Positions 1 through 64,000 of a stretch of DNA of 64,000 nt are shown here, one piece after another. Position numbers and translations under genes: made by a program. The notes below the pieces were generated by a model. It saw nothing but the letters and a program-made list of their open reading frames with translations, had not been told where the DNA came from and ran no database searches. Source of the DNA: Curtobacterium sp. 458 (GTDB lineage Bacteria > Actinomycetota > Actinomycetes > Actinomycetales > Microbacteriaceae); NCBI RefSeq assembly GCF_030406605.1, contig NZ_CP129104.1, positions 186,001-250,000 on the forward strand, written 5' to 3'. Position 1 is the stretch's first letter. The number at the start of each line of letters is the position of its first letter.

Positions 1-1142
1 AGCCCCTGGCCGTGCCGCGTGTGGAGCACCTCGACGACGTTGGCGCCGGCGTCGGAGATGACCTGCGCGACCCGCGCGAGCTGCCCCGGACGGTCCGGCA
101 GCATGATGCGGATACCGATGTAACGCGACGCGGCGACGAGACCGCGGGTGATGATCCGCTCCATCATGAGCGGGTCGATGTTGCCGCCGCTGAGCAGGAC
201 CACGGTCTTGCCGGTGTCGCGGACCGACCCGGCCATGATCGCCGCGACCCCGACCGCGCCGGCGGCCTCGACCACGAGCTTCGCACGCTCGAGCAGCACG
301 AGGAGCGCCCGGGCGACGTCGTCCTCGGTCACGGTGACGATCTCGTCGACGAGGTCGCGGATGATCGGGAAGTTCATGTCGCCGGGTCGGGCCACCGCGA
401 TGCCGTCCGCGATCGTCGGGGTGGTCTGCACGGTCACCGGCTCGCCCGCCCGGAGCGAGCTCGGGTAGGCGGCGGCGTTCGCGGCCTGCACGCCGATGAC
501 GCGGATGGTGCGGCCCTGCTGCTCGGCGATGCCCTTCACCGCGAGGGCGATGCCGGCGATGACCCCGCCGCCGCCGATCGGCACGACGACCGTGTCGGCG
601 TCGGGGACCTGGTCGAGGATCTCGAGGCCGAGGGTGCCCTGGCCGGCGATCACCGCGGGGTGGTCGAACGGGGGGATGAAGACGGCACCGGTGCGGTGGG
701 CGAAGTCCTTCGCGGCGCTGAGGGCCTCTTCCACGGAGTGACCGCGGAGGACGACCTCGGCGCCGTAGTGGCGGGTGGCCTGGAGCTTCGGCAGGGCCAC
801 GCCCACGGGGGTGAAGATCGTCGCGGGGATGCCGAGCGCGCGTGCGGCGAAGGCGACGCCCTGGGCGTGGTTGCCGGCGCTCGCGGCGACGACGCCCTTC
901 GCGCGCTGCTCCGGTGTGAGGGCGGAGAGCCGGTTGTAGGCACCGCGGACCTTGTACGCGCCGGTGCGCTGGAGGTTCTCGCACTTCAGGTGCACCGGCG
1001 AGCCGAGCAGTTCCGCAAGGTACTGCGACGACTCCATCGGCGTGACACGGGCGACCCCGGCGATGGTGGTGCGAGCGGCCTCGATGTCCGCGAGCGTGGG
1101 GATCGCTGCGGTCGGGATCTGGGGCGCGGTGGTGTCGGTCAC
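1..1142 (-). CDS. ilvA: Threonine ammonia-lyase (threonine dehydratase), 3' end cut by window edge
   Basis: PLP enzyme that deaminates threonine to 2-oxobutanoate, the first step toward isoleucine, or threonine catabolism. About 380 residues are visible. The PLP lysine is K64 in GAYKVRGA, the phosphate-binding glycine loop PIGGGG is near residues 188-193, and an ACT-like regulatory domain starts near residue 335 (IRIMLPDRPGQLARV) and runs off the left edge. That places it in the short, single-ACT class of about 400 residues. I chose GTG at 1142 because the upstream ATG at 1150 is in another frame and meets a stop after three codons. It lies 65 bases downstream of the AI-2E-type permease gene, same strand, and may be cotranscribed with it. 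Confidence 0.93.
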   Translation of the reverse strand, partial: MTDTTAPQIPTAAIPTLADIEAARTTIAGVARVTPMESSQYLAELLGSPVHLKCENLQRTGAYKVRGAYNRLSALTPEQRAKGVVAASAGNHAQGVAFAARALGIPATIFTPVGVALPKLQATRHYGAEVVLRGHSVEEALSAAKDFAHRTGAVFIPPFDHPAVIAGQGTLGLEILDQVPDADTVVVPIGGGGVIAGIALAVKGIAEQQGRTIRVIGVQAANAAAYPSSLRAGEPVTVQTTPTIADGIAVARPGDMNFPIIRDLVDEIVTVTEDDVARALLVLLERAKLVVEAAGAVGVAAIMAGSVRDTGKTVVLLSGGNIDPLMMERIITRGLVAASRYIGIRIMLPDRPGQLARVAQVISDAGANVVEVLHTRHGQG

Positions 1143-1207
1143 CCGCTCATCATCGTCGCTCGCGGTCGTCGCCGCGAACTCGTGACGTCTGCTCGGGTCG
1201 ATCGGGG

Positions 1208-2446
1208 TCAGCCGGCCGTGCCCTTCGCGGCCGTCGGCTGCTCGTCACTGCCCGGCTCCGGGACGTCGTTCCGGTGCCGCTTGCGCCACTTCCGCTCGCG
1301 CTTCTCCTTCGCGTTCGCGTCGTGGTTCCGCCGTTGCGCCTCGAGCACGTGGTCCGAGTCCATGCCCCGCCACTTGCCACTGGCGATCGTCGTCACCATC
1401 GAGTTCACGGTCGCGATGAGCGGGACGGCGAAGAACGCACCTGCGATGCCCGCGAGACCCGACGCCGCGGTGACGCCGAGGACGACGGCCAGCGGGTGCA
1501 CCTTCACGGCGTTGCCCATGACGAGCGGCTGGAGGATGTGTCCCTCGATCTGCTGCACCGCGAGGACGACGAGGAGCATCCAGACCGCTGCGACCCACCC
1601 GTTGAAGAGCAGCGCGACGATGACGGCGAGGATGCCGGTCACGATCGCACCGACGACGGGGATGAACGCGCCGAGGAAGACGAACACCGCGATCGGGACG
1701 ACGAGCGGCAGCTGCAGGACGGCGGCACCGATACCGATGCCGACCGCGTCGACGAACGCCACGAAGATCTGCACCTTCACGAAGCTCGTGAGGGTCGTCC
1801 AGCCGGCGACCCCCGCGCCGTCGATCGCCGAGCGGGCCTTCTTCGGGAAGATCCGTACGACCCAACGCCAGACGTTCTTGCCGTCGATGAGCAGGAAGAT
1901 CACCGTGAAGATGACGACGAACAGGCCGGTCAGCACGTGGGTGAGGGACGAGCCGACGCTCGCGGCCCCGGACAGGATCGACCCGGAGTTGTCCTGCAGC
2001 CAGTTCGTCGCCTGGTTCAGGTAGTTGTTGAAGTCCTTCTCGCTGATGTCGAGTCCGGAGTTCTGCAGGAGCTGCTGCACCGAGTCGTACTGCTGCAGTG
2101 CACGATCGCGGAGCGACGGCCACGCGGCGGCGATCTGGTCGATGACGAGCCAGATCAGCCCACCGACGGCCGCGAGACCGCCGACCAGGCTCACGACGAC
2201 GGCGACCCACTTCGGGACGTGGTGCCGCTGCATCCAGTTCGAGAGCGGCACGAGCAGCGACGCCACCACGATGCCGATGAGGAACGGGATGAGCACCTCG
2301 CTGAAGAGCGTGACGAGGTAGATGAACACCGCCACCACGCCGAGCACCACGAGCACGCGCCACGACCACGCCCCCGCGATCCGCATGCCCGTGGGCACCG
2401 AGTCCTCCACGACGGGATCCGGATGAGTCTTCTTGCCCCAGGCCAT
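1208..2446 (-). CDS. AI-2E family transporter (PerM/YdiK-like permease)
   Basis: Polytopic inner-membrane protein of 412 residues. Its long hydrophobic segments, central soluble loop and C-terminal pattern (GHILQPLVMGNAVKVHPLAV, then an Ala/Gly-rich membrane stretch) match the AI-2E exporter superfamily; members export varied substrates and the one here cannot be named. The C-terminal tail is highly charged (KEKRERKWRKRHRN). ATG at 2446 is preferred over an upstream in-frame start at 2494: a TACACT -10-like box at 2454-2459 ends 7 bases before the ATG, which fits a leaderless transcript. The family call is firm; the substrate is unknown. Confidence 0.88.
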   Translation of the reverse strand: MAWGKKTHPDPVVEDSVPTGMRIAGAWSWRVLVVLGVVAVFIYLVTLFSEVLIPFLIGIVVASLLVPLSNWMQRHHVPKWVAVVVSLVGGLAAVGGLIWLVIDQIAAAWPSLRDRALQQYDSVQQLLQNSGLDISEKDFNNYLNQATNWLQDNSGSILSGAASVGSSLTHVLTGLFVVIFTVIFLLIDGKNVWRWVVRIFPKKARSAIDGAGVAGWTTLTSFVKVQIFVAFVDAVGIGIGAAVLQLPLVVPIAVFVFLGAFIPVVGAIVTGILAVIVALLFNGWVAAVWMLLVVLAVQQIEGHILQPLVMGNAVKVHPLAVVLGVTAASGLAGIAGAFFAVPLIATVNSMVTTIASGKWRGMDSDHVLEAQRRNHDANAKEKRERKWRKRHRNDVPEPGSDEQPTAAKGTAG

Positions 2447-2541
2447 GCCCGCGAGTGTACCGATGTGCAACCTGACAGGTTCCGGATCAGGCATACGGGT
2501 CGGTGGCCGGGCATGTCGGTGCGGATCGGTAGCGTCGGGGC

Positions 2542-3810
2542 ATGGTCAGGACGACGCTCTCCGCCGCCGAGGCACGCCGGGTCGCCCTCGCGGCGCAGGG
2601 GTTCGGCGCCGCCCCCTCCCCGGCGGTCTCGACCCGCGCGCTGAACGCCGGGTTCGCCCGGCTCGGGCTGCTGCAGATCGACTCGGTGAACGTCTTCGAA
2701 CGGAGCCACTACCTGCCGCTGTTCGCCCGCCTCGGCGCCTACGACCGGGCGACGCTCGACCGGCTCTCCACCACTCGGCGCGGTCCGTACCTCGAGTACT
2801 GGGCGCACGAGGCCGCGTTCGTCCCGCGTGACGACCTCCCCCTCTTCCGGTGGCGCATGGACGCCTTCCGGGAGCGCGACGCACGCCCGAACCGCATCGA
2901 GTCCGTCGTCCGGACCGAGGGCGTCCGGCGGGAGCTCCGGGCCCTCCTCCGTGCCGAAGGCCCGATGCGGGCGAGCGACGTCGAGCACGAGTCGAACGTG
3001 CGCCGCGGTCCGTGGTGGGGATGGAGCGACGTCAAGATCGGTCTCGAGCAGATGTTCCGCTGGGGCGAGGTCGTCAGCGCCGGTCGGTCCGGCTTCGAGC
3101 GGGTCTACGCCCTGCCCGAGCAGGTCCTGCCCGAACGCTTCCTCGACGACGCACCGGACCGCGCCGACGCCGTGCGGGAACTCGTGCGCCGGGCGTCGCG
3201 GGCGCTCGGGGTCGGGACCCGGGCCGACATCGCGGACTACTACCGGTTGCGGTCGGACGACACCGGCCGTGCCCTCACCGAGCTCACCGACGCGGGCGAG
3301 CTCGTGCCCGTGCGCGTCGAGGGCTGGGCGGACCGGGCGTGGCTGCACCCCGACGCACGGGTGCCCCGGGCGCTGACGGCCGACGCGGTCCTCAGCCCCT
3401 TCGACCCGGTCGTGTGGTTCCGACGCCGGGCCGAGCGGATGTACGGCTTCCACTACCGGATCGAGATCTACACGCCGGCGCCGAAGCGGGTGTTCGGGTA
3501 CTACGTGCTGCCCGTGCTGCAGGACGACCGGCTCACCGGGCGCATCGACCTGAAGAGCGACCGGCAGCGGGGGGTGCTCCGCGTCCGGACGGCGTGGCAG
3601 GAGCCGGGCGAGCAGCTCGACGCCGAGCGGCTGGCCGACGTGCTCCGGCGGACGGCGGCGTGGCAGGGCCTCGACGGCATCGAGGTCACGGATCGCGGGA
3701 CGGCCGCGGCCGCACTGGCCGGTGCGCTCGGCGTGGGTCTGGTCCCGCACGAGGCGGCGGACGACGCGGACGCGGCGGAGCCGGCCCCTGCCGTGGACGC
3801 GACCGCCTGA
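2542..3810 (+). CDS. YcaQ-like winged-helix DNA glycosylase (crosslink repair family)
   Basis: 422-residue protein of the HTH_42/YcaQ family, DNA glycosylases that unhook interstrand crosslinks and, in relatives such as AlkX/AZL, alkylated bases. The signature near the N terminus, LGLLQIDSVN, carries the QxD catalytic motif (Q45, D47) described for E. coli YcaQ. The full family length is present, with winged-helix segments through the middle and conserved HYRIEIYTPAPKRVFGYY near residues 303-320. The start has a TAGCGT -10-like box at 2530-2535, 6 bases before ATG, and no Shine-Dalgarno. Divergent from the AI-2E permease gene. An unassigned paralogue with other lesion specificity is possible. 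Confidence 0.85.
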   Translation: MVRTTLSAAEARRVALAAQGFGAAPSPAVSTRALNAGFARLGLLQIDSVNVFERSHYLPLFARLGAYDRATLDRLSTTRRGPYLEYWAHEAAFVPRDDLPLFRWRMDAFRERDARPNRIESVVRTEGVRRELRALLRAEGPMRASDVEHESNVRRGPWWGWSDVKIGLEQMFRWGEVVSAGRSGFERVYALPEQVLPERFLDDAPDRADAVRELVRRASRALGVGTRADIADYYRLRSDDTGRALTELTDAGELVPVRVEGWADRAWLHPDARVPRALTADAVLSPFDPVVWFRRRAERMYGFHYRIEIYTPAPKRVFGYYVLPVLQDDRLTGRIDLKSDRQRGVLRVRTAWQEPGEQLDAERLADVLRRTAAWQGLDGIEVTDRGTAAAALAGALGVGLVPHEAADDADAAEPAPAVDATA

Positions 3811-3856
3811 CCGGCCGGGAGGCCCGTGCGGACGCCGCCACGGGCCTCCCGGCCGG
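3811..3856 (+). terminator. Perfect 18-bp hairpin after the YcaQ-like gene
   Basis: Arms 3811-3828 and 3839-3856 are perfectly complementary, with a 10-base loop, and begin right after the TGA. There is no T-tract, so it may act as a transcript-end stabiliser or bidirectional attenuator. It belongs to the GGGAGGC/GCCTCCC hairpin family seen elsewhere in the window. Confidence 0.6.
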
Positions 3857-3908
3857 TGGGCACGCCGTCGGGCGCGGGCGCGCGGGTGGGCACGCCGTCG
3901 GGCGCGGG
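3855..3908. repeat. 24-bp direct repeat, two copies
   Basis: Identical 24-base units at 3855-3878 and 3885-3908 (core GGGCACGCCGTCGGGCGCGG) separated by 6 bases, between the hairpin and the 3' end of htpX. No function can be assigned; the arrangement looks like a small tandem duplication. Confidence 0.75.
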
Positions 3909-3970
3909 GCGCGCTCGGTGCACTCGCCGCACCCGGTTCGCGCCGCGCCGCGCTCGCCGCGCCGCCGCTG

Positions 3971-4867
3971 TCAGAACCGGTCGAGGCTGCCGCGCAGGCG
4001 AGCGATGCGGTCGGGCAGCGGCGGGTGCGTCGAGAACAGCCGGTCCATCACACCCGGACGCATCGGGTCCGCGATCCACAGGTGCGCCATCGACGAGTTC
4101 TGCGTGCGCATCGGCCGCCCGTACGCGCCGAGCTTCTCGAGCGCTCGGGCGAGGCCCTCGGGGTGCCGGGTCGTCATCGCACCGGTGGCGTCCGCGAGGT
4201 ACTCGCGCTGCCGGGACACCGCCGCCTGCACGGCCACGGCCGCGATGGGCGCGACGATGACCGCCACGAGCCCCGCGATGAGCAGGATCGGGTTGTTGCC
4301 GCCGTTGTTGTCGTTGCGGTTCCGCCCGCTGAGGCCGCTGAAGATCGAGATCCGGAGCAGTACGTCCGCGATGAGCCCGACGGCGACGACCAGGCCGAAC
4401 ACCATCGTGGACACCCGGATGTCGTAGTTCCGGACGTGCCCGAGTTCGTGGGCCATGACGCCCTGGAGCTCCTGGTCGTCCATGATCGCGAGCAGGCCGG
4501 TGGTCGCCGCGACGATCGCGTGCTCGGGGTCCCGTCCGGTCGCGAACGCGTTCGGCGACGGGTCGTCGATGACGTAGACGCGGGGCATGGGCATCCCGGT
4601 GGAGATGGCGAGGTTCTCGACCGTCCGCCACAGCCGTGGCTCCGTGGTGCGGTCGATCTCGACGGCCCCGGCGATCGCGGTGGCCTGCCGGGCCGCCGTG
4701 AAGTACTGCAGCACGGCGTACCCGATCGCGACCACGAGGACGATGACGCCGATCGAGACGTTGCCCGCGAGGTACCCGCCGAGGAAGCCGAGCGCTCCCA
4801 CGAGCAGCAGGAACGCGAGGACGATCAGGACGGTGTTGCGCTTGTTCTGCGCGATCGCGCGGTACAC
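3971..4867 (-). CDS. htpX: Zinc metalloprotease HtpX (M48 family)
   Basis: Membrane-embedded M48 peptidase that degrades damaged membrane proteins. 298 residues, the usual length. Two N-terminal membrane segments (about 13-31 and 38-56) precede the zinc site HELGH at 140-144, with the third ligand probably in REYLADATG; two further membrane segments lie between them. GTG at 4867 is chosen because the product then starts MYRAIAQNKRNT, typical of the family; a longer reading would run into lemA. It sits 28 bases downstream of lemA on the same strand, the common LemA-HtpX pairing. No strong ribosome-binding site is seen, so translation probably depends on coupling. Confidence 0.93.
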   Translation of the reverse strand: MYRAIAQNKRNTVLIVLAFLLLVGALGFLGGYLAGNVSIGVIVLVVAIGYAVLQYFTAARQATAIAGAVEIDRTTEPRLWRTVENLAISTGMPMPRVYVIDDPSPNAFATGRDPEHAIVAATTGLLAIMDDQELQGVMAHELGHVRNYDIRVSTMVFGLVVAVGLIADVLLRISIFSGLSGRNRNDNNGGNNPILLIAGLVAVIVAPIAAVAVQAAVSRQREYLADATGAMTTRHPEGLARALEKLGAYGRPMRTQNSSMAHLWIADPMRPGVMDRLFSTHPPLPDRIARLRGSLDRF

Positions 4868-4895
4868 GGCCGGACGCTGCGGTCGAGCGGGCGCG

Positions 4896-5477
4896 TCAGA
4901 ACTGGACGCGCGGCGGCTCGGCGATGGCCGCCGGCTCCGCGGTCTCGAAGAACGACGCCTCGGTGAAGCCACGGTTCTTCGCGAACGCCGAGTTCGGGAA
5001 GACGCGGATCTTCGTGTTCAGCTCGCGGACGCCACCGTTGTAGAAGCGTCGGGCGGACTGGATCTTGTCCTCGGTGTCGACCAGCTCGGTCTGCAGCTGC
5101 AGGAAGTTCTGGCTCGACTGGAGCTGCGGGTAGCCCTCCGCCACGGCGAACACGCTCTTGAGAGCCTTCTGCATGTGTCCCTCGGCTGCCGAGGCCGCGC
5201 TGGCGTCGCCCGCGCTGAGCGTCTCCGCCCGGGCCTGGGTCACGTCGGTGAACACCGCCTTCTCGTGCGCGGCGTAGCCCTTCACGGTGTCGACGATCGT
5301 CGGGATGAGGTCTGCCCGGCGCTTGAGCTGCACCGAGATGTCGCTCCACGCCTCGTCGACGCGGACCTTCAGCGTCACGAGCGAGTTGTACGTCACCCAG
5401 AGGTAGATCCCGACGACCACGAGGACGACGACGACCACTCCGACGACGATCAACGTCGTGACGAGTCCGGTGTCCAT
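4896..5477 (-). CDS. lemA: LemA family membrane protein
   Basis: 193-residue LemA protein: one N-terminal transmembrane helix (about 5-27) followed by a long helical cytoplasmic or surface domain containing the family stretches VDEAWSDISVQLKRRADLIP and KAVFTDVTQARA. ATG 5477 has a good ribosome-binding site, AAGGAG, 9 bases upstream. LemA proteins are found next to HtpX in many bacteria; their molecular role is poorly defined, with membrane stress suggested. First gene of a two-gene unit with htpX. The family call is firm. Confidence 0.93.
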   Translation of the reverse strand: MDTGLVTTLIVVGVVVVVLVVVGIYLWVTYNSLVTLKVRVDEAWSDISVQLKRRADLIPTIVDTVKGYAAHEKAVFTDVTQARAETLSAGDASAASAAEGHMQKALKSVFAVAEGYPQLQSSQNFLQLQTELVDTEDKIQSARRFYNGGVRELNTKIRVFPNSAFAKNRGFTEASFFETAEPAAIAEPPRVQF

Positions 5478-5732
5478 GCGGGCGTACTCCTTTGCGCGTC
5501 GGGAACCGCGCGGTGACCGCGGTCGGCTGGACCGGCGGCGGGGACGGCCGGGGACGGTCGTGCAGCGGCCGCGCGGGCCATCGCAGAGTCTACCGACGCA
5601 CAGGACGCGTCCTCGTCCCGCTTGCTGGTTCACGGGCGATTCCCGAGTCGTACACACCGGACGCTCGGGGTGCGGCCGCGCGGGGCGGATCGTCCGCGCG
5701 GCGGATTGACGCGAGCGCCGAGATCGCGTGGG

Positions 5733-8288
5733 ATGGACACGGTGAACACGCCCGGGGAGCACGTGGACGAGTGGGCCGTCGGGGGCGACGGTCCGGTCCG
5801 TCGACCCCGCACGCAGCCGCTCCGTCCGGCACCGCTCCGACTCGCGGGCGCGACGGTGCTCGCGGCCGTCGTCCTCGCCGGGGCAGTGGTCGGGGTCGGC
5901 GCGGTCGGCCTCGGACCGGTCCCGGCGGCGAGCGCGGTCAGCACCGCCGCTGGAGCGCCGACCGCCACCGACGCCCCGACCGCTTCCGACAGCCCGGCCG
6001 CCTCCGACAGCCCGACCGTGTCCGACAGCCCGGCCGCCACCGACGCCCCGACCGCGTCCGACAGCCCGGCCGCTTCCGACTCGAGCGCCGGCGAGGTGCT
6101 GCGTGCCGCGGCGCCGAACGGCGGCGGCGACGGCGGCTCGTCCGGCGGGTTCCTGCCCGGCGCGACCCCGGACCCGTCCGACAGCCCGACCGGCCCGGTG
6201 TTCGGCCACCCCACCCCGACGACCCCGCCGACCACGACGCCGCCGGTCGCCCCGACCATCGCCGACCCGGGCGACATCACCACCGGCACCGCACGCTTCC
6301 ACGGGCGGGGCACTCCCGGCCACGCGCTCCGGGTGGCCTCGGGCTCGGCTGCGACCTGCTCGACCACGGTGCAGCGGGACGGGTCCTGGTCGTGCCTGGG
6401 GAGCGTCGTGTCCGGCCCGGCGCAGGTCTTCACGGTGACCGACCGCACGGCACCGTCGCTCGGGTCCGCAGCCACGCCCTCGTCGGACGTCGTGACGCCG
6501 CCGACGCTCGCGACCCGGAGCACCTCGACCGGCACCGTCGCCGGGGACGGGCACCCCGGCGCGACCGTGAACCTCAGCGCCTCGGGGTCCGCTGCCGAGT
6601 GGGACGCGACGGTCGGACCGGACGGCCGCTGGGTTGTGTCGCTGCCCCGGGACGTCCGGGACGGCACGCTCACACTGGTGGCGACCCAGACCGGCAGCAC
6701 GGCGACCGGCTACCGGTCGGACCTCCGGAGCGCCGCGTCGTCCCCACGGACGATCACCCTCGACCGGAGCGCCCCCGCTGCGCCCCGCATCCTCGACCCC
6801 CGCGCCGCCGACAGCGTCCGGGCGCAGCCGCTCCGGGTCTCCGGCACGGGTGAACCACGGGCGGTCGTCACCGTCTCGGTCGGCCGTTCCCCGGTCTGCA
6901 TCGCCACGGTGGACACCGACGGGGGCTGGGCGTGCTCGTCGTCCGGCACGACGATCGCCCCCGGGTCACGGATCCTCTCGGCCGTGCAGCGCGACGCGGC
7001 GGGCAACACCTCGCGGTCCTCGTCCGGGGTCCGGGTCCTCGTCACCGCGTCGTCGGCGACGCCGTCGGGCTCCGGCTCGTCCGACCCGAGCAGCACGGGC
7101 AGCGCGACGGGCACCTCGGGTCCGTCCGGCTCAGCGGGGACCGGTCCGGGCGACACCGGTTCCTCCGCAGCGGGCACCCCGACCGGGAGCGGGTCCGGTA
7201 CCGGCTCGGCGGCGGGCGGCAGCACCGGGTCCGGCGGTGCCGCCGGCACGACGGGCAGTGGAGCGCACGCTGGCGGTCCCGGCGCGGGTCCCGGCGGACT
7301 CGACTGGTCCGGCCCGGCCGGCGACTGGGGTGCCCGGACCGCGTACGACCAGGCCGTCCCGACGATCCAATCCGTGTTCTCGTGGCGGACCGTGCTCGTC
7401 GCGACCGCCGTCGCCGCCGGGTTCCTGGTCTTCGTCCTCGTGCCGCTCGCGATGGTCGCCGGTGTGGTCCGCGGGCGGATCCGGTCGCCCTTCTCCGCGC
7501 TGCTCGGCCGCAACCTGCCGCGGGCCCGGTCGCGCGCGGACGATGCCCTGCCGACGTGGGTGTCGATCGTGTCGTCGGTGACGATCGCGACGCTCTGCAC
7601 CCTGCTCGGCACCGGGGTCTCGCTGGAGGCCCGGTACGTCCGACTCGCGCTCGCCATCGCGCTCGGCTCCTCGCTCCTGACGGCGGCGACGGTGCTCGCC
7701 ACCCGGTGGGCGGCCGGCAGCGACCGGCACCTCGTCGGCCACCGTGTCTCCCCCGTGCTCGTCCTGGCCGCGCTGGTCGCGTGTGCACTGACCCGCGCGG
7801 GCGACCTGTCCCCCGCGCTCGTCGTCGGGGTCGTCCTCGTCCCGACCGGACGCGCGGACCTCGGCACGGGTCCGATGCGGCTCGGGTCGGAGGTCGTCGG
7901 TCGTGTCCGCGGTGCCACGTGGCGGTCGGCGGCGTTCCTCGTCCTCGCGGTCGCCGGGTGGGGCGTGCACAGCGTCGCGACGCGTGGCGGGGTCTGGACG
8001 TCGTTCGTGTCGGACGTCGCGATCACGCTGTGCGTCGGCGGCCTCGGGGCGGCGGTCGCCTCGCTGCTGCCCTTCACCGGTTCGGTCGGGGCCGTCCTCC
8101 TCGCCGAGGCCCGAGCACGGTACGCCGTCCTCGCGTCCGTCGCCGCTGCGCTCACCGCCGCCGTGTACTCCGGCGCCGCGGGCACGCACGTCGCCCCGAT
8201 CACGTGGGCGGTCGCCGTCATGCTGTGCGTCGCCGCCGGCCTGGTCGCTCGTCTGTGGGCACGGTCCGCGGCCGCAGCCGACGGGTGA
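5733..8288 (+). CDS. Large membrane-anchored protein with Ser/Asp-Pro repeats and Ig-like domains
   Basis: 851 residues, not recognised by name. Order: cytoplasmic Arg-rich start, one membrane helix (about 32-58), a low-complexity SDSP/TDAP repeat linker (about 70-115), two or three bacterial Ig-like modules (about 165-450, each ending in a Trp-Ala/Ser-Cys type strand such as GSWSC and GGWAC), a Gly/Ser/Thr-rich linker (about 450-535), then six to eight hydrophobic helices to the C terminus. This suggests a surface module tethered to a polytopic membrane domain. A TTGACG/TGGGAT promoter pair (5706-5711, 5729-5734) would put the transcript start at about 5741, so the in-frame GTG at 5742 is an alternative leaderless start. 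Divergent from lemA. Confidence 0.7.
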   Translation: MDTVNTPGEHVDEWAVGGDGPVRRPRTQPLRPAPLRLAGATVLAAVVLAGAVVGVGAVGLGPVPAASAVSTAAGAPTATDAPTASDSPAASDSPTVSDSPAATDAPTASDSPAASDSSAGEVLRAAAPNGGGDGGSSGGFLPGATPDPSDSPTGPVFGHPTPTTPPTTTPPVAPTIADPGDITTGTARFHGRGTPGHALRVASGSAATCSTTVQRDGSWSCLGSVVSGPAQVFTVTDRTAPSLGSAATPSSDVVTPPTLATRSTSTGTVAGDGHPGATVNLSASGSAAEWDATVGPDGRWVVSLPRDVRDGTLTLVATQTGSTATGYRSDLRSAASSPRTITLDRSAPAAPRILDPRAADSVRAQPLRVSGTGEPRAVVTVSVGRSPVCIATVDTDGGWACSSSGTTIAPGSRILSAVQRDAAGNTSRSSSGVRVLVTASSATPSGSGSSDPSSTGSATGTSGPSGSAGTGPGDTGSSAAGTPTGSGSGTGSAAGGSTGSGGAAGTTGSGAHAGGPGAGPGGLDWSGPAGDWGARTAYDQAVPTIQSVFSWRTVLVATAVAAGFLVFVLVPLAMVAGVVRGRIRSPFSALLGRNLPRARSRADDALPTWVSIVSSVTIATLCTLLGTGVSLEARYVRLALAIALGSSLLTAATVLATRWAAGSDRHLVGHRVSPVLVLAALVACALTRAGDLSPALVVGVVLVPTGRADLGTGPMRLGSEVVGRVRGATWRSAAFLVLAVAGWGVHSVATRGGVWTSFVSDVAITLCVGGLGAAVASLLPFTGSVGAVLLAEARARYAVLASVAAALTAAVYSGAAGTHVAPITWAVAVMLCVAAGLVARLWARSAAAADG

Positions 8289-8409
8289 GACCCACCGCCG
8301 CAGCCGCGGTCCTCGCACCAGCCACCACTGCAGCGAGCGCGGTGCCGGGGCCGTCGCTACGCTGACGATCGGTGAGCGCCCCGTGGGTGGACGCCACGAT
8401 GGAGCGACG

Positions 8410-10071
8410 ATGACCGACACCCGATCCGACTACGACGCCACACGCTTCCGCGAGGTGTTCGAGGGCAGCTACACGTACGCGAACGGCTTCACCCGGAACA
8501 CCCACCGCTTCGCCGGCCGCCCGGCACTCCGCGACCCGGACACCGGCCGCTCGTGGACGTACGCCGAGCTCGGCGACGCGGTCGACCGGGTCGGCGGATG
8601 GCTCGTCCGGCACGGTGCCGGCCCGGGGTCGGTCGTGATGGTGGAGCTCTTCAACGGCCCGGAGCTCGCCATCGCCTACCTCGCGTGCCACCGGATCGGT
8701 GCGGTGTTCTCGCCGACGAACTTCCGGCTCGCACCCGACGAGGTGGCCTTCATCGTCGAGGACTCCGCTCCCGTCGTCCTCCTCCACGACGCCGCACGCA
8801 CCGCCGAGATCGCCCAGGCGCTCGAGACATCCGACCACCGACCGGCCCACGTCGTGACCGTCGGTGGCGAGGACGACCGGTTCGCGGAACTCCTGGCCGC
8901 GGATCCCGTCACGGCCGAGGAGCTCGCCGCCACCGAGCCGCGGAACACCTACGCGGAGACGACACGGCTCTACACGAGCGGCACGACCGGTCGCCCGAAG
9001 CCGGTCCCGCTGCCGAGCCTCGTCGAGGTGCTCAGCGCGCACGACGTCGTCATGCACTTCCCGCTGAGCCCGTTCGACAAGACGCTCAACATGTCGCCGC
9101 TGTTCCACCGGGGCGGCCTGTACTCGGGTGGCCCGAACCCGGTGTTCTACGTCGGCGCCGAGCTCACCACGCTCCGGCACTTCGACCCCGACCGCGTCCT
9201 CGACCTCGTGGAGTCCGAGCGGCTGACGTTCCTCATCGGCGCTCCGCCGAACCTCGTCGGTCTCGCGAACGCCCAGGAGGCCCGGCCCCGCGACCTGTCG
9301 AGCCTGCACGGCATCGTGACGATGGGCGCTCCGCTCGACCGCGCCGCCGCACTGCGCTACCAGGAGCTGCTGTCCCCGCGGATCTTCAACGGCTACGGCA
9401 CGACCGAGACGTTCTGGAACACCTTCCTCCGCCCCGAGGACTTCCCCGACGGCGCGGGCTCCACCGGCCGCGCGAGCACCGACGACGACGTCGCGGTCGT
9501 GCGCGTCCACGAGGACCGGCTCGCCGACCCGTCCGACACGGTCGCGAAGGACGGTACCGAGATCGGCGAGTTCGCGGTCCGCACCGTGAAGTCTGGCTAC
9601 TCGTACCGGAACCCGGGGCTCGAGGCGGAGAAGTTCGCGAACGGCTGGTTCTACCCGGGTGACCTCGCGACGTGGGACGAGCACGAGCGCGTGACGATCG
9701 TCGGGCGCAAGGACGACATGATCATCTCCGGCGGCGAGAACGTCCACCCGGTGCAGGTCGAGGCGGCGCTGCAGGAACACCCCGGCGTCGCGGACTCGAT
9801 CGTGGTCGGCGTCCCGGACGAGCAGTGGGGCGAGGTCGTCACCGCGTTCGTGGTCCGTGCTCCCGGACGGCTGCCGGAGGACGACACCGAGGCCGCGGCC
9901 GTTCTCGAGGAGTGGACCGCCGGTCACCCGGGTCTCGCCCGGTACAAGCGACCGCGCCGCTACCGCTTCGTCAGCGAGCTCCCCTACAACGCCACCGGCA
10001 AGAAGGTGCACTACCTCGCGAAGGCGAGGGCGGCGGAGGACCAGGCGGCCGGCCGCCTCATCGCGCCCTGA
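8410..10071 (+). CDS. Class I adenylate-forming enzyme, probable fatty-acid/carboxylate-CoA ligase
   Basis: 553-residue ANL-superfamily enzyme that activates a carboxylate with ATP and transfers it to CoA. The P-loop [11 protein letters not shown] is at about 188-198, motif A5 NGYGTTE near residue 335, the hinge segment GRKDDMIISGGENVHP near 435-450, and the C-terminal catalytic lysine is in NATGKK. The acid substrate cannot be read from sequence; medium- or long-chain acyl and aromatic acids are both possible. ATG 8410 has GGAG 5 bases upstream. A TACGCT -10-like box at 8358-8363 suggests its own promoter with a leader of about 40 bases. No beta-oxidation partner lies nearby. Confidence 0.88.
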   Translation: MTDTRSDYDATRFREVFEGSYTYANGFTRNTHRFAGRPALRDPDTGRSWTYAELGDAVDRVGGWLVRHGAGPGSVVMVELFNGPELAIAYLACHRIGAVFSPTNFRLAPDEVAFIVEDSAPVVLLHDAARTAEIAQALETSDHRPAHVVTVGGEDDRFAELLAADPVTAEELAATEPRNTYAETTRLYTSGTTGRPKPVPLPSLVEVLSAHDVVMHFPLSPFDKTLNMSPLFHRGGLYSGGPNPVFYVGAELTTLRHFDPDRVLDLVESERLTFLIGAPPNLVGLANAQEARPRDLSSLHGIVTMGAPLDRAAALRYQELLSPRIFNGYGTTETFWNTFLRPEDFPDGAGSTGRASTDDDVAVVRVHEDRLADPSDTVAKDGTEIGEFAVRTVKSGYSYRNPGLEAEKFANGWFYPGDLATWDEHERVTIVGRKDDMIISGGENVHPVQVEAALQEHPGVADSIVVGVPDEQWGEVVTAFVVRAPGRLPEDDTEAAAVLEEWTAGHPGLARYKRPRRYRFVSELPYNATGKKVHYLAKARAAEDQAAGRLIAP

Positions 10072-10103
10072 GGGTCGCCCCGGCGCAGACGCGCCGCATG
10101 ACG

Positions 10104-10143
10104 GCCGGGAGGCGCGGTGCGGGCCCGCACCGGGCCTCCCGGC
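10104..10143. terminator. 20-bp-arm hairpin between convergent genes
   Basis: Arms 10104-10123 and 10124-10143 pair with one mismatch and no spacer, between the convergent acyl-CoA ligase and exporter genes, so it could serve both. It is a member of the GGGAGGC/GCCTCCC family. No T-tract follows on either side. Confidence 0.6.
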
Positions 10144-10151
10144 AGACGGGT

Positions 10152-11483
10152 TCAGACCTGGCCGCGGTGCGGTGCGTTGCGCCGGAACAGACCGGGCAGC
10201 AGTCCGCCGATCTTCGTGCCGACGCAGAGGCTGACGAAGGTCGCGAGCGGGGTGGCGAGCGCCACCGGGGACAGCGTCGCGACCGCGACCAGACCGACCG
10301 TGCCCGGGACGAGCAGGAGGAACGCGGGGAAGAACGACACGTTCGCGGGGATCACCGGGACGATGCGTTCGAGGATGCGGGTGGCGACGAACAGGAGCGC
10401 GGCGGTCGCGCCCGTCGCGACCACGCTGCCACCGAGCGGGGTGATGCCGGTGAGGAGGCCGTAGGCCGACGTCATCACGACCACGGACACGAGGGTGAGC
10501 CGCCAGCCGGACTGGAACACGAGCCCGAGGCCGACCGCGAGGAACACCACCGCGACCCACGAGACCCAGTAGGGCGGTACGGCCTCCCACCCGCCGCGGT
10601 CGGTGCCGACCCCGGCGACCTCGCCGACGAGCGCTGCGGACGACGGGTCGACGTGCAGGCCGGTGAGGGCGCTCCCGGCGGCGATGCCCGCGGCCATGAA
10701 GCCGAGCATGATGATGCCCTGCATGAGCCGCGACGACCCCGTGACGATGTCGGCGGCCGTGAGTTCGAGCAGGGCGTTCGTGATCAGCGCGCCCGGGACG
10801 AACACCGCGACCGGGGCGCACACCGCGAAGAGCGGCACGTGGCCGAACCCCGTCCCCGCGGCGACGAGCCCGACGATCGACGTCGACACGAAGGCTGCGA
10901 GGAAGGGGACGATCGCGAGGGCCTCGCGGAAGCGCCGCAGCACGATGCCGATCACGCCGACGAGCGCGCCGACGCCGAGCGCCAGCAGGATCGCCCACCA
11001 CGGGCAGCGGAACACGACCGCGAGGCCCGCCGAGGTCAGAGCGTTGCCGAGGATCCACGGCAGCGGGGCCGGCAGCCGGGTGCTCGCCCGGATGGCACGG
11101 ACGCGGGCGGGGATCTCGGCGAGGCCGATCGAACCGCTCTCGAGGCCGAGGACGATCCGGTTCGCACGGGCCGACTGGCGTGCGGAGAGCTCGACGCCCT
11201 CGGCGTTGACGATGGTCGCGGCACCGGTGGCGGTCTCGCTGACGATGACCAGTGCGGGGAGGACGCCCACCGCCAGCTCGGGGCCGATGCCGGCGGCGTC
11301 GCGGGCCTTCTCCAGTGCCGATCGGACGTCGGTGACCGAGCTGCCGGCGTCGAGGAGGAGCGCTCCGAGGGTGCCGAGGAGCATGCCGACCGGGACCGCT
11401 TCGCCGTCGATCACCTCGACGTGCGGTTCGGGGCGGCGGAGGGTGTTGCGCAGTTGGGCGATGGCGCTTCCGAGTCCGACCAC
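10152..11483 (-). CDS. Threonine/serine exporter family protein (ThrE-like)
   Basis: 443-residue membrane protein with the fused layout of ThrE: a soluble N-terminal DUF1212-type half (about 10-130, containing LLDAGSSVTDVRSALEKA) followed by about ten membrane helices ending in a ThrE_2-type region. Corynebacterium ThrE exports L-threonine and L-serine by proton motive force. GTG 11483 is chosen because longer in-frame starts would run through the inverted repeat at 11521-11589 and into the tRNA. A TACGAT -10-like box at 11492-11497 ends 8 bases before the GTG, suggesting a leaderless or nearly leaderless mRNA. Substrate assignment is by family only. Confidence 0.87.
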   Translation of the reverse strand: MVGLGSAIAQLRNTLRRPEPHVEVIDGEAVPVGMLLGTLGALLLDAGSSVTDVRSALEKARDAAGIGPELAVGVLPALVIVSETATGAATIVNAEGVELSARQSARANRIVLGLESGSIGLAEIPARVRAIRASTRLPAPLPWILGNALTSAGLAVVFRCPWWAILLALGVGALVGVIGIVLRRFREALAIVPFLAAFVSTSIVGLVAAGTGFGHVPLFAVCAPVAVFVPGALITNALLELTAADIVTGSSRLMQGIIMLGFMAAGIAAGSALTGLHVDPSSAALVGEVAGVGTDRGGWEAVPPYWVSWVAVVFLAVGLGLVFQSGWRLTLVSVVVMTSAYGLLTGITPLGGSVVATGATAALLFVATRILERIVPVIPANVSFFPAFLLLVPGTVGLVAVATLSPVALATPLATFVSLCVGTKIGGLLPGLFRRNAPHRGQV

Positions 11484-11520
11484 GAGTGTCGATCGTAGCT
11501 CGCGCGGAGGGGCGGGCGTA

Positions 11521-11589
11521 CCGAGTCTCGTGCTCAGCGACAGTTCTCGCGGGTCGGGCCGCGAGAAGTGTCGCTCACCCCGAGACTCG
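11521..11589. repeat. Large imperfect inverted repeat, element A
   Basis: Two arms of 31 bases (11522-11552 and 11559-11589) pair at 27 of 31 positions around a 6-base spacer. The outer ends read CGAGTCTCG...CGAGACTCG and the inner ends CTCGCGG...CCGCGAG. The element at 56478-56547 has the same design and much of the same sequence, so this is a repeat family, not a chance hairpin. It lies between the ThrE-like gene and the tRNA. Confidence 0.8.
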
Positions 11590-11602
11590 CGGCGGCACCA
11601 CG

Positions 11603-11676
11603 TACCCCCGGTGGGACTCGAACCCACAACTCGGCGATTTTAAGTCGCATGCCTCTACCGGTTGGGCCACGGGGGC
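11603..11676 (-). tRNA. tRNA-Leu (anticodon UAA)
   Basis: 74 bases on the minus strand fold as a complete cloverleaf. The acceptor is GCCCCCG pairing with CGGGGGT, the discriminator is A, the anticodon loop CTTAAAA gives UAA, and the T-arm is GTGGG-TTCGAGT-CCCAC. No CCA is encoded. The variable region is only about 5 bases (GAGTT), unlike the long arm usual for leucine tRNAs. UUA codons should be rare in this GC-rich genome, so this tRNA decodes a rare codon. Confidence 0.9.
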
Positions 11677-11692
11677 GGGCCGCAACAGCCTA

Positions 11693-11742
11693 CCGACGCC
11701 GAGAGGCGGCCACCCACCGGGGGTGACCGCCTCTCGCGTCGG
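11693..11742 (-). terminator. Hairpin after NDH-2 gene
   Basis: Arms 11693-11715 and 11721-11742 (GACGC-GAGAGGCGG type) pair with one bulge and one mismatch around a 5-base loop, directly downstream of the NADH dehydrogenase stop and upstream of the tRNA. Likely a transcript end without a T-tract. Confidence 0.6.
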
Positions 11743-11750
11743 ACGGGTGC

Positions 11751-13247
11751 CTACTTGGCGTCGGCCGAAGCCTCGGCCTTCACCGGCTCGGCCTCCTTGG
11801 AGACGTCCTCGGCGGGCGTCGCGTACGCGGGGCCCGCAGCGTCGGCAGGCTTGCCCTCCTCCGGGGCCTGAGCGGCGGCAGCCGGAGCGGCAGCGGCCGG
11901 GGCGGACGCCTCGACGGCCGGCTTCGGACGCGACGCGAACGCCTCGAACGCAGCCCGCGGGGTCTCGCGGTCGTCGAGCGACGCGATGTCGCGGCCGAGG
12001 AAGAAGCCACCCACCCAGTCGCCGATGACGCGCCACTTGCGCTCCCACGACGGCATCGCGAGACCGTGGTAGCCACGGTGCGCGCCCCAGGCGAGGAAGC
12101 CCTTCATCGCGAACTTGCCGGACTGGAACACGCCGATGCCGAGACCGAGGCCCGCGACGGCGCCGAGGTTCTCGTGCTTGTAGTCGGTCGTCGCCTCGCC
12201 CCGGATGACGGCGACGAGGTTCTTCGCGAGCTGCTTCGCCTGACGGACCGCGTGCTGGGCGTTGGGCACGCAGAACCCGCCGACGCCGCCGCCCGTGAGG
12301 TCCGGCACGGCCGCGACGTCACCGCAGGCCCACGCATCGGCGACCACGCCGTTGTCGTCGACCACGCGGAGGTCGGGCTGGACGCGGATGCGGCCGCGCT
12401 GCTCGAGCGGGAAGTCGGTGCCCTTGACCATCGGGTTCGCCATGACGCCGGCGGTCCAGATGATGAGGTCGGACGGGATCGTCTGGATCGACTCGTCCTT
12501 CGCCTTGAGCTGGCAGACGCCGCCCTCGGCCGACGCGAGCTGCGTCTCGAGGTGGACGGTCGCGCCGCGCTGGGCGAGGTTCTCGAGCACCCAGTGCGAG
12601 GTCTCGAGCGACACCTCGGGCATGATGCGCCCCATCGCCTCGACGAGGTGGAAGTGGGTGTCGTCGAACGACAGCTGCGGGTAGCTCTTGAGCAGGTCGG
12701 AGACGAACGAGCGGAGCTCCGCGAACACCTCGATGCCGGCGAAGCCGCCGCCGACCACGACGACGGTCAGCAGGCGGTCGCGCTCGGGACCGGCCGGCAG
12801 GTTCGCCGCCTTGTGGAAGTTGACGAGGATCTTGTCGCGGATGGCCGCGGCCTCCTCGATCGTCTTGAGGCCGATCGCCTCGTCCGCGACACCCGGGATC
12901 GGGAACGTGCGCGAGACGGCACCGGCGGTCATGACGATCTGGTCGTAGGTCTCCTCCCACGGCTCGCCCTCGGTCGGCGTGATCGTCGCCGTCTTGGTGG
13001 CGTGGTCGACCTTCGTGACCTTCGCCGTGACGACCCGGGTCTTCTTGAGGTGACGGCGGTGGGAGACGACCGCGTGACGCGGCTCGATCGACCCGGCGGC
13101 GACCTCGGGCAGGAACGGCTGGTAGGTCATGTACGGCAGCGGGTCGACCATGACGACCTCGGCTTCGCCCTGACGCAGGTGCTTCTCGAGCTTCCAGGCG
13201 GTGTAGAAACCGGCGTAACCGCCGCCGACGACGAGGATCTTGGGCAC
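11751..13247 (-). CDS. ndh: Type II NADH:quinone oxidoreductase (NDH-2)
   Basis: 498-residue FAD enzyme that passes electrons from NADH to the quinone pool without pumping protons. The FAD-binding motif VVGGGYAGF is at 6-14, the second dinucleotide fold VVVGGGFAGIE at about 163-173, and the conserved WACGDVAAVPD segment precedes a QHAVRQAK-type region. The C terminus carries an Ala/Pro/Glu-rich tail of about 60 residues beyond the catalytic core, probably disordered. GTG 13247 has AAGGAG about 11 bases upstream. It follows the DUF501 gene with a 44-base gap on the same strand. Other FAD oxidoreductases are unlikely given the overall pattern. Confidence 0.92.
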   Translation of the reverse strand: MPKILVVGGGYAGFYTAWKLEKHLRQGEAEVVMVDPLPYMTYQPFLPEVAAGSIEPRHAVVSHRRHLKKTRVVTAKVTKVDHATKTATITPTEGEPWEETYDQIVMTAGAVSRTFPIPGVADEAIGLKTIEEAAAIRDKILVNFHKAANLPAGPERDRLLTVVVVGGGFAGIEVFAELRSFVSDLLKSYPQLSFDDTHFHLVEAMGRIMPEVSLETSHWVLENLAQRGATVHLETQLASAEGGVCQLKAKDESIQTIPSDLIIWTAGVMANPMVKGTDFPLEQRGRIRVQPDLRVVDDNGVVADAWACGDVAAVPDLTGGGVGGFCVPNAQHAVRQAKQLAKNLVAVIRGEATTDYKHENLGAVAGLGLGIGVFQSGKFAMKGFLAWGAHRGYHGLAMPSWERKWRVIGDWVGGFFLGRDIASLDDRETPRAAFEAFASRPKPAVEASAPAAAAPAAAAQAPEEGKPADAAGPAYATPAEDVSKEAEPVKAEASADAK

Positions 13248-13291
13248 GGGGGATGATCTCCTTGGAGTGGGGTGGTTTGCCGGGAGGCTGG

Positions 13292-13840
13292 TCAGAACTC
13301 GCCGCCACCCGCCCCGACTCCGGCGTCTGCAGCCTCATCATACGCCCGGCACTCACACCGGGAGGGCGACCAGTCGACGCGCTCGAGCGCGAGGTCACCG
13401 ATGGGGTTGACGCCGGGTCCGGCGGCGAGGGCGTGGCCGACGAGGGCGTGCAGGCACTTCACGCGGGTGGGCATGCCACCGGCGCTGATGCCGTGGATCT
13501 CGTCGACGTGCTCGATCGACTCACGATCGGCCAGGTAGGACTCGTGGGCGGCGCGGTACTGCTGTGCGACATCCGGGTCCTCGAGCAGGGCGGCCAGCTC
13601 CGGCATGACCTGGTTGGCCTCGAGGGTGCTGATCGCGGCGGTGGCCGCGGGGTGGCACAGGTAGTACAGCGTCGGGAACGGGGTGCCGTTCGACAGCCGG
13701 GGCTTCGTGGACACGACCGTGGGGTTGCCACAGACGCAGCGTGCCGCGATCCCGATGACGTCGCGAGCCGGTCGCCCGAGCTGCGCCGACACGACGCGGA
13801 CGTCGTGCTCGGTGGGCGGGTCGAAGGGAGGGGTCGTCAC
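13292..13840 (-). CDS. DUF501 domain-containing protein
   Basis: 182 residues matching the actinobacterial DUF501 family: VSAQLGRPARDVIGIAARC near the N terminus, a CxCG pair at about 35-38, PTLYYLCHP near 55-63, then MPTRVKCLHALVGHALA in the second half with clustered Cys/His residues that could bind a metal. Function is unknown. In many actinobacteria it sits between a DivIC-like gene and ppx/gppA; here ndh takes the ppx place. A TAGGCT -10-like box at 13850-13855 ends 9 bases before the GTG, hinting at a very short leader. Confidence 0.85.
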   Translation of the reverse strand: MTTPPFDPPTEHDVRVVSAQLGRPARDVIGIAARCVCGNPTVVSTKPRLSNGTPFPTLYYLCHPAATAAISTLEANQVMPELAALLEDPDVAQQYRAAHESYLADRESIEHVDEIHGISAGGMPTRVKCLHALVGHALAAGPGVNPIGDLALERVDWSPSRCECRAYDEAADAGVGAGGGEF

Positions 13841-13875
13841 GGGTACGTGAGCCTACCCGAGTCCGGAGCGTCGTC

Positions 13876-14412
13876 CTACTTCGTGTCGCCGGTACCCGAG
13901 ACGTCGGGTGCCACGAGCTTCTCGGTGCTCTCGTCGCTGAGCCCGGACTTCAACACCGACGAGAGCATCGCCTGCACCCAGTCGACCTTCGGCGTCTGCA
14001 CGGTCGAGCTCACCGGCGTGCCCGAGTCGGTCTCCGGACGCCCGGAACTCTTCGCGTCCTCGCTCCCCATCACGAGGTAGCTCTCCTCGCCCGGGTACAC
14101 GTAGAGCAGCCGGTCACGGGCCTGTGCCTCGATGTAGGCCGGGTCGTCCCACCGCGCGACGTCCTGCTTCTTCTGCGACACGTCGTCCTTCTGCGCGGCG
14201 ACCTGCTGCTGCTGCTGCGCGATCTGCTCCTGCTGCTGGATGAGCGTGCGGAGCGACGGCGCGAGCACGACCACGAACAGCACGATGATCGCGAGCATGA
14301 GCAGGCTGAACCCGGAGAACCGGATCGAGCGGTACCAGGGCTGGTGTGCGGCCGCACCGGCGTGCGGCATCGCCACGGGGACGCGGCGGACGCGGGGCTT
14401 CTGGCTGGGCAC
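13876..14412 (-). CDS. Septum formation initiator family protein (FtsB/DivIC-like)
   Basis: Single-pass cell-division protein of about 178 residues: a basic cytoplasmic N terminus, one membrane helix (FSLLMLAIIVLFVVVLAP, about 34-52), a Gln-rich coiled coil (QQQEQIAQQQQQVAAQKDD, about 58-90), then the conserved DDPAYIEAQARDRLLYVYPGE segment and a disordered tail. It would act with FtsL/FtsQ at the septum. GTG 14412 is chosen over the upstream in-frame GTG at 14457 because a TATCGT box at 14420-14425 ends 7 bases before it. Located downstream of eno and upstream of DUF501, the usual actinobacterial order. Confidence 0.85.
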   Translation of the reverse strand: MPSQKPRVRRVPVAMPHAGAAAHQPWYRSIRFSGFSLLMLAIIVLFVVVLAPSLRTLIQQQEQIAQQQQQVAAQKDDVSQKKQDVARWDDPAYIEAQARDRLLYVYPGEESYLVMGSEDAKSSGRPETDSGTPVSSTVQTPKVDWVQAMLSSVLKSGLSDESTEKLVAPDVSGTGDTK

Positions 14413-14631
14413 GACGCTGACGATAACCCGCGGTGGGCAGGGGGTCGGCACCGGCACGCGGGTGTCGGGCAGCCTCCCAGCGTCGGCCTGGAGGCACGGC
14501 TCACCCCCGGCGCGCCCCGCACCCCGCCGCGCCGCACTACCGCTCGCTGGCCGCCGCTCGCCACCGCACGACCAACGTCACGCTGAACCGCGGTTCCGCG
14601 TGGTTCCGACGGGCTCCGGTTGTGCGGCGCC

Positions 14632-14669
14632 ACGCCGCACCGGCGCCGGCAGCGGCGCCGGTGCGGCGT
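14632..14669. repeat. Perfect 16-bp inverted repeat
   Basis: Arms 14632-14647 and 14654-14669 (core CCGCACCGGCGCC) are perfectly complementary around a 6-base loop. It lies in the 339-base gap between the DivIC-like gene and eno, which holds no credible gene; that gap also has a GGCCTGGAGGC motif at about 14484-14495 and the eno hairpin. Possible secondary transcript end or processing site. Confidence 0.6.
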
Positions 14670-14699
14670 CGCGGACGGCTGATCGACGTCGGGGAACGA

Positions 14700-14735
14700 C
14701 GAGACGCCGCCCTCCGTGCGGAGGACGGCGTCTCG
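14700..14735 (-). terminator. Hairpin after eno
   Basis: CGAGACGCCG at 14700-14709 pairs with CGGCGTCTCG at 14726-14735, extended inward by CCTCC/GGAGG, right after the enolase stop codon. Strong stem without a T-tract. Confidence 0.6.
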
Positions 14736-14751
14736 TGGTGGCGCTGAAGTG

Positions 14752-16080
<1,329 letters not shown>

Positions 16081-16172
16081 CTACCGAGGCCCGGTGGACA
16101 GGACACTCCGCGTGACGCTCACTGTGGAGAGCGGCCCGTGACGCACAGGCCCCGACCGGTCGGTCCGACCGG

Positions 16173-17417
16173 TCAGCCGAGCGGACGGAACTCGACCCCG
16201 TCGAGCGAGGTCGTGTCGGCGCGGACCGACGCGAACGCGCCGAAGCCCTGCGCCTCGAGCGCGGCGAGCTGGTTCTTCGTGTTCTTCGTGCGCTTCTCGA
16301 GCCGGACGCGCTGGTGCGTCGCGAGCGCCTCGGTCTTGAGCGCGGCGAGTCGGCCCGGTTCGACGTCCTTGTCGTAGAGCAGCACGACGGCGTCCGCGGA
16401 CTCGGCGTCCGGCAGCGTGACGAGGTCGACGAGCCGCTCGAACCCGAGCGAGAACCCCACCGCCGGGACGTCCTGGCCGAGGAAGCGCCCGATCATTCCG
16501 TCGTAGCGACCACCACCGCCGAGGCTGTACCCGAAGTCGGGGTGCGCGACCTCGAAGATCGTGCCGGTGTAGTAGCCCATGCCGCGCACGAGCGTCGGGT
16601 CGAACCGGAGGTCCACCCCGTCGAGCGCTCCACGGAGGCCGAGCAGCTCAACGAACGCACCCTCGTCGAGCCACGCTGCTCCCCCGACAGAGTCCCAGTC
16701 GGCGGACTCGAGCGCACGGATGGTGTCCTCGAGCCCGGGCAGGTCCGATCCGGTGGTCTCACGGAGCTCCGCTGCGACCCCGTCCGGCCCGATCTTGTCG
16801 ATCTTGTCGATCGTGATCAGCGCACGGTCGGCCTCGGCGGCGTCGGTGATCCCCCACGACGCGAGGAGCCCGAGCAGGATGCGCCGGTCGTTGATGCGGA
16901 TCGACGTCCCGGAGACGCCGAGCGCGTCGAGGGCGTCCGTCGTCGCACGGATGAGCTCGACCTCGGCGAGCTGCCCGGGTTCGCCGAGGATGTCGATGTC
17001 GCACTGCACGAACTGCCGGTAGCGCCCCTTCTGCGGACGCTCGGCTCGCCAGACGGGCGCGATCTGCACGGAGCGGAAGACCGTCGGCAGCTCGGCGCGG
17101 TGCGAGGCGTAGAAGCGGGCGAGCGGCACCGTCAGGTCGAAGCGGAGGCCCAGGTCGGCGAGGTCGAGCGGCGCGTCGGCCGCACGGAGGTCCTCGACGG
17201 TCAGTCCACGCTTCATCACCGCGAACGCGAGCTTCTCGTTGTCGCCGCCGAGTCCGGAGTGGAGCCGCGCCGCGTCCTCGACCACGGGCGTCTCGATCTC
17301 GTCGAACCCGTGCCGCGCGTACACGCCGCGGACGACCCCCAGCACGTGCTCCCGACGAGCCTTGTCCGCCGGGAGGAAGTCGCGCATGCCACGGGGTGCC
17401 GTCACGGTCGTCGCCAT
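16173..17417 (-). CDS. hisS: Histidyl-tRNA synthetase
   Basis: 414-residue class II synthetase. Motif 1 lies near PRGMRDFLP, motif 2 in VFRSVQIAPVWRAERPQKGRYRQF (about 112-135), HisA signature LVRGMGYYTGTIFEV near 265-280, and motif 3 around AVGFSLGFERL. The C-terminal anticodon-binding domain is present but short. ATG 17417 is chosen over longer in-frame starts: family alignment begins there, and a CAGGAT -10-like box at 17424-17429 ends 6 bases upstream, leaving no room for a T-box leader. It is divergent from the candidate small RNA at 17484. Confidence 0.96.
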   Translation of the reverse strand: MATTVTAPRGMRDFLPADKARREHVLGVVRGVYARHGFDEIETPVVEDAARLHSGLGGDNEKLAFAVMKRGLTVEDLRAADAPLDLADLGLRFDLTVPLARFYASHRAELPTVFRSVQIAPVWRAERPQKGRYRQFVQCDIDILGEPGQLAEVELIRATTDALDALGVSGTSIRINDRRILLGLLASWGITDAAEADRALITIDKIDKIGPDGVAAELRETTGSDLPGLEDTIRALESADWDSVGGAAWLDEGAFVELLGLRGALDGVDLRFDPTLVRGMGYYTGTIFEVAHPDFGYSLGGGGRYDGMIGRFLGQDVPAVGFSLGFERLVDLVTLPDAESADAVVLLYDKDVEPGRLAALKTEALATHQRVRLEKRTKNTKNQLAALEAQGFGAFASVRADTTSLDGVEFRPLG

Positions 17418-17448
17418 GCGGCAATCCTGCCAGAACGACCACGGCGGT

Positions 17449-17477
17449 TTGCGCCGCTCGGTGTCCGCTGATATTGT
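17449..17477 (+). promoter_or_regulatory. Candidate sigma-70 promoter of a small RNA
   Basis: TTGCGC at 17449-17454 and TATTGT at 17472-17477 are separated by exactly 17 bases on the plus strand, predicting transcription from about 17484. No open reading frame with a ribosome-binding site follows; a strong intrinsic terminator does. Confidence 0.6.
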
Positions 17478-17483
17478 GAACAC

Positions 17484-17631
17484 ACAACTTCGGTCCGCAG
17501 GTGCCTGATCCACCCGCGGACCGATCGCGAGGGCAACGTGCTGCAGTGTGCCCCGCGGTGAGCGGGGTCCCCCGTCCACACCGGTATCCCTGTCGGTACG
17601 GACGGCCCGCTCGCGGGCGTCCTCCTTTTTT
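17484..17631 (+). ncRNA. Candidate structured small RNA, about 148 nt
   Basis: Bounded by a promoter and an intrinsic terminator in the gap between divergent hisS and the end of mazG. Predicted elements in order: an 8-bp perfect stem CGGTCCGC/GCGGACCG (about 17490-17522) with an inner GGTG/CACC pair; a 6-bp stem CCCCGC/GCGGGG (about 17551-17567); a CCGTCC/GGACGG stem (about 17572-17606) that competes with the terminator stem; then the terminator. It lacks the hallmark sequences of SRP RNA, RNase P RNA and tmRNA. I do not recognise the family; 6C or 6S-type RNAs should be compared. Confidence 0.55.
17600..17631 (+). terminator. Rho-independent terminator of the small RNA
   Basis: GGAC-G-GCCCG, loop CTCG, CGGGC-GTCC forms a 9-bp stem with a single bulge, followed by TCC and a run of six T (17626-17631). 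This is the only clear stem-plus-T-tract terminator I found in the window. A second, longer stem (GGGCGTCCTCC/GGAGGACGCCC, 17616-17649) overlaps it and could act on the opposite strand. Confidence 0.75.
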
Positions 17632-17639
17632 CGGGTTGG

Positions 17640-17908
17640 GAGGACGCCCGCTCTTCTCGGTCCCGCCGCACATCGGCGTGACCGGTCTCGCGACCGATCA
17701 CGCGACGCCGAGTCGTCTCACGCCTCGCGGCACGCCTGACACCCCGCCGCACGCCTCACCACCCCGCGGTACGCCTCGCGCCCCGCCCCACGCCCAACGG
17801 CACTCCTCGCGCCCCGCCCCACGCCCAACGGCACTCCTCGCGCCCCGCGGCACGCCGCACGCCCACGCCCCACGCCCCGCGGTACGCCTCACGGCCCCGC
17901 GCCACACC
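17640..17908. repeat. C-rich degenerate tandem-repeat tract downstream of mazG
   Basis: About 270 bases with strong strand bias (C-rich on plus) built from variants of CACGCC and CGCGCCCCGC. A 31-base unit occurs twice perfectly at 17777-17807 and 17808-17838 and begins a third time. No credible gene is present. It looks like a slippage-prone spacer. Confidence 0.7.
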
Positions 17909-18712
17909 TCACGCCCCCGCGGCCCGCCCCTCGGCCTCGAGCGCGGCGACGGCAGCGCGGAGGCTGGCGACCGGGTCGATCCCGTCCGCCCGAGCCGCCG
18001 CCACCGTGCGCAGCACACCGGTCCCCCACTCGAGGTCGCTTCGTCCGGCGCCCGCGATCGACCCGGTCGTCGTCGATGCGGCGACGCCCGTCGGACCGGA
18101 CGCCCCGGCGTCGTCTCCACCCCCGGCGTCGTCTCCACCCCCGGCGTCGTCTCCACCCCCGGCGTCGTCTCCACCCCCGGCGTCGTCTCCACCCCCGGCG
18201 CCGTCCTCGCCCCCGGCGCTCGGCCTCGCACCCAGGGACGCGACGAGCGCACCGGTGTCGACCCGCGCCTCCAGGCGTTCCAGCAGCTTCACCGCGCGCT
18301 CGAGCGGCGGCATCGCCCGCGGGACCCCGTCGAGCGCGCTCCGCCGGGAGGCCTTCTCGACCGCCTTCGCCGCACGCCACACCCGTTCGACCTCGGCCAC
18401 CGTGTCCGCTCGCTCGTCCCCGAAGACGTGCGGGTGCCGCCGGACCATCTTGTCCCGCACCCCGGCGGCGACGTCCTCGAGGTCGAACGTCGCTGCGAGC
18501 CCGGCGTGCAACACCACCTGGTAGAGCACGTCGCCGAGTTCCTCGCGCAGATCGTCCTCGTCGCCGTCGTCGATCGCGTCGACCAGTTCGTAGACCTCCT
18601 CGACGGCGTAGCGCGCGAGGGAGGCGTGCGTCTGCTCCCGGTTCCACACGCAGCCGCCCTCGGGGGCGAGCAAGCGGTCGACGACGGCCTCGAGGTCGGT
18701 GAGGGCACTCAT
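17909..18712 (-). CDS. mazG: MazG family nucleoside triphosphate pyrophosphohydrolase
   Basis: 267-residue protein with an all-alpha NTP-PPase domain (about 1-120). The EEVYELVDAID and EELGDVLYQVVLHAGL helices carry the EExxE and ExxD metal-binding pattern that hydrolyses NTPs, including damaged nucleotides, to NMP and pyrophosphate. RRHPHVFGDE follows. The second MazG domain of the E. coli protein is largely missing; instead a Gly/Asp-rich linker of GGGDDA repeats leads to a short C-terminal helix pair (WGTGVLRTVAAARADGIDP). ATG 18712 is chosen from family alignment; the ribosome-binding site is weak. Divergent from nhaA. Confidence 0.9.
   Translation of the reverse strand: MSALTDLEAVVDRLLAPEGGCVWNREQTHASLARYAVEEVYELVDAIDDGDEDDLREELGDVLYQVVLHAGLAATFDLEDVAAGVRDKMVRRHPHVFGDERADTVAEVERVWRAAKAVEKASRRSALDGVPRAMPPLERAVKLLERLEARVDTGALVASLGARPSAGGEDGAGGGDDAGGGDDAGGGDDAGGGDDAGGGDDAGASGPTGVAASTTTGSIAGAGRSDLEWGTGVLRTVAAARADGIDPVASLRAAVAALEAEGRAAGA
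18103..18210. repeat. 18-bp tandem repeat in the mazG linker
   Basis: Five perfect copies of an 18-base unit (18103-18192) and one degenerate copy (18193-18210), encoding a Gly-Gly-Gly-Asp-Asp-Ala repeat in MazG. The in-frame unit length allows copy-number change without a frameshift. Confidence 0.9.
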
Positions 18713-18836
18713 GGCGTCATGCTCGCACGAGCCGAGCCGCCGGGGACGGCGCGTCAGCCCCCTCCGGTACGCTGGTCGAGGCGTGTCGGGAAGTCTGGTC
18801 GACGGACCGATCACCGACCCCTCGAACCGGAGCTCC

Positions 18837-20015
18837 ATGCCTGCACTCCTCCGTTCCCCGCGGTTCAGCGCCATCGCGCTGCTCACCGCTGCCGTCCTCG
18901 GCCTCCTCGTCGCCAACTCGCCCCTCGGACCCGGGCTCGAGCGCGCACTCGACGCGCACTCCCCGTGGGGTGCGGTCGGTCTCGACCTCTCGGTCGCGCA
19001 CTGGATCAGCGACGGCCTCCTCGCGGTGTTCTTCCTGCTGGTCGCGATCGAGCTGAAGCAGGAGCTCGTCGCCGGGGAGCTGTCGAACCCGAAGACGGCG
19101 GTGATCCCGGCGATCGCAGCGGTCGGCGGGGTGGTCGTCCCGGCGGGGATCTACCTCGCGGTCACGGCGGGGACGCAGTACCAGCACGGATGGCCGATCC
19201 CGACCGCCACGGACATCGCGTTCGCCCTCGGGCTCCTCGCGGTGTTCGGCCGTGGCCTGCCCTCGACGATCCGCGTCTTCCTGCTCGCCCTCGCCGTGCT
19301 CGATGACCTCATCGCCATCGTGATCATCGCGGTCGTGTTCGCGCACGACACCGACTTCCTCTCGCTCGCCGGCGCGGTGGTCGTGCTCGCGCTCTTCTGG
19401 CTGCTCGGTCGACGACTGGGCCGGGCGGACGGACGCCGAGGGCTGTTGATCGTCGCGATGGTCGTGCTCGGCCTCCTCGCGTGGTGGCTCGTGTACCACT
19501 CGGGCGTCCACGCGACCATCGCCGGGGTCGCTCTCGGGCTCCTGCTCCCCCGACCCTCCGGGCACACCGTGTACGAGCGGGTCGAGCCGTGGTCGAACGG
19601 ACTGGTGCTGCCGGTCTTCGCGTTCGCGTCCGCCGCCGTGGTCGTCCCCGACGTCGGCCTCGGGGAGCTCTCCCCGACGTTCTGGGCGGTGGTGCTCGCG
19701 CTGCCGGTGGGCAAGGTGGTCGGCATCACGGTCTTCGGGTCGATCGCGACGCGGATATTCCGGGCGCCCGGCCGTTCGACGCTGTCGTTCGGCTCGATCA
19801 TGACCGTGAGCGTGCTCGGTGGCATCGGGTTCACGGTGTCGCTCCTCATGAACGAGCTGGCGTTCGCCCGCAACGAGGAGATCCTCGACGAGGGCGTCCT
19901 CGCGGTGCTCGTCGGTTCGGGGATCGCGATGGTCGCCTCCGCCGTCGTGGTGTCGTTGCGTGCGCGCCGGTACCGGGCGCGCCGCGAGCTCTCCGAGGCC
20001 GAGTCGACGGAGTAG
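18837..20015 (+). CDS. nhaA: Na+/H+ antiporter NhaA
   Basis: 392-residue electrogenic sodium/proton antiporter with about 12 membrane helices. The conserved ion-site segments are TATDIAFALG (Asp equivalent to E. coli D133) and LAVLDDLIAIVIIA (the D163-D164 pair); the GGIGFTVSLLMNELAF signature is near the end. ATG 18837 has GGAG 4 bases upstream. An in-frame GTG at 18783, 9 bases after a TACGCT box at 18768-18773, is an alternative leaderless start that would add 18 residues. Stand-alone gene between mazG and the repeat-rich gap before mfd. Confidence 0.95.
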   Translation: MPALLRSPRFSAIALLTAAVLGLLVANSPLGPGLERALDAHSPWGAVGLDLSVAHWISDGLLAVFFLLVAIELKQELVAGELSNPKTAVIPAIAAVGGVVVPAGIYLAVTAGTQYQHGWPIPTATDIAFALGLLAVFGRGLPSTIRVFLLALAVLDDLIAIVIIAVVFAHDTDFLSLAGAVVVLALFWLLGRRLGRADGRRGLLIVAMVVLGLLAWWLVYHSGVHATIAGVALGLLLPRPSGHTVYERVEPWSNGLVLPVFAFASAAVVVPDVGLGELSPTFWAVVLALPVGKVVGITVFGSIATRIFRAPGRSTLSFGSIMTVSVLGGIGFTVSLLMNELAFARNEEILDEGVLAVLVGSGIAMVASAVVVSLRARRYRARRELSEAESTE

Positions 20016-20115
20016 GTCTCGGCGGCCCGGTGCCGCTGCTGGACGACGCGACCGCTGTCGTCCGACAGCGAGCCGGTCGGTCGTTGCGCACGCCGGCTAC
20101 CAGACGGCGCAACCG

Positions 20116-20153
20116 ACGACGTGACCGTCGTCGCACGACGACGGTCACGTCGT
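20116..20153. terminator. Perfect 17-bp hairpin between convergent nhaA and mfd
   Basis: ACGACGTGACCGTCGTC (20116-20132) is followed by loop GCAC and its exact reverse complement (20137-20153). It lies between two converging genes. A second, weaker stem (CGTTGCGC/GCGCAACG type, about 20078-20118) precedes it. There is no T-tract. A bidirectional transcript barrier is likely. Confidence 0.6.
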
Positions 20154-20170
20154 TCCGCGACCACGGGCCG

Positions 20171-20326
20171 GACGGGAGGCACGGCGCCAGCCCGCCACGT
20201 GCCTCCCGGCCGACAGCGCGACCGACGGGAGGCACGGCGCCAGCCCGCCACGCGCCTCCCGGCCGACAGCGCGACCGACGGGAGGCACGGCGCCAGCCCG
20301 CCACACGCCTCCCGGCCGACCGCGCG
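20171..20326. repeat. 53-bp tandem repeat, three copies, each a hairpin
   Basis: Units at 20171-20223, 20224-20276 and 20277-20326 are nearly identical (the last lacks 3 bases). Each carries GGGAGGCACG and a copy of CGTGCCTCCC (variants CGCGCCTCCC, CACGCCTCCC) around a 14-base loop. The array ends exactly at the mfd stop codon. These are tandem copies of the hairpin found singly elsewhere. Confidence 0.9.
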
Positions 20327-23300
20327 CTACGCGGCCGTCTCGGCCGGCGCCTTCGACGCGCCGTACACCGCGGTGAGGATGCTCTCCACCCACTCGATGA
20401 GCGCGCCGTCGGGCAGGGCCTCGCCGTGCGGTCGCGGCATCGGGATGCTCGTCGCGTTCTGCTGCGGGAACCACCGCGCGCCCGGGAACATCCGCTTCAG
20501 CCGCACCTGCGCCGAGTCCGCGAGCTCCTTGCCCGCGACACGGAGGTTCGAGCCCATGACGACGACGTCGGACAGGCCGACCTGCTGCGCCATGCGCCGG
20601 AGCCGGGACACCTCGACCAGCGTGAGCACGGCCTGCGGAGGCTGCCCGTAGCGGTCGGTGAGTTCGTCGAGGACCATGTCGATCGCCTCGGGCTGCGCCG
20701 TCGGGGCGGAGGCCGCGGAGAGCTTCTGGTAGGCCTCGAGTCGGAGGCGCTCGGACTCGACGTAGTCCTCCGGGATGTGCGCGTCGACCGGGATCTCGAG
20801 CCGGAGTTCGGTCTGCCCCTCGGCGACGTCGCCACGGAACTGCGACACCGCCTCGCCGATCATGCGGAGGTACAGGTCGAAGCCGACACCCGCGATGTGC
20901 CCCGACTGCTCCCCGCCGAGCAGGTTGCCGGCGCCGCGGATCTCGAGGTCCTTCATCGCGACCTGCATGCCCGCGCCGAGCTCGTTGTTCGCCGCGATGG
21001 TCTCGAGGCGGTCCTGCGCGGTCTCGGACAGCGGCTTGTCGGCGTCGTAGAGGAAGTACGCGTAGCCACGCTCCCGCCCACGACCGACGCGGCCACGGAG
21101 CTGGTGCAGCTGCGACAGACCGTACTTGTCCGCCTTGTCGATGATGAGCGTGTTCGCGTTCGCGATGTCGAGCCCGGTCTCGACGATGGTGGTGGACACG
21201 AGGACGTCGAAGCGACGCTCCCAGAAGTCGACCATCACCTGCTCGAGCGTGCCCTCGGACATCTGCCCGTGCGCAACCGCGATGCGGGCGTCCGGCACGA
21301 TCTCGGCGAGGTGCGCCGCGACCGACTGGATGTCCTTCACGCGGTTGTGCACGTAGAACACCTGGCCCTCGCGCAGGAGCTCGCGCCGGATCGCCGCCGC
21401 GACCTGCAGGTCGGACTGCGGGCCGACGAAGGTGAGGATCGGGTGGCGGTCCTCCGGAGGTGTCGCGAGCGTCGACATCTCGCGGATGCCGGTCACGGCC
21501 ATCTCGAGCGAGCGCGGGATCGGCGTCGCCGACATCGCGAGGACGTCGACGTTCGTCTTGAGCTTCTTCAGCTGGTCCTTGTGCTCGACGCCGAACCGCT
21601 GCTCCTCGTCGATGATGACCAGGCCGACGTCCTTGAACTGGATGGCCTGTGACAGGATCCGGTGCGTGCCGATGACGATGTCGACGGTGCCGTCGGCGAG
21701 GCCCGCGATCGTCTCCTTCGACTCCTTCTCGGACTGGAACCGGCTGAGTGCCCGGAGGTGGACGGGGAAGCCCGCGAAGCGCTCCTGGAACGTCTCCATG
21801 TGCTGGCGGACGAGCAGGGTCGTCGGGACGAGCACCGCGACCTGCTTGCCGTCCTGCACGGCCTTGAACGCGGCACGGATCGCGACCTCGGTCTTGCCGT
21901 AGCCGACGTCGCCGGAGAGCAGGCGGTCCATCGGGATCGGACGCTCCATGTCGCGCTTGATCTCGTCGATGGTGGTGAGCTGGTCGGCGGTCTCCGCGAA
22001 CGGGAACGCCTCTTCCAGCTCGCGCTGCCACGGGGTGTCCGGACCGAACGCGTGGCCCTTCGACGCCATGCGCGCCGAGTACAGCTTCACGAGGTCGACG
22101 GCGATGTCGCGGACGGCCTTGCGCGCCTTCGACTTCGCGGCCGCCCAGTCCGAGCCGCCCATCTTCGACAGGGTCGGGCTCTCGCCGCCGACGTACCGGG
22201 AGAGCTGGTCGAGCTGGTCGGTCGGGACGAACAGCTTGTCGCCCGGGTAGCCGCGCTTCGACGGCGCGTACTCGAGGACGAGGTACTCGCGCTGGGTCTT
22301 CACGGCGTTCCGGCCACCGGAGCTCACCTCGCGCGAGACGAGCTCCACGAACTTGCCGATGCCGTGCGTGGCGTGCACGACGACGTCACCCGCCTTGAGC
22401 TGCAGCGGGTCGACGACGTTCTTGCGCCGCCCCGCGAGCTTCTTCACCGTGCGGGCGCCCTGCTGGACGCTGCGGCCGTAGAACTCGGCCTCGCTGAGGA
22501 CCGCGATGCGCGGATCCGGGGTGGCGAAACCGTGCTCGACGCTCGCGGTGGTCACGATGGCGACCCCCGGCTCGGGAGGCGCGGTGAGGGCTTCGGCACG
22601 GGCTGCGACCCCGGCGTCGGCGAGGACCTGCACCGCACGTTCGACCAGCCCCTTGCCCTGGGCGGTCACGACGACGGCCCAACCGTCGTCGGTCAGCTGC
22701 TTGACGTGCGCGATCGCGCCGTCGGCGCTGCCCGCGAACGCCGGGATCGCCTCGGCGCGGACGCGGATGTACTCGCCCGCCTCGGCGGCTGCCTCGGCGT
22801 CGGTGAGCACCCGGTCACGGTCGCCCTCGTCGAGGCCGGAGTCGAACGGCGAAACCGTCCACCACGTGCGCTGCCCGCGGCCGCTCTTGAGCTGCTGCAC
22901 GGTCAGGAAGTTGCCGGCGTCGAGGTCGATCGGCGCCTGGGCCCCCGCGACGGCGGCGCTCCACGCGGCCTGGAGGAACTCCGTGTTCGTCTCGGCCAGG
23001 CTGTGCGCGCGACCGCTGACCCGCTCGGGCGAGAACACCGCGATGGTGGCGTCCTCTGGGAGGTAGCTCGTCACCGGCACGAGGTCCTGCACGAGCGCGG
23101 GCGCGAGCGACTCCATGCCCTCGACCGGGATGCCCTCGGCGATCTTCGCGAGCATCTGCGACAGGTTCGGGAACTCGTGCAGCATCTCGCGCGCCCGCTG
23201 CCGGACGTCGTCGGACAGCAGGAGTTCACGTGACGCCGTCAGCTCGACCTGGCCGAGGTCGTCGTCCGTCGTGCGCTGGTCCGCGACGGAGAAGGCCTTG

Positions 23301-23935
23301 ATCGCCTCGATCTCGTCGCCGAAGAAGTCGACGCGCACCGGGTGGTCGGCGGTGGGCGGGAAGACGTCGAGGATGCCACCGCGCACGGCGAACTCACCGC
23401 GGCGGGTGACGAGGTCGACCCGGGCGTACGCGAGGTCGACGAGCTGGGAGGCGATCGCGCCGAGGTCGTTGCCGCGGGAGTCGGTGCGGAGGACGACCGG
23501 CGCGAGGGCGACGAGGTTGCCCGCGATCGGCTGGAGCGCCGCGCGGACGCTCGCGACGACCACGGTCGTACGGCGGTCGGCGGCGGACGCGTCCTGCCAG
23601 GCGGCGAGCTTGCGCAGCGTCGCGATCCGGGTGCCGACGGTCTGCGCGCTCGGGCTGAGGCGCTCGTGCGGCAGGGTCTCCCACGCCGGGAACTCCAGGA
23701 CGTCGGCGTCGGGGACGTAGCTGCCGACCGCCTCACGCACGGCCTCGGCCTCACGCCCGGTGGCGGTGATGACGAAGACGCACTGGGGTCCGTTCCGCTC
23801 GGCGAGCAGGGCAGCGAGGAGCGGGACGCGCAGGCCGTCGACGACCGAGAAGTCGGCGTCACGCGGGGCGGCGCGGAGGACGCGATCGAACGCGGAGGCG
23901 CGCGAGAGCGCAGGGATGATGCCCGAGATCGTCAC
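20327..23935 (-). CDS. mfd: Transcription-repair coupling factor Mfd
   Basis: 1202-residue SF2 translocase that removes stalled RNA polymerase and recruits UvrA. The UvrB-like N-terminal module runs to about residue 350; the RNA-polymerase-interacting segment includes GYPGDKLFVPTDQLDQL near 558-575. Walker A GDVGYGKTEV is near 675-684 and the motif II box DEEQRFGVEHK near 775. Further helicase motifs QLRGRVGRGRERGYAY and a C-terminal D7-type domain follow. GTG 23935 sits 7 bases after a TACCAT -10-like box (23943-23948), consistent with a leaderless mRNA. Full length; assignment is certain. Confidence 0.97.
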   Translation of the reverse strand: MTISGIIPALSRASAFDRVLRAAPRDADFSVVDGLRVPLLAALLAERNGPQCVFVITATGREAEAVREAVGSYVPDADVLEFPAWETLPHERLSPSAQTVGTRIATLRKLAAWQDASAADRRTTVVVASVRAALQPIAGNLVALAPVVLRTDSRGNDLGAIASQLVDLAYARVDLVTRRGEFAVRGGILDVFPPTADHPVRVDFFGDEIEAIKAFSVADQRTTDDDLGQVELTASRELLLSDDVRQRAREMLHEFPNLSQMLAKIAEGIPVEGMESLAPALVQDLVPVTSYLPEDATIAVFSPERVSGRAHSLAETNTEFLQAAWSAAVAGAQAPIDLDAGNFLTVQQLKSGRGQRTWWTVSPFDSGLDEGDRDRVLTDAEAAAEAGEYIRVRAEAIPAFAGSADGAIAHVKQLTDDGWAVVVTAQGKGLVERAVQVLADAGVAARAEALTAPPEPGVAIVTTASVEHGFATPDPRIAVLSEAEFYGRSVQQGARTVKKLAGRRKNVVDPLQLKAGDVVVHATHGIGKFVELVSREVSSGGRNAVKTQREYLVLEYAPSKRGYPGDKLFVPTDQLDQLSRYVGGESPTLSKMGGSDWAAAKSKARKAVRDIAVDLVKLYSARMASKGHAFGPDTPWQRELEEAFPFAETADQLTTIDEIKRDMERPIPMDRLLSGDVGYGKTEVAIRAAFKAVQDGKQVAVLVPTTLLVRQHMETFQERFAGFPVHLRALSRFQSEKESKETIAGLADGTVDIVIGTHRILSQAIQFKDVGLVIIDEEQRFGVEHKDQLKKLKTNVDVLAMSATPIPRSLEMAVTGIREMSTLATPPEDRHPILTFVGPQSDLQVAAAIRRELLREGQVFYVHNRVKDIQSVAAHLAEIVPDARIAVAHGQMSEGTLEQVMVDFWERRFDVLVSTTIVETGLDIANANTLIIDKADKYGLSQLHQLRGRVGRGRERGYAYFLYDADKPLSETAQDRLETIAANNELGAGMQVAMKDLEIRGAGNLLGGEQSGHIAGVGFDLYLRMIGEAVSQFRGDVAEGQTELRLEIPVDAHIPEDYVESERLRLEAYQKLSAASAPTAQPEAIDMVLDELTDRYGQPPQAVLTLVEVSRLRRMAQQVGLSDVVVMGSNLRVAGKELADSAQVRLKRMFPGARWFPQQNATSIPMPRPHGEALPDGALIEWVESILTAVYGASKAPAETAA

Positions 23936-24020
23936 TCAGGACATGGTACCGGCGGCCTCCGACAGACGGGCGGGCGTGCGCGGGCGGCGAACACCGAGCG
24001 CCGGGTCGAGCGCGCCGGCC

Positions 24021-25586
24021 TCAGCGGCGGTGCCGGGGCCGGCGAGTGGTCGATCGCAGCAGGGTGCCGGCGAGGACGGCCGTGGCGGCCGCCAGGGCGA
24101 GGGCACCGACCGGGCCCGCGCCCGTGCTGGCGAGCGTCCGGGCGTTCGTGGCCGAGCGCGGCGGTGCCGTCGAGGCGTCGGTCTCGGCGCGGGGGCGTGT
24201 GTGCCCACCGGTGCCATCACTGTTGCCACCGCTCCCCGCGGATGTGGTGCTTCCGGGGTCGAGGGGACCCGGGGACGTGGACGTGGTCGGGGTCGAGGAC
24301 GGGGTCGGGGTCGGGGTCACCGCCGTCGGCGGGGTCGAGGGTGCGCTCGGGCTCGGGGTCGGGGTGGCGGTCGGGGCGGCGGTCGCGGGCGCGGACGGTG
24401 TCGGAGTCGCACCGGCTGTCGGGGTGGCGCTCGGCTGCCCCGCACCAGGCGACGGCGTCGGCGTCGAGGTCGCGTCCGGCGTCGGCGTCACGTCCGGCGT
24501 CGGCGCCGAGGTCGCGTCCGGCGTCGATGTCACGTCCGGCGTCGGCGTCGGCGTCACGTCGGGCGTCGGCGCCGAGGTCACGTCCGGCGCCGGCGCCGAG
24601 GTCACGTCCGGCGCCGGAGTCCCCGTCGGCGTCCGCTCGGCCTCCACGACGCGCTGCCGGTTGTAGTCCGCCACGGCGATCCGGTCCCCCGGTCCGACGG
24701 ACACCCCCGTCGGGTTCGCCAGCGTCGTCCCGTCCGGTGCCCCCGCGAACGCGACCGTCCACTCGCCGTCCTGCCGCACGAAGACCCGGCCACCACCGTT
24801 GTCGGCCACCACGACCGACCCGTCCCCGAGCAACGCGATGCCGCGGAGTCGGACCCGCCCCTGGTCGTCCTGGACGGTCCCGAGCGACGTCGCGACCCCG
24901 GTCGTCCGGTCCAACTGCCACACGACGTCGGTCGCCTCGTCCGCCACGATCAGGACCGAGCCGTCCGGGGACACCGCGACACCCGCGGGGTCCACCCACG
25001 GGCCGTCGACGGCGCGCCACACGGGGGCCTCCGCCGCCGTGTCCGTCTCCCACAGCGACCGGCTCCCGGCGACCGCGGCGACGAGTCGTGTGCCGTCGAC
25101 GGCGAGTTCCGACACCGCGAGGTCGGACGGGGCTGCGAACCGCCGTTCGACGTCGTGCCCGTCGAGCACGGCGATGGTCCCGGGCCCGCCCGGCGTCGGA
25201 CGCCGACCGGCCTCGGCCACGATGAGCCGCCCGTCGTCGGACTCGGCCAACGCGGACGGGTTCCACATCGACCGGTCGTCGGTGCCGAACGCGGCGACGA
25301 CCGACCACGTGCCGTCGGTGTCCCGGCGCAGCACGCCGTTCCCGGCGAAGTCGGCGACGAGGAGTGCCCCGGAGTGCGTGTACCGGACGTCGTTCGGCGC
25401 CGAGAACGCCGCCGCCGCACCGGGTGCGTCCGTCGTCGCCGCGCTCGGGGTCCAGGTCGCAGGGGCTGCGGACGCGGCCCCGACCGTCGCAGCGCCGAGT
25501 CCGGCCACCGCGAGCAGCGCTGCCGCAGTGACGACGGCGGGGAGCGCGGCTCGTCGGGCGGACGGGCGGGATCGGTGCAGCGCCAC
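24021..25586 (-). CDS. Secreted NHL-repeat beta-propeller protein with LAXTG sortase anchor
   Basis: 521 residues, not a named family. Signal peptide (about 1-40, ending GAASA-APATW), then about 290 residues of repeated beta-propeller blades with the NHL/SMP-30 pattern (NDVRYTHSGALLVADFAGNG, DPAGVAVSPDGSVLIVAD, NPTGVSVGPGDRIAVADYN). A Thr-Pro/Asp-rich stalk of about 130 residues follows, then LASTG at 485-489, a membrane helix and a basic tail. LAXTG is the signal used by class E sortases of actinobacteria. GTG 25586 has a GAGGGGG ribosome-binding site; an in-frame GTG at 25622 close to a TAGGTT box is an alternative start. A surface binding or enzymatic propeller is inferred. Confidence 0.78.
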   Translation of the reverse strand: MALHRSRPSARRAALPAVVTAAALLAVAGLGAATVGAASAAPATWTPSAATTDAPGAAAAFSAPNDVRYTHSGALLVADFAGNGVLRRDTDGTWSVVAAFGTDDRSMWNPSALAESDDGRLIVAEAGRRPTPGGPGTIAVLDGHDVERRFAAPSDLAVSELAVDGTRLVAAVAGSRSLWETDTAAEAPVWRAVDGPWVDPAGVAVSPDGSVLIVADEATDVVWQLDRTTGVATSLGTVQDDQGRVRLRGIALLGDGSVVVADNGGGRVFVRQDGEWTVAFAGAPDGTTLANPTGVSVGPGDRIAVADYNRQRVVEAERTPTGTPAPDVTSAPAPDVTSAPTPDVTPTPTPDVTSTPDATSAPTPDVTPTPDATSTPTPSPGAGQPSATPTAGATPTPSAPATAAPTATPTPSPSAPSTPPTAVTPTPTPSSTPTTSTSPGPLDPGSTTSAGSGGNSDGTGGHTRPRAETDASTAPPRSATNARTLASTGAGPVGALALAAATAVLAGTLLRSTTRRPRHRR

Positions 25587-25656
25587 GGGAGGACCCCCTC
25601 GTTCATCACGGGGGTCGGGCACCCCCGGCCAGAACCTACCGACCGTGGGGGACGGA

Positions 25657-25680
25657 GCGGTCCCCCAGTTCGGGGACCGC
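25657..25680 (-). terminator. Hairpin after pth
   Basis: GCGGTCCCC (25657-25665) and GGGGACCGC (25672-25680) form a perfect 9-bp stem with a 6-base loop downstream of the peptidyl-tRNA hydrolase stop codon. It is also just upstream of the next gene's promoter region. No T-tract. Confidence 0.5.
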
Positions 25681-25711
25681 TGGGATCAGACCGTCCGGAT
25701 CGGTGCTGCGG

Positions 25712-26296
25712 TCAGGAGGGGGCGTGGATCCGCTGCTGGGCGGCGAGCAGGCCGAGGTCGGCGATCGCCCCGACGGCGTCGGCGCCGTCGGCGAGGAGGT
25801 TCGGGAGCGTCTTCTTCTCGGCGGGCGAGAAGTCGCGCAGCACGAAGTCGGCGGGGTCCTGTCGGCCCGGGGGACGGCCGATGCCGATCCGCACCCGGGC
25901 GAACTCGTTCGTGCCGGTCGCCTTGATGATGTCGCGGAGCCCGTTGTGGCCGCCGTGTCCGCCGTTGCCCTTGAGCCGCACGGTGTCGTAGGGCAGGTCG
26001 AGCTCGTCGTGCACGACCACGAGCGACCGGGCGTCGAGTCCGTAGAACCCGAGGACCGACGACACGGGGCCGCCGGACGTGTTCATGAACGAGCCGGGCT
26101 TCGCGAGCACGAGCTTCGGCCCGCCGGGGACCAGGCGCCCCTCGGCGACCTGGTTCGGCGTCTTGTGCTTCTTGAACGTCGCGCCCATCCGGGCAGCGAG
26201 TTCGTCGAGGACCATCTGGCCGACGTTGTGGCGGTTGCCCGCGTAGCCGGGCCCGGGGTTCCCGAGCCCGACCACGACGAACACTTTGTCAGCCAT
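25712..26296 (-). CDS. pth: Peptidyl-tRNA hydrolase
   Basis: 194-residue monomeric hydrolase that releases tRNA from prematurely dropped peptidyl-tRNA. Family signatures: VVGLGNPGPGYAGNRHNVG, with the catalytic His in NRHN, then KPGSFMNTSGG and VVHDELDLPYDTVRLKGNGGHGGHNGLRD. It lies 30 bases downstream of rplY on the same strand, the common rplY-pth pairing. No strong ribosome-binding site is seen before ATG 26296. Confidence 0.97.
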   Translation of the reverse strand: MADKVFVVVGLGNPGPGYAGNRHNVGQMVLDELAARMGATFKKHKTPNQVAEGRLVPGGPKLVLAKPGSFMNTSGGPVSSVLGFYGLDARSLVVVHDELDLPYDTVRLKGNGGHGGHNGLRDIIKATGTNEFARVRIGIGRPPGRQDPADFVLRDFSPAEKKTLPNLLADGADAVGAIADLGLLAAQQRIHAPS

Positions 26297-26326
26297 CAGC
26301 GTCGACCAGAGGTCCGCGGAGAGGTG

Positions 26327-26974
26327 TTACTCGGAGTCCGAGGCGGACTCGTCGGCGGCAGCTGCCTCGCCCTCGGCGCCGGCCTCGGCACCGGCCTCGG
26401 CGGCCTCTTCGTCGGCAGCGATGTCGTCGGCGGTCGCACGCGGGGTGACGATCTGGACGACGAGCGCGTCGGCGTCGGTCTCGAGCTCGGCGCCCGACGG
26501 GAGCTCGATGTCGGACGCGAGGACCTGCTTGCCGTCCTCGAGACCCTCGACGTCCACCACGACGTGCTCGGGGATCTTCGTCGCCTCGACGAGGAGGGAG
26601 ACCGAGCTGAGGTCCTGGACGTGGATGGTGCCGGAGAACGACTCGCCCTCGACGACGACGGGGACGTCGACGGTGACCTTCTCGCCACGGCGCACGACGA
26701 CGAGGTCGATGTGCTCGATGATCTGGCGCACCGGGTCGCGCTGGACGTCCTTCACGAGGGCGAGCTGCGCGGTGCCCTCGATGTCGAGGTCGATGATCGC
26801 GTTGGCGGTACGGACGATGAGCATCGTCTCGTGGCCCGGGAGGGTGATGTGCTTCGGCTCGGTGCCGTGGCCGTAGACGACCGCGGGGATCTTGTCGTTC
26901 GCACGGATCTTGCGGGCCGCGCCCTTGCCGAACTTGGTGCGGACTTCCGCCGCGAGCTTCGTGTTGTCGGCCAT
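26327..26974 (-). CDS. rplY: 50S ribosomal protein L25/Ctc (TL5 type)
   Basis: 215 residues: an N-terminal L25 domain (about 1-92) that binds 5S rRNA, a C-terminal TL5 beta domain (about 95-185), and an acidic Ala/Glu-rich tail typical of actinobacterial Ctc proteins. ATG 26974 has a strong AGGAGG 6 bases upstream, so the longer in-frame reading from 27016 is rejected. First gene of the rplY-pth unit. The 202-base gap upstream (26975-27176) shows no gene and should hold its promoter. Confidence 0.95.
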   Translation of the reverse strand: MADNTKLAAEVRTKFGKGAARKIRANDKIPAVVYGHGTEPKHITLPGHETMLIVRTANAIIDLDIEGTAQLALVKDVQRDPVRQIIEHIDLVVVRRGEKVTVDVPVVVEGESFSGTIHVQDLSSVSLLVEATKIPEHVVVDVEGLEDGKQVLASDIELPSGAELETDADALVVQIVTPRATADDIAADEEAAEAGAEAGAEGEAAAADESASDSE

Positions 26975-27176
26975 GGTTGCCTCCTGGTGTCGTGGTCGAC
27001 GCCGGGGTGCCGGCATCGGGGGGTCTGTGGTGTTGCAACTCGAACGCGTGCACGCGTGAGGAACGCTCCCAGGACTGGGCCGGGTCTCCCACTGCGTCGA
27101 TCACGGCCGCGCGTACGCGGCCCTCGCCGAAGTCAGTCGCCAACCCTACCAGGCGCTGACCGGGCGTGTCGCACGT

Positions 27177-28160
27177 TCAGGCCCGCCGGCGGTCGCGTGC
27201 GGCGTCGAGTTCGGCACGGGCCCGGTCGCTCGCGGCCTCGGCGTCGTCCCGGGTGCCACGTAGGCGCTCGGCCTCGTCGGCGAGGTCGGCGAGGTCGCGG
27301 TCCAGCCGCTCCAGTTCGGCCGCGAGTCCCTCGCGCCGCTCCTCGAGGTCCCGCCGCCGCGTGTCCGCTGCGTCGAGCGCCTCCTCGGCCGCGTCGAGCG
27401 CCGCATCCGCCTCGCGGGACGCCCGACGTGCGTCCGCCGCCGCGCGGCGCAGGGCCCCACGGTCCGGCACCGGCACGTCGTCGTCCGGTCCCGTCGCGGG
27501 TTCGGCTGCGCGTCGCCGCGCCGTCGGCCTGGAGGCACGGGTCGACCCCGTCGCGCTGCTCCCGTCGTCCCCGTGGTCGCCACCACGGCGCGAGCGCTGG
27601 CGACTCGGGGCGTGGTCGATCGGGATCGGCTCCGCGTCGGACCCGGACCACGCGTCGGGTACGGCGTCGGGGTCCGCCAGCGCGCCGTCGAGGTCCACGC
27701 CGTCGAAGCCGACGCTCTCGAGTGGGCGGACGAGCAGCCCCGACCGCACGGCCGCGGCGGCGCGCGGGTCCATCATGGCTGCCTCGATCGTGGCCGCCAC
27801 CTGGTCGAGGACGGCTCGGGTGACGTCGTGCCCGGCTTCGGCAGCGAGTGCTGCGCCCCGATCGGTCAGGCAGCGGACGAGTCGTGCGCGCTGCTTCCGG
27901 AGCGTGGCGATCTCCTCGGGGTCCGCGCTCGCCTGGGCGTCGCGGAGAGCCGGCCCGAGGTCGATCGCCTCGTCGAGCGCCGCGTCGTGCACGAGGAGGT
28001 CGACGACCCACGCGGCCGGTGCCGGCTTCCGGAGCCCGTCGATCCGGGTGGCCAGGGCCCGGTCGTCCTTCCGCACGGCGCGCTGCCGTTCCGTCCGGGC
28101 ACGCACGAAGTCGCCGGGGGCCACGAGCAGCAGCTCCCCGACGACCTCGCTGAACTCCAT
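27177..28160 (-). CDS. Hypothetical protein with C-terminal coiled coil
   Basis: 327 residues, not recognised. The first 150 are helical (SEVVGELLLVAPGDFVRART, PAPAAWVVDLLVHD) and recall small uncharacterised actinobacterial proteins; 150-230 is disordered and Arg/Asp-rich; 230-327 is a long Ala/Arg/Glu heptad-rich coiled coil. A GGCCTGGAGGC repeat motif lies in the coding sequence near 27527-27540 and is translated as TRASRPT. ATG 28160 has a CATGCT box 6 bases upstream. It ends the leftward gene run just past the hexuronate operon, 31 bases after manD on the other side. No enzymatic motif is seen. Confidence 0.6.
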   Translation of the reverse strand: MEFSEVVGELLLVAPGDFVRARTERQRAVRKDDRALATRIDGLRKPAPAAWVVDLLVHDAALDEAIDLGPALRDAQASADPEEIATLRKQRARLVRCLTDRGAALAAEAGHDVTRAVLDQVAATIEAAMMDPRAAAAVRSGLLVRPLESVGFDGVDLDGALADPDAVPDAWSGSDAEPIPIDHAPSRQRSRRGGDHGDDGSSATGSTRASRPTARRRAAEPATGPDDDVPVPDRGALRRAAADARRASREADAALDAAEEALDAADTRRRDLEERREGLAAELERLDRDLADLADEAERLRGTRDDAEAASDRARAELDAARDRRRA

Positions 28161-28191
28161 CAGCCCAGCATGCCCGCGTTCCCCCGGTGGG

Positions 28192-29547
28192 TCACCAGTC
28201 GTGGACGGTGCCGTCGGCGAGACGGTTGAACGGCAGGTACGCCTGCTCGTACGGGTACTTGCCGGCCTCGTCGACGTCGAGCGAGACACCGAGGCCCGGT
28301 TCATCGCCCGGGTGGAGGTAGCCGTCGGTGAAGGTGAACGTCTGCCGGAACACCTGGTTCGTCTTCGGGCCGTGCTGCATGTACTCCTGGATGCCGAAGT
28401 TGTGGATCGCGAGCCCGAGGTGCATCTGGGCGGCGAGGCCGACCGGGGAGATGTCGGTCGGCCCGTGGAACCCGGACTTGATCTGGTACATCGCGGCGTA
28501 GTCCATCGTCTTGCGCAGCGGGGAGATGCCGCCCATGTGCGTGACGGCCCCGCGGACGTAGTCGATGAGCTGGTCGCGGATGATGTCCTTGAAGTCCCAG
28601 ATCGTGTTGAACACCTCACCGATCGCGAGCGGCGTCGTGGTGTGCTGCCGGACGAGCTTGAGGGCCTCCTGGTTCTCGGCGGGGGTGCAGTCCTCGAGCC
28701 AGAACAGGTCGTACGGCTCGAGGCTCTTGCCGAGCTTCGCGGCCTGCAGCGGGGTCATCCGGTGGTGCCCGTCGTGCAGCAGCGGGAGCTCGGGGCCGAA
28801 CTCGTTCCGCACGGCTTCGAACACGGTGGGTACGTGGCGGAGGTAGGCGCGGGTGTCCCAGTCCTCCATCGCCGGGAAGGCCCCGCGCTGCGCCGGCTCG
28901 AAGTCGTACCGGACACCCGCGTTGCCCTCGGTGGTCGTGTTCGAGGCGATGCCGTAGATGCTCTCCAGCCCGGGGACGCCGGTCTGGACGCGGATCGAGC
29001 GGTAGCCCTCTTCCTGGTGCTCGCGGATGGAGTCGAACAGCTCCGGGAGCTCCTTGCCGGATGCGTGCCCGTAGGCCATGAGCCCGGTGCGGGAGGCACC
29101 GCCGAGCAGCTGGTAGAGGGGCATCCCGGCGACCTTGCCCTTGATGTCCCAGAGGGCCATGTCGACGGCGGCGATCGCGGCCATCGTGACCGGTCCCCGG
29201 CGCCAGTACGACGAGCGGTAGAGGAACTGCCAGGCGTCCTCGATCCGGCTGGCGTCGCGACCGACGAGCAGCGGGACGACGTGCTCGGACAGGTACGCCG
29301 CGACGGCGAGCTCGCGGCCGTTGAGGGTCGCGTCGCCCAGCCCGGTGACGCCGTCCGCGGTGGTGATCTTCAGCGTGACGAAGTTGCGGTTCGGGCTCGT
29401 GACGATGACCTCGGCGCGGTCGATGAGCTGCCCGCGGTCGGTCGACGCCCACGTGTCCGGACGCCCGGCGGTCGGGTCCGTCGCGGCGCCGCCGTCGGTC
29501 GCACCGGGGACGGGTGCGGCGGGGTTCGTGGTGCCGGTGTCGGTCAT
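28192..29547 (-). CDS. manD: D-mannonate dehydratase, enolase superfamily (ManD/RspA)
   Basis: 451 residues. Converts D-mannonate to 2-keto-3-deoxy-D-gluconate. Metal ligands D259, E285 and E311 fall at the exact 26-residue spacing of characterised ManD enzymes, with the catalytic H261 in HDGHHR; the HGPTDISPVGLAAQMH segment near the C terminus is also typical. The first 36 residues are a low-complexity extension. Its start overlaps the uxuB stop by 4 bases (ATGA). The neighbours UxuB and UxaC make the mannonate role much more likely than the other low-activity functions known in this group. It takes the place of the unrelated UxuA. Confidence 0.92.
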   Translation of the reverse strand: MTDTGTTNPAAPVPGATDGGAATDPTAGRPDTWASTDRGQLIDRAEVIVTSPNRNFVTLKITTADGVTGLGDATLNGRELAVAAYLSEHVVPLLVGRDASRIEDAWQFLYRSSYWRRGPVTMAAIAAVDMALWDIKGKVAGMPLYQLLGGASRTGLMAYGHASGKELPELFDSIREHQEEGYRSIRVQTGVPGLESIYGIASNTTTEGNAGVRYDFEPAQRGAFPAMEDWDTRAYLRHVPTVFEAVRNEFGPELPLLHDGHHRMTPLQAAKLGKSLEPYDLFWLEDCTPAENQEALKLVRQHTTTPLAIGEVFNTIWDFKDIIRDQLIDYVRGAVTHMGGISPLRKTMDYAAMYQIKSGFHGPTDISPVGLAAQMHLGLAIHNFGIQEYMQHGPKTNQVFRQTFTFTDGYLHPGDEPGLGVSLDVDEAGKYPYEQAYLPFNRLADGTVHDW

Positions 29548-30827
29548 GCGTGGACTCCTTCGTCGACGGTGCCGCGCGCGGGTGCCGCGGCGGCGCGGAT
29601 GCGTTCAGCGGCCGCGGTGACGGCGGCCACCACGGGGGTGGTGTCGAGGTCGGGCGCGACGACCCCCAGGACGTCGTGCACGTCCGAGTCTGGCCCGGGG
29701 GCTCCGGCGTCGTCCACGGCCTCGGGCTGCTCGGTCAGGTGCAACCACCACGCCGCGAGGGCCGTGGCCGCGCCGGGACCGATGCCGGCGTCGGGATCGC
29801 GGGCGAGTCGGTGCCGCAGCACGTCGCCCACCCGGACCGGGAGCTTCTGCGAGCCCCCGGACGCGATCTGCCGGAGGGTGTGCCGGATGCGCGGGTTCGC
29901 GAACCGCTCGACGAGGGCGGCGCGGGCGGCGTCGACCTCGGTGTCCGGCAGCGGGAGCTCGGCGGCGGCCTCGTCCCAGAGCTGCTCGACGGCCGAACGG
30001 CACCGGGGGTCGTCCATCGCCTGCGCCACGGTCTCGTGCCCGAGCAGGAGACCGAGGTACGCGAGCAGGGAGTGGGACCCGTTGAGCAGCCAGAGCTTCC
30101 GCTGCTCGTACGGGGTGACGTCGTCGACGAGCCGCACACCCGCGGTCTCCCACGCGGGCCGGTCGATGCCGTCGAAGCGGTCCTCGAGCACCCACTCGGC
30201 GAAGGGCTCGGTGACCACGGGCACCCGGTCGCCCTCGAGCGCTCCCGGGAACCCGGCGAGGCCGTCCACGTCGGCCGCCGTCGTGGCCGGCGTGATCCGG
30301 TCGACCATCGACGACGGGAACGCGACGTTCGCCTCGATCCACGCCAGCAGCTCGGCGTCGGACACGGTCGACGTGACGGCGTCCCGCAGCACCTCGCCGT
30401 TGTGCGTCAGGTTGTCGAGCGACACGAGGGCGATCCGCCCGGCGCCGGCGGCACGCCGGGCGTCGAGCCCCGCGACGAGCCGCGCCGGGACGTCGGAGCC
30501 GGACCGGTAGCCCTGTTCGGTGACCGTCAGCGTGACGATGGTGGTCTCCGGGGACGCGACCACGTGCCTCCAGGCCGTGTCGTCAGTGCCGGGGTGGGCC
30601 GCCACGACCGTGTCGACCACCTCGGCGGTGTCGCCGTCCGCGCCGCGGGTCACGAGGGTGTAACGACAGTCCTGTGCGTCGAGCGCCTCGGCGACCTCGG
30701 GTGAGCGCCCGGTGAAGGCGGTGATCCCCCACCGCTCGCCGTCCGTGCGACCCGTGTACCAGGCGAGGTGGGCTCGCGCGAACGCACCGATGCCGAGGTG
30801 GACGATGCCGGCGCGGCGGTCGGTCAT
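29544..30827 (-). CDS. uxuB: Fructuronate reductase / mannonate oxidoreductase (mannitol dehydrogenase family)
   Basis: 427-residue NAD-dependent polyol dehydrogenase that reduces D-fructuronate to D-mannonate. The Rossmann start is IVHLGIGAFARAH; the catalytic triad pattern K244...N249..H252 (RKLWLLNGSHS) matches mannitol dehydrogenase family members. The link with UxaC and ManD favours fructuronate over mannitol, tagaturonate or arabinitol. It overlaps both neighbours by 4 bases, so translation is probably coupled. Confidence 0.88.
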   Translation of the reverse strand: MTDRRAGIVHLGIGAFARAHLAWYTGRTDGERWGITAFTGRSPEVAEALDAQDCRYTLVTRGADGDTAEVVDTVVAAHPGTDDTAWRHVVASPETTIVTLTVTEQGYRSGSDVPARLVAGLDARRAAGAGRIALVSLDNLTHNGEVLRDAVTSTVSDAELLAWIEANVAFPSSMVDRITPATTAADVDGLAGFPGALEGDRVPVVTEPFAEWVLEDRFDGIDRPAWETAGVRLVDDVTPYEQRKLWLLNGSHSLLAYLGLLLGHETVAQAMDDPRCRSAVEQLWDEAAAELPLPDTEVDAARAALVERFANPRIRHTLRQIASGGSQKLPVRVGDVLRHRLARDPDAGIGPGAATALAAWWLHLTEQPEAVDDAGAPGPDSDVHDVLGVVAPDLDTTPVVAAVTAAAERIRAAAAPARGTVDEGVHA

Positions 30828-31711
30828 GCGGTCACCGGGACGAGGGACCGGAGGTACGCGAGGTTGTCGGCCGTGCGCTCCGTGAGCGGGAGGTCGGTGG
30901 AGAAGTCCTCGATCGTGACCCAGCCGTCGTACCCGTGCTGCCGCAGGGCGTCCAGGTACTCGGCGACCGAGGCCTGACCGTCACGCAGGGGTGCCCACTC
31001 GTTCTGCCAGACCCGGCTGCCGTCGGCCCGGGTGTCGCCGGTGTCGACCCAGCGCGCGTTCTTCACGTGGGCGTGTGCCAGGTACGGGCCGAGGAGCTCG
31101 AACGCGGCGAGGTGGTCCTCCTGCCCCTCGATGACGAGGTTGCCGAGGTCGTGGATGACGCCGACGTGCTCCGGGTCGAGGCCGTCGACGAGCCGGAGGG
31201 CCGCCGACGCCGACGGGGTGATCGTCATGTGGTGCAGCTCGACGAGCGCCTTGACGCCGAGCTCGGCGGCGCGGCCGGTCGCCCACTCGAGGTCGGCCCG
31301 GGTGCGGTCGAACATCGCGGTGTAGGTCTCGCCGGTGCGCTCCTTCTCGGCGCGGTACATCGGCATCGTCACGCGGACCTGCCGGGCACCGAGTTCGGCG
31401 GTGACGCGGAGCATCGTCTCGACGCCCTCGTGGTCGGACACCTGCTGGTAGCCGCCGATGCCGGAGTACTCGAGCCCGGCTGCGTCGGTGGTGCTGGCGA
31501 TCTCGCCGACCCGGTCGGCGACGCCGGTGAACTGCCACGTCGACTTGTTGCCGGCCCAGAACGACCGGCCGGGGGGCACCGCTGCGCCGTCGGCGGGGCG
31601 GTCGTCGACGACACGCCACTCGATGCCGTCCCACCCCTGTCCGGCGAGGGTCTGCGCCGCCTCGGTGGGCGTCCAGTCCGGGGTGGAGGCGGTGAACACG
31701 GAGAACTTCAC
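30824..31711 (-). CDS. Sugar phosphate isomerase/epimerase-like TIM-barrel protein
   Basis: 295-residue AP-endonuclease-2 superfamily TIM barrel: KFSVFTASTPDWTPTEAAQTL at the start, LVELHHMTI, VGVIHDLGNLV, AHVKNARW and WVTIEDFST mark successive strands, with acidic and His residues suited to a divalent metal. Relatives are isomerases, epimerases, inosose dehydratases, and the catalytic subunits of C-glycoside deglycosidases and 3-keto-glycoside lyases. Overlaps the Gfo/Idh gene stop and the uxuB start by 4 bases. Exact reaction unknown; it probably acts on the imported sugar before the uronate steps. Confidence 0.75.
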   Translation of the reverse strand: MKFSVFTASTPDWTPTEAAQTLAGQGWDGIEWRVVDDRPADGAAVPPGRSFWAGNKSTWQFTGVADRVGEIASTTDAAGLEYSGIGGYQQVSDHEGVETMLRVTAELGARQVRVTMPMYRAEKERTGETYTAMFDRTRADLEWATGRAAELGVKALVELHHMTITPSASAALRLVDGLDPEHVGVIHDLGNLVIEGQEDHLAAFELLGPYLAHAHVKNARWVDTGDTRADGSRVWQNEWAPLRDGQASVAEYLDALRQHGYDGWVTIEDFSTDLPLTERTADNLAYLRSLVPVTA

Positions 31712-32901
31712 GAGACTGCTCCTTCGGTGTGGGCTCCGGCGCCGACGACCGGCACCACGTCGTCGTACGTGCCGTCGATGACGTCGTCGATCCGGACCGG
31801 CTTGCCGAGCGTCGCGCTGACGTAGAGCCCGCGGACGGTCGCGAGGGACACGAGGGCGGCGTCGACGGTCACGCCGGGCTCGCGGCCCTCGCGGATCGCG
31901 GCCGCGATGTCGGTGTACTGCCGTGCGTGGCCGGCGGCGAAGTGCTCGGGCTCGGTCGGGCCGCCGACGACGTGCTCAGGCGGGACGACGTCGGACTTCT
32001 GGTCGACGGCGTCCGCGACGGCGGTGGCGTTCGCGGTGGTGGACGCGGACTCCAGCGTCGCGGAGTCGGGCGCGACGTGGAAGTAGGCGAGCCGGTCGTC
32101 GTCGACGATCGCCGAACCGTGCGTGCCGTAGACCGCGTACCGGGCGGAGAGACCCGGGTAGGCGGCGGTCGTGCAGTGGATGACCCCGAGGGCACCGTTC
32201 CGGAACCGGACGGTGGCGACCGCGGTGTCCTCGACCTCGATCCGGTCGTGGGCGAGGAGCCCGGTCTGCGCCGAGATCTCCTCCGGACGACCGAGCGCCC
32301 AGACGAGCAGGTCGACGGTGTGCACGCCCTGGTTCATCACCGCGCCGCCGCCGTCGAGGTCCCACGTGCCCCGCCAGTCGCCCGAGTCGTAGTACCCCTG
32401 CGAGCGGTACCAGGCGACGCTCGCGACGCCCGAGGTGACCGTGCCGAACGAGCCGTCGTGCGCGGCCCCGGCGACGGCGACCGAGGCCGGGTCGAATCGG
32501 TGCTGGCTGATCACACTCGTCACCAACCCACGCGCCCGGGCGTCCGCGGCGAGCGCGGCGATCTGCCGGGCCCGCGGCATCGTGGTGTCGAGCGGCTTCT
32601 CGATGACGACGTGCTTGCCGGCGGCGAGTGCCGCCTCGGCGAGCTGGACGTGCATGCCGGACGGCGAGCAGATCGCGACGACGTCGATGTCGGCCTGTTC
32701 GATCGCGTCCTCGATGGTGGACGTCGTGATCGGTCGCGTGACGCCCATCGACTCGAGCTCGTCCGCGGCGCTGGTGGCCGCGGCGGGGATCGCGTCGACG
32801 AGGGCGACGACCTCGAGGTCCGGGTGCTGCACGGCGACGCGGGCGTGGTGGCGTCCGATGACGCCGGCGCCGACGACTGCCAACTTCAGTGGGGTGGTCA
32901 T
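31708..32901 (-). CDS. Gfo/Idh/MocA family oxidoreductase
   Basis: 397 residues. N-terminal Rossmann domain with GAGVIG at 11-16 and the family catalytic EKPLD at 101-105 (Lys of EKP); the C-terminal alpha/beta substrate domain starts near 140. Such enzymes oxidise or reduce sugars, inositols or glycosides, often at C3. It lies between two TIM-barrel genes with 4-base overlaps on both sides. In this setting a glycoside 3-dehydrogenase or an inositol/uronate dehydrogenase are the main options; sequence alone does not decide. Confidence 0.8.
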   Translation of the reverse strand: MTTPLKLAVVGAGVIGRHHARVAVQHPDLEVVALVDAIPAAATSAADELESMGVTRPITTSTIEDAIEQADIDVVAICSPSGMHVQLAEAALAAGKHVVIEKPLDTTMPRARQIAALAADARARGLVTSVISQHRFDPASVAVAGAAHDGSFGTVTSGVASVAWYRSQGYYDSGDWRGTWDLDGGGAVMNQGVHTVDLLVWALGRPEEISAQTGLLAHDRIEVEDTAVATVRFRNGALGVIHCTTAAYPGLSARYAVYGTHGSAIVDDDRLAYFHVAPDSATLESASTTANATAVADAVDQKSDVVPPEHVVGGPTEPEHFAAGHARQYTDIAAAIREGREPGVTVDAALVSLATVRGLYVSATLGKPVRIDDVIDGTYDDVVPVVGAGAHTEGAVS

Positions 32902-33734
32902 CGCAGGGTGACTCCGATCTGGTCGGTGAGGGAACGGAAGGCGCGTCCGGCGCGACCGAAGGCCGCGGGACCGGAGAACCCGCCGAGGGAGGTGAAGTCG
33001 CTGAGGTGCGGTTCGAGGGACGCGTACCCGGAGTACCCGGCGTCGCGGAGCGCGGTCAGGGTCTCCAGGAGTTCGCCGTCACCCTCGCCCGCCGGCACGA
33101 CGGACGAGTCGGCCGCGAGTGCGTCCTTGACCTGCAGGTAGTCGACGTACGGGGCGAGCTGCGCCCACCCGTCGGTGAAGGGGCGGACGCCGCACTGGAC
33201 GTAGTTCGCGTTGTCCCAGGCGAGCCGCAGCGACGACGAGCCGACGCTCTCGACGATGTCGAGCACGCGAGCGGGGACGTCGCCGTAGATGTCCTTCTCG
33301 TTCTCGTGGAGCAGCGTCACCCCTTCCCGCGAAGCCAGGTCGGCGAGCGCGCGCATCCGGGTGAGGACGTCGTCGCGGACGTCTTCCGGAGAGCGGCCCT
33401 CGAAGTAGAACGAGAAGATCCGGATGTTCGTGGTGCCGAGGGCGTGCGCCGCGGCGATCGCACGGCCGAGCCGGCCGACCTCGTGCTCGACGGGTTCGTC
33501 GACGGACACCTTGCCGATCGGCGAGGCGATGGCGGACACGGTCTGCCCGCGCTCCTCGAAGAGGCGGTGGAGTCCGGCGAGCTGGTCGTCGTCGAGGTCG
33601 ACGACGTTCACCCCCCAGGCGCTCCGCACCTCGATGGCGCTGGCGCCGAGCGCCTGCAGCACGGCGACCTGGATCGCCGGGTCGGCGTCGATCTCGTCGC
33701 CGAACCCGGAGAGTTCCCAACTGGGCTGGGTCAT
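32898..33734 (-). CDS. Sugar phosphate isomerase/epimerase-like TIM-barrel protein (second)
   Basis: 278 residues, same superfamily as the 30824 product but clearly diverged (FGDEIDADPAIQVAVLQALGA; FSFYFEGRSPEDVRDDVLTRM; LLHENEKDIYGD; LAWDNANYVQCG). The Glu of LLHENE and Asp/Asn of WDNANY are probable metal ligands. ATG 33734 has AAGGGA 8 bases upstream. It opens the catabolic half of the operon, 143 bases after the permease gene, and overlaps the Gfo/Idh gene by 4 bases. Two such barrels in one operon suggest sequential or complex-forming roles. Confidence 0.77.
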   Translation of the reverse strand: MTQPSWELSGFGDEIDADPAIQVAVLQALGASAIEVRSAWGVNVVDLDDDQLAGLHRLFEERGQTVSAIASPIGKVSVDEPVEHEVGRLGRAIAAAHALGTTNIRIFSFYFEGRSPEDVRDDVLTRMRALADLASREGVTLLHENEKDIYGDVPARVLDIVESVGSSSLRLAWDNANYVQCGVRPFTDGWAQLAPYVDYLQVKDALAADSSVVPAGEGDGELLETLTALRDAGYSGYASLEPHLSDFTSLGGFSGPAAFGRAGRAFRSLTDQIGVTLR

Positions 33735-33823
33735 TGCGTTCCCTTCATTGTGTGGACCGGCCGGGGCCCCGCCGCCGGTTCCGGTGCGACGCGCCAGCGG
33801 CGGACCGGCCGTGCCGGTGGGGA

Positions 33824-33853
33824 GAGGCGCGGGGCGGGCTGGCACCGCGCCTC
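33824..33853. repeat. Hairpin of the GAGGCGCGG/CCGCGCCTC family inside the operon
   Basis: GAGGCGCGG (33824-33832) and CCGCGCCTC (33845-33853) form a 9-bp stem with a 12-base loop, in the only sizeable gap of the hexuronate operon, between the transport and catabolic genes. It could attenuate downstream expression or protect the upstream message. A GAACTGTCGC string just after it resembles part of the large inverted repeats. Confidence 0.55.
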
Positions 33854-33877
33854 CAGGCAGTCTGTGGAGAACTGTCG

Positions 33878-34825
33878 CTACTTCACCGAGCCGGCCGTGA
33901 GGCCGCCGACCAGGTAGCGCTGGAAGATGAGGTAGAGCGCGACGACCGGCACGGCACAGACGATCGACGCGGCCATCATCTGGCCGTAGATCGGGACGGC
34001 GCCGCCCTCCTGGGTGGTGCCGAGCACCTGGAGCACCACCGCGACTGTGCGCGTGTTCGGGGTCGTCATGATCGTGGAGAACAGGACGTCGTTCCAGCCG
34101 AGCAGGAACGCGAAGATCGCGGACACGACGATCCCGGGCCACGACAGGGGCAGGACCACGCTGCGGAGGATGCGTCCGCTCGAGGCGCCGTCGATGCGGG
34201 CGGCCTCCTCGAGCTCCTTCGGCAGGCCGCGGAGGTACGTCACCATGACCCAGGTCGAGAACGGCAGGGCGAAGGTGAGGTAGGTGACGAAGAGGCCCCA
34301 GCGTGTGCCGATGATCTGCACGCCGGTGGCGCTCGCGATGTTCGAGAACACGACGAACACGGGCAGGAGCAGGAGCGTGCCCGGGATCGACTGCAGGGCG
34401 AGGAGCCCGCGGAGGATCGTGAGGCGGCCGAGGAACCGGAAACGGACGAGGACGTACGCGGTCGACACGGCGAGCGCCGCACTCGCGACGGCGACCGCCC
34501 CGGCCGTGAGGATCGAGTTCACGAGCCCCTGGCCGAGCGCGACCGTCGACCAGATGTTCACGTAGTTCGCCAGCGTGAACTCGGAGGGGAAGTACTCGCC
34601 GCGGGCGACCGCGACGTCGGAGTTGACGGAGCCGAACAGGATGTACAGCACCGGGCCGGCGATGAACGCGACGATCACGGCGATGACGACGATGAGCAGC
34701 CAGCGCGGCAGGAGCCGGGTGACGTCGGTGTCGTAGGGCCGCTTCGCCGGTCGGCCGTTCCGGGCCGTGATGCTCTCGGTCAGCGTCGCGGTCGGGCGGG
34801 TGCGGAAGGTGCTCTGGGTGCTCAT
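33878..34825 (-). CDS. Carbohydrate ABC transporter permease (MalG/CUT1 type)
   Basis: 315 residues, six membrane helices after a cytoplasmic N terminus of about 40 residues. The ABC-importer EAA loop reads KELEEAARIDGASSGRILRSVVLPL, which contacts the ATPase. Pairs with the upstream MalF-type permease (4-base overlap). No ATPase gene is present in the operon, so a shared MsiK/UgpC-type ATPase encoded elsewhere is inferred. Substrate is inferred from the operon: a hexuronate or hexuronate-containing oligosaccharide. Confidence 0.92.
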   Translation of the reverse strand: MSTQSTFRTRPTATLTESITARNGRPAKRPYDTDVTRLLPRWLLIVVIAVIVAFIAGPVLYILFGSVNSDVAVARGEYFPSEFTLANYVNIWSTVALGQGLVNSILTAGAVAVASAALAVSTAYVLVRFRFLGRLTILRGLLALQSIPGTLLLLPVFVVFSNIASATGVQIIGTRWGLFVTYLTFALPFSTWVMVTYLRGLPKELEEAARIDGASSGRILRSVVLPLSWPGIVVSAIFAFLLGWNDVLFSTIMTTPNTRTVAVVLQVLGTTQEGGAVPIYGQMMAASIVCAVPVVALYLIFQRYLVGGLTAGSVK

Positions 34826-35874
34826 GCGCGGGCTCCGTCGATGTCGGCGGCTGCGGCCGGGGTGGCTGCCGCGAGCGTGGTCGGGTCCGCTGCCGCGAGC
34901 GTTGCCCGGTCGGCCCGTCGCTGCTTGCGGGTGGGGCCCGCGTCGTCACCGGTGTCGAGCTTGACGGCCCGGAGGTAGACGAACAGCGGGATGGCGACGA
35001 TCACGAGCGAGCAGATCGCCATGGCCGCGGACAGGCCGAAGCGGAACGACTGGAAGCTCGCGATGTAGGTCAGGACGGGCATCACCTCGACGCTCGACGG
35101 CAGCGGGATGCCGAACAGGACGAACGGGAGCGTGAAGTTGTTGATGTTGTGGAGGATCGAGATGATCACCGCCAGCGACAGCGGGCCGCGCAGGTACGGG
35201 AAGATGATGTACCGGAGCTTCGCCCACCAGGTCACGCCGTCGAGCGCCGCTGCCTCGTGGACCTCGTTGTCGACGGCCTGCAGTCCGGCGAGGGACAGCA
35301 GGTACACGAACGGCCAGCTCGTCCACACCATGACGCCGGCGAGCGCCCAGTACGACGCCGAGCCGTTCAGCCAGAGCACGTCCGTGTGCAGCACCGAGTT
35401 CACGACGCCCTGCGGCTGGAGCATGGTCCGGAAGAACGTGCCGACGACGAACGCGGGGAGCACGTACGGGATGAGGTAGACCGAGCGGACGAGCCCGCGG
35501 CCGGGGAACCGGTTCTGCGTCGAGATCGCGGCGGCGACCCCGATCGGCACCGTCACGGCGGTGACGAGCACCGACAGCGACACCGAGATCCAGATCGAGT
35601 GCAGCAGTGGGGAGGCGGTGAAGGCCTCGGCGAAGTTCGCGAGCCCGATGAAGGGAGCGCTGAACCACTGCCGCAGCGTGTACTGGTCGAGGTCGAGCAT
35701 CGCGATGTACACGCCGACGAGGAGCGGCACCACGATGACGGCGAGCATGAGGACACCGCCGGGGAGGAGCATCCAGAGGGGACGCTCGCGTTTGTACAGC
35801 GGCGTCTTGCCGTGTGGCCGGATCGCTCGGCGTGGGGCGCGCTCGGTCTCCGGCCGGGTCTGCGTGGCGGTCAT
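34822..35874 (-). CDS. Carbohydrate ABC transporter permease (MalF/CUT1 type)
   Basis: 350 residues: basic N terminus, six membrane helices (first about 33-57), EAA loop NEVHEAAALDGVTWWAKLRYIIFPYL near 205-230, and an Ala/Arg-rich C-terminal extension of about 35 residues. The start shares one base with the binding-protein stop (TGATG). Forms the heteromeric channel with the MalG-type permease. Confidence 0.92.
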   Translation of the reverse strand: MTATQTRPETERAPRRAIRPHGKTPLYKRERPLWMLLPGGVLMLAVIVVPLLVGVYIAMLDLDQYTLRQWFSAPFIGLANFAEAFTASPLLHSIWISVSLSVLVTAVTVPIGVAAAISTQNRFPGRGLVRSVYLIPYVLPAFVVGTFFRTMLQPQGVVNSVLHTDVLWLNGSASYWALAGVMVWTSWPFVYLLSLAGLQAVDNEVHEAAALDGVTWWAKLRYIIFPYLRGPLSLAVIISILHNINNFTLPFVLFGIPLPSSVEVMPVLTYIASFQSFRFGLSAAMAICSLVIVAIPLFVYLRAVKLDTGDDAGPTRKQRRADRATLAAADPTTLAAATPAAAADIDGARA

Positions 35875-37232
35875 CACAGCCCTCCGTTCTTCTGGCGGTT
35901 CAGGGTGGACTGGGCGTCCCGTTGCGCGGCCTCGAGGCGCGACCGGAGTTGCTCGTCGCTGACCTCGCCGCTCTTGAGCTGCGGGATGGACTGGACGACG
36001 ACGTCGACGAGAGCGAGCTGGATGTCCGACCAGGCGCCGGTGAAGGCGGTGGGCTTCGAGAGCTTGCCGGCCTGGATGATCGGCGCGAGCTGCGGGTTGT
36101 CGGCGGCGAGCTGCGCGGCCGCGTCGGCGTTCGTGGGCAGGTTGCCGAACAGCCGGTAGTACTCGAGCTGGGCCTTCGGCGTGCTGAGCTGCTTGATGAA
36201 GTCGAACGACAGGTCCTGCTTCTTGCCGTAGTCGGCGACGACCCAGTTGTCGCCGGACAGGATGCTCGCGGCCTCGATCCCGTCGCTCGGGCGTGACGTC
36301 GCACCGGGCGGGACGGTCGGCAGGAGCGCGAACTCGTACTTGCCGTCGACCTTCGTGTCCTTGAACGAGTTGATCGCGGTGGTGGTGGTCATCGGGAAGA
36401 ACGCGGCCTTGCCGTCGGTGAACTGCGCGAGGGCCTGTGCGTTGTTCCACCCGATGGCGGCCTTGTCGACGACGCCGTCCTTCGTGACCCAGTCGAAGTA
36501 GGTGCGGTAGGCGTTCTCGACGGCCTTCGCGTCGATCTCGGCCTTGCCGTCCTTCGACACGATCGTGTTGCCGGCGTTCTGGGCCATGCCCCAGATGAAC
36601 TTCCACGGGTCGAAGCCGTCGGCGTAGGCGATCGCCATGCCGTGCACGTCGCCGCTGGTCGTCTTCTCCGCGTCAGCGGTCAACTGGTCCCACGTGGTCG
36701 GCATCTCGGTGATCCCGGCCTTCGCGAGCAGGTCCTTGTTGACGGCCATCACGAACGGCCGGCTGGCGAGCGGGATGCCGATCTGCTTCGACGAGCTCGG
36801 GCCGGAGATGCCGAACGACGCCGGGTCGAACTGGTCCTTGCCGCCGACGGCGTCCCACTGCTCCTTCCCCATCTCGACGAACGCGCCCGTGGCGTAGGCG
36901 GTGGGGGTGAACGTGGTGCCGATCGCGTAGACGTCGGGGCCCTGCCCGGAGATGACGCTCGTCTGGATGGCGGTGAGTTCCTCCTGCGCCGAGGAGTACG
37001 TCTCCCACTGCACCTTCGCGCCCGTGGTGCGTTGGAACTCGGCGGCGACGTCCTGCTGCCACTGCTTGCGTTCCTTGGGGTAGGTGGTGTCCGCGCCCAT
37101 CATGACGCGGAGCGTGTTCGGGTCGTCGCCGCTGCCGTTGACGATCGCGCAGCCCTGCAGCGACAGTGCTGCGAGCGCGACGACGGCGGCGGCTCCGGCC
37201 ACGGAGCGGGCCTTCAGTCTTCGTGTCCTCAT
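35874..37232 (-). CDS. ABC transporter sugar-binding lipoprotein
   Basis: 452-residue CUT1 extracellular binding protein. A lipoprotein signal ends in LSLQGC with C28 as the lipidated cysteine; the mature part has the two-lobed pattern (DPNTLRVMMGAD..., FVMAVNKDLLAKAGI, SFDFIKQLSTPKAQLEYY). ATG 37232 has a strong GAGGAGG upstream. First gene of the leftward operon; its promoter region carries the palindromic operator at 37317-37362. The pull of a uronate-containing ligand is inferred from the operon enzymes. Confidence 0.92.
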   Translation of the reverse strand: MRTRRLKARSVAGAAAVVALAALSLQGCAIVNGSGDDPNTLRVMMGADTTYPKERKQWQQDVAAEFQRTTGAKVQWETYSSAQEELTAIQTSVISGQGPDVYAIGTTFTPTAYATGAFVEMGKEQWDAVGGKDQFDPASFGISGPSSSKQIGIPLASRPFVMAVNKDLLAKAGITEMPTTWDQLTADAEKTTSGDVHGMAIAYADGFDPWKFIWGMAQNAGNTIVSKDGKAEIDAKAVENAYRTYFDWVTKDGVVDKAAIGWNNAQALAQFTDGKAAFFPMTTTTAINSFKDTKVDGKYEFALLPTVPPGATSRPSDGIEAASILSGDNWVVADYGKKQDLSFDFIKQLSTPKAQLEYYRLFGNLPTNADAAAQLAADNPQLAPIIQAGKLSKPTAFTGAWSDIQLALVDVVVQSIPQLKSGEVSDEQLRSRLEAAQRDAQSTLNRQKNGGL

Positions 37233-37316
37233 GCGGGGGTTTCCTCCTCGAGACCTCCGAGGGCTGCGCTGGACGACCGACCGTCGGCGGCGCTGCCCGG
37301 GTCCGTCCACTGTCCC

Positions 37317-37371
37317 GCTCGTGGCAACATCCGGCAACCGGTTGCCACTTGTTGCCACGAGCGCCTAGCTT
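37317..37371. promoter_or_regulatory. Nested palindromic operator and lacI promoter, hexuronate divergon
   Basis: An inner perfect 14-bp palindrome GGCAACCGGTTGCC (37333-37346) is flanked by outer arms GCTCGTGGCAAC (37317-37328) and GTTGCCACGAGC (37351-37362). The central C-G step and length fit LacI-family operators. On the plus strand TTGCCA (37342-37347) and TAGCTT (37366-37371), 18 bases apart, form a promoter for lacI that overlaps the operator. A leftward TTGCCG with a weak GACAGT box 17 bases on could drive the transport operon. One repressor could therefore control both directions and itself. Confidence 0.75.
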
Positions 37372-37378
37372 CGGCCAG

Positions 37379-38470
37379 GTGAGCAGGACAGACAGCGGCA
37401 CCGGCGTCGTCGCCGACGATGCCGAGGCTGGTGTCGGCCGTCGGGTGACGATCCGGGACATCGCCGACGCGACCGGCGTGGCACCGTCGACGGTGTCCCG
37501 CGCCCTCTCACTCCCGGACCGCGTGAACCACGTCACGCAGCAGCGGATCCAGCAGGCCGCCCGGGAGCTCGGCTACGTCGCGAACTCGCAGGCGCGGGCG
37601 TTGACGTCCGGTCGGACCCGCGCGGTCGCCGTCCTCGTCTCGGACATCACGAACCCGTTCTACTTCGACGTCATCCGTGGGACGCAGCACCAGCTCTCCG
37701 CCGCGGGGTGGACGCAGCTGCTCGTCGACACCGAGGAGTCCGCCGACGCCGAGCTCGCCGCCCTCAGCGCGATCGCCACGAAGGCGGACGGCGCGGTGCT
37801 CACGGCCTCTCGTCTGTCCGACGCGCAGATCGCCCGGTTCGCCGAACGCACCCCGCTCGTCGTTGTGAACCGCAGGCCCGCAGGCGTGCCCTCCGTCCTC
37901 ATCGACACCCCGGGCGGCGTCGAGCAGGCCGTGCAGCACCTCGTGAGCCTCGGGCACCGTGACGTCCTCTACGTCGCCGGTCCGGACAGCTCCTGGTCGA
38001 ACGAACGCCGGTGGCGGGCGCTCGTCCGGGTCGCGAAGCGGCTCGGCGTGCGGGTCGCGCGGATCGGACCGCACGCCCCGTTCGTCGACTCGGGCGCCGC
38101 GGCAGCCGACGCCGCGGTCAACGCGGGGGCGACGGCGTGCATCGCGTTCAACGACCTCATCGCGATCGGGATGCTGACGCGACTCCGCGAGCGTGGTGTC
38201 CGTGTGCCGGAGGACATGTCGGTCGTGGGGTGCGACGACATCTTCGGCGCCGACTTCTGCAACCCACCGCTCACCACGATGACGTCGCCGATCGAGCGCG
38301 CGGGACGGGTGGCGATCCGCATGCTCCTCGGCCGGCTCGGCGCCGCGCCCTCGGCGTCCGGCGACGACCTGCCCGACGGGCACGCCGCCGGGGCCGTCGC
38401 CCTGCCCACCCACCTCACCGTCCGCGAGTCCACCGGCCCGGCGCCGACCTCGCCCCACCGTCCGTCCTGA
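37379..38470 (+). CDS. LacI family transcriptional regulator of the hexuronate locus
   Basis: 363 residues. The LacI helix-turn-helix is at 23-44 (VTIRDIADATGVAPSTVSRAL), the hinge helix follows near 70-82, and a periplasmic-binding-like effector domain runs to the end (VLVSDITNPFYFDVIRG; CIAFNDLIAIGML; VVGCDDIFGADFCNPPLTT). GTG 37379 is 7 bases after the TAGCTT -10 box, so a leaderless mRNA is likely. It is divergent from the ABC/catabolic operon and upstream of uxaC. The effector may be a uronate or a downstream intermediate. Confidence 0.9.
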   Translation: MSRTDSGTGVVADDAEAGVGRRVTIRDIADATGVAPSTVSRALSLPDRVNHVTQQRIQQAARELGYVANSQARALTSGRTRAVAVLVSDITNPFYFDVIRGTQHQLSAAGWTQLLVDTEESADAELAALSAIATKADGAVLTASRLSDAQIARFAERTPLVVVNRRPAGVPSVLIDTPGGVEQAVQHLVSLGHRDVLYVAGPDSSWSNERRWRALVRVAKRLGVRVARIGPHAPFVDSGAAAADAAVNAGATACIAFNDLIAIGMLTRLRERGVRVPEDMSVVGCDDIFGADFCNPPLTTMTSPIERAGRVAIRMLLGRLGAAPSASGDDLPDGHAAGAVALPTHLTVRESTGPAPTSPHRPS

Positions 38471-38523
38471 GCTCGCCCCACTTTCCGTCCTGAGCTCGTC
38501 CCACCGTCCGTCCTGAAGGAGTC
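38455..38523. repeat. 23-bp tandem repeat, three copies, between lacI and uxaC
   Basis: Units 38455-38477, 38478-38500 and 38501-38523 share the core TCCGTCCTGA. The first contains the lacI stop codon and the third ends in the AAGGAG ribosome-binding site of uxaC. The array therefore links the stop of one gene to the start signal of the next. Confidence 0.88.
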
Positions 38524-38527
38524 GACG

Positions 38528-39958
38528 ATGACCCGGAACAGCACGACCACGACACCCCTGGCACCGCACCCCGACCGGCTCCTGCCAGCCGACCCGGTGG
38601 CCCGGGACATCGCCCGGTCGGTGTACGAAGCGGTGGCCGATGCGCCGATCATCTCCCCGCACGGCCACGTCGACGCGGCACTCATCGCCGACGACGAACC
38701 GTTCCCGGACCCGGCGGCGCTCCTCATCACCCCCGACCACTACGTCCTCCGGCTCCTGCACGCCAACAGGGTCCCGCTCGACCAGCTCGGACGGGGCTCC
38801 GGGACGCAGGTCGACGGACGCGAGGTCTGGCGGCACCTCGCCGCGCACTGGGACGACTTCCTCGGCACCCCCGTCCGGTACTGGTTCGAGACCGAGCTCC
38901 ACGACGTCTTCGGCCTGCGCTCGGCGCCGTCCGCCGAGAACGCCGACGAGCAGTACGACCACCTCGCCGCGCTCCTGCGCTCCCCCGAGTTCCGGCCCCG
39001 TGCCCTCTTCGACGCCTTCGGCATCGAGGTCCTCGCCACCACCGACGGACCGGACGCCGACCTCGCCGCGCACGCGCGGCTCGCCGCGGACCCCACGTTC
39101 CGCGGTCGGGTGCTGCCCACCTTCCGCGCGGACGCCGTGTTCGACCCGTCGCGATCGGACTGGAGGCACGTGGTGACGTCGGTCGGTGAGGCCGCGGGCA
39201 TCGACACCGGCACCCACGACGGCCTGCTCGCTGCGCTGCGCGCCCGGCGGCAGTACTTCATCGAGCACGGCGCGACGGCCACCGACACCGGGGTGCTCGA
39301 CGCCGGGTCCGCACCCCTGCCCGCCGCCGAGCGTGAGCGCATCCACGCCGCGGCGATGCGCGGGCCGGACGCCGTCACCGCCGCGGAGGCCACCGCCTAC
39401 CGACACGACATGCTCTACCGCTGGGCCGAGATGAGCGTCGACGACGGACTCGTCATGCAGTTGCACCCCGGCGTGCTGCGCAACCACCACCAGCCGACGC
39501 TCGACCGCTTCGGGCCGGACACCGGTCACGACCTGCCCGCGGTCGGGTCCTTCACCGAGCCGCTCCGGCCACTCCTCAACGACTTCGGGACGGCGCCGGA
39601 TTTCCACCTCGTGCTCTTCACCGTCGACGAGACGGTGTTCTCCCGCGAGATCGGCCCGCTCGCCGGGTTCTACCCCGCGGTGTACGCCGGGGCGCCCTGG
39701 TGGTTCATCGACACCCCGGCGGCGATCGGCCGGTACCGGGCGGCGGTCACCGACTCGGCGTCGTTCACGAAGACCTCCGGTTTCATCGACGACACCCGCG
39801 CGTACTGCTCGATCCCGGCGCGGCACGACATGGCGCGGCGGGCGGACGCGGCGTACCTGGCCTCGCTCGTCGTCACGCACCAGCTGTCCGAGGAGGATGC
39901 GGTCCGCACGGCGCACCGGATCGTCTCGGACATCCCGCGGGCGACGTTCAAGCTGTGA
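38528..39958 (+). CDS. uxaC: Glucuronate isomerase (uronate isomerase)
   Basis: 476-residue amidohydrolase-superfamily enzyme that isomerises D-glucuronate to D-fructuronate (and galacturonate to tagaturonate). The HxH metal motif is in ISPHGHVDAAL near residue 44, HANRVPLDQLG follows, and the C-terminal half carries MQLHPGVLRNHHQ and GSFTEPLRPLLNDFG, all typical. AAGGAG is 7 bases before ATG 38528. Cotranscribed with lacI and convergent with the GNAT gene, whose coding region it overlaps by 11 bases. It supplies the substrate of UxuB. Confidence 0.95.
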   Translation: MTRNSTTTTPLAPHPDRLLPADPVARDIARSVYEAVADAPIISPHGHVDAALIADDEPFPDPAALLITPDHYVLRLLHANRVPLDQLGRGSGTQVDGREVWRHLAAHWDDFLGTPVRYWFETELHDVFGLRSAPSAENADEQYDHLAALLRSPEFRPRALFDAFGIEVLATTDGPDADLAAHARLAADPTFRGRVLPTFRADAVFDPSRSDWRHVVTSVGEAAGIDTGTHDGLLAALRARRQYFIEHGATATDTGVLDAGSAPLPAAERERIHAAAMRGPDAVTAAEATAYRHDMLYRWAEMSVDDGLVMQLHPGVLRNHHQPTLDRFGPDTGHDLPAVGSFTEPLRPLLNDFGTAPDFHLVLFTVDETVFSREIGPLAGFYPAVYAGAPWWFIDTPAAIGRYRAAVTDSASFTKTSGFIDDTRAYCSIPARHDMARRADAAYLASLVVTHQLSEEDAVRTAHRIVSDIPRATFKL

Positions 39959-40532
39959 GCGGGTGCCGTACGAGCACGCGGGGGAACCCGGCGAGCACGG
40001 ACGTCGTCTCGGCGGCGACCGTGAAGCCCGCGGCCTCGAACAACGAGCGGGTGCCGACGTAGGCCATCGTCAGGTCCACACGTTCGCCGCCGTTGTCGAC
40101 CGGGTAGCCCTCGAGGACCCGCGCACCGTGGTCGCGAGCGAAGTCGACCGCGCCGGCGAGCAGGACGTGCGCGATGCCCTGCCGGCGGTGTCCCGGTCGG
40201 ACGCGGAGGCACCACACCGACCAGACGCTCGTGTCGTGCGGGTCGTCGAGGTGGGGGATGCGGCGGTTCGTCGCGAACGACGTGTCGGTTCGTGGGTGCA
40301 CGCCGGCCCAGCCGACGACGTCGTCCCCGTCGTACGCGAGGACGCCCGGCGGTGGGTCCTCGCCGACCAGCCGCCGGACGCGGTCGCCGCGTGCCGGCCC
40401 CGCCAGCGCCCGGTTCTCCGAACCGGGAAGGCGGTAGCTCAGGCACCAGCAGACGTTCGCGTCCGGGCGCTTCGGGCCGACCATGGTCCGGACGTCCTCG
40501 AAGGACGTCGCTGGGCGCACCTCGACGGCCAT
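39948..40532 (-). CDS. GNAT family N-acetyltransferase
   Basis: 194 residues with the GNAT fold. The acetyl-CoA-binding motif A region reads VWCLRVRPGHRRQGIAHVLLAGAVDFA (Arg/Gln-x-x-Gly-x-Gly/Ala type, about 110-136). The N terminus holds DVRTMVGPKRPDANVCWCLSYRL, seen in a subgroup of uncharacterised actinobacterial acetyltransferases. It starts 2 bases after the response-regulator stop, so it is the third gene of a kinase-regulator-GNAT unit. Substrate unknown; its 3' end overlaps that of uxaC by 11 bases. Confidence 0.82.
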   Translation of the reverse strand: MAVEVRPATSFEDVRTMVGPKRPDANVCWCLSYRLPGSENRALAGPARGDRVRRLVGEDPPPGVLAYDGDDVVGWAGVHPRTDTSFATNRRIPHLDDPHDTSVWSVWCLRVRPGHRRQGIAHVLLAGAVDFARDHGARVLEGYPVDNGGERVDLTMAYVGTRSLFEAAGFTVAAETTSVLAGFPRVLVRHPLTA

Positions 40533-40534
40533 GG

Positions 40535-41212
40535 TCAGGGTGTCCAGCCGGGTGTGACGAGTCCGGTCTCGTAGGCGAAGACCACCAGCTGCGCACGGTC
40601 GCGGGCGCCGAGCTTGATCATCGCCCGCGAGACGTGGGTCTTCGTGGTCATCGGACTGACGAAGAGCCGCTCGGCGATCTCGGCGTTCGAGAGCCCGGCG
40701 GCGACGAGTCGCATCACCTCGCGTTCCCGGACGGTGAGGACGTCGAGCTCCGGCGAGAGCGAGGACGGCTTCGCGTGCGTCGCGTACGCCTCGACGAGGG
40801 AGCGGGTCGCACGCGGTGACAGCAGGGACTCCCCCAGAGCGACCGTCCGCACGGCGCGGAGCAGTTCGGCGGGCTCGGTGTCCTTGACCAGGAACCCGGC
40901 AGCGCCGCCGCGGATGGCCTCGAAGACGTAGTCGTCCTCCTCGAAGGTGGTCAGCACGACGACGTGCACGGCGGCGAGGTCCTGGTCGGCCGAGATGCGT
41001 CGGGTCGCGGCGAGGCCGTCGGTCCCGGGCATGCGGATGTCCATGAGCACGACGTCCGGTCGCTCGCGACGCGCGAGTGCGACGGCCTCGTCCCCGTCCC
41101 CGGCCTCTCCGACGACGGTCATGCCGGGCTCGGCCTCGACGAGCGCGCGGAGCCCGGCCCGGACGAGGACCTGGTCGTCCACGAGCGCGACGCGCAGCGG
41201 TTCAGTGTTCAT
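40535..41212 (-). CDS. NarL/LuxR-type response regulator
   Basis: 225 residues: a receiver domain (about 6-125) with acidic pocket D12-D13, phosphoacceptor D58 in VLMDIRMPG and K109-type lysine in FLVKDTEP, then a LuxR helix-turn-helix (about 155-215, LTVREREVMRLVAAGLSNAEIAERLFVSPMT). Its start lies inside the last 11 bases of the kinase gene. It probably binds the palindrome at 42524-42539. ATG 41212 gives a normal receiver start; longer readings enter the kinase gene. Confidence 0.93.
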   Translation of the reverse strand: MNTEPLRVALVDDQVLVRAGLRALVEAEPGMTVVGEAGDGDEAVALARRERPDVVLMDIRMPGTDGLAATRRISADQDLAAVHVVVLTTFEEDDYVFEAIRGGAAGFLVKDTEPAELLRAVRTVALGESLLSPRATRSLVEAYATHAKPSSLSPELDVLTVREREVMRLVAAGLSNAEIAERLFVSPMTTKTHVSRAMIKLGARDRAQLVVFAYETGLVTPGWTP

Positions 41213-42464
41213 CGGGGGCCTCCGGTCGTGCGGTCGTCGACGGCAGGCGTGCCTCGACCGACCACCCGCCGTCCGGGTGTGGTCCGGCGCGGAACGCCCC
41301 GCCGACAGCTGTCGCACGCTCGCGCATCCCGATCAGGCCGTTCCCCGAGTCACCCATCGGGGCGGTGCGGGACGAGGCTCGGGATCCCGGGTCGAGGGGC
41401 TGGTCGGTGACCGCGACGTCGACCGTCTCGACCCCGATCGTCACGGAGATCTCGGCACGGTTCGCGGGAGCGTGCTTCATGACGTTCGTGAGGGCCTCCT
41501 GCACGATGCGGAAGGCGCTCCGGTCCACGGTGCCGTCGATGGCGGCGGGGTCCCCGGTGAGGTCGACGTCGACCGCGACACCAGCGGCCCGCGCACGCTC
41601 GACGAGGTCCGGGAGACGATCGAGGCCCGGCGTCGGGTTCCGCTCGGACCCGGGTTCGCCGTCGACGCTCCGCAGCACGCCGAGGATCGTCCGCAGCTCG
41701 ACCAGGGCTTCACGGCTGGTGTCGCGGATGTTCCCGAGGGCCTGCTGCGTCGACTCCGGCAGGTCAGCACCCAGGTGCAGCGCGACCCCGGACTGCAGGT
41801 TGATCAGCGACATGCTGTGCGCGACCGAGTCGTGGAGTTCCCGGGCGATCCGCACGCGTTCCTCCCCCGCGCGGCGACGTTCGGCGTCCGTCCGGGCACG
41901 GCGACGCTCGGCCACACGTTCGACGCGCACCCGGACCAGCTCGGTCACGACGATGGTCACGACCGCCCACGCGAGCGCCAGCAGCACGGCCGCGGGGTCG
42001 ATGGCGGGTGAGCGGCCCAGCACGACGTCGGCGGAGGGCAGCCAGAGGACCGCGAGCACGGCGGCGACGACGACCTCGACCCGACGTCCGCGGAACCAGG
42101 CGTTCGCGAGTGCCATGGTCACGGCGGCGACGAAGGGGCCCCGTGGGCTGACGACCGCGGCGAACCCGAGCGTGGTCGCCAGGACGAACCAGAGCACGCC
42201 CCGCGGACGCCACCAGCGGAACGGCAGGGCGACGACGCCGGCGACGAGGAGCGCCAGCGCCGACGGGCCGAGCTCGACCGGCGCGGCCGCCGTCGCGACG
42301 CCGTGTGCGAGCCACGGTGGCCCGACACGACCGCCGCCGGACCACCCCGACGCGACGGCGGTGCCGACCACCTGGAGGATCGCGACGGGCACGACCCGAC
42401 CGACCCGCGCGAAGCTGGCTCGGCCGCCCGGCCGGATGCCGGGTGCGGAGGTCGTGTCGGTCAT
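41202..42464 (-). CDS. Two-component sensor histidine kinase (HisKA_3/NarX-like)
   Basis: 420 residues: four to six membrane helices (about 22-175), then the HisKA_3 dimerisation domain with phosphoacceptor H211 (ARELHDSVAHSMSLINLQ) and an HATPase domain (NVMKHAPANRAE as N box, DSGNGLIGMRERA as G box). The short extracellular parts suggest an intramembrane or envelope-stress sensor. A TAGGCT -10-like box at 42471-42476 ends 6 bases before ATG 42464, so leaderless expression is likely. Partner of the response regulator that follows. Confidence 0.93.
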   Translation of the reverse strand: MTDTTSAPGIRPGGRASFARVGRVVPVAILQVVGTAVASGWSGGGRVGPPWLAHGVATAAAPVELGPSALALLVAGVVALPFRWWRPRGVLWFVLATTLGFAAVVSPRGPFVAAVTMALANAWFRGRRVEVVVAAVLAVLWLPSADVVLGRSPAIDPAAVLLALAWAVVTIVVTELVRVRVERVAERRRARTDAERRRAGEERVRIARELHDSVAHSMSLINLQSGVALHLGADLPESTQQALGNIRDTSREALVELRTILGVLRSVDGEPGSERNPTPGLDRLPDLVERARAAGVAVDVDLTGDPAAIDGTVDRSAFRIVQEALTNVMKHAPANRAEISVTIGVETVDVAVTDQPLDPGSRASSRTAPMGDSGNGLIGMRERATAVGGAFRAGPHPDGGWSVEARLPSTTARPEAPDEH

Positions 42465-42523
42465 GCGTCGAGCCTAGGGTCGGCGGCCCGCTGCGGCATC
42501 GGGCGCCAGCAGGACCTGTGGAC

Positions 42524-42539
42524 TACTCCCCCGGGAGTA
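42524..42539. promoter_or_regulatory. Palindrome TACTCCC-CC-GGGAGTA, candidate response-regulator site
   Basis: Seven-base arms around a 2-base centre, in the 215-base gap between the divergent kinase and SHOCT genes. Spacing and symmetry suit a NarL-type dimer. It is about 50 bases upstream of the kinase -10 box and could act on both genes. No other feature explains it; the same gap also has a GGCCTCCAGGCC motif near 42617. Confidence 0.5.
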
Positions 42540-42679
42540 CGAGCCTGTGCAGGAAGGCCCGTCGTACGACCGCGGGAGCAGGCGGAAGTGGGGCTGCGGG
42601 GCGGACGCGTGACGGGCCTCCAGGCCGGACGCTGGAACGGTCGCCGACCAGGCGGACCGAACCGACCACAGGAGCAGCC

Positions 42680-42934
42680 ATGATCACCACCGCACTCACC
42701 ACCGCAGCCGCCGCGACCGGGCCGTACTGGCACGGCGGCGGGTTCCCGTTCTTCGTCTTCCCGGCGTTCTTCTCCCTCGCGTTCCTCGTCGTGTTCCTCG
42801 TGTTCGGGGTCTTCCGACGCGGGTCGTGGCGGGCCGTGTCGGACGCGCGGGCAGTCCTCGCCGACCGGTTCGCGCGGGGCGACATCAGCGCCGAGGAGTA
42901 CCGCGCGCGGCTGTCCGAGCTCAGCCGGAAGTGA
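42680..42934 (+). CDS. Small membrane protein with SHOCT domain
   Basis: 84 residues: one membrane helix (about 20-44, FFVFPAFFSLAFLVVFLVFGVF), then a C-terminal SHOCT motif (LADRFARGDISAEEYRARLSEL, about 60-81). SHOCT domains are oligomerisation modules often found at the ends of membrane proteins. ATG 42680 has AGGAG 5 bases upstream. Divergent from the histidine kinase, a frequent context for targets of such systems. It is convergent with gntK and overlaps it by 14 bases. Confidence 0.8.
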   Translation: MITTALTTAAAATGPYWHGGGFPFFVFPAFFSLAFLVVFLVFGVFRRGSWRAVSDARAVLADRFARGDISAEEYRARLSELSRK

Positions 42935-43460
42935 CCGCGAGGCCCGCGAGGATCGTCCGCACCGTGTCGTCGACGGACCCGTCGATCGGCACGGCGAGGG
43001 CGGCTTCGTCGGGCTGCGGCCGTTCCAGCGTCGCGAACTGGGAGTCGAGCAGCGAGGTCGGCATGTACTCGTGGTGCCGGTGCGACTGCCGCTCGGCGAT
43101 GAGCTCGCGCGAGCCGTCGAGGAACGCGATCACCAGTCCGGGAGCGGAGACGCGGAGACGGTCGCGGTAGGCGCGCTTGAGTGCCGAGTTCGCCATCACC
43201 GCGCGGTGCCCGGACGCCTCGATCGCCGCGATGCGGGCCGCGCACGCGTCGAGCCAGGGCCAGCGGTCCTCGTCGGTGAGCGGGGTGCCGGCGCGCATCT
43301 TCTCCTTGTTCGCCGCCGGGTGCAGGTCGTCGGCGTCGACGAACTCGGCGGGCTCCCCGCGGTCCGCGAGCGCCGCCGCCACCGCGGCTCCGATGGTGGA
43401 CTTGCCCGAACCGGACACCCCCATGACGAGGACGGGCGGGAGGACTGCGCTGTCGGTCAT
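42921..43460 (-). CDS. gntK: Gluconokinase
   Basis: 179 residues, the size of the GntK/IdnK family. Phosphorylates gluconate to 6-phosphogluconate. Walker A GVSGSGKS at 14-21, then EFVDADDLHPAANKEKMRAGTPLTDEDRWPWL, the family hallmark, and HHEYMPTSLLDSQFATLE. ATG 43460 is 6 bases after a TACTGT -10-like box (43467-43472). Divergent from gnd across 114 bases, so the product of this enzyme is the substrate of its neighbour. No gluconate permease or GntR gene is nearby. Confidence 0.95.
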   Translation of the reverse strand: MTDSAVLPPVLVMGVSGSGKSTIGAAVAAALADRGEPAEFVDADDLHPAANKEKMRAGTPLTDEDRWPWLDACAARIAAIEASGHRAVMANSALKRAYRDRLRVSAPGLVIAFLDGSRELIAERQSHRHHEYMPTSLLDSQFATLERPQPDEAALAVPIDGSVDDTVRTILAGLAVTSG

Positions 43461-43574
43461 CCCTCCACAGTATTGACGGCGGGCGACGTGCTCCCCAAGT
43501 TGCCGTAACACCCACCCGGACCCAGGGCGCGCGCCGTAGGTTGGTGGCCGGTACGACAGGACGAAGGAGACCTC

Positions 43575-45032
43575 GTGGCAGACAACGACGGACAGGCGAA
43601 CATCGGCGTGATCGGGCTCGCCGTGATGGGTTCGAACCTCGCACGGAACCTCGCATCGCGCGAGGGCAACACGGTGGCGGTGTACAACCGCACGTACGCC
43701 CGCACCGAGGAGCTGCTGCAGGAGCACGGCGACGCCGGGTTCATCGCGTCGGAGGACATCGACGGGTTCGTCGCGTCGCTGTCGAAGCCGCGCACCGCGA
43801 TCATCATGGTGCAGGCCGGCAAGGGCACCGACGCCGTCATCGAGCAGCTCGCGGAGCGGTTCGAGGAGGGCGACATCATCGTAGACGGCGGCAACGCGAA
43901 CTTCCACGACACGATCCGGCGCGAGCACGACCTCCGCGAGAAGGGCCTCAACTTCGTCGGCACCGGCATCTCCGGTGGTGAAGAGGGCGCCCTCAAGGGT
44001 CCGTCGATCATGCCCGGCGGCTCCAAGGAGGCCTGGGAGACGCTCGGGCCCATCCTCAAGTCGATCGCCGCCGTCGCCGAGGGTGAGCCGTGTGTGACCC
44101 ACATCGGCACCGACGGCGCCGGGCACTTCGTGAAGATGGTGCACAACGGCATCGAGTACGCCGACATGCAGCTCATCGCCGAGTCGTACGACCTGCTCCG
44201 CCGCGCCGGCGGGCTCTCCGTCGAGCAGCTCGTGGAGGTCTTCGACGAGTGGAACGGGGGCGACCTCGAGTCGTACCTCATCGAGATCACGGGCGAGGTC
44301 CTCAAGCAGCGGGACGCCGACACGGGCAAGCCGCTCGTGGACGTCATCCGTGACGAGGCCGGGTCGAAGGGGACCGGTGTCTGGACCGTGCAGAACGCGG
44401 TCGGGCTCGGCATCCCCGTGTCCGGCATCGGTGAGGCGGTGTTCGCCCGGGCGGTGTCGTCGAAGCCGACGCAGCGTGCCGCCGTGCAGCAGTCCGTGAA
44501 GAGCCGGCCGTCGATCGCGGAGGTGCCGGACACCTTCGCCGACGACGTCCGCGCCGCGCTCTACGCCTCGAAGGTCGTCGCCTACGCGCAGGGGTTCGAC
44601 CTCATCATCGCCGGGGCGAAGGAGTACGACTGGGACATCGACCTCGGCAACGTCGCAAAGATCTGGCGCGGTGGCTGCATCATCCGGGCACAGTTCCTCA
44701 ACCGCATCGTCGAGGCGTACGACAAGAACCCCTCGCTGGAGAGCCTGCTGGTCGACCCGTACTTCGCGGACGCCGTCGCCGAGGGTGAAGCGGCCTGGCG
44801 TCGCATCGTCGGGATCGCGGCAGCGTCGGGGATCCCGGCGCCCGGGTTCTCGTCGGCGCTGGCGTACTTCGACTCGCTCGCGTCCGACCGGCTGCCGGCC
44901 TCGCTCATCCAGGGGCAGCGGGACTTCTTCGGCGCGCACACCTACCAGCGGGTCGACAAGGACGGCACGTTCCACACGCTGTGGTCCGACGACGACCGCC
45001 GCGAGGTCGAACAGGAGCCGTCGACGCACTGA
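43575..45032 (+). CDS. gnd: 6-phosphogluconate dehydrogenase (decarboxylating)
   Basis: 485-residue long-form (NADP-type, E. coli-like) enzyme of the pentose phosphate pathway, yielding ribulose 5-phosphate. NADP fold IGLAVMGSNLARN at 13-25, the catalytic-lysine segment GAGHFVKMVHNGIEY near 185-200, and the C-terminal TYQRVDKDGTFH tail are all present. GTG 43575 has AAGGAG 6 bases upstream. It is followed by a strong hairpin. Divergent from gntK. Confidence 0.97.
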   Translation: MADNDGQANIGVIGLAVMGSNLARNLASREGNTVAVYNRTYARTEELLQEHGDAGFIASEDIDGFVASLSKPRTAIIMVQAGKGTDAVIEQLAERFEEGDIIVDGGNANFHDTIRREHDLREKGLNFVGTGISGGEEGALKGPSIMPGGSKEAWETLGPILKSIAAVAEGEPCVTHIGTDGAGHFVKMVHNGIEYADMQLIAESYDLLRRAGGLSVEQLVEVFDEWNGGDLESYLIEITGEVLKQRDADTGKPLVDVIRDEAGSKGTGVWTVQNAVGLGIPVSGIGEAVFARAVSSKPTQRAAVQQSVKSRPSIAEVPDTFADDVRAALYASKVVAYAQGFDLIIAGAKEYDWDIDLGNVAKIWRGGCIIRAQFLNRIVEAYDKNPSLESLLVDPYFADAVAEGEAAWRRIVGIAAASGIPAPGFSSALAYFDSLASDRLPASLIQGQRDFFGAHTYQRVDKDGTFHTLWSDDDRREVEQEPSTH

Positions 45033-45075
45033 GCGCCCGGCGCTGACCGACCCGCGTCACGAGACCGCACCGACA

Positions 45076-45106
45076 CGAGGGCCCCGCCGGACCGGCGGGG
45101 CCCTCG
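45076..45106 (+). terminator. 15-bp hairpin after gnd
   Basis: CGAGGGCCCCGCCGG (45076-45090) pairs perfectly with CCGGCGGGGCCCTCG (45092-45106) around one formal loop base; the inner pairs must open to make a loop. It lies 43 bases after the gnd stop and before the convergent membrane-protein gene. Confidence 0.65.
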
Positions 45107-45143
45107 CCACGTCTGGTCGGCGCGACGTCGCCTGCGGTGCTCG

Positions 45144-45839
45144 CTACGCGACGATGCGTTCGCGAGCGAGGTCGGCGACGAGCCGCTCGAGCCGTGGACC
45201 CCGACCGACCATGCGCCGGGAGCCCGGGCCGGAACGGACGAAGAACGTCGCGACGGCCGGGGTGTCGTCCATCCGGACGTGGTGCAGCACGACCGCGGTG
45301 CCGCGCGCGCCGGTCGGCGTCCGTTCGTCCTCGAGCCCGACGTGCACCATCCGCGACCACCGGATCACGAGCATCCGGGTCGCCCGGCGCTCGTCGAGCT
45401 CCCAGAGCGATGCCTCGGTCGCGCCGAACGCCCACGTCACCCGGTCGCCGAGCGCGAGGCCCGGGCGGAGGTCGGCCACGGAGCGCCGCAGTTCCTCCGT
45501 CGGCGCCGCCGGGACGAGCCACACCGTCGGGTCGATGCGGCGGATCGCGAGCGCGAGCGCCTCGTCCTCACGACGGAGCCGCACGCCGCGAGCACGCACG
45601 AGGGCGAACAGGATGAGGGCCACACCGACCGCGATGGCGACCGCCTCGGTGATGCCGAACCACACGAGATCGGTGTCCGGCGAGGTGGTGACCACGACGA
45701 TGCGGACCGCGAGCAGCGCCGCCCAGACCCCGACGATGGTCCATCGCAGGGCCGCGAACTTGCGGGCCGTCGACCACGGCGTGCGCTCATCCCGTCGCAC
45801 ACGACCGGACCGGGGAACGCGGTCGGGTCGCCTCAGCAC
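45144..45839 (-). CDS. Hypothetical two-helix membrane protein
   Basis: 231 residues, not recognised. Basic N terminus, two adjacent membrane helices (about 32-52 and 60-82), then a cytoplasmic beta-rich domain of about 145 residues containing LRREDEALALAIRRIDPTVWLV, VTWAFGATEASLWELDERRATRML and DDTPAVATFFVRSGPGSRRMVG. The soluble part recalls PH-like folds but no motif proves this. It uses a GTG start with a weak GACGAT box 6 bases upstream. Divergent from the sulfite-oxidase-like gene and convergent with gnd. Confidence 0.62.
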   Translation of the reverse strand: MLRRPDRVPRSGRVRRDERTPWSTARKFAALRWTIVGVWAALLAVRIVVVTTSPDTDLVWFGITEAVAIAVGVALILFALVRARGVRLRREDEALALAIRRIDPTVWLVPAAPTEELRRSVADLRPGLALGDRVTWAFGATEASLWELDERRATRMLVIRWSRMVHVGLEDERTPTGARGTAVVLHHVRMDDTPAVATFFVRSGPGSRRMVGRGPRLERLVADLARERIVA

Positions 45840-45964
45840 CCCCTGATCGTCGCACGGATCGCGGTGCGTGTGCTGGCCGTGTCATGAACGTGGACGGTCG
45901 GCCGTTCTCCACGGATGCACAGCGTCCAGCGAGCGCGTGGGCGGGACGACCTACGATCTGCGGT

Positions 45965-47581
45965 GTGTGGAAGACGTGGGCAGCAGTCGTCGGGGTGATC
46001 GCCGCCGTCGTGTTCCTCGCTGCGGCCGAGCTCGTGGCGGTGTTCCTCGGCGGCGCGGGCAGCCCGCTCGTCGGGGTGGGCGGAGCCGTGATCGACCTCG
46101 CGCCGCGGGGCGCGAAGGACCTGATGGTCACCCTCTTCGGCACCGGGGACAAGGTCGCGCTCTTCGCGCTGATGTTCGTCCTCGTCGTTGCGATCAGCGC
46201 CGGAGCCGGTGTGCTCGAACGTCGACGTCCCCCGGGCGGTGCGGTGGTGTTCGCGATCGGCGGTGTCCTGTCGCTCCTCGCCGTCACGACCCGGTCCGGG
46301 AGCGGCTCGCTCGACGGGGCCCCCACCGTGGTCGGCGTGGCCGCGGCGATCATCGTGCTCCGGGTGCTGCTCGCCCGGCTCCGCCGGTGGGAGGCGACCG
46401 CGGGCGTCCCGACCGCACAGGCACCCGCAGCGGTCACCGCGGAGCCGGCCGGTCGTGCCGCGGAGCCCGACGGGCGCGCTGCAGGACCCGAGGGGCGCGT
46501 CGCGGGACCCGAGCGTCGAGCGTTCCTGGTCTGGGGCGTCGCGACCGCGGCGCTCGCGGTCGTGGTGGGCGGTGCCTCCCGGCTGGGGACGGCGACCATG
46601 CAGGCAGCGGTCGCCGCGCGCCGGGCGATCCGCCTGCCGAGTCCCGCGACACCGGCCCCGGCCGTGCCGGCCGGAGCGTCCATCGACGTCGAGGGCATCA
46701 CGCCCGTCATCACCCCGAACGAAGCGTTCTACCGGATCGACACCGCGCTGAGCGTGCCCCAGGTCGACCCGGCGACGTGGAAGCTCCGGATCCACGGCGC
46801 GGTCGACCGAGAGGTCGAGGTCACCTGGGACGAACTGCTCGCGCTCCCGCTCGAAGAGCACGTCGCGACCATGAGCTGCGTGTCGAACGAGGTCGGCGGC
46901 GACCTCATCGGGACCGCGCGGTGGCTCGGGTACCCGATACGCGAGCTGCTCGCGAAGGCGGGGCCGCACGAGTCCGCGGACATGGTGCTCTCCACGAGCA
47001 CCGACGGTTTCACCGCGGGGACCCCGCTCGACGTCCTCCAGGACCGCGGGACGGCGGCGCTCCTGGCTGTCGGGATGAACGGTGAGCCGCTGCCGCCCGA
47101 GCACGGCTTCCCGGTGCGCATGGTCGTGCCCGGGCTGTTCGGGTACGTCTCCGCGACCAAGTGGGTGACCGACCTCGAGGTCACCCGGTTCGCCGACGCG
47201 CAGGGCTACTGGACCCCTCGGGGCTGGTCGGAGCGGGGGCCGGTCAAGCTCGAGTCGCGGATCGACGTCCCTCGCGGCGGCAGCACCGTGCGGTCCGGCT
47301 CGACGGTCGCGGTGGCAGGGGTCGCCTGGCACCCGCACACCGGGGTGAAGCGCGTGCAGGTCCGGGTGGACGACGGCGCGTGGCAGGACGCGACGCTCGC
47401 CGACTCGATCTCGGCGGACACGTGGCGCCAGTGGGTCTGGAGGTGGACGCCGACGAAGGGCACGCACCGCCTGCAGGTCCGCGCGACGAGTGCGGACGGC
47501 GAGGTGCAGACGAGCGTCGAGCGGCCGCCGGCACCGAACGGGGCGACGGGGTGGCACGAGGTGACGGTCACCGCGTCCTGA
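45965..47581 (+). CDS. Membrane-anchored molybdopterin oxidoreductase (sulfite oxidase family)
   Basis: 538 residues. Five N-terminal membrane helices (about 6-28, 62-84, 92-110, 118-138, 186-206), a charged Ala/Gly/Pro linker with PxGR-type repeats before the fifth helix, then an extracellular sulfite-oxidase-type Mo domain (about 240-440) whose molybdenum ligand is C305 in ATMSCVSNEVGG, and a C-terminal Mo-co dimerisation domain (about 445-538). RRAFL (184-188) directly before the last helix resembles a twin-arginine signal. GTG 45965 is 7 bases after TACGAT (45952-45957), giving a leaderless start; an upstream ATG at 45884 is the alternative. No haem or YedZ partner is adjacent. Substrate unknown. 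Confidence 0.85.
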   Translation: MWKTWAAVVGVIAAVVFLAAAELVAVFLGGAGSPLVGVGGAVIDLAPRGAKDLMVTLFGTGDKVALFALMFVLVVAISAGAGVLERRRPPGGAVVFAIGGVLSLLAVTTRSGSGSLDGAPTVVGVAAAIIVLRVLLARLRRWEATAGVPTAQAPAAVTAEPAGRAAEPDGRAAGPEGRVAGPERRAFLVWGVATAALAVVVGGASRLGTATMQAAVAARRAIRLPSPATPAPAVPAGASIDVEGITPVITPNEAFYRIDTALSVPQVDPATWKLRIHGAVDREVEVTWDELLALPLEEHVATMSCVSNEVGGDLIGTARWLGYPIRELLAKAGPHESADMVLSTSTDGFTAGTPLDVLQDRGTAALLAVGMNGEPLPPEHGFPVRMVVPGLFGYVSATKWVTDLEVTRFADAQGYWTPRGWSERGPVKLESRIDVPRGGSTVRSGSTVAVAGVAWHPHTGVKRVQVRVDDGAWQDATLADSISADTWRQWVWRWTPTKGTHRLQVRATSADGEVQTSVERPPAPNGATGWHEVTVTAS

Positions 47582-47602
47582 GCGCGGGCGGTCGCAGCCG
47601 CC

Positions 47603-48385
47603 TCAGTCCTGCCGCAGCGTCGCGACCACACACGTCCCGTCGACCGTGTCGTCGTGGACGACCTCGGCCGCGAACCCGTTGGCGTCGAACGTCCGCGCAG
47701 ACGCGGATGCCTGAGACTCCGACACCTCGATGACGACGGCACCGCCCGGTCGGAGCCACGCTCCCGCACCCGCGGCGATCCGTCGATGGAGATCGAGCCC
47801 GTCCGGACCGCCGTCGAGGGCCACCCGGTGCTCGTGGTCGCGAGCCTCGGTCGGCATCGTCGCGACGGCGTCGGTCGGCACGTACGGCGCATTGACGGCG
47901 ATGACGTCGACGGTTCCGCGGAGACGCTCGGGCAGGGCGTCGAACAGGTCCCCCGCGACGACGATGCCGCGATCGCCGATGTTCTCCGCCGCCACGTCGA
48001 CCGCGTCCGGGTCGATGTCGGACGCCACGAGGTCGAGCGCACCGACCCGCCCGAGCAGTGCGACGGCGATCGCACCCGCCCCGCAGCAGAGGTCGACGAC
48101 GCGGTCGTACCGGTGCAGTCGTCGAGCCGCCTCGGCCACGACGACGGCGGTCCGGGCACGGGGCACGAACACGCCGCTCGTCACGCGCACACGGTGCCCG
48201 TCGAACGCCGCCCACCCGAGGACGTACTCGAGCGGTTCGCCGCCGAGCCGCCGCTGCACGAGACCGCGGAGCCGGACGGGGTCACCGTCCCCGGCGGCGA
48301 GGAGCAGATCTGCTTCGTCCTCCGCGTAGACGCTGCCGCCGCCGCGGAGGCGGGCAGCGAGGGCGTCCCGGGCTGCCGAACTCAC
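47603..48385 (-). CDS. PrmC/HemK-like putative protein N5-glutamine methyltransferase
   Basis: 260-residue SAM-dependent methyltransferase. The SAM site VVDLCCGAGAIAVAL is at 96-110, and the catalytic tetrapeptide at 165-168 is NAPY instead of the NPPY of classical PrmC, followed by VPTD. A separate actinobacterial subgroup annotated as putative N5-glutamine methyltransferase shows this variant. GTG 48385 is 16 bases downstream of prs on the same strand. It probably modifies a glutamine or similar side chain; release factors are the usual target but a second PrmC would be expected elsewhere. Confidence 0.83.
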   Translation of the reverse strand: MSSAARDALAARLRGGGSVYAEDEADLLLAAGDGDPVRLRGLVQRRLGGEPLEYVLGWAAFDGHRVRVTSGVFVPRARTAVVVAEAARRLHRYDRVVDLCCGAGAIAVALLGRVGALDLVASDIDPDAVDVAAENIGDRGIVVAGDLFDALPERLRGTVDVIAVNAPYVPTDAVATMPTEARDHEHRVALDGGPDGLDLHRRIAAGAGAWLRPGGAVVIEVSESQASASARTFDANGFAAEVVHDDTVDGTCVVATLRQD

Positions 48386-48401
48386 CGGAGTGCGGTGCAG
48401 G

Positions 48402-49379
48402 TCAGGCCGCGCCGTCGAACATCGACGTCACGGAGCCGTCGTCGAAGACCTCGTGGATGGCGCGGGCGATGAGCGGGGCGATCGGCAGGACCTCGAGGCG
48501 GTCCCAGCGCTTCTCCTCCGGCAGCGGGAGCGTGTCGGTGACGACGACCCGGTCAATGAACTCGCTCTGCAGGAGTTCGGTGGCCGGGTCGGAGAACACG
48601 GCGTGCGTCGCGGCGACGACGACACCGGTGGCACCGTTCGCCTTGAGCGCCTCGGCGGCCTTGGCGATCGTGCGGCCCGTGTCGATGAGGTCGTCGACGA
48701 GCAGGCAGACGCGCCCCTTCACGTCGCCGACGATCTCGTGCACGGACACCTGGTTCGGCACCAGCGGGTCGCGACGCTTGTGGATGATCGCCAGCGGTGC
48801 GCCGAGCTTCTCCGACCAGATGTCGGCCACCCGCACGCGGCCCATGTCCGGCGACACGACGGTGAGCGTCGACGGGTCGAGGATCTCCTGGAAGCGCTCG
48901 AGCAGCACGGGCATCGCGAAGAGGTGGTCGACCGGGCCGTCGAAGAAGCCCTGGATCTGCGCGGCGTGCAGGTCGACGCTCATGATCCGGTGCGCGCCCG
49001 CGGCCTTGAAGAGGTCGGCGACGAGTCGGGCCGAGATCGGCTCGCGACCACGGCCCTTCTTGTCCTGACGGGCGTACGGGTAGAACGGCGCGACGACGGT
49101 GATGCGCTTCGCGGAGGCACGCTTCAGGGCGTCGACGATGATGAGCTGCTCCATGAGCCACTCGTTGATCGGCGCCGTGTGCGACTGGATCACGAACGCG
49201 TCGCAGCCGCGCACCGACTCGTCGAACCGCGCGTAGAGCTCACCGTTCGCGAACGTGCGAGCGTCGGTCGGGACGAGGTCGACACCGAGCTCCTCCGCGA
49301 TCTCCGCCGACAGCGTGGGGTGTGCCCGGCCCGAGACGAGGACGAGTCGCTTCTGACCAGTGGCTTTGATTCCGGACAA
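48402..49379 (-). CDS. prs: Ribose-phosphate pyrophosphokinase (PRPP synthase)
   Basis: 325 residues, class I. Makes PRPP from ribose 5-phosphate and ATP for nucleotide, histidine and NAD synthesis. Signatures: PFYPYARQDKKGRGREPISARLVADL, the metal-binding DLHAAQIQGFFDGPVDHL, and the PRPP loop VCLLVDDLIDTGRTI. The start is TTG at 49379 (protein MSGIKATGQKRL...), with AGGGAG about 11 bases upstream; no better ATG or GTG lies before the conserved core. It follows glmU by 54 bases, the usual glmU-prs order. Confidence 0.96.
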   Translation of the reverse strand: MSGIKATGQKRLVLVSGRAHPTLSAEIAEELGVDLVPTDARTFANGELYARFDESVRGCDAFVIQSHTAPINEWLMEQLIIVDALKRASAKRITVVAPFYPYARQDKKGRGREPISARLVADLFKAAGAHRIMSVDLHAAQIQGFFDGPVDHLFAMPVLLERFQEILDPSTLTVVSPDMGRVRVADIWSEKLGAPLAIIHKRRDPLVPNQVSVHEIVGDVKGRVCLLVDDLIDTGRTIAKAAEALKANGATGVVVAATHAVFSDPATELLQSEFIDRVVVTDTLPLPEEKRWDRLEVLPIAPLIARAIHEVFDDGSVTSMFDGAA

Positions 49380-49433
49380 GTGCCGTGCTCACTCCCTGAC
49401 CCCGAGGGGCCGTGTCGATCGACCCGGAGGCCG

Positions 49434-50867
49434 TCAGATCTGTTCGCCGCGCGCGCGCCGAGCCGCCTCGGCCGCCGGCGTTCCGGGTCGGTGTTCCTCG
49501 ACCCAGCCGTCGGTGTTGCGCTGTGGGGCGTAGCTGATCGCCAGCGACCCGGCAGGGACGTCCTTGCGGACGGTGGTCCCGGCGCCGGTGTACGCTCCGT
49601 CACCAATCCTAACCGGGGCGACGAACACGTTGTGCGACCCGGTGCGGACGTTCGACCCGACCTCGGTCCGGTGCTTCGCGACGCCGTCGTAGTTCGCGGT
49701 GATCGTGTTCGCGCCGATGTTCGAGTCCTCGCCCACCTCGGCGTCGCCGATGTACGACAGGTGCGGGACCTTGCTGCCCCGGCCGATGACCGCGTTCTTC
49801 GTCTCGACGAAGGTGCCGATCTTGCCCTGGTCGCCGAGGATCGTCCCCGGACGCAGGTACGCGAACGGTCCGACGGAGGCTCCCGCACCGATCACGGCGA
49901 GGGTCGCGTCGACCCGGTTCACGGTCGCGCCCGCGCCGACCTCGGTGTCACGGAGCGTGGTGTCCGGTCCGACGACGGCTCCGGACGCGACGGCGGTGGC
50001 CCCCACGAGCTGCGTGCCCGGCAGGACCTCGGCGTCCGGCTCGATCGTGACGTCGAGGTCGATCCACGTCGTCGCCGGGTCCTGCACGGTGACACCGGCG
50101 ACCTGGTGACGACGGACGATCCGGGCGTTCAGCTCGCGGGCGGCGTCGGACAGCTGCGCGCGGTCGTTGATGCCGGCGACGAGCCACGGGTCGGTGAGCG
50201 TGACGACGTCGATGCGCCCGCCCCGCTCGCCGATGAGCGCGGGCGCGTCGGTGATGTACTTCTCGCCCTGCGCGTTCGCCGTGGTGAGCGCGGGCAGGAC
50301 CGCGCGGAGGTGGGTGACGTCGAACGCGTAGATGCCCGCGTTCGCCTCGGTGATCGTCAGCTGCTCGGCCGTCGCGTCCTTGTGCTCGACGACCCCGACG
50401 AACGCGCCGTCGGCGTCGCGGACGATGCGGCCGAGTCCGGTGGGGTCCGGGGCGATCGCGCTCACGAAGGTGGCGCCGTTGCCGCCGCCGACGTGGGCGT
50501 CGACGAGGGACCGGAGGGACACGGCGTCGAGCAGCGGCACGTCGCCCGAGAGCACCACGACGGCACCGTCGAAGTCGTCGGGGAGCGCCTGCACCGCGAC
50601 CTCCACGGCGCGGCCGGTGCCGGGGACGTCGTCCTGGTCGACCACGAGGGCGCCCGGCGCACGCTCGACGACCTCGGCGGCGACGCGGTCCCGCTCGTGA
50701 CGGACCACGACGGCGACGTGCTCGGGCTCGAGCGACGACGCGGTGCGGAGCACGTGCGCGATGAGCGGCAGTCCGGCGAGGCGGTGCAGCACCTTCGGCG
50801 TGGCGGACTTCATGCGGGTGCCCTGGCCTGCGGCGAGGACGACGACGGCGATGCGCTGGTCGGTCAT
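49434..50867 (-). CDS. glmU: Bifunctional GlmU (GlcN-1-P acetyltransferase / GlcNAc-1-P uridyltransferase)
   Basis: 477 residues. The N-terminal pyrophosphorylase domain starts VVLAAGQGTRMKS (about 9-21) and runs to about 230; the C-terminal left-handed beta-helix (about 255-445) has hexapeptide repeats and the acetyltransferase segment PHLSYIGDAEVGEDSNIGANTITANYDG. Makes UDP-GlcNAc for peptidoglycan. ATG 50867 is 6 bases after CAGGAT (50874-50879), a -10-like box, with no ribosome-binding site. It is separated from the upstream MFS gene by a 29-bp repeat array. Confidence 0.97.
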   Translation of the reverse strand: MTDQRIAVVVLAAGQGTRMKSATPKVLHRLAGLPLIAHVLRTASSLEPEHVAVVVRHERDRVAAEVVERAPGALVVDQDDVPGTGRAVEVAVQALPDDFDGAVVVLSGDVPLLDAVSLRSLVDAHVGGGNGATFVSAIAPDPTGLGRIVRDADGAFVGVVEHKDATAEQLTITEANAGIYAFDVTHLRAVLPALTTANAQGEKYITDAPALIGERGGRIDVVTLTDPWLVAGINDRAQLSDAARELNARIVRRHQVAGVTVQDPATTWIDLDVTIEPDAEVLPGTQLVGATAVASGAVVGPDTTLRDTEVGAGATVNRVDATLAVIGAGASVGPFAYLRPGTILGDQGKIGTFVETKNAVIGRGSKVPHLSYIGDAEVGEDSNIGANTITANYDGVAKHRTEVGSNVRTGSHNVFVAPVRIGDGAYTGAGTTVRKDVPAGSLAISYAPQRNTDGWVEEHRPGTPAAEAARRARGEQI

Positions 50868-50932
50868 GCCCCCATCCTGGCGCACGTCGGCTCGGCGGGT
50901 GGCCCGGACCGCTGTGTCGAGCGAACCGTGCG

Positions 50933-51077
50933 CGGTGCCGCACGACGCGATCAGCGGCCGGCGGTGCCGCACCACGCGATCAGCGGCCGGCGGTGCCGCA
51001 CCACGCGATCAGCGGCCGGCGGTGCCGCACCACGCGATCAACGGCCGGCGGTACCGCACCACGCGATCAGCGGCCGG
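50933..51077. repeat. 29-bp tandem repeat, five copies
   Basis: Head-to-tail units at 50933, 50962, 50991, 51020 and 51049, each 29 bases, differing by zero to two bases; the core is GCACCACGCGATCAGCGGCC. The last unit overlaps the final codons and stop of the MFS gene (stop at 51067-51069), so the array looks like an expansion of that gene's 3' end. There are no spacers, so it is not a CRISPR array. Confidence 0.95.
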
Positions 51078-52440
51078 CGGGCTCCGCACGCACGAACGCC
51101 ATGCACACGAGCCCCGCGACGAGCACCACCACGATGCCGAGGATCCCGTACCGCGTCGATCCCCCGATCGTCACCGCGAGCGCGAACAGCGTCGGGGCGA
51201 GGAACGTCGCCGCGCGCCCGGTGGTGGCGTACAGCCCGAAGAGCTCGCCCTCGCGGCCCGGGGTCGCGAGCCGCGCGAGGTAGGCCCTGGAGGACGCCTG
51301 CACCGGCCCGACGAAGAGCGCCAGGGTGAGGCCGAGCACCCAGAACAGCGCGGACGAGGTGCCGGCGGCGAGCACCCCGAGCCCGCAGAGCGCGAGGCCG
51401 ACGAGCGAGACCATGATGAGCGCCCGGGAGCCGAACCGGTCGTCGAGCCGACCGGAGGCGTACGTCGCGACCCCCGCGACGACGTTGGCGGCGATCGCGA
51501 ACAGGATCACCTGCGACGGCGTGAAGCCGAACACCTGCGCGGCGATGATCCCGCCGAAGGTGAACACCGCGCCGACGCCGTCCCGGAACACGGCGCTCGC
51601 GACGAGGAACCCGAGGACGTTGCGGCGCTCCCGCCACAGCCGCGCGACGTCGCGTGCGAGGTCCCGGTACGCGGCGAAGACGTTGCCGCCGCGGGACCGG
51701 TCGGCGGCGGCCTCGGGCACGACGAGGAAGAGCGGTACCGAGCTCACGGCGAGCCACACGGCGGCGATGCAGATCGCGACGCGGACGTCCCACTGCCCGG
51801 TGGCTACGGTGGCCGGCAGCTGCAGGAGCCCCGCGACGTCGCCGCGTCCGAAGTCCTGGATGCAGAGGACGAGCAGGACGACGAGGAGCACGATGCCACC
51901 GAAGTAGCCCGCGGCCCAGCCGATCGCCGACACCCGACCCGTGCGGTCCGCGGGTGCGACCTGTCCGAGCATCGCGTTGTAACCGACGCTGGCGATCTCG
52001 TACGCGACGGTGCCGATGCCGAGCAGTGCGGCGCCGAGGTACAGGTACGGCTGGCTCGGGGCGACGAACACCATGCCGCCGATGGACAGCGCGATCCCGA
52101 TCGTCGCGATGAGGACGGACCGTCGACGGTGTCCGGTGCTGTCCGCGAGCCGGCCGACCGCGGGCGCGACGAGGGCGACGACGAGCCCGGCGATCGCGAG
52201 CGTCGTCGAGACCACGGCCGCGTTGTGCGCGAGCTCGCGCTCCACGGCTGCCTTCCCGGCAGCCGAGGTGTCGGCCACCAGCGCCGGGTCGACGAACGCC
52301 CGGCTCGCGAGGTACGTGCTGAAGACGAAGGTGGTCACGACCGCGTTGAACGCCGCGGACCCCCAGTCCCAGAGCGCCCACGAGACGAGCGCGCGGCGAT
52401 CGGTGCGCTGCGGTGGCACGGCGGTGGGCGACACGGTCAT
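51067..52440 (-). CDS. MFS transporter, UMF1 family
   Basis: 457 residues with 12 predicted membrane helices. The start RRALVSWALWDWGSAAFNAVVTTFVFSTYL is typical of the UMF1/Atg22-like group; the loop after helix 2 reads VGRLADSTGHRRRSVL, and ASRAYLARLATPGREGELFGLYATTGR lies near the end. Relatives are thought to export amino acids or small solutes; the substrate here is unknown. ATG 52440 follows TACGGT (52447-52452) by 6 bases, consistent with a leaderless transcript. The stop codon lies in the tandem array. Confidence 0.88.
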   Translation of the reverse strand: MTVSPTAVPPQRTDRRALVSWALWDWGSAAFNAVVTTFVFSTYLASRAFVDPALVADTSAAGKAAVERELAHNAAVVSTTLAIAGLVVALVAPAVGRLADSTGHRRRSVLIATIGIALSIGGMVFVAPSQPYLYLGAALLGIGTVAYEIASVGYNAMLGQVAPADRTGRVSAIGWAAGYFGGIVLLVVLLVLCIQDFGRGDVAGLLQLPATVATGQWDVRVAICIAAVWLAVSSVPLFLVVPEAAADRSRGGNVFAAYRDLARDVARLWRERRNVLGFLVASAVFRDGVGAVFTFGGIIAAQVFGFTPSQVILFAIAANVVAGVATYASGRLDDRFGSRALIMVSLVGLALCGLGVLAAGTSSALFWVLGLTLALFVGPVQASSRAYLARLATPGREGELFGLYATTGRAATFLAPTLFALAVTIGGSTRYGILGIVVVLVAGLVCMAFVRAEPAGR

Positions 52441-52529
52441 GGCCGAACCGTAGCGCGTCCCGGTGTCGCGCGGGTGGTCCCCGACGAGGGGGCACCGCCG
52501 GTCGCCCGGCTGGTGCGGAGGGACGGAGT

Positions 52530-52561
52530 GGAGGCTCGTGGCGGCGCCGCCACGCGCCTCC
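52530..52561. repeat. GGAGGC...GCCTCC hairpin downstream of the glycosyltransferase gene
   Basis: Arms 52530-52545 and 52546-52561 pair at 15 of 16 positions with no spacer. It is a member of the dispersed hairpin family, in the 206-base gap between the GT39-like gene and the MFS gene, where it may end the GT transcript. The gap has no gene. Confidence 0.65.
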
Positions 52562-52646
52562 AGGCCGTCACCGGGTCGCGCCGGGCGCGGGGCGCGACGC
52601 CGACCGTCGGCCCGCCGGACGCACGCGCGGTCCGCGCGACCCCGTC

Positions 52647-54086
52647 TCAGCCGACGGAGAGCGACCCGCCGGACTCCCGCACGCGGCCGTCCTTCGGCAC
52701 GTACACCCGGAGCCCGTCGAGCGACGTCGTCGTGAAGGCCGAGCGGTCCTCGCGGAGGAGCCGCGTCACGGCGCCGGGCGCGGGCAACCGCTGGTCGTTG
52801 CCGACCACGATCGCGACGTACGGCCCGCGGTCGAGGCGGTTCGAGCCGAGGTCCCCGACGTACGGGCGGAAGAGCGTCGGCGTCGCGGCGACGAAGAGGA
52901 TCGGCCCGTCCGGCACGCCCTCGCGGTCGAGGTACCCGGGCAGCAGGGCGATCCCGGTCGGGTGCGCACGGACCACCGCCTGGCTGAGCCGGACCGACGG
53001 CACCACGAGGGCGACGACGAGCACGAGGACCACGGGCACCGTCAGCCACCGCGGCGGGACGGTGGCGAGGCGCGCGAGACCGATCGCGGCGAGCACCAGG
53101 AGGAAGGGCATCCAGGCCGTGTAGTACGTGGGGAGTGCGATCTTCGCGACGACGACGTAGAACCCGGCGATGAGCAGGAACGCGACGCCGATGTACGCCA
53201 CGAGTCGATCGAACCGGACGATGAGGGCGGCGAGGACCCCGACGACGATCACGAGCAGCAGGACCTTCCCGGTGCCGTTCGCCATGAACTGCAGGCTCGC
53301 CCACCACGGCGCGAAGGTGTAGATCTTCCCGTCGATGGTGATGGGGTGCCCGTTGGTGTTCTGGCCCTCCTGGAAGGTCACCATGTAGGTGATCGCGGAC
53401 CGGATGCCCATCGGCACGTAGAGCGCCACGAACGTGATCGCGAACGCCGCGGCCCAGAGCGCCCCGCCGACGAGTCCCTTCCGGACGGCACGGAACAGGA
53501 ACGGCAGCAGCAGGAACGCGGGCAGCAGGACCACCGTCGACACCTTCGACGTGACCGAGACGGCCATGAGCACGCCGGACACCGGCGCCGCCCACCAGGC
53601 CCGCTCGCTGCGGATCCACCACCAGGCGGCGACGATCGCGAACACCGCGAACGCCGTCATCACCGGGTCGAGGAGCGCCAGCCGGTCGACGCGGGGCCCG
53701 GCGCCGCCGCGCGGGGTGAGCCACCACAGTGCCGCCGCGAGCAGGCCGCCCCACCAACCGACCTCACGGCGGAGCCAGACGAACAGCACGACGCCGACCG
53801 CGAGGGTCAGCAGGCCGACGAGGACCCGCGGTCCGGTCGGCCCCTGCCCGGCGACGAACTGCGCCAGCCCGAAGAGGTACTTGGCGGTCGGCGGGTGCTC
53901 GCGGTTGCCGGTGAAGTCACCGTGCACGTACTGCCAGCCGGCGCGGACGTAGATGTCCTCGTCGCCCGTGACGTTCGGGCCGCCGAGGTTCCACAGGCAC
54001 TGGAAGAGCGCCCACAGGCCGACGACGACGAGGGCGCCGATGCGGACGCGGACGTCGTCGGCGAGGGCGAGGACTCGGGACGGCAC
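52647..54086 (-). CDS. GT39/ArnT-like membrane glycosyltransferase
   Basis: 479-residue polytopic protein (about 10 helices) of the PMT/ArnT superfamily, which transfers sugars from polyprenyl-phosphate donors. The first extracellular loop has the acidic GDEDIYVRAGWQYVHGDF (about 41-58) and EHPPTAKYLFGLA (about 63-75), where catalytic Asp/Glu residues of the family lie. A soluble C-terminal piece (about 380-479) follows. GTG 54086 is 6 bases after TAGGTT (54093-54098). It is 26 bases from the alcohol dehydrogenase stop but likely has its own transcript. Acceptor and donor are unknown. Confidence 0.8.
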   Translation of the reverse strand: MPSRVLALADDVRVRIGALVVVGLWALFQCLWNLGGPNVTGDEDIYVRAGWQYVHGDFTGNREHPPTAKYLFGLAQFVAGQGPTGPRVLVGLLTLAVGVVLFVWLRREVGWWGGLLAAALWWLTPRGGAGPRVDRLALLDPVMTAFAVFAIVAAWWWIRSERAWWAAPVSGVLMAVSVTSKVSTVVLLPAFLLLPFLFRAVRKGLVGGALWAAAFAITFVALYVPMGIRSAITYMVTFQEGQNTNGHPITIDGKIYTFAPWWASLQFMANGTGKVLLLVIVVGVLAALIVRFDRLVAYIGVAFLLIAGFYVVVAKIALPTYYTAWMPFLLVLAAIGLARLATVPPRWLTVPVVLVLVVALVVPSVRLSQAVVRAHPTGIALLPGYLDREGVPDGPILFVAATPTLFRPYVGDLGSNRLDRGPYVAIVVGNDQRLPAPGAVTRLLREDRSAFTTTSLDGLRVYVPKDGRVRESGGSLSVG

Positions 54087-54112
54087 CAGACGAACCTAGC
54101 CGAGCGCGGTGT

Positions 54113-55156
54113 TCAGGCGGGGACGCCGCCCGGGTGCACGACCGACTTGAGCGACGCCGGGTCGGTGTCGCTCTCCAGCGCCTCGCGGACGTCGTCGAGG
54201 CCGTAGCGCCCGGTGACGAGCGCATCGAGGTCGACCTGCCCGGACGCCACCAGCCCGATCGCGACCGGCCAGGTGTTCGTGTAGCGGAAGATCCCGGTGA
54301 CGGTGACCTCGAGGTTCTGGATGTGCTCGACGGGCAGCGTCATCTCGGAGTTGCCGAGCCCGACGAGGACCGCGGCGCCGGCGGGTCCGACCGCCTTGAT
54401 GCCGTCGGAGACCGCGCGGGGCGCACCGCTCGCGTCGATGAAGGCGTCGACCGGCACGATGTCCGCGGTGACGTCGACCGCGGTCGGGTCGACGACCTCC
54501 GTCGCGCCGAACGACAGGGCTCGCTCACGACGCTCGGCGACGAGGTCGCTCACGACGATGCGCGTCGCGCCGAAGGCCCGGGCGACTTGCGCGCAGATCA
54601 CGCCGATCGGACCGGCACCGGCGATGAGCACCGACGAGCCGGGGACGATGCCGGCCTTGCGGGCCGCGGCGATCCCGACCGACAGGGGTTCGAGGAGCGC
54701 GCCGGCCTCGAACGAGACCGTGTCGGGCAGGGTGTGTGCGAACACCGACTCGATCGTGACGTACTCCGTGAAGGCGCCGTCGACCGGCGGCGTCGCGTAG
54801 AACCGCATGTTCGGGCAGAGGTTGTACCGCCCGGCGAGGCACTGCGCGCACCGGTGGCACGGCCGCTGCGGTTCGACCGCGACGCGCTCGCCGACGCGGG
54901 AGGCGTCGACGCCCTCGCCCACGGCGACGATCGTGCCGGACAGCTCGTGACCGAGGACGAGGGGCTCCTCGACCACGAAGTCGCCGATGCGTCCGTGTCG
55001 GTAGTAGTGGACGTCCGAGCCGCAGACGCCGACCGCCGCGACACGGACGAGCACGTCGCCGGGCTCCGGTGTCGGGACGGGGCGCTCCTCGACGGTGAGG
55101 TCCTGGGTGCCGAGGAGCACGCTCGTGCGCTGGTGCTCCGGGAGCTGCGTGGTCAT
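54113..55156 (-). CDS. Zinc-dependent NAD(P) alcohol dehydrogenase (sorbitol/xylitol dehydrogenase-like)
   Basis: 347-residue medium-chain dehydrogenase. Catalytic zinc ligands C45 and H70-E71 (GVCGSDVHYYRHG; LGHELSG), structural zinc cysteines C100, C103, C106 and C114, and the cofactor fold GAGPIGVICAQ near 190-200. The VHYYRHG segment is typical of polyol dehydrogenases that interconvert xylitol and xylulose or sorbitol and fructose. It overlaps the ROK gene by 4 bases, so it belongs to the xylose-side operon; xylitol or another pentitol is the likeliest substrate. Confidence 0.87.
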   Translation of the reverse strand: MTTQLPEHQRTSVLLGTQDLTVEERPVPTPEPGDVLVRVAAVGVCGSDVHYYRHGRIGDFVVEEPLVLGHELSGTIVAVGEGVDASRVGERVAVEPQRPCHRCAQCLAGRYNLCPNMRFYATPPVDGAFTEYVTIESVFAHTLPDTVSFEAGALLEPLSVGIAAARKAGIVPGSSVLIAGAGPIGVICAQVARAFGATRIVVSDLVAERRERALSFGATEVVDPTAVDVTADIVPVDAFIDASGAPRAVSDGIKAVGPAGAAVLVGLGNSEMTLPVEHIQNLEVTVTGIFRYTNTWPVAIGLVASGQVDLDALVTGRYGLDDVREALESDTDPASLKSVVHPGGVPA

Positions 55157-56439
55157 GCGGGTCTCGCTTCCTCGACCGCTGCGTCGCGGTCGGTCCGGGG
55201 GTCGTGCGTGCTGGGGGCGGGGCTGGTTCCCGGGACGGCGGCCGTGCCGGTCCGCGCCACCGCGGCCGGGTCCCGCAGGAGGTCCCGGAAGCCGACCTCG
55301 GCCGCGCCGCGGGTCAGGACGTCGTCACCGAGGGCCGCGGGGACGATGCGGAGCCGATCGGCGGTGCCGGGCATCGACTGCGCCCGGACGGCGTCGAGGA
55401 TCCGGTCGCCGACGTGCGCGAGGAGCACTCCGAGGAACCCGCCGAGCACGACGACCTCGGGGTTGACGGTGTGGATCGCGTTGCGCAGGGCGGTCGCGAG
55501 CGCGGACACCTGGCGGTCGACGACGGCCTCGAGCTCCGGTCGGCCCTCGGCGAGCGCCGCGGCGAGGCCACGGAGGTCGTCCGGTGCCGTGCCGGCCGCG
55601 GTCGTGAGGGCCTCGCGGGAGGCCTCGGTCTCGAGGCACCCGACCGCGCCGCAGTGGCAGCGGATGCCGTTGGCCGCGACGAAGGTGTGGCCGAGCTCGC
55701 CGGCGTACCCGTCGGCGCCGCTCAGGGGCCGGGCGGCGGCGATGACGCCGCCACCGATGCCGCTCGCACCACCGTTGAGGTACACGAGGTCGTCGACGCC
55801 GCGACCGCTCCCGGCGAGTCGTTCCGCCCACGCGCCCAGGTTGGCGTCGTTCGCGACGGCCACCGGGAGGCCGGTGCGGGTGGCCAGGGGTCCGGCGACG
55901 GGTTCGTCGCGCCAGCCGAGGTGCGGGGCGTACTGGACGGTGCCGTCCTCGACCCGGACGGTGCCCGGGACGGCGACACCGATGCCGACGACGCGGACCG
56001 TGGGCACGCGGGCGCCCGCTCCGGCCGCGCGCTCGCCCGCTCCGGCCGTCAGTTCCTCGAGCAGCGCCGCGATCGTGTCGACGGCCTCCGCCCCGGTCGG
56101 CGGGCGGTCCTGCGGGGCGGTGCGGTGGTGGCGGACGGAGCCGTCGAGGCCGACGAGTGCGACCGTGACGGCGTCGATCTCGACCACGGCCGCCGCGGCC
56201 ACGACGTCCGCCGAGGCCCGCACAACCGGACTCGGTCGACCGACCCCGGTGCCGCGGAGACCGGCGGGCGGGGCCTCCTCGTGCACGAGGCCGAGGTCGA
56301 CGAGCTCGCCGACGAGCGCGAGGGTCGTCGAGCGGTTCAGCCCCGTGCGCCGGGTGAGTTCGGCGCGGCTGATCGGGCCCTCCTCGTGCACGAGTCGGAG
56401 GACGCGCGCGGCGTTGCCGGGCGCGGTCTGCGGTGCCAT
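55153..56439 (-). CDS. ROK family transcriptional regulator (XylR-like)
   Basis: 428 residues: N-terminal winged helix-turn-helix (about 20-50, ISRAELTRRTGLNRSTTLALV), then a ROK sugar-kinase-like effector domain with the zinc motif HCGAVGCLE and a GELGHTFV segment. ATG 56439 has AAGGAGGA 6 bases upstream. It ends in a Pro/Arg-rich tail. In this locus it is the natural candidate to control xylA-xylB and the divergent operon, as ROK-type XylR does elsewhere; xylose or xylulose would be the effector. It overlaps the dehydrogenase start by 4 bases. Confidence 0.9.
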   Translation of the reverse strand: MAPQTAPGNAARVLRLVHEEGPISRAELTRRTGLNRSTTLALVGELVDLGLVHEEAPPAGLRGTGVGRPSPVVRASADVVAAAAVVEIDAVTVALVGLDGSVRHHRTAPQDRPPTGAEAVDTIAALLEELTAGAGERAAGAGARVPTVRVVGIGVAVPGTVRVEDGTVQYAPHLGWRDEPVAGPLATRTGLPVAVANDANLGAWAERLAGSGRGVDDLVYLNGGASGIGGGVIAAARPLSGADGYAGELGHTFVAANGIRCHCGAVGCLETEASREALTTAAGTAPDDLRGLAAALAEGRPELEAVVDRQVSALATALRNAIHTVNPEVVVLGGFLGVLLAHVGDRILDAVRAQSMPGTADRLRIVPAALGDDVLTRGAAEVGFRDLLRDPAAVARTGTAAVPGTSPAPSTHDPRTDRDAAVEEARPA

Positions 56440-56477
56440 GCGGTCCTCCTTCGTGGTGGTGGTGGTGGTGAGCGGTG

Positions 56478-56547
56478 CCGAGTCTCGGCTCAGCGGACGG
56501 TTTCGCGGCACCGAGACCGCGAAACTGTCCGCCCGGCCGAGTCTCGG
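56478..56547. repeat. Large imperfect inverted repeat, element B
   Basis: Arms of 31 bases (56478-56508 and 56517-56547) pair at most positions around an 8-base spacer. Outer ends read CCGAGTCTCGG and inner ends TTTCGCGG/CCGCGAAA. It resembles element A at 11521-11589 in length, end sequence and inner sequence. It lies between the TIM-barrel gene stop and the ROK gene start, splitting the leftward operon. Confidence 0.8.
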
Positions 56548-56605
56548 GCTGGGCGGCGCCGGCGCGGCGCGGCCGCGGCGGGCCGCGGCGCGACGCGCGC
56601 GCCGC

Positions 56606-57655
56606 TCAGCGCGAGCGCGAGAACGCGGCGTCGAACGCGGCGTCCGGCGGGGCGATCGTCCCGAGCTGCCGCACGAACGCGAGCGCCTCGGGGCCGCCGA
56701 CGAGCCGGTCCATGCCGGCGTCCTCCCACTCGACGCTGGTCGGCCCGTCGTACCCGATGTGGTTCAGCACGCGGAACACCCGCTCCCACGGCACGTCCCC
56801 GTGGCCGGCGGTGACGAAGTCCCAGCCGCGCCGGGGGTCGCCCCACGGCAGGTGCGACGACAGGCGTCCGTTGCGCCCGTCGAGCTGCTTCACCGACTCC
56901 TTGCAGTGCACGTGGTACACCCGGTCGGCGAAGTCGAGCAGGAACGCGGCGGGGTCGAGGTCCTGCCACACGAAGTGCGACGGGTCGAAGTTGAAACCGA
57001 ACGCCGGCCGGTCCGCGAAGACGTCGAGGGTCCGACGAGCCGTCCAGTAGTCGTAGGCGATCTCGGACGGGTGCACCTCGAGGGCGAACCGCACGCCGAC
57101 CTCCTCGAACACGTCGAGGATCGGCGACCAGCGGTCGTGGAAGTCCTGGTAGCCGGCGTCGATCATGCCCGGCGGCACGGGCGGGAACCCGGCGACGGTC
57201 TTCCAGATCGACGAGCCCGAGAACCCGGTGACCGTGCGGACACCGAGGGCAGCGGCGGCACGGGCCGTCCACTGCAGCTCCTCGGCGGCCCGCTGCCGGA
57301 CACCCTCGGGGTCGCCGTCGCCCCACACGTGCTCCGGCACGATGTCCTGGTGCCGCTGGTCGATCGGGTCGTCGCAGACGGCCTGCCCGACAAGGTGGTT
57401 CGCGATCGTCCAGACCTGGAGGCCGTTGCGCTCCAGGATCGCCTTGCGGTCCGCCACGTAGTCCGGGTCCGTCGCTGCGCGCCGGACGTCGAGGTGGTCA
57501 CCCCAGCAGGCGATCTCCAGTCCGTCGTAGCCCCACTCGCCGGCGAGGCGCGCCACCTCCTCGAAGGGCAGGTCGGCCCACTGGCCGGTGAACAGGGTGA
57601 CCGGCCTGGAGGCGCGGCTCGTCCCCGTCTCGTCGGTTCCGTCCGTCGTCGTCAT
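56606..57655 (-). CDS. Sugar phosphate isomerase/epimerase-like TIM-barrel protein (third)
   Basis: 349 residues, longer than the two barrels of the uronate operon. Core strands: [94 protein letters not shown]; the Glu/Asp/His/Glu set in ALEVHP, NFDPSH, HVHCK and VEWED fits a bound divalent metal. ATG 57655 has GGAAGGA 9 bases upstream. The repeat motif GGCCTGGAGGC is translated in its N terminus. It is the last enzyme before element B in the Gfo/Idh-ThuA operon. Reaction unknown; 3-keto-glycoside processing or epimerisation are candidates. Confidence 0.78.
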
Positions 57656-57686
57656 CGTCGTCGTCCTTCCTCGCCTGTCGAGCGGG

Positions 57687-58787
57687 TCACCAGGACCCTG
57701 GGGTGGCACCCGCGGGCACCGTGTCGGGGCGGTCGACGTGCGAGCGCACCTCGACCACGGTGTGCTCGCGGGCGGCGGTCGCGACGGCCTCCATCACCTC
57801 GAGCACGTGGAACGCGAGGTCGCCGCTCGCCCGGTGCGGCCGGTCGGTCGCGATCGCGTGCGCCATGTCGGCGAGCCCGTAGCCCCGCCCGGCGTCCGCG
57901 TAGCCGGCGGTCACGGGCAGCTCGCGCCACTCGCGGTCCTCGGCGGTCGCGATGGACACCGGGTCGGAGAACCGGTTCGGGTCCGGCACGCCGAGGGTGC
58001 CGGACGTGCCGTACACCTCGAACAGCGGGGCCCTCGTGGCCCAGACCTCGAACGACACCGTGACCGTGGAGACGACCCCGTCCGCGTGTTCCAGGACCGC
58101 GACGACGTGCGTGTCGATGTCGACCCGGAGCGGGGTGCCCGCAGCGGGTCCGGTCGCGATCGTGCGCTCGCGGTCCGACCGTGTGGAGGCGCCGCTCACG
58201 CGGACCACCGGGCCGAAGAACTGCACGAGACTCGTGAGGTAGTACGGCCCCATGTCGAGCAGCGGGCCGCCGCCGGGCTGGTAGTAGAACGCGGGCGCCG
58301 GGTGCCAGAGCTCGTGTCCGGGGGCGGACCACGACACCGCGGCGCCGACCGGCGTGCCGATCAGCCCGTCGTCGAGCGCCGCGCGGGCGGTCTGGATCCC
58401 GGTGCCGAGCACGGTGTCCGGTGCGCTGCCGACCCGCAGGCCTGCGCGTCGGGCGAGGTCGAGCACGGGCTGCGCCTCGGCGGTGGACATCGCGAGCGGC
58501 TTCTCGCCGTACACGTGCTTGCCGGACTCCAGCGCCCGCGTGGCGACCTCGGCGTGCGCGGCGGGGATCGTCAGGTTGAGCACGACGTCGACGTCGTCCG
58601 CGGCGAGGAGGTCGTCGACCGAGGACCCCCGGACGCCCTGGGCCTCGCCGACCGACTGCGCCCGGGCGACGTCGATGTCCGCGACGGCGGTGAGCTCGAG
58701 CCCGGGCAGCGCCGGGAAGTGCTCGAAGTACTGCTGGCTGATGACGCCGACGCCGACGACCCCCACCCGCAACGGTCGGTCGTTCAC
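57687..58787 (-). CDS. Gfo/Idh/MocA family oxidoreductase (xylose-side, downstream copy)
   Basis: 366 residues. Rossmann motif [10 protein letters not shown] near 11-20 and catalytic GEKPLAMS with the EKP at 95-97; the substrate domain includes [26 protein letters not shown], with the conserved Asp-x-Gly-x-Tyr/His motif. GTG 58787 overlaps the ThuA stop (GTGA). It belongs to the same operon as ThuA and the other Gfo/Idh gene, which suggests consecutive redox steps on one sugar or glycoside. Confidence 0.83.
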
Positions 58788-59482
58788 CGGGCTGCCCACA
58801 GGAGTCCCCTCTCGATGATGGTGCGGAGCGGCTGCGACTCGACGACCTCGAGCCGGTGCCCGGGAGCCGAGACGAACACGCGCCCCTGCCCCCACTGCCG
58901 GGTCCAGATCGCGGGCGCGGTGACCGGGCGGTTCCAGGCGTCGAAGTCCCGGGCCTCCTGCGTGGTCGTCGCCAGCACGTCGTTGTACTCGTCGGAGAGC
59001 ACCCAGTACTGCTCGGTCACGAGGTCGAAGTCCTCGATGCCCTGCGTGATCGGGTGCTCGTGCCCCGCCTCGGTGATGTGCACCGTGTAGGGGATGTAGT
59101 TGTCGGACTGCTCGCCGGTGCGCTCCGCCGGTGGCTTCGCTGCGTGGTGCGCGAACTGCCCGCCGACCATGTGCAGGTAGTCGGCGGTGTTCCGGAACGC
59201 GTCCGCGATCCCGCCGTGCCACCCCGCGAGGCCCGCACCGCCGAGGACCGCCTGCTGGAGTCCGGCGAACTCGTCGTCGGCGATGGTCGACATCGTCACG
59301 ACCTGCACGACGAGGTCGACGGAGCCCATCACGGACTCGTCGGCGTACACCGCGGTGCCGTCCTCGACACGGACGTCGAAGCCGTTGTCCCGGAGGAACG
59401 GGACGAACAGGTCGGTGGTCTCGACCGGCATGTGGCCGTCCCACCCGCCGCGGACGACGAGGGCCTTCCTGGTGTCCGCCAT
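58784..59482 (-). CDS. ThuA domain-containing protein (trehalose-utilisation type)
   Basis: 232 residues with the class I glutamine-amidotransferase-like ThuA fold: RKALVVRGGWDGHMPVETTDLFVPFLRD at the start, GAGLAGWHGGIADAFR (about 83-98) at the nucleophile-elbow position, and [31 protein letters not shown] at the end. ThuA and ThuB of rhizobia take part in 3-keto-trehalose metabolism. The start directly follows the Gfo/Idh stop (TGAATG). With a Gfo/Idh enzyme on each side, a role in processing an oxidised glycoside is the best inference. Confidence 0.88.
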   Translation of the reverse strand: MADTRKALVVRGGWDGHMPVETTDLFVPFLRDNGFDVRVEDGTAVYADESVMGSVDLVVQVVTMSTIADDEFAGLQQAVLGGAGLAGWHGGIADAFRNTADYLHMVGGQFAHHAAKPPAERTGEQSDNYIPYTVHITEAGHEHPITQGIEDFDLVTEQYWVLSDEYNDVLATTTQEARDFDAWNRPVTAPAIWTRQWGQGRVFVSAPGHRLEVVESQPLRTIIERGLLWAAR

Positions 59483-60676
59483 TCAGATCACCGTCCAGGC
59501 GCTGCCGTCGGCCGCGCTGCGCTCGACCGCGTCGAGGACCCGCTGCACGTGCAGCCCTTCCTCGAACGACGGGGACGGGTCCTCGCCCGCCACGATCGCC
59601 TGCACGAAGTCCTTCACCTCGTGGCTGAAGGTGTGCTCGTACCCGATGAGGTGCCCGGTCGGCCACCACGCCGCCATGTAGGGGTGCTCGGGCTCGGTCA
59701 CGATGATCCGTTGGAAGCCCTGCTCGCCCGCCGGGGCGGCGGCGTCGTAGAAGCGCAGTTCGTTCATCGACTCGAGGTCGAACTGGATCGCGCCGGCCGA
59801 CCCGCTGATCTCCAGCGTGAGGCCGTTCTTCCGGCCGGTCGCGTACCGCGTGGCCTCGAACGTGCCGATCGCACCGTCGGCAGCGCCGCCCGCGAGCCGT
59901 GCGGTGAAGAACGCGGCGTCATCGACCGTCACCTGGCCACGCTCCTCGGAGGCGGTGCCGGACAGCCCGACGCCCTCCGCCATGAGCGGCCGCTCGGTCA
60001 CGAAGGTCTCGAGCGTGCCCGAGACCGTGGCGAGCGACGCCCCCGTGACGTGCTCCACGAGGTCGATCGCATGCGCGCCGATGTCGCCGAGCGAGCCGGA
60101 GCCCGCGAGCGACTTGTCGAGTCGCCAGGTCATCGGGCCGTCGGGATCTGCCAACCAGTCCTGCAGGTAGAGCGCGCGGACCTGTCGGACGGTGCCGAGC
60201 CTCCCGGCCTCCACCAGCCGCTTCGCGGAGGCGATGGCGGGCACCCGACGGTAGCTGAAGCCGACCATCGAGCGGACGCCCGACGCCCGCGCAGCGGCGG
60301 CGGCCGCGGTCATCGCCTCGGCCTCGGCGACCGAGTTCGCGAGGGGCTTCTCGCAGAGCACGTGCTTGCCGGCCTCGAGCGCGGCGACGGCCACCTCGAC
60401 GTGCGACGAGCCGGGCGAGCAGATGTCCACCACGTCGATGTCCGGGTCCGTGACGGCAGCGCGCCAGTCGGTCGACGCGGTCTGCCAGCCGTACTGCCGT
60501 CGGGCCGCCTCGGTCCGCTCCGGGTCACGGCCGACGATCACCGCCATCTCCGGTTCGACCCCGAGGTCGAAGAACCTGGGGGCGGTCCGCCACCCCTGCG
60601 AGTGGGCGGCTCCCATGAAGCCGTGGCCCACCATCGCCACACGCAGTCGATCCTGCGCCTGTCGGTCCGATGCCAT
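59483..60676 (-). CDS. Gfo/Idh/MocA family oxidoreductase (xylose-side, first gene)
   Basis: 397 residues. Rossmann motif VGHGFMGAAHSQGW (16-29), catalytic CEKPLANS (E109-K110), substrate domain with GSGSLGDIGAHAIDLVEHVTG. The segment GWRTAPRFFDLGVEP matches a subgroup adjacent to xylose-isomerase-type genes. AAAGGAG precedes ATG 60676. It opens the leftward operon, divergent from xylA across 96 bases that contain face-to-face promoters. Redox chemistry at a sugar carbon is sure by family; the substrate is not. Confidence 0.85.
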   Translation of the reverse strand: MASDRQAQDRLRVAMVGHGFMGAAHSQGWRTAPRFFDLGVEPEMAVIVGRDPERTEAARRQYGWQTASTDWRAAVTDPDIDVVDICSPGSSHVEVAVAALEAGKHVLCEKPLANSVAEAEAMTAAAAAARASGVRSMVGFSYRRVPAIASAKRLVEAGRLGTVRQVRALYLQDWLADPDGPMTWRLDKSLAGSGSLGDIGAHAIDLVEHVTGASLATVSGTLETFVTERPLMAEGVGLSGTASEERGQVTVDDAAFFTARLAGGAADGAIGTFEATRYATGRKNGLTLEISGSAGAIQFDLESMNELRFYDAAAPAGEQGFQRIIVTEPEHPYMAAWWPTGHLIGYEHTFSHEVKDFVQAIVAGEDPSPSFEEGLHVQRVLDAVERSAADGSAWTVI

Positions 60677-60700
60677 TCGTTCGCTCCTTTGCGATCACGC

Positions 60701-60750
60701 TTGCCAGAGTCAACACTACCGCTTATGTTGGGCGCGGCAACATTTTGTTT
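60701..60750. promoter_or_regulatory. xylA promoter and candidate operators in the divergent region
   Basis: On the plus strand TTGCCA (60701-60706) and TATGTT (60724-60729) are 17 bases apart, the best promoter match in the window, predicting a start near 60736. An inverted repeat CAACA-N10-TGTTG (60711-60730) covers spacer and -10, and AACA-TTT-TGTT (60739-60749) covers the start point. Leftward, TTGCCG and TAGTGT boxes 16 bases apart overlap the same DNA. Binding by the ROK protein would repress both directions. Confidence 0.65.
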
Positions 60751-60772
60751 CGACGACGAACGGTGATCCACC

Positions 60773-61963
60773 ATGGCAACGACGCCCACCCGTGACGACA
60801 AGTTCTCCTTCGGTCTCTGGACCATCGGCTACAACGGCTCCGACCCGTTCGGCGGCCCGACCCGTCCCGCGCTCGACGTGGTCGAGGCGGTCGAGAAGCT
60901 CGACGAGATCGGCGCCTACGGCCTGACCTTCCACGACGACGACCTGTTCGCGTTCGGGTCGACCGACGCCGAGCGTCAGGCGCAGATCGACCGACTCAAG
61001 GGCGCCCTCGAGTCGACCGGGATCATCGTGCCGATGGTCACGACGAACCTGTTCTCGGCGCCGGTCTTCAAGGACGGCGGGTTCACCTCGAACGACCGCG
61101 CCGTCCGTCGTTTCGCGCTCCGCAAGGTGCTCCGCAACATCGACCTCGCCGCCGAGCTCGGTGCGAAGACGTTCGTCATGTGGGGCGGCCGCGAGGGCTC
61201 CGAGTACGACTCCGCGAAGGACGTCCAGGCGGCGCTCGAGCGCTACCGCGAGGCCGTCAACCTCCTCGCCCAGTACGTCACCGACAAGGGCTACGACATC
61301 CGCTTCGCGATCGAGCCGAAGCCGAACGAGCCCCGCGGCGACATCCTGCTGCCGACCCTCGGCCACGCGATCGCCTTCACCGAGACGCTCGAGCGTCCCG
61401 AGCTCTTCGGCATCAACCCCGAGGTCGGCCACGAGCAGATGGCCGGGCTGAACTTCACGGCCGGCATCGCCCAGGCGCTCTACCAGGGCAAGCTCTTCCA
61501 CATCGACCTCAACGGGCAGCGCGGCATCAAGTACGACCAGGACCTCGTGTTCGGCCACGGCGACCTGCAGAACGCGTTCTCGCTCGTCGACCTGCTCGAG
61601 CACGGCGCACCGCAGGGCGGCCAGGCCTACGACGGTCCCCGCCACTTCGACTACAAGCCGTCGCGCACCGAGGACATCACGGGCGTCTGGGACTCGGCGA
61701 AGGCGAACATGCGCATGTACCTCCTCCTCAAGGAGCGTGCGCAGGCGTTCCGCGCCGACCCCGAGGTCCAGGAGGCCCTGTCCGCCGCGAAGGTCGACGA
61801 GCTGAGCACCCCGACGCTGAACAGCGGCGAGTCGTACGACGACTTCCTCGCCGACCGCTCCGCCTTCGAGGACTTCGACGCCGACGCCTACTTCGGCGGC
61901 AAGGGCTTCGGCTTCGTGCGCCTCCAGCAGCTCGCGATCGAGCACCTCATGGGCGCTCGGTGA
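60773..61963 (+). CDS. xylA: Xylose isomerase
   Basis: 396 residues, the actinobacterial class I enzyme, converting D-xylose to D-xylulose. Active-site H54 and D57 are in LTFHDDDLF, the metal-binding segments are [26 protein letters not shown] and [16 protein letters not shown], and [13 protein letters not shown] is diagnostic. ATG 60773 lacks a strong ribosome-binding site (GGTGATCCACC upstream). First gene of xylA-xylB. Confidence 0.98.
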
Positions 61964-63429
61964 CCCTCGTCGCCGGGGTCGACTCGTCGACCCAGTCCTG
62001 CAAGGTCACGATCCGCGACGCCGACACCGGCGCGGTCGTCCGGGAGGGCCGAGCGGCCCACCCGGACGGCACGTCCGTCGACCCCCGCCACTGGTGGGAC
62101 GCGCTCGGCGCCGCGATCGCGGACGCCGGCGGGTTCGACGACGTCGCGTCCGTCGCGGTCGCGGGGCAGCAGCACGGCATGGTGGCGCTCGACGCGGACG
62201 GTCGCGTGGTGCGCGACGCGCTCCTCTGGAACGACGTGCGCAGTGCGGACGCGGCCGCGCAGATGGTCGGCGAACTCGGCCGGGAGGCATGGGTCGCCCG
62301 CTCGGGGCTGGTCCCGGTGGCCTCGTTCACCGGCACGAAGCTGCGGTGGCTCCGCGAGGCGGAGCCGGAGAACGCGGCGCGCGTCGCGGCCGTCGCACTC
62401 CCCCACGACTGGCTGTCGTGGCGGCTGCGCGGGTACGGTCCGGCGGACGAGAGCCCGCTCGGCCCCGACCTCGACGCGCTCGCGACCGACGGCTCGGACG
62501 CCAGCGGCACGGCGTACTGGGACCCGGTGCGCCGCGAGTACGACGGGGAGCTGTTCGAGGCCGCCCTCGGCCGTGGTCTGCGGGTCGCCGCTGGTGCCGG
62601 CGGCGCTGCGGAGGCCGTCGTGGTGCCGCGGGTGGTCGCGCCGGACGAGGCGATGGGCGCGCTCGACGGCGACGTCGAGCTGCCGGGCGGCTCGGTCGCA
62701 CGGGCGGGGCTGGTCGTCGGCGCGGGACTCGGCGACAACGCCGGGGCAGCGCTCGGCCTCGGGCTGGGCCCGGGTGACGTCGCGGTGTCCCTCGGCACGA
62801 GCGGCACCGTCTTCGGCGTGACCGACACCGAGGTGACGGACCCGAGCGGGACCGTGGCGGGCTTCGCCGACGGGACCGGGTCGCGCCTCCCGATCGTCAC
62901 GACGCTCAACGCGGCCCGCGTGCTCGAGGTGATCGGCGGCCTCCTCGGCGTCGATCACGACGCGCTCGGCGAGCTGGCGCTGCAGGCGCCCGCCGGTGCC
63001 GACGGACTCGTCCTGGTGCCGTACTTCGTCGGCGAGCGCACCCCGAACCGACCGGACGCGACCGCGTCCCTGCTCGGCATGACCCCGGCGACCACGGACC
63101 GGGCGCACCTCGCCCGCGCTGCGGTCGAGGGGATGCTCTGCGCCCTCGCCGACGGTCTGGCCGCCGTCGAGGGCACCGGGGTCGAGGTGTCCCGGCTGCT
63201 CCTCATCGGCGGTGCCGCACGGAACGAGGCCGTCCGCGTCGTCGCGGCGCAGGTGTTCGGCCGCGACGTCGAACTGCCGGAGCCGGGCGAGTACGTCGCC
63301 GCCGGTGCTGCCCGGCAGGCGGCGTGGGTGCTCACGGGCTCCCTGCCGTCGTGGAGCATCGCGACGACGACGATCGCGGCGGACCCGCGCCCCGAGGTGC
63401 TCGAGCGGTACCGCTCGGCGGCTGCCTGA
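61960..63429 (+). CDS. xylB: Xylulokinase
   Basis: 489-residue FGGY-family kinase that phosphorylates D-xylulose. [15 protein letters not shown] (phosphate 1), [26 protein letters not shown] (substrate binding and catalytic Asp region), [12 protein letters not shown] (phosphate 2) and [12 protein letters not shown] (adenosine motif) are in order. GTG 61960 overlaps the xylA stop (GTGA), so the two are translationally coupled. Xylulose 5-phosphate joins the pentose phosphate pathway. Confidence 0.97.
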
Positions 63430-63441
63430 CGGTCCTCCGCC

Positions 63442-63471
63442 CGCCCCGCTCCGGTCCGCCGGGGCGGGGCG
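63442..63471 (+). terminator. Hairpin after xylB
   Basis: CGCCCCG (63442-63448) pairs with CGGGGCG (63465-63471), with an inner CCGG/CCGG stem, between the convergent xylB and TauE/SafE-like genes. No T-tract. Confidence 0.5.
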
Positions 63472-63486
63472 CTCGTCGTCCCCGGG

Positions 63487-64000
63487 TCAGCCGACGGTGA
63501 CGAACAGGTACACGGCGAGCGCGACCGAGCAGCCCGCGATCGCGATGCGCAGCACCCCGTGCGGCACGCGCCCCGCCACCGTCGGTCCGATCAGGCCGCC
63601 GACGACCGCGCCCGCCCCGAGTGCCAGCGCCGCGGACCACACGACGTGCCCGGACACGGCGAACACCACGGCGGGGACGAGGTCGGCCGCCACCAGGAGG
63701 ACGTTCTTCGCCGCGTTCGCCCGGGGCAGGCTCGGCTCGCCCGTGAGGAGCAGCACGGCGATCATCAGCACGCCCGCACCGGCTCCGAAGTACCCGTTGT
63801 AGAGGCCGACCCCGGCGATGCTCGGCACGGCCGCTCCGGTCCCGGTCGGGGCTGCTGCTCCGGTCGGCGTGCGGCGGCGACGTCGGTCGAGGACGGGCTG
63901 GAGCAGGAGCAGGGCGCCGCCCGCGAGCACCAGGAACGGGACGATCCGGTCGAAGAGGTGCGCCGGGGTGACGACGAGCAGCACGGCACCGGCCGTCGAG
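63487..64000 (-). CDS. TauE/SafE family permease, 5' part cut by window edge
   Basis: About 171 C-terminal residues are visible; the reading frame continues past the right edge without a start that suits the family. Four or five membrane helices with two copies of the family pattern (FDRIVPFLVLAGGALLLLQPVL; GLYNGYFGAGAGVLMIAVLLL, then ANAAKNVLLVAADLVPAVVFA). Members export sulfite, sulfoacetate or other organosulfur anions; the substrate here is unknown. Convergent with xylB. The full protein would be about 250 residues. Confidence 0.88.
   Translation of the reverse strand, partial: STAGAVLLVVTPAHLFDRIVPFLVLAGGALLLLQPVLDRRRRRTPTGAAAPTGTGAAVPSIAGVGLYNGYFGAGAGVLMIAVLLLTGEPSLPRANAAKNVLLVAADLVPAVVFAVSGHVVWSAALALGAGAVVGGLIGPTVAGRVPHGVLRIAIAGCSVALAVYLFVTVG

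Follow-up and report, generated by a model that had tools for sequence, protein, structure and literature searches.

The window analysed here is a 64,000-nucleotide stretch of the genome of Curtobacterium sp. 458, and its relevant features are listed in Table 1. Five catabolic genes form a minus-strand run in the order barrel2-Gfo-barrel1-UxuB-ManD, with four bases common to each neighbouring pair. Here Gfo denotes an oxidoreductase of the Gfo/Idh/MocA family, and barrel1 and barrel2 are the two TIM-barrel proteins encoded on either side of it. The run is preceded by the genes of an ABC importer, which likewise overlap each other by four bases and are separated from barrel2 by a gap of 143 bases. 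The genes for a LacI-family regulator and UxaC are divergent. An earlier note, made from the sequence alone, had described five catabolic genes with four-base overlaps, a Gfo/Idh/MocA gene lying between two barrel genes and no encoded glycoside hydrolase. The coordinates and domain assignments bear out this description: both barrels are PF01261 proteins, and no glycoside hydrolase domain was found with Pfam in the ten proteins that the two transcripts encode, nor any match to the GH4 domain PF02056.

Table 1. Features of the putative glucuronoside operon, with positions in the window.
Feature	Position	Strand	Evidence
ManD, D-mannonate dehydratase	28192..29547	-	MR_MLE (Pfam); NF043051 685 bits, cut-off 550
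UxuB-like fructuronate reductase, Mannitol_dh family	29544..30827	-	PF01232/PF08125; NF011611 224 bits, below cut-off 603
barrel1, proposed 3-keto-glucuronoside eliminase	30824..31711	-	PF01261 94.8 bits; E158-x-H160, D188, H215, E268; model pLDDT 93.8
Gfo/Idh/MocA oxidoreductase, proposed glucuronoside 3-dehydrogenase / 3-keto-glucuronate reductase	31708..32901	-	GFO_IDH_MocA and C-terminal domains (Pfam)
barrel2, proposed 3-keto-glycal hydratase	32898..33734	-	PF01261 92.0 bits; E144-x-E146, D174, Q201, E241; model pLDDT 91.1
ABC permease 2	33878..34825	-	BPD_transp_1
ABC permease 1	34822..35877	-	BPD_transp_1, PF00528 55.7 bits
Solute-binding lipoprotein (SBP)	35874..37232	-	SBP_bac_1; best PDB match 5ysb
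Palindrome GGCAACCGGTTGCC, probable LacI-family operator	37333..37346		single window match, 0 in 100 shuffles
LacI-family regulator	37445..38470	+ (divergent)	PF00356 47.8 bits
UxaC, uronate isomerase	38528..39958	+	NF002794 517 bits, cut-off 387

ManD and UxaC both score above their NCBIfam equivalog cut-offs. The third hexuronate protein matches fructuronate reductase best among NCBIfam models but stays below the cut-off, so that the name UxuB for this Mannitol_dh-family protein is likely, not certain. The best PDB match of the SBP was Lin1841 (5ysb, 79 bits), and the remaining matches were mostly sugar- or oligosaccharide-binding proteins. The palindrome lies within an inverted repeat (37316-37363) between the divergent transcripts and is probably a LacI-family operator, judging from its pattern, which was found at 58/80 loci against 1/80 for a reversed control pattern (best 80 of 405 relatives); a LacI relative was present at 78/80 of the same loci. 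One LacI regulator would thereby co-regulate all of the genes. When five genomes of the relatives' loci were scanned with the operator pattern, two extra sites appeared in G605 and one in G606, with no operon homologue near them. Such sites were rejected as a sign of hidden hexuronate genes and put down to chance, the reversed control having given six sites against seven across the five genomes. The genome of locus L078 contained no operator-pattern site.

Co-occurrence in other gene neighbourhoods, which the earlier note had put forward as a check, was found in 20-kb loci of the best 80 of 405 relatives. Gfo lay within 150 bases of barrel1 at 79/80 of these loci, and at 219 bases in the remaining one; barrel2 was present at 77/80 and within 150 bases of Gfo at 76/80. 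Among the same best 80 of 405, UxaC was present at 70, UxuB at 73 and ManD at 72 loci, with at least one hexuronate gene at 73. The trio of Gfo and the two barrels is thus kept together in other genera, and the arrangement is therefore not due to chance. In an order-level draw of 297 genomes (barrel1 limit E ≤ 1e-90), barrel1 was found in eight genomes from seven genera and UxaC in 129. UxaC lay within 8 kb of barrel1 in seven of the eight carriers; the eighth is a draft of 610 contigs with the two genes on separate contigs. A class draw of 296 genomes with a looser limit (E ≤ 1e-40) gave nine carriers of barrel1, eight of which had UxaC somewhere in the genome and three within 8 kb. Five of these carriers (G222, G234, G239, G248 and G265) have a barrel1 with 37-46% identity, and either score under the order-level 1e-90 limit or belong outside that order. 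A closer inspection of G222 revealed a complete trio (locus L084) in the order Gfo (41%), barrel2 (56%), barrel1 (45%), with UxaC on that contig at a distance of approximately 20 kb. UxaC was found on other contigs in G239 and G248, at a distance of approximately 110 kb as well as on another contig in G265, and not at all in the G234 genome. In a family draw, a Gfo-like gene lay no more than 1.5 kb from barrel2 in all 29 carriers.

A profile search of the PDB with Gfo returned 3q2i (219.5 bits) and 3q2k (212.7 bits), both of which we take to be WlbA entries, followed by 8tdi (115.8 bits), named 'P2B11 Glucuronide-3-dehydrogenase'. All three share with Gfo the block W-x-R-x3-YY-x4-WR-x2-W, which was also found in 17/17 cassette Gfo rows. 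This block is no proof of carboxylate recognition, since it is kept in a related cassette (locus L039) beside a GH20 and a NagB-like gene. The nearest PDB relatives of Gfo appear to be dehydrogenases acting at C3 of glucuronate-type sugars, 8tdi according to its title and the other two if they are WlbA, and lend some support to a C3 oxidation of glucuronosides. P2B11 is named for glucuronides but is a distant relative, scoring 116 bits where the best match scores 219; it reportedly belongs to an oxidation/elimination pathway from gut metagenomes, said to have appeared in Nature in 2024. The best-matching, WlbA-type enzymes are biosynthetic and act on a nucleotide sugar, whereas Gfo lies in a catabolic operon with an importer. 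The surface-polysaccharide biosynthesis context of WlbA was not seen at this locus, where the neighbours are the importer and UxaC/UxuB/ManD. The available part of PMC10622841 describes the WlbA-type step as C3 oxidation of a glucuronic acid derivative. Among NCBIfam models the best match of Gfo was IolG (130.8 bits), short of the cut-off of 355, and an assignment as levoglucosan dehydrogenase was rejected (76.8 bits against a cut-off of 650). Gfo is the sole such protein in the operon, and a separate reductase gene for a 3-keto sugar is absent there.

Both barrels carry the database label 'sugar phosphate isomerase/epimerase'. In barrel1 the residues E158-x-H160, D188, H215 and E268 were invariant in 26/26 alignment rows, and the counterparts of E158-x-H160 in the alignments are Glu-x-His in AsbF and His-x-His in IolE. 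According to the available part of PMC10628242, AtOGE has a metal His132 and a catalytic His134, and the CGEs have Glu at the first of these positions and His143 at the second. This eliminase-type feature, a metal ligand with His two residues later, is present in barrel1 at the sequence level, as a motif that is not exclusive to eliminases. The His two residues past the metal Glu would argue against ketose 3-epimerases (DTE, UlaE), which have a pair of catalytic Glu residues but are tied with the other fold matches. In barrel2 the corresponding set (E144-x-E146, D174, Q201, E241; 20/20 alignment rows invariant) has Glu in place of the catalytic His base, lacks the metal His and has Gln at the position of the His in H-x-K of AsbF.

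Searches with the barrels did not single out one function. IolE was the only NCBIfam match of barrel1 (25.4 bits against a cut-off of 290) and its second PDB profile match. At E ≤ 10, barrel1 also matched YcjR (0.028), AtHYD (0.34) and two entries listed as AP_endonuc_2 domain proteins, 7xrf and 7bvr (approximately 0.6), all too weak to count, and barrel2 matched none of these four. Comparison of the predicted models by Foldseek and VIA-align placed Art22, UlaE, SCO6571, IolE, D-tagatose/allulose 3-epimerases and AtHYD within a few Z units, with YcjR in the same close ranking for barrel1 only. AtOGE and the C-glycoside deglycosidases were absent among the 50 fold matches listed, an absence that excludes nothing. 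Fold comparison was dropped as a means of decision, as lyase-pathway enzymes were tied with epimerases and isomerases. The earlier note would have abandoned its reading had the barrels aligned best with epimerases or inosose enzymes, and this is partly the case: the top fold matches are isomerases and epimerases and IolE is among the barrel1 profile matches, but lyase-pathway enzymes are tied among those top fold matches.

On balance we favour, with modest confidence, the reading that the operon releases glucuronate from glucuronosides by C3 oxidation, elimination, hydration and re-reduction. The importer would take up a glucuronoside, to be cleaved without a hydrolase. Gfo with NAD+ would oxidise C3 of the glucuronosyl residue, and barrel1, a metal TIM barrel whose His base stands two residues after a Glu ligand, would then take the acidified C2 proton. 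The aglycone would be expelled from C1, leaving a 2-hydroxy-3-keto-glycal acid. In what is the most tentative step, barrel2 may add water to give 3-keto-glucuronate, which the same Gfo would reduce at C3 to D-glucuronate using the NADH of the first step; the cycle would be redox-neutral because this NADH is reused. UxaC, UxuB and ManD, by their families, would convert glucuronate to 2-keto-3-deoxygluconate. The earlier proposal that a glucuronoside is oxidised, eliminated and reduced before UxaC stands in part. It is favoured by the fact that several genera keep the trio linked to UxaC/UxuB/ManD, the PDB relatives of Gfo, the Glu-x-His of barrel1, the constant Gfo-barrel2 pairing and a beta-glucuronidase gene in a relative's operon (Paenarthrobacter, locus L074). 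Against it stand the single oxidoreductase, compared with two in the characterised pathways of PMC7676230 and PMC10628242, the residues missing from barrel2 and the cassettes found beside GH20 genes.

The proposed chemistry has precedents, and it is plausible that this operon's version of it is new; a literature search, mostly without subscription papers, found no publication on this operon. In Bacillus smithii, lgdA-B1-B2-C degrades levoglucosan via C3 oxidation, beta-elimination, hydration and reduction, according to the available part of PMC7676230. The lgd operon resembles the present one in its Gfo-type genes, in a pair of barrels named 'sugar phosphate isomerase', and in its genes for LacI and a sugar ABC importer; as far as that text goes it differs in having two oxidoreductases, a neutral anhydrosugar as substrate and no hexuronate genes in the described cluster. 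The Agrobacterium operon GlycDH-AtOGE-AtHYD-Gfo acts on glucosides and, unlike here, uses a flavoenzyme for oxidation and its Gfo as a separate reductase (PMC10628242, available part). GH4 glycosidases carry out the same four chemical steps (available parts of PMC7676230 and PMC10628242), but as one polypeptide of an unrelated family rather than as three proteins. Much more tentatively, the trio may be a redox-neutral glucuronidase split over a WlbA-like Gfo and two metal barrels, a portable module used in Actinobacteria ahead of hexuronate or hexosamine catabolism. As elimination would be what breaks the bond to the aglycone, the module could conceivably act on alpha-, beta-, C- or S-glucuronides that resist glucuronidases. 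Plant xylan, saponins, flavonoids and drug conjugates commonly contain glucuronosides, and Curtobacterium and its relatives inhabit plants and soil. If the reading is true, a broad group of Actinobacteria has a dedicated non-hydrolytic glucuronide pathway, hidden behind the database label of the barrels.

YcjR (6wn6), the 3-keto-glucoside 4-epimerase of E. coli, is a TIM barrel of this fold that acts on a 3-keto sugar and epimerises glucosides without cleaving them; its cluster is not known to contain hexuronate genes. Similarly, Gfo might oxidise C3 of another hexuronate or hexuronoside (e.g. a C4 or C2 epimer) for a barrel to epimerise, and then re-reduce it to a glucuronate-configured sugar for UxaC, and by fold alone the barrels could be lyases as well as epimerases. 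We nevertheless regard such an epimerisation as unlikely. Two different barrels are kept, and elimination and hydration are the steps of the two-barrel operons described in the available parts of PMC7676230 and PMC10628242. Moreover, the beta-glucuronidase of L074 points to glucuronosides, and the SBP resembles oligosaccharide-binding proteins.

A general 3-keto-sugar module would instead adjoin hexuronate genes only since both act on parts of one plant or microbial oligosaccharide, the residue attacked by the trio itself not being glucuronate. Cassettes at L039 and L058 lie beside GH20 and NagB-like genes with no hexuronate genes, and thus the trio is not exclusive to uronates. Furthermore, Gfo-barrel1 pairs were found at L055, L075, L078, L079 and L080, where the 20-kb locus contains no hexuronate gene, and relatives of barrel2 are also paired with other Gfo proteins, in one scanned case with GH3. 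The presence of hexuronate genes at 73/80 loci (best 80 of 405) and of UxaC beside barrel1 in seven of eight order-level carriers makes this distinctly unlikely for the present operon. The IolG and IolE matches could also suggest a side pathway for free uronate or inositol, with Gfo as an inositol or uronate dehydrogenase and IolE/IolI-like barrels feeding the mannonate route. This seems improbable, as both scores are far below the curated cut-offs and no inositol dehydrogenase is among the best PDB relatives of Gfo. A better match to an inositol dehydrogenase model is the Gfo of a separate cluster in this genome (L094; 284 bits, short of the cut-off of 540), and UxaC, UxuB and ManD are already enough for free glucuronate.

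The elimination reading has also to be set beside the hydrolytic enzymes of these bacteria. In L074 the genes that lie between UxuB and ManD encode the beta-glucuronidase (891 bits, cut-off 544) and an MFS_2 protein. The alpha-glucuronidase families GH67 and GH115 gave no match in 40/40 genomes of the genus, and GH88 none in this genome. Hydrolytic routes are still conceivable because this genome has four GH4 genes, from a family that includes some alpha-glucuronidases, and a 627-aa GH2 with equally weak scores as galactosidase and glucuronidase. Elsewhere in this genome, a homologue of the importer from the GH20-type cassette locus lies ahead of a GH4 gene and a kinase gene, with no cassette. 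The idea of a direct swap of GH4 for the cassette is weakened, as the GH4 gene comes after the importer genes and the cassette before them.

The anatomy of the operon recorded in the earlier note is real and conserved across relatives. On the minus strand, the gene for the solute-binding lipoprotein (SBP) of an ABC importer is followed by permease 1, permease 2, a 143-base gap in which no promoter- or terminator-like site was found, and then barrel2, a Gfo/Idh/MocA oxidoreductase (Gfo), barrel1, a UxuB-like gene and ManD; barrel1 and barrel2 are PF01261 TIM-barrel proteins. Each junction from barrel2 through ManD has a 4-base overlap. LacI and UxaC are transcribed opposite to the SBP-to-ManD transcript, and there are no hydrolase genes in the operon. 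The 3.68-Mb genome is a single contig (window at 186001-250000). It belongs to Curtobacterium, since its operon proteins share 89-99% identity with their counterparts in Curtobacterium luteum NS184.

A barrel1 scan of 84,980 species, one genome per species, gave 405 relatives. The best 80 loci (L001-L080) were fetched and are skewed to close relatives, 40 being Curtobacterium (L016 included). In 79/80 loci Gfo and barrel1 share a strand and are no more than 150 bases apart; the distance in L079 is 219 bases. Barrel2 is within 150 bases of Gfo in 76/80; it is 10.5 kb distant in L078 and was not found in L055, L075 and L079. Hexuronate genes, all within 8 kb of barrel1, are UxuB in 73 of the 80 loci, ManD in 72 and UxaC in 70, with at least one in 73. 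One such gene is absent in L005, L008, L047 and L051, three of which stop at a contig end; most Arthrobacter-type loci have UxaC inside the operon, after barrel1. In an even order-level sample (n = 297), barrel1 (E up to 1e-90) was carried by 8 genomes and UxaC by 129. UxaC was within 8 kb of barrel1 in seven of the eight carriers, the eighth being a 610-contig draft with the genes on separate contigs. At class level, with a looser limit of 1e-40, 9/296 were carriers; UxaC was present in eight, within 8 kb in three and at about 20 kb in one. A distant trio from another actinobacterial family (L084, 9362-12244) has the order Gfo (41%), barrel2 (56%), barrel1 (45%); its contig also carries UxaC, at a distance of about 20 kb.

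The candidate operator GGCAACCGGTTGCC is nested in a longer inverted repeat. The pattern GGCAANCGNTTGCC occurs in 58/80 loci, against 1/80 for the reversed control: in 37/38 of L001-L038 and 21/42 of the remainder, these 21 being Arthrobacter-type loci together with L055, L075 (Dactylosporangium) and L079 (Plantactinospora). None of the Leifsonia loci among the 80 searched has it.

We consider it somewhat probable that the trio of barrel2, Gfo and barrel1 is a glucuronoside oxidation/elimination module. The mechanism proposed earlier, in which an imported glucuronoside is oxidised, eliminated and reduced before UxaC, is the best available, but with one oxidoreductase for both redox steps and not the full set of the levoglucosan (Lgd) operon type; the single Gfo would carry out both. 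The chemistry already has precedents, and what would be new here is a variant of it. The top PDB matches of the Gfo profile were 3q2i (219.5 bits) and 3q2k (212.7), which we take to be WlbA, followed by 8tdi, the P2B11 Glucuronide-3-dehydrogenase (115.8); lower matches include 6nor (112), glucose-fructose oxidoreductase (101), inositol dehydrogenases (about 94), DgpA (84) and 6a3f (81), presumably levoglucosan dehydrogenase. A block running from W164-R166-YY170 to WR176, NQ190 and H194 is common to 3q2i, 3q2k and 8tdi, is present in 17/17 cassette Gfo rows, and is absent from 6nor, the fourth match. It is not proof of carboxylate binding, because the Gfo of L039, in a GH20 context, also retains it. 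PMC10622841 gives the WlbA-type step as C3' oxidation of UDP-GlcNAc-uronate. 3-keto epimerisation seems unlikely, and what likelihood is left falls jointly to free uronate, inositol or other residues as substrates.

In the Paenarthrobacter DKR-5 operon (L074), UxuB and ManD are separated by genes for a beta-glucuronidase (891 bits against a cut-off of 544) and an MFS_2 transporter; L053 has an MFS_2 gene after UxuB. These arrangements point to glucuronides as the regulon substrates. L074 shows that part of the work can be done by a hydrolase, and suggests that the cassette (the trio) deals with glucuronides that beta-glucuronidase leaves. The hydrolase search covered GH67, GH115, GH88, GH2 and GH4. 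None of 40 genomes from the genus, the present genome among them, matched GH67 or GH115; GH88 had no match in this genome and weak ones in 4/40. GH2 is present in 40/40, in this genome as a protein in a frame of LacZ size and a 627-aa protein that scores weakly, and equally, as galactosidase and glucuronidase. This genome also has four GH4 genes, one above an alpha-galactosidase cut-off. Because of these GH2 and GH4 genes, hydrolytic release of glucuronate elsewhere in the genome is possible.

In seven of the 80 loci (L039, L055, L058, L075, L078, L079, L080), the 20 kb fetched contain no hexuronate gene. L055, L075, L078 and L079 retain LacI, the importer, Gfo and barrel1, which therefore look like the core. 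In L039 (Actinoplanes) and L058, a second cassette copy in C. flaccumfaciens Sample7_18, the trio stands with a NagB-like gene, a different importer and GH20 (domains confirmed: PF01182 and PF00728 in L039, PF00728 in L058). The present genome has a homologue of this importer (identity 63-69% for the SBP, 78-91% for the permeases); the genes after it encode GH4 and a kinase with weak similarity to NagK, and the cassette is absent there. The GH4 gene comes after the importer genes, that is, not where the cassette sits. PMC7676230 and PMC10628242 describe GH4 as a single enzyme that oxidises, eliminates, hydrates and reduces, which makes the arrangement suggestive, although it is one case. In Sample7_18, barrel2 DNA is 99-100% identical between the hexuronate cassette (L021, 8073-8822) and the GH20-type cassette, whereas Gfo and barrel1 are just 55-82% identical, a pattern explained either by a recent gene conversion event or by misassembly (L058 has frameshifts as well). 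In L047 (6502-7782), a Propionibacteriaceae MAG locus without UxaC, a PF01120 (alpha-L-fucosidase family) gene is immediately upstream of barrel2.

Features of the window outside the coding part of the operon
Feature	Position	Remarks
GGCAACCGGTTGCC	37333-37346	between divergent transcripts; single occurrence in window, 0 in 100 shuffles
Small AAA_33 kinase	42921-43460	gluconokinase-like by N-terminus
6-phosphogluconate dehydrogenase	43575-45032	PF00393, 409 bits
Second Gfo/PF01261 island	54113-63426
Zinc-type alcohol dehydrogenase, then ROK regulator	before 56609-57655 barrel	second island
PF01261 barrel	56609-57655	second island
Gfo	57687-58766	second island
ThuA	58784-59482	second island
Further Gfo	59483-60640	second island
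Divergent PF01261 protein	60773-61963	second island
Xylulokinase-like gene	after 60773-61963 protein	second island; name from N-terminus alone

No KDG kinase was seen in the operon. The AAA_33 kinase and 6-phosphogluconate dehydrogenase lie 3-5 kb from UxaC; a similar kinase comes immediately after ManD in several Leifsonia and Arthrobacter loci, as does an SGL-gluconokinase fusion in L041. The genome has 15 PF01261 matches, 14 of them above cut-off. At 154001-162000 (L094) it carries an inositol-like cluster that encodes PF01261 barrels and Gfo-like proteins, two of each; the one Gfo-like protein scanned gave 284 bits against an inositol dehydrogenase model (cut-off 540).
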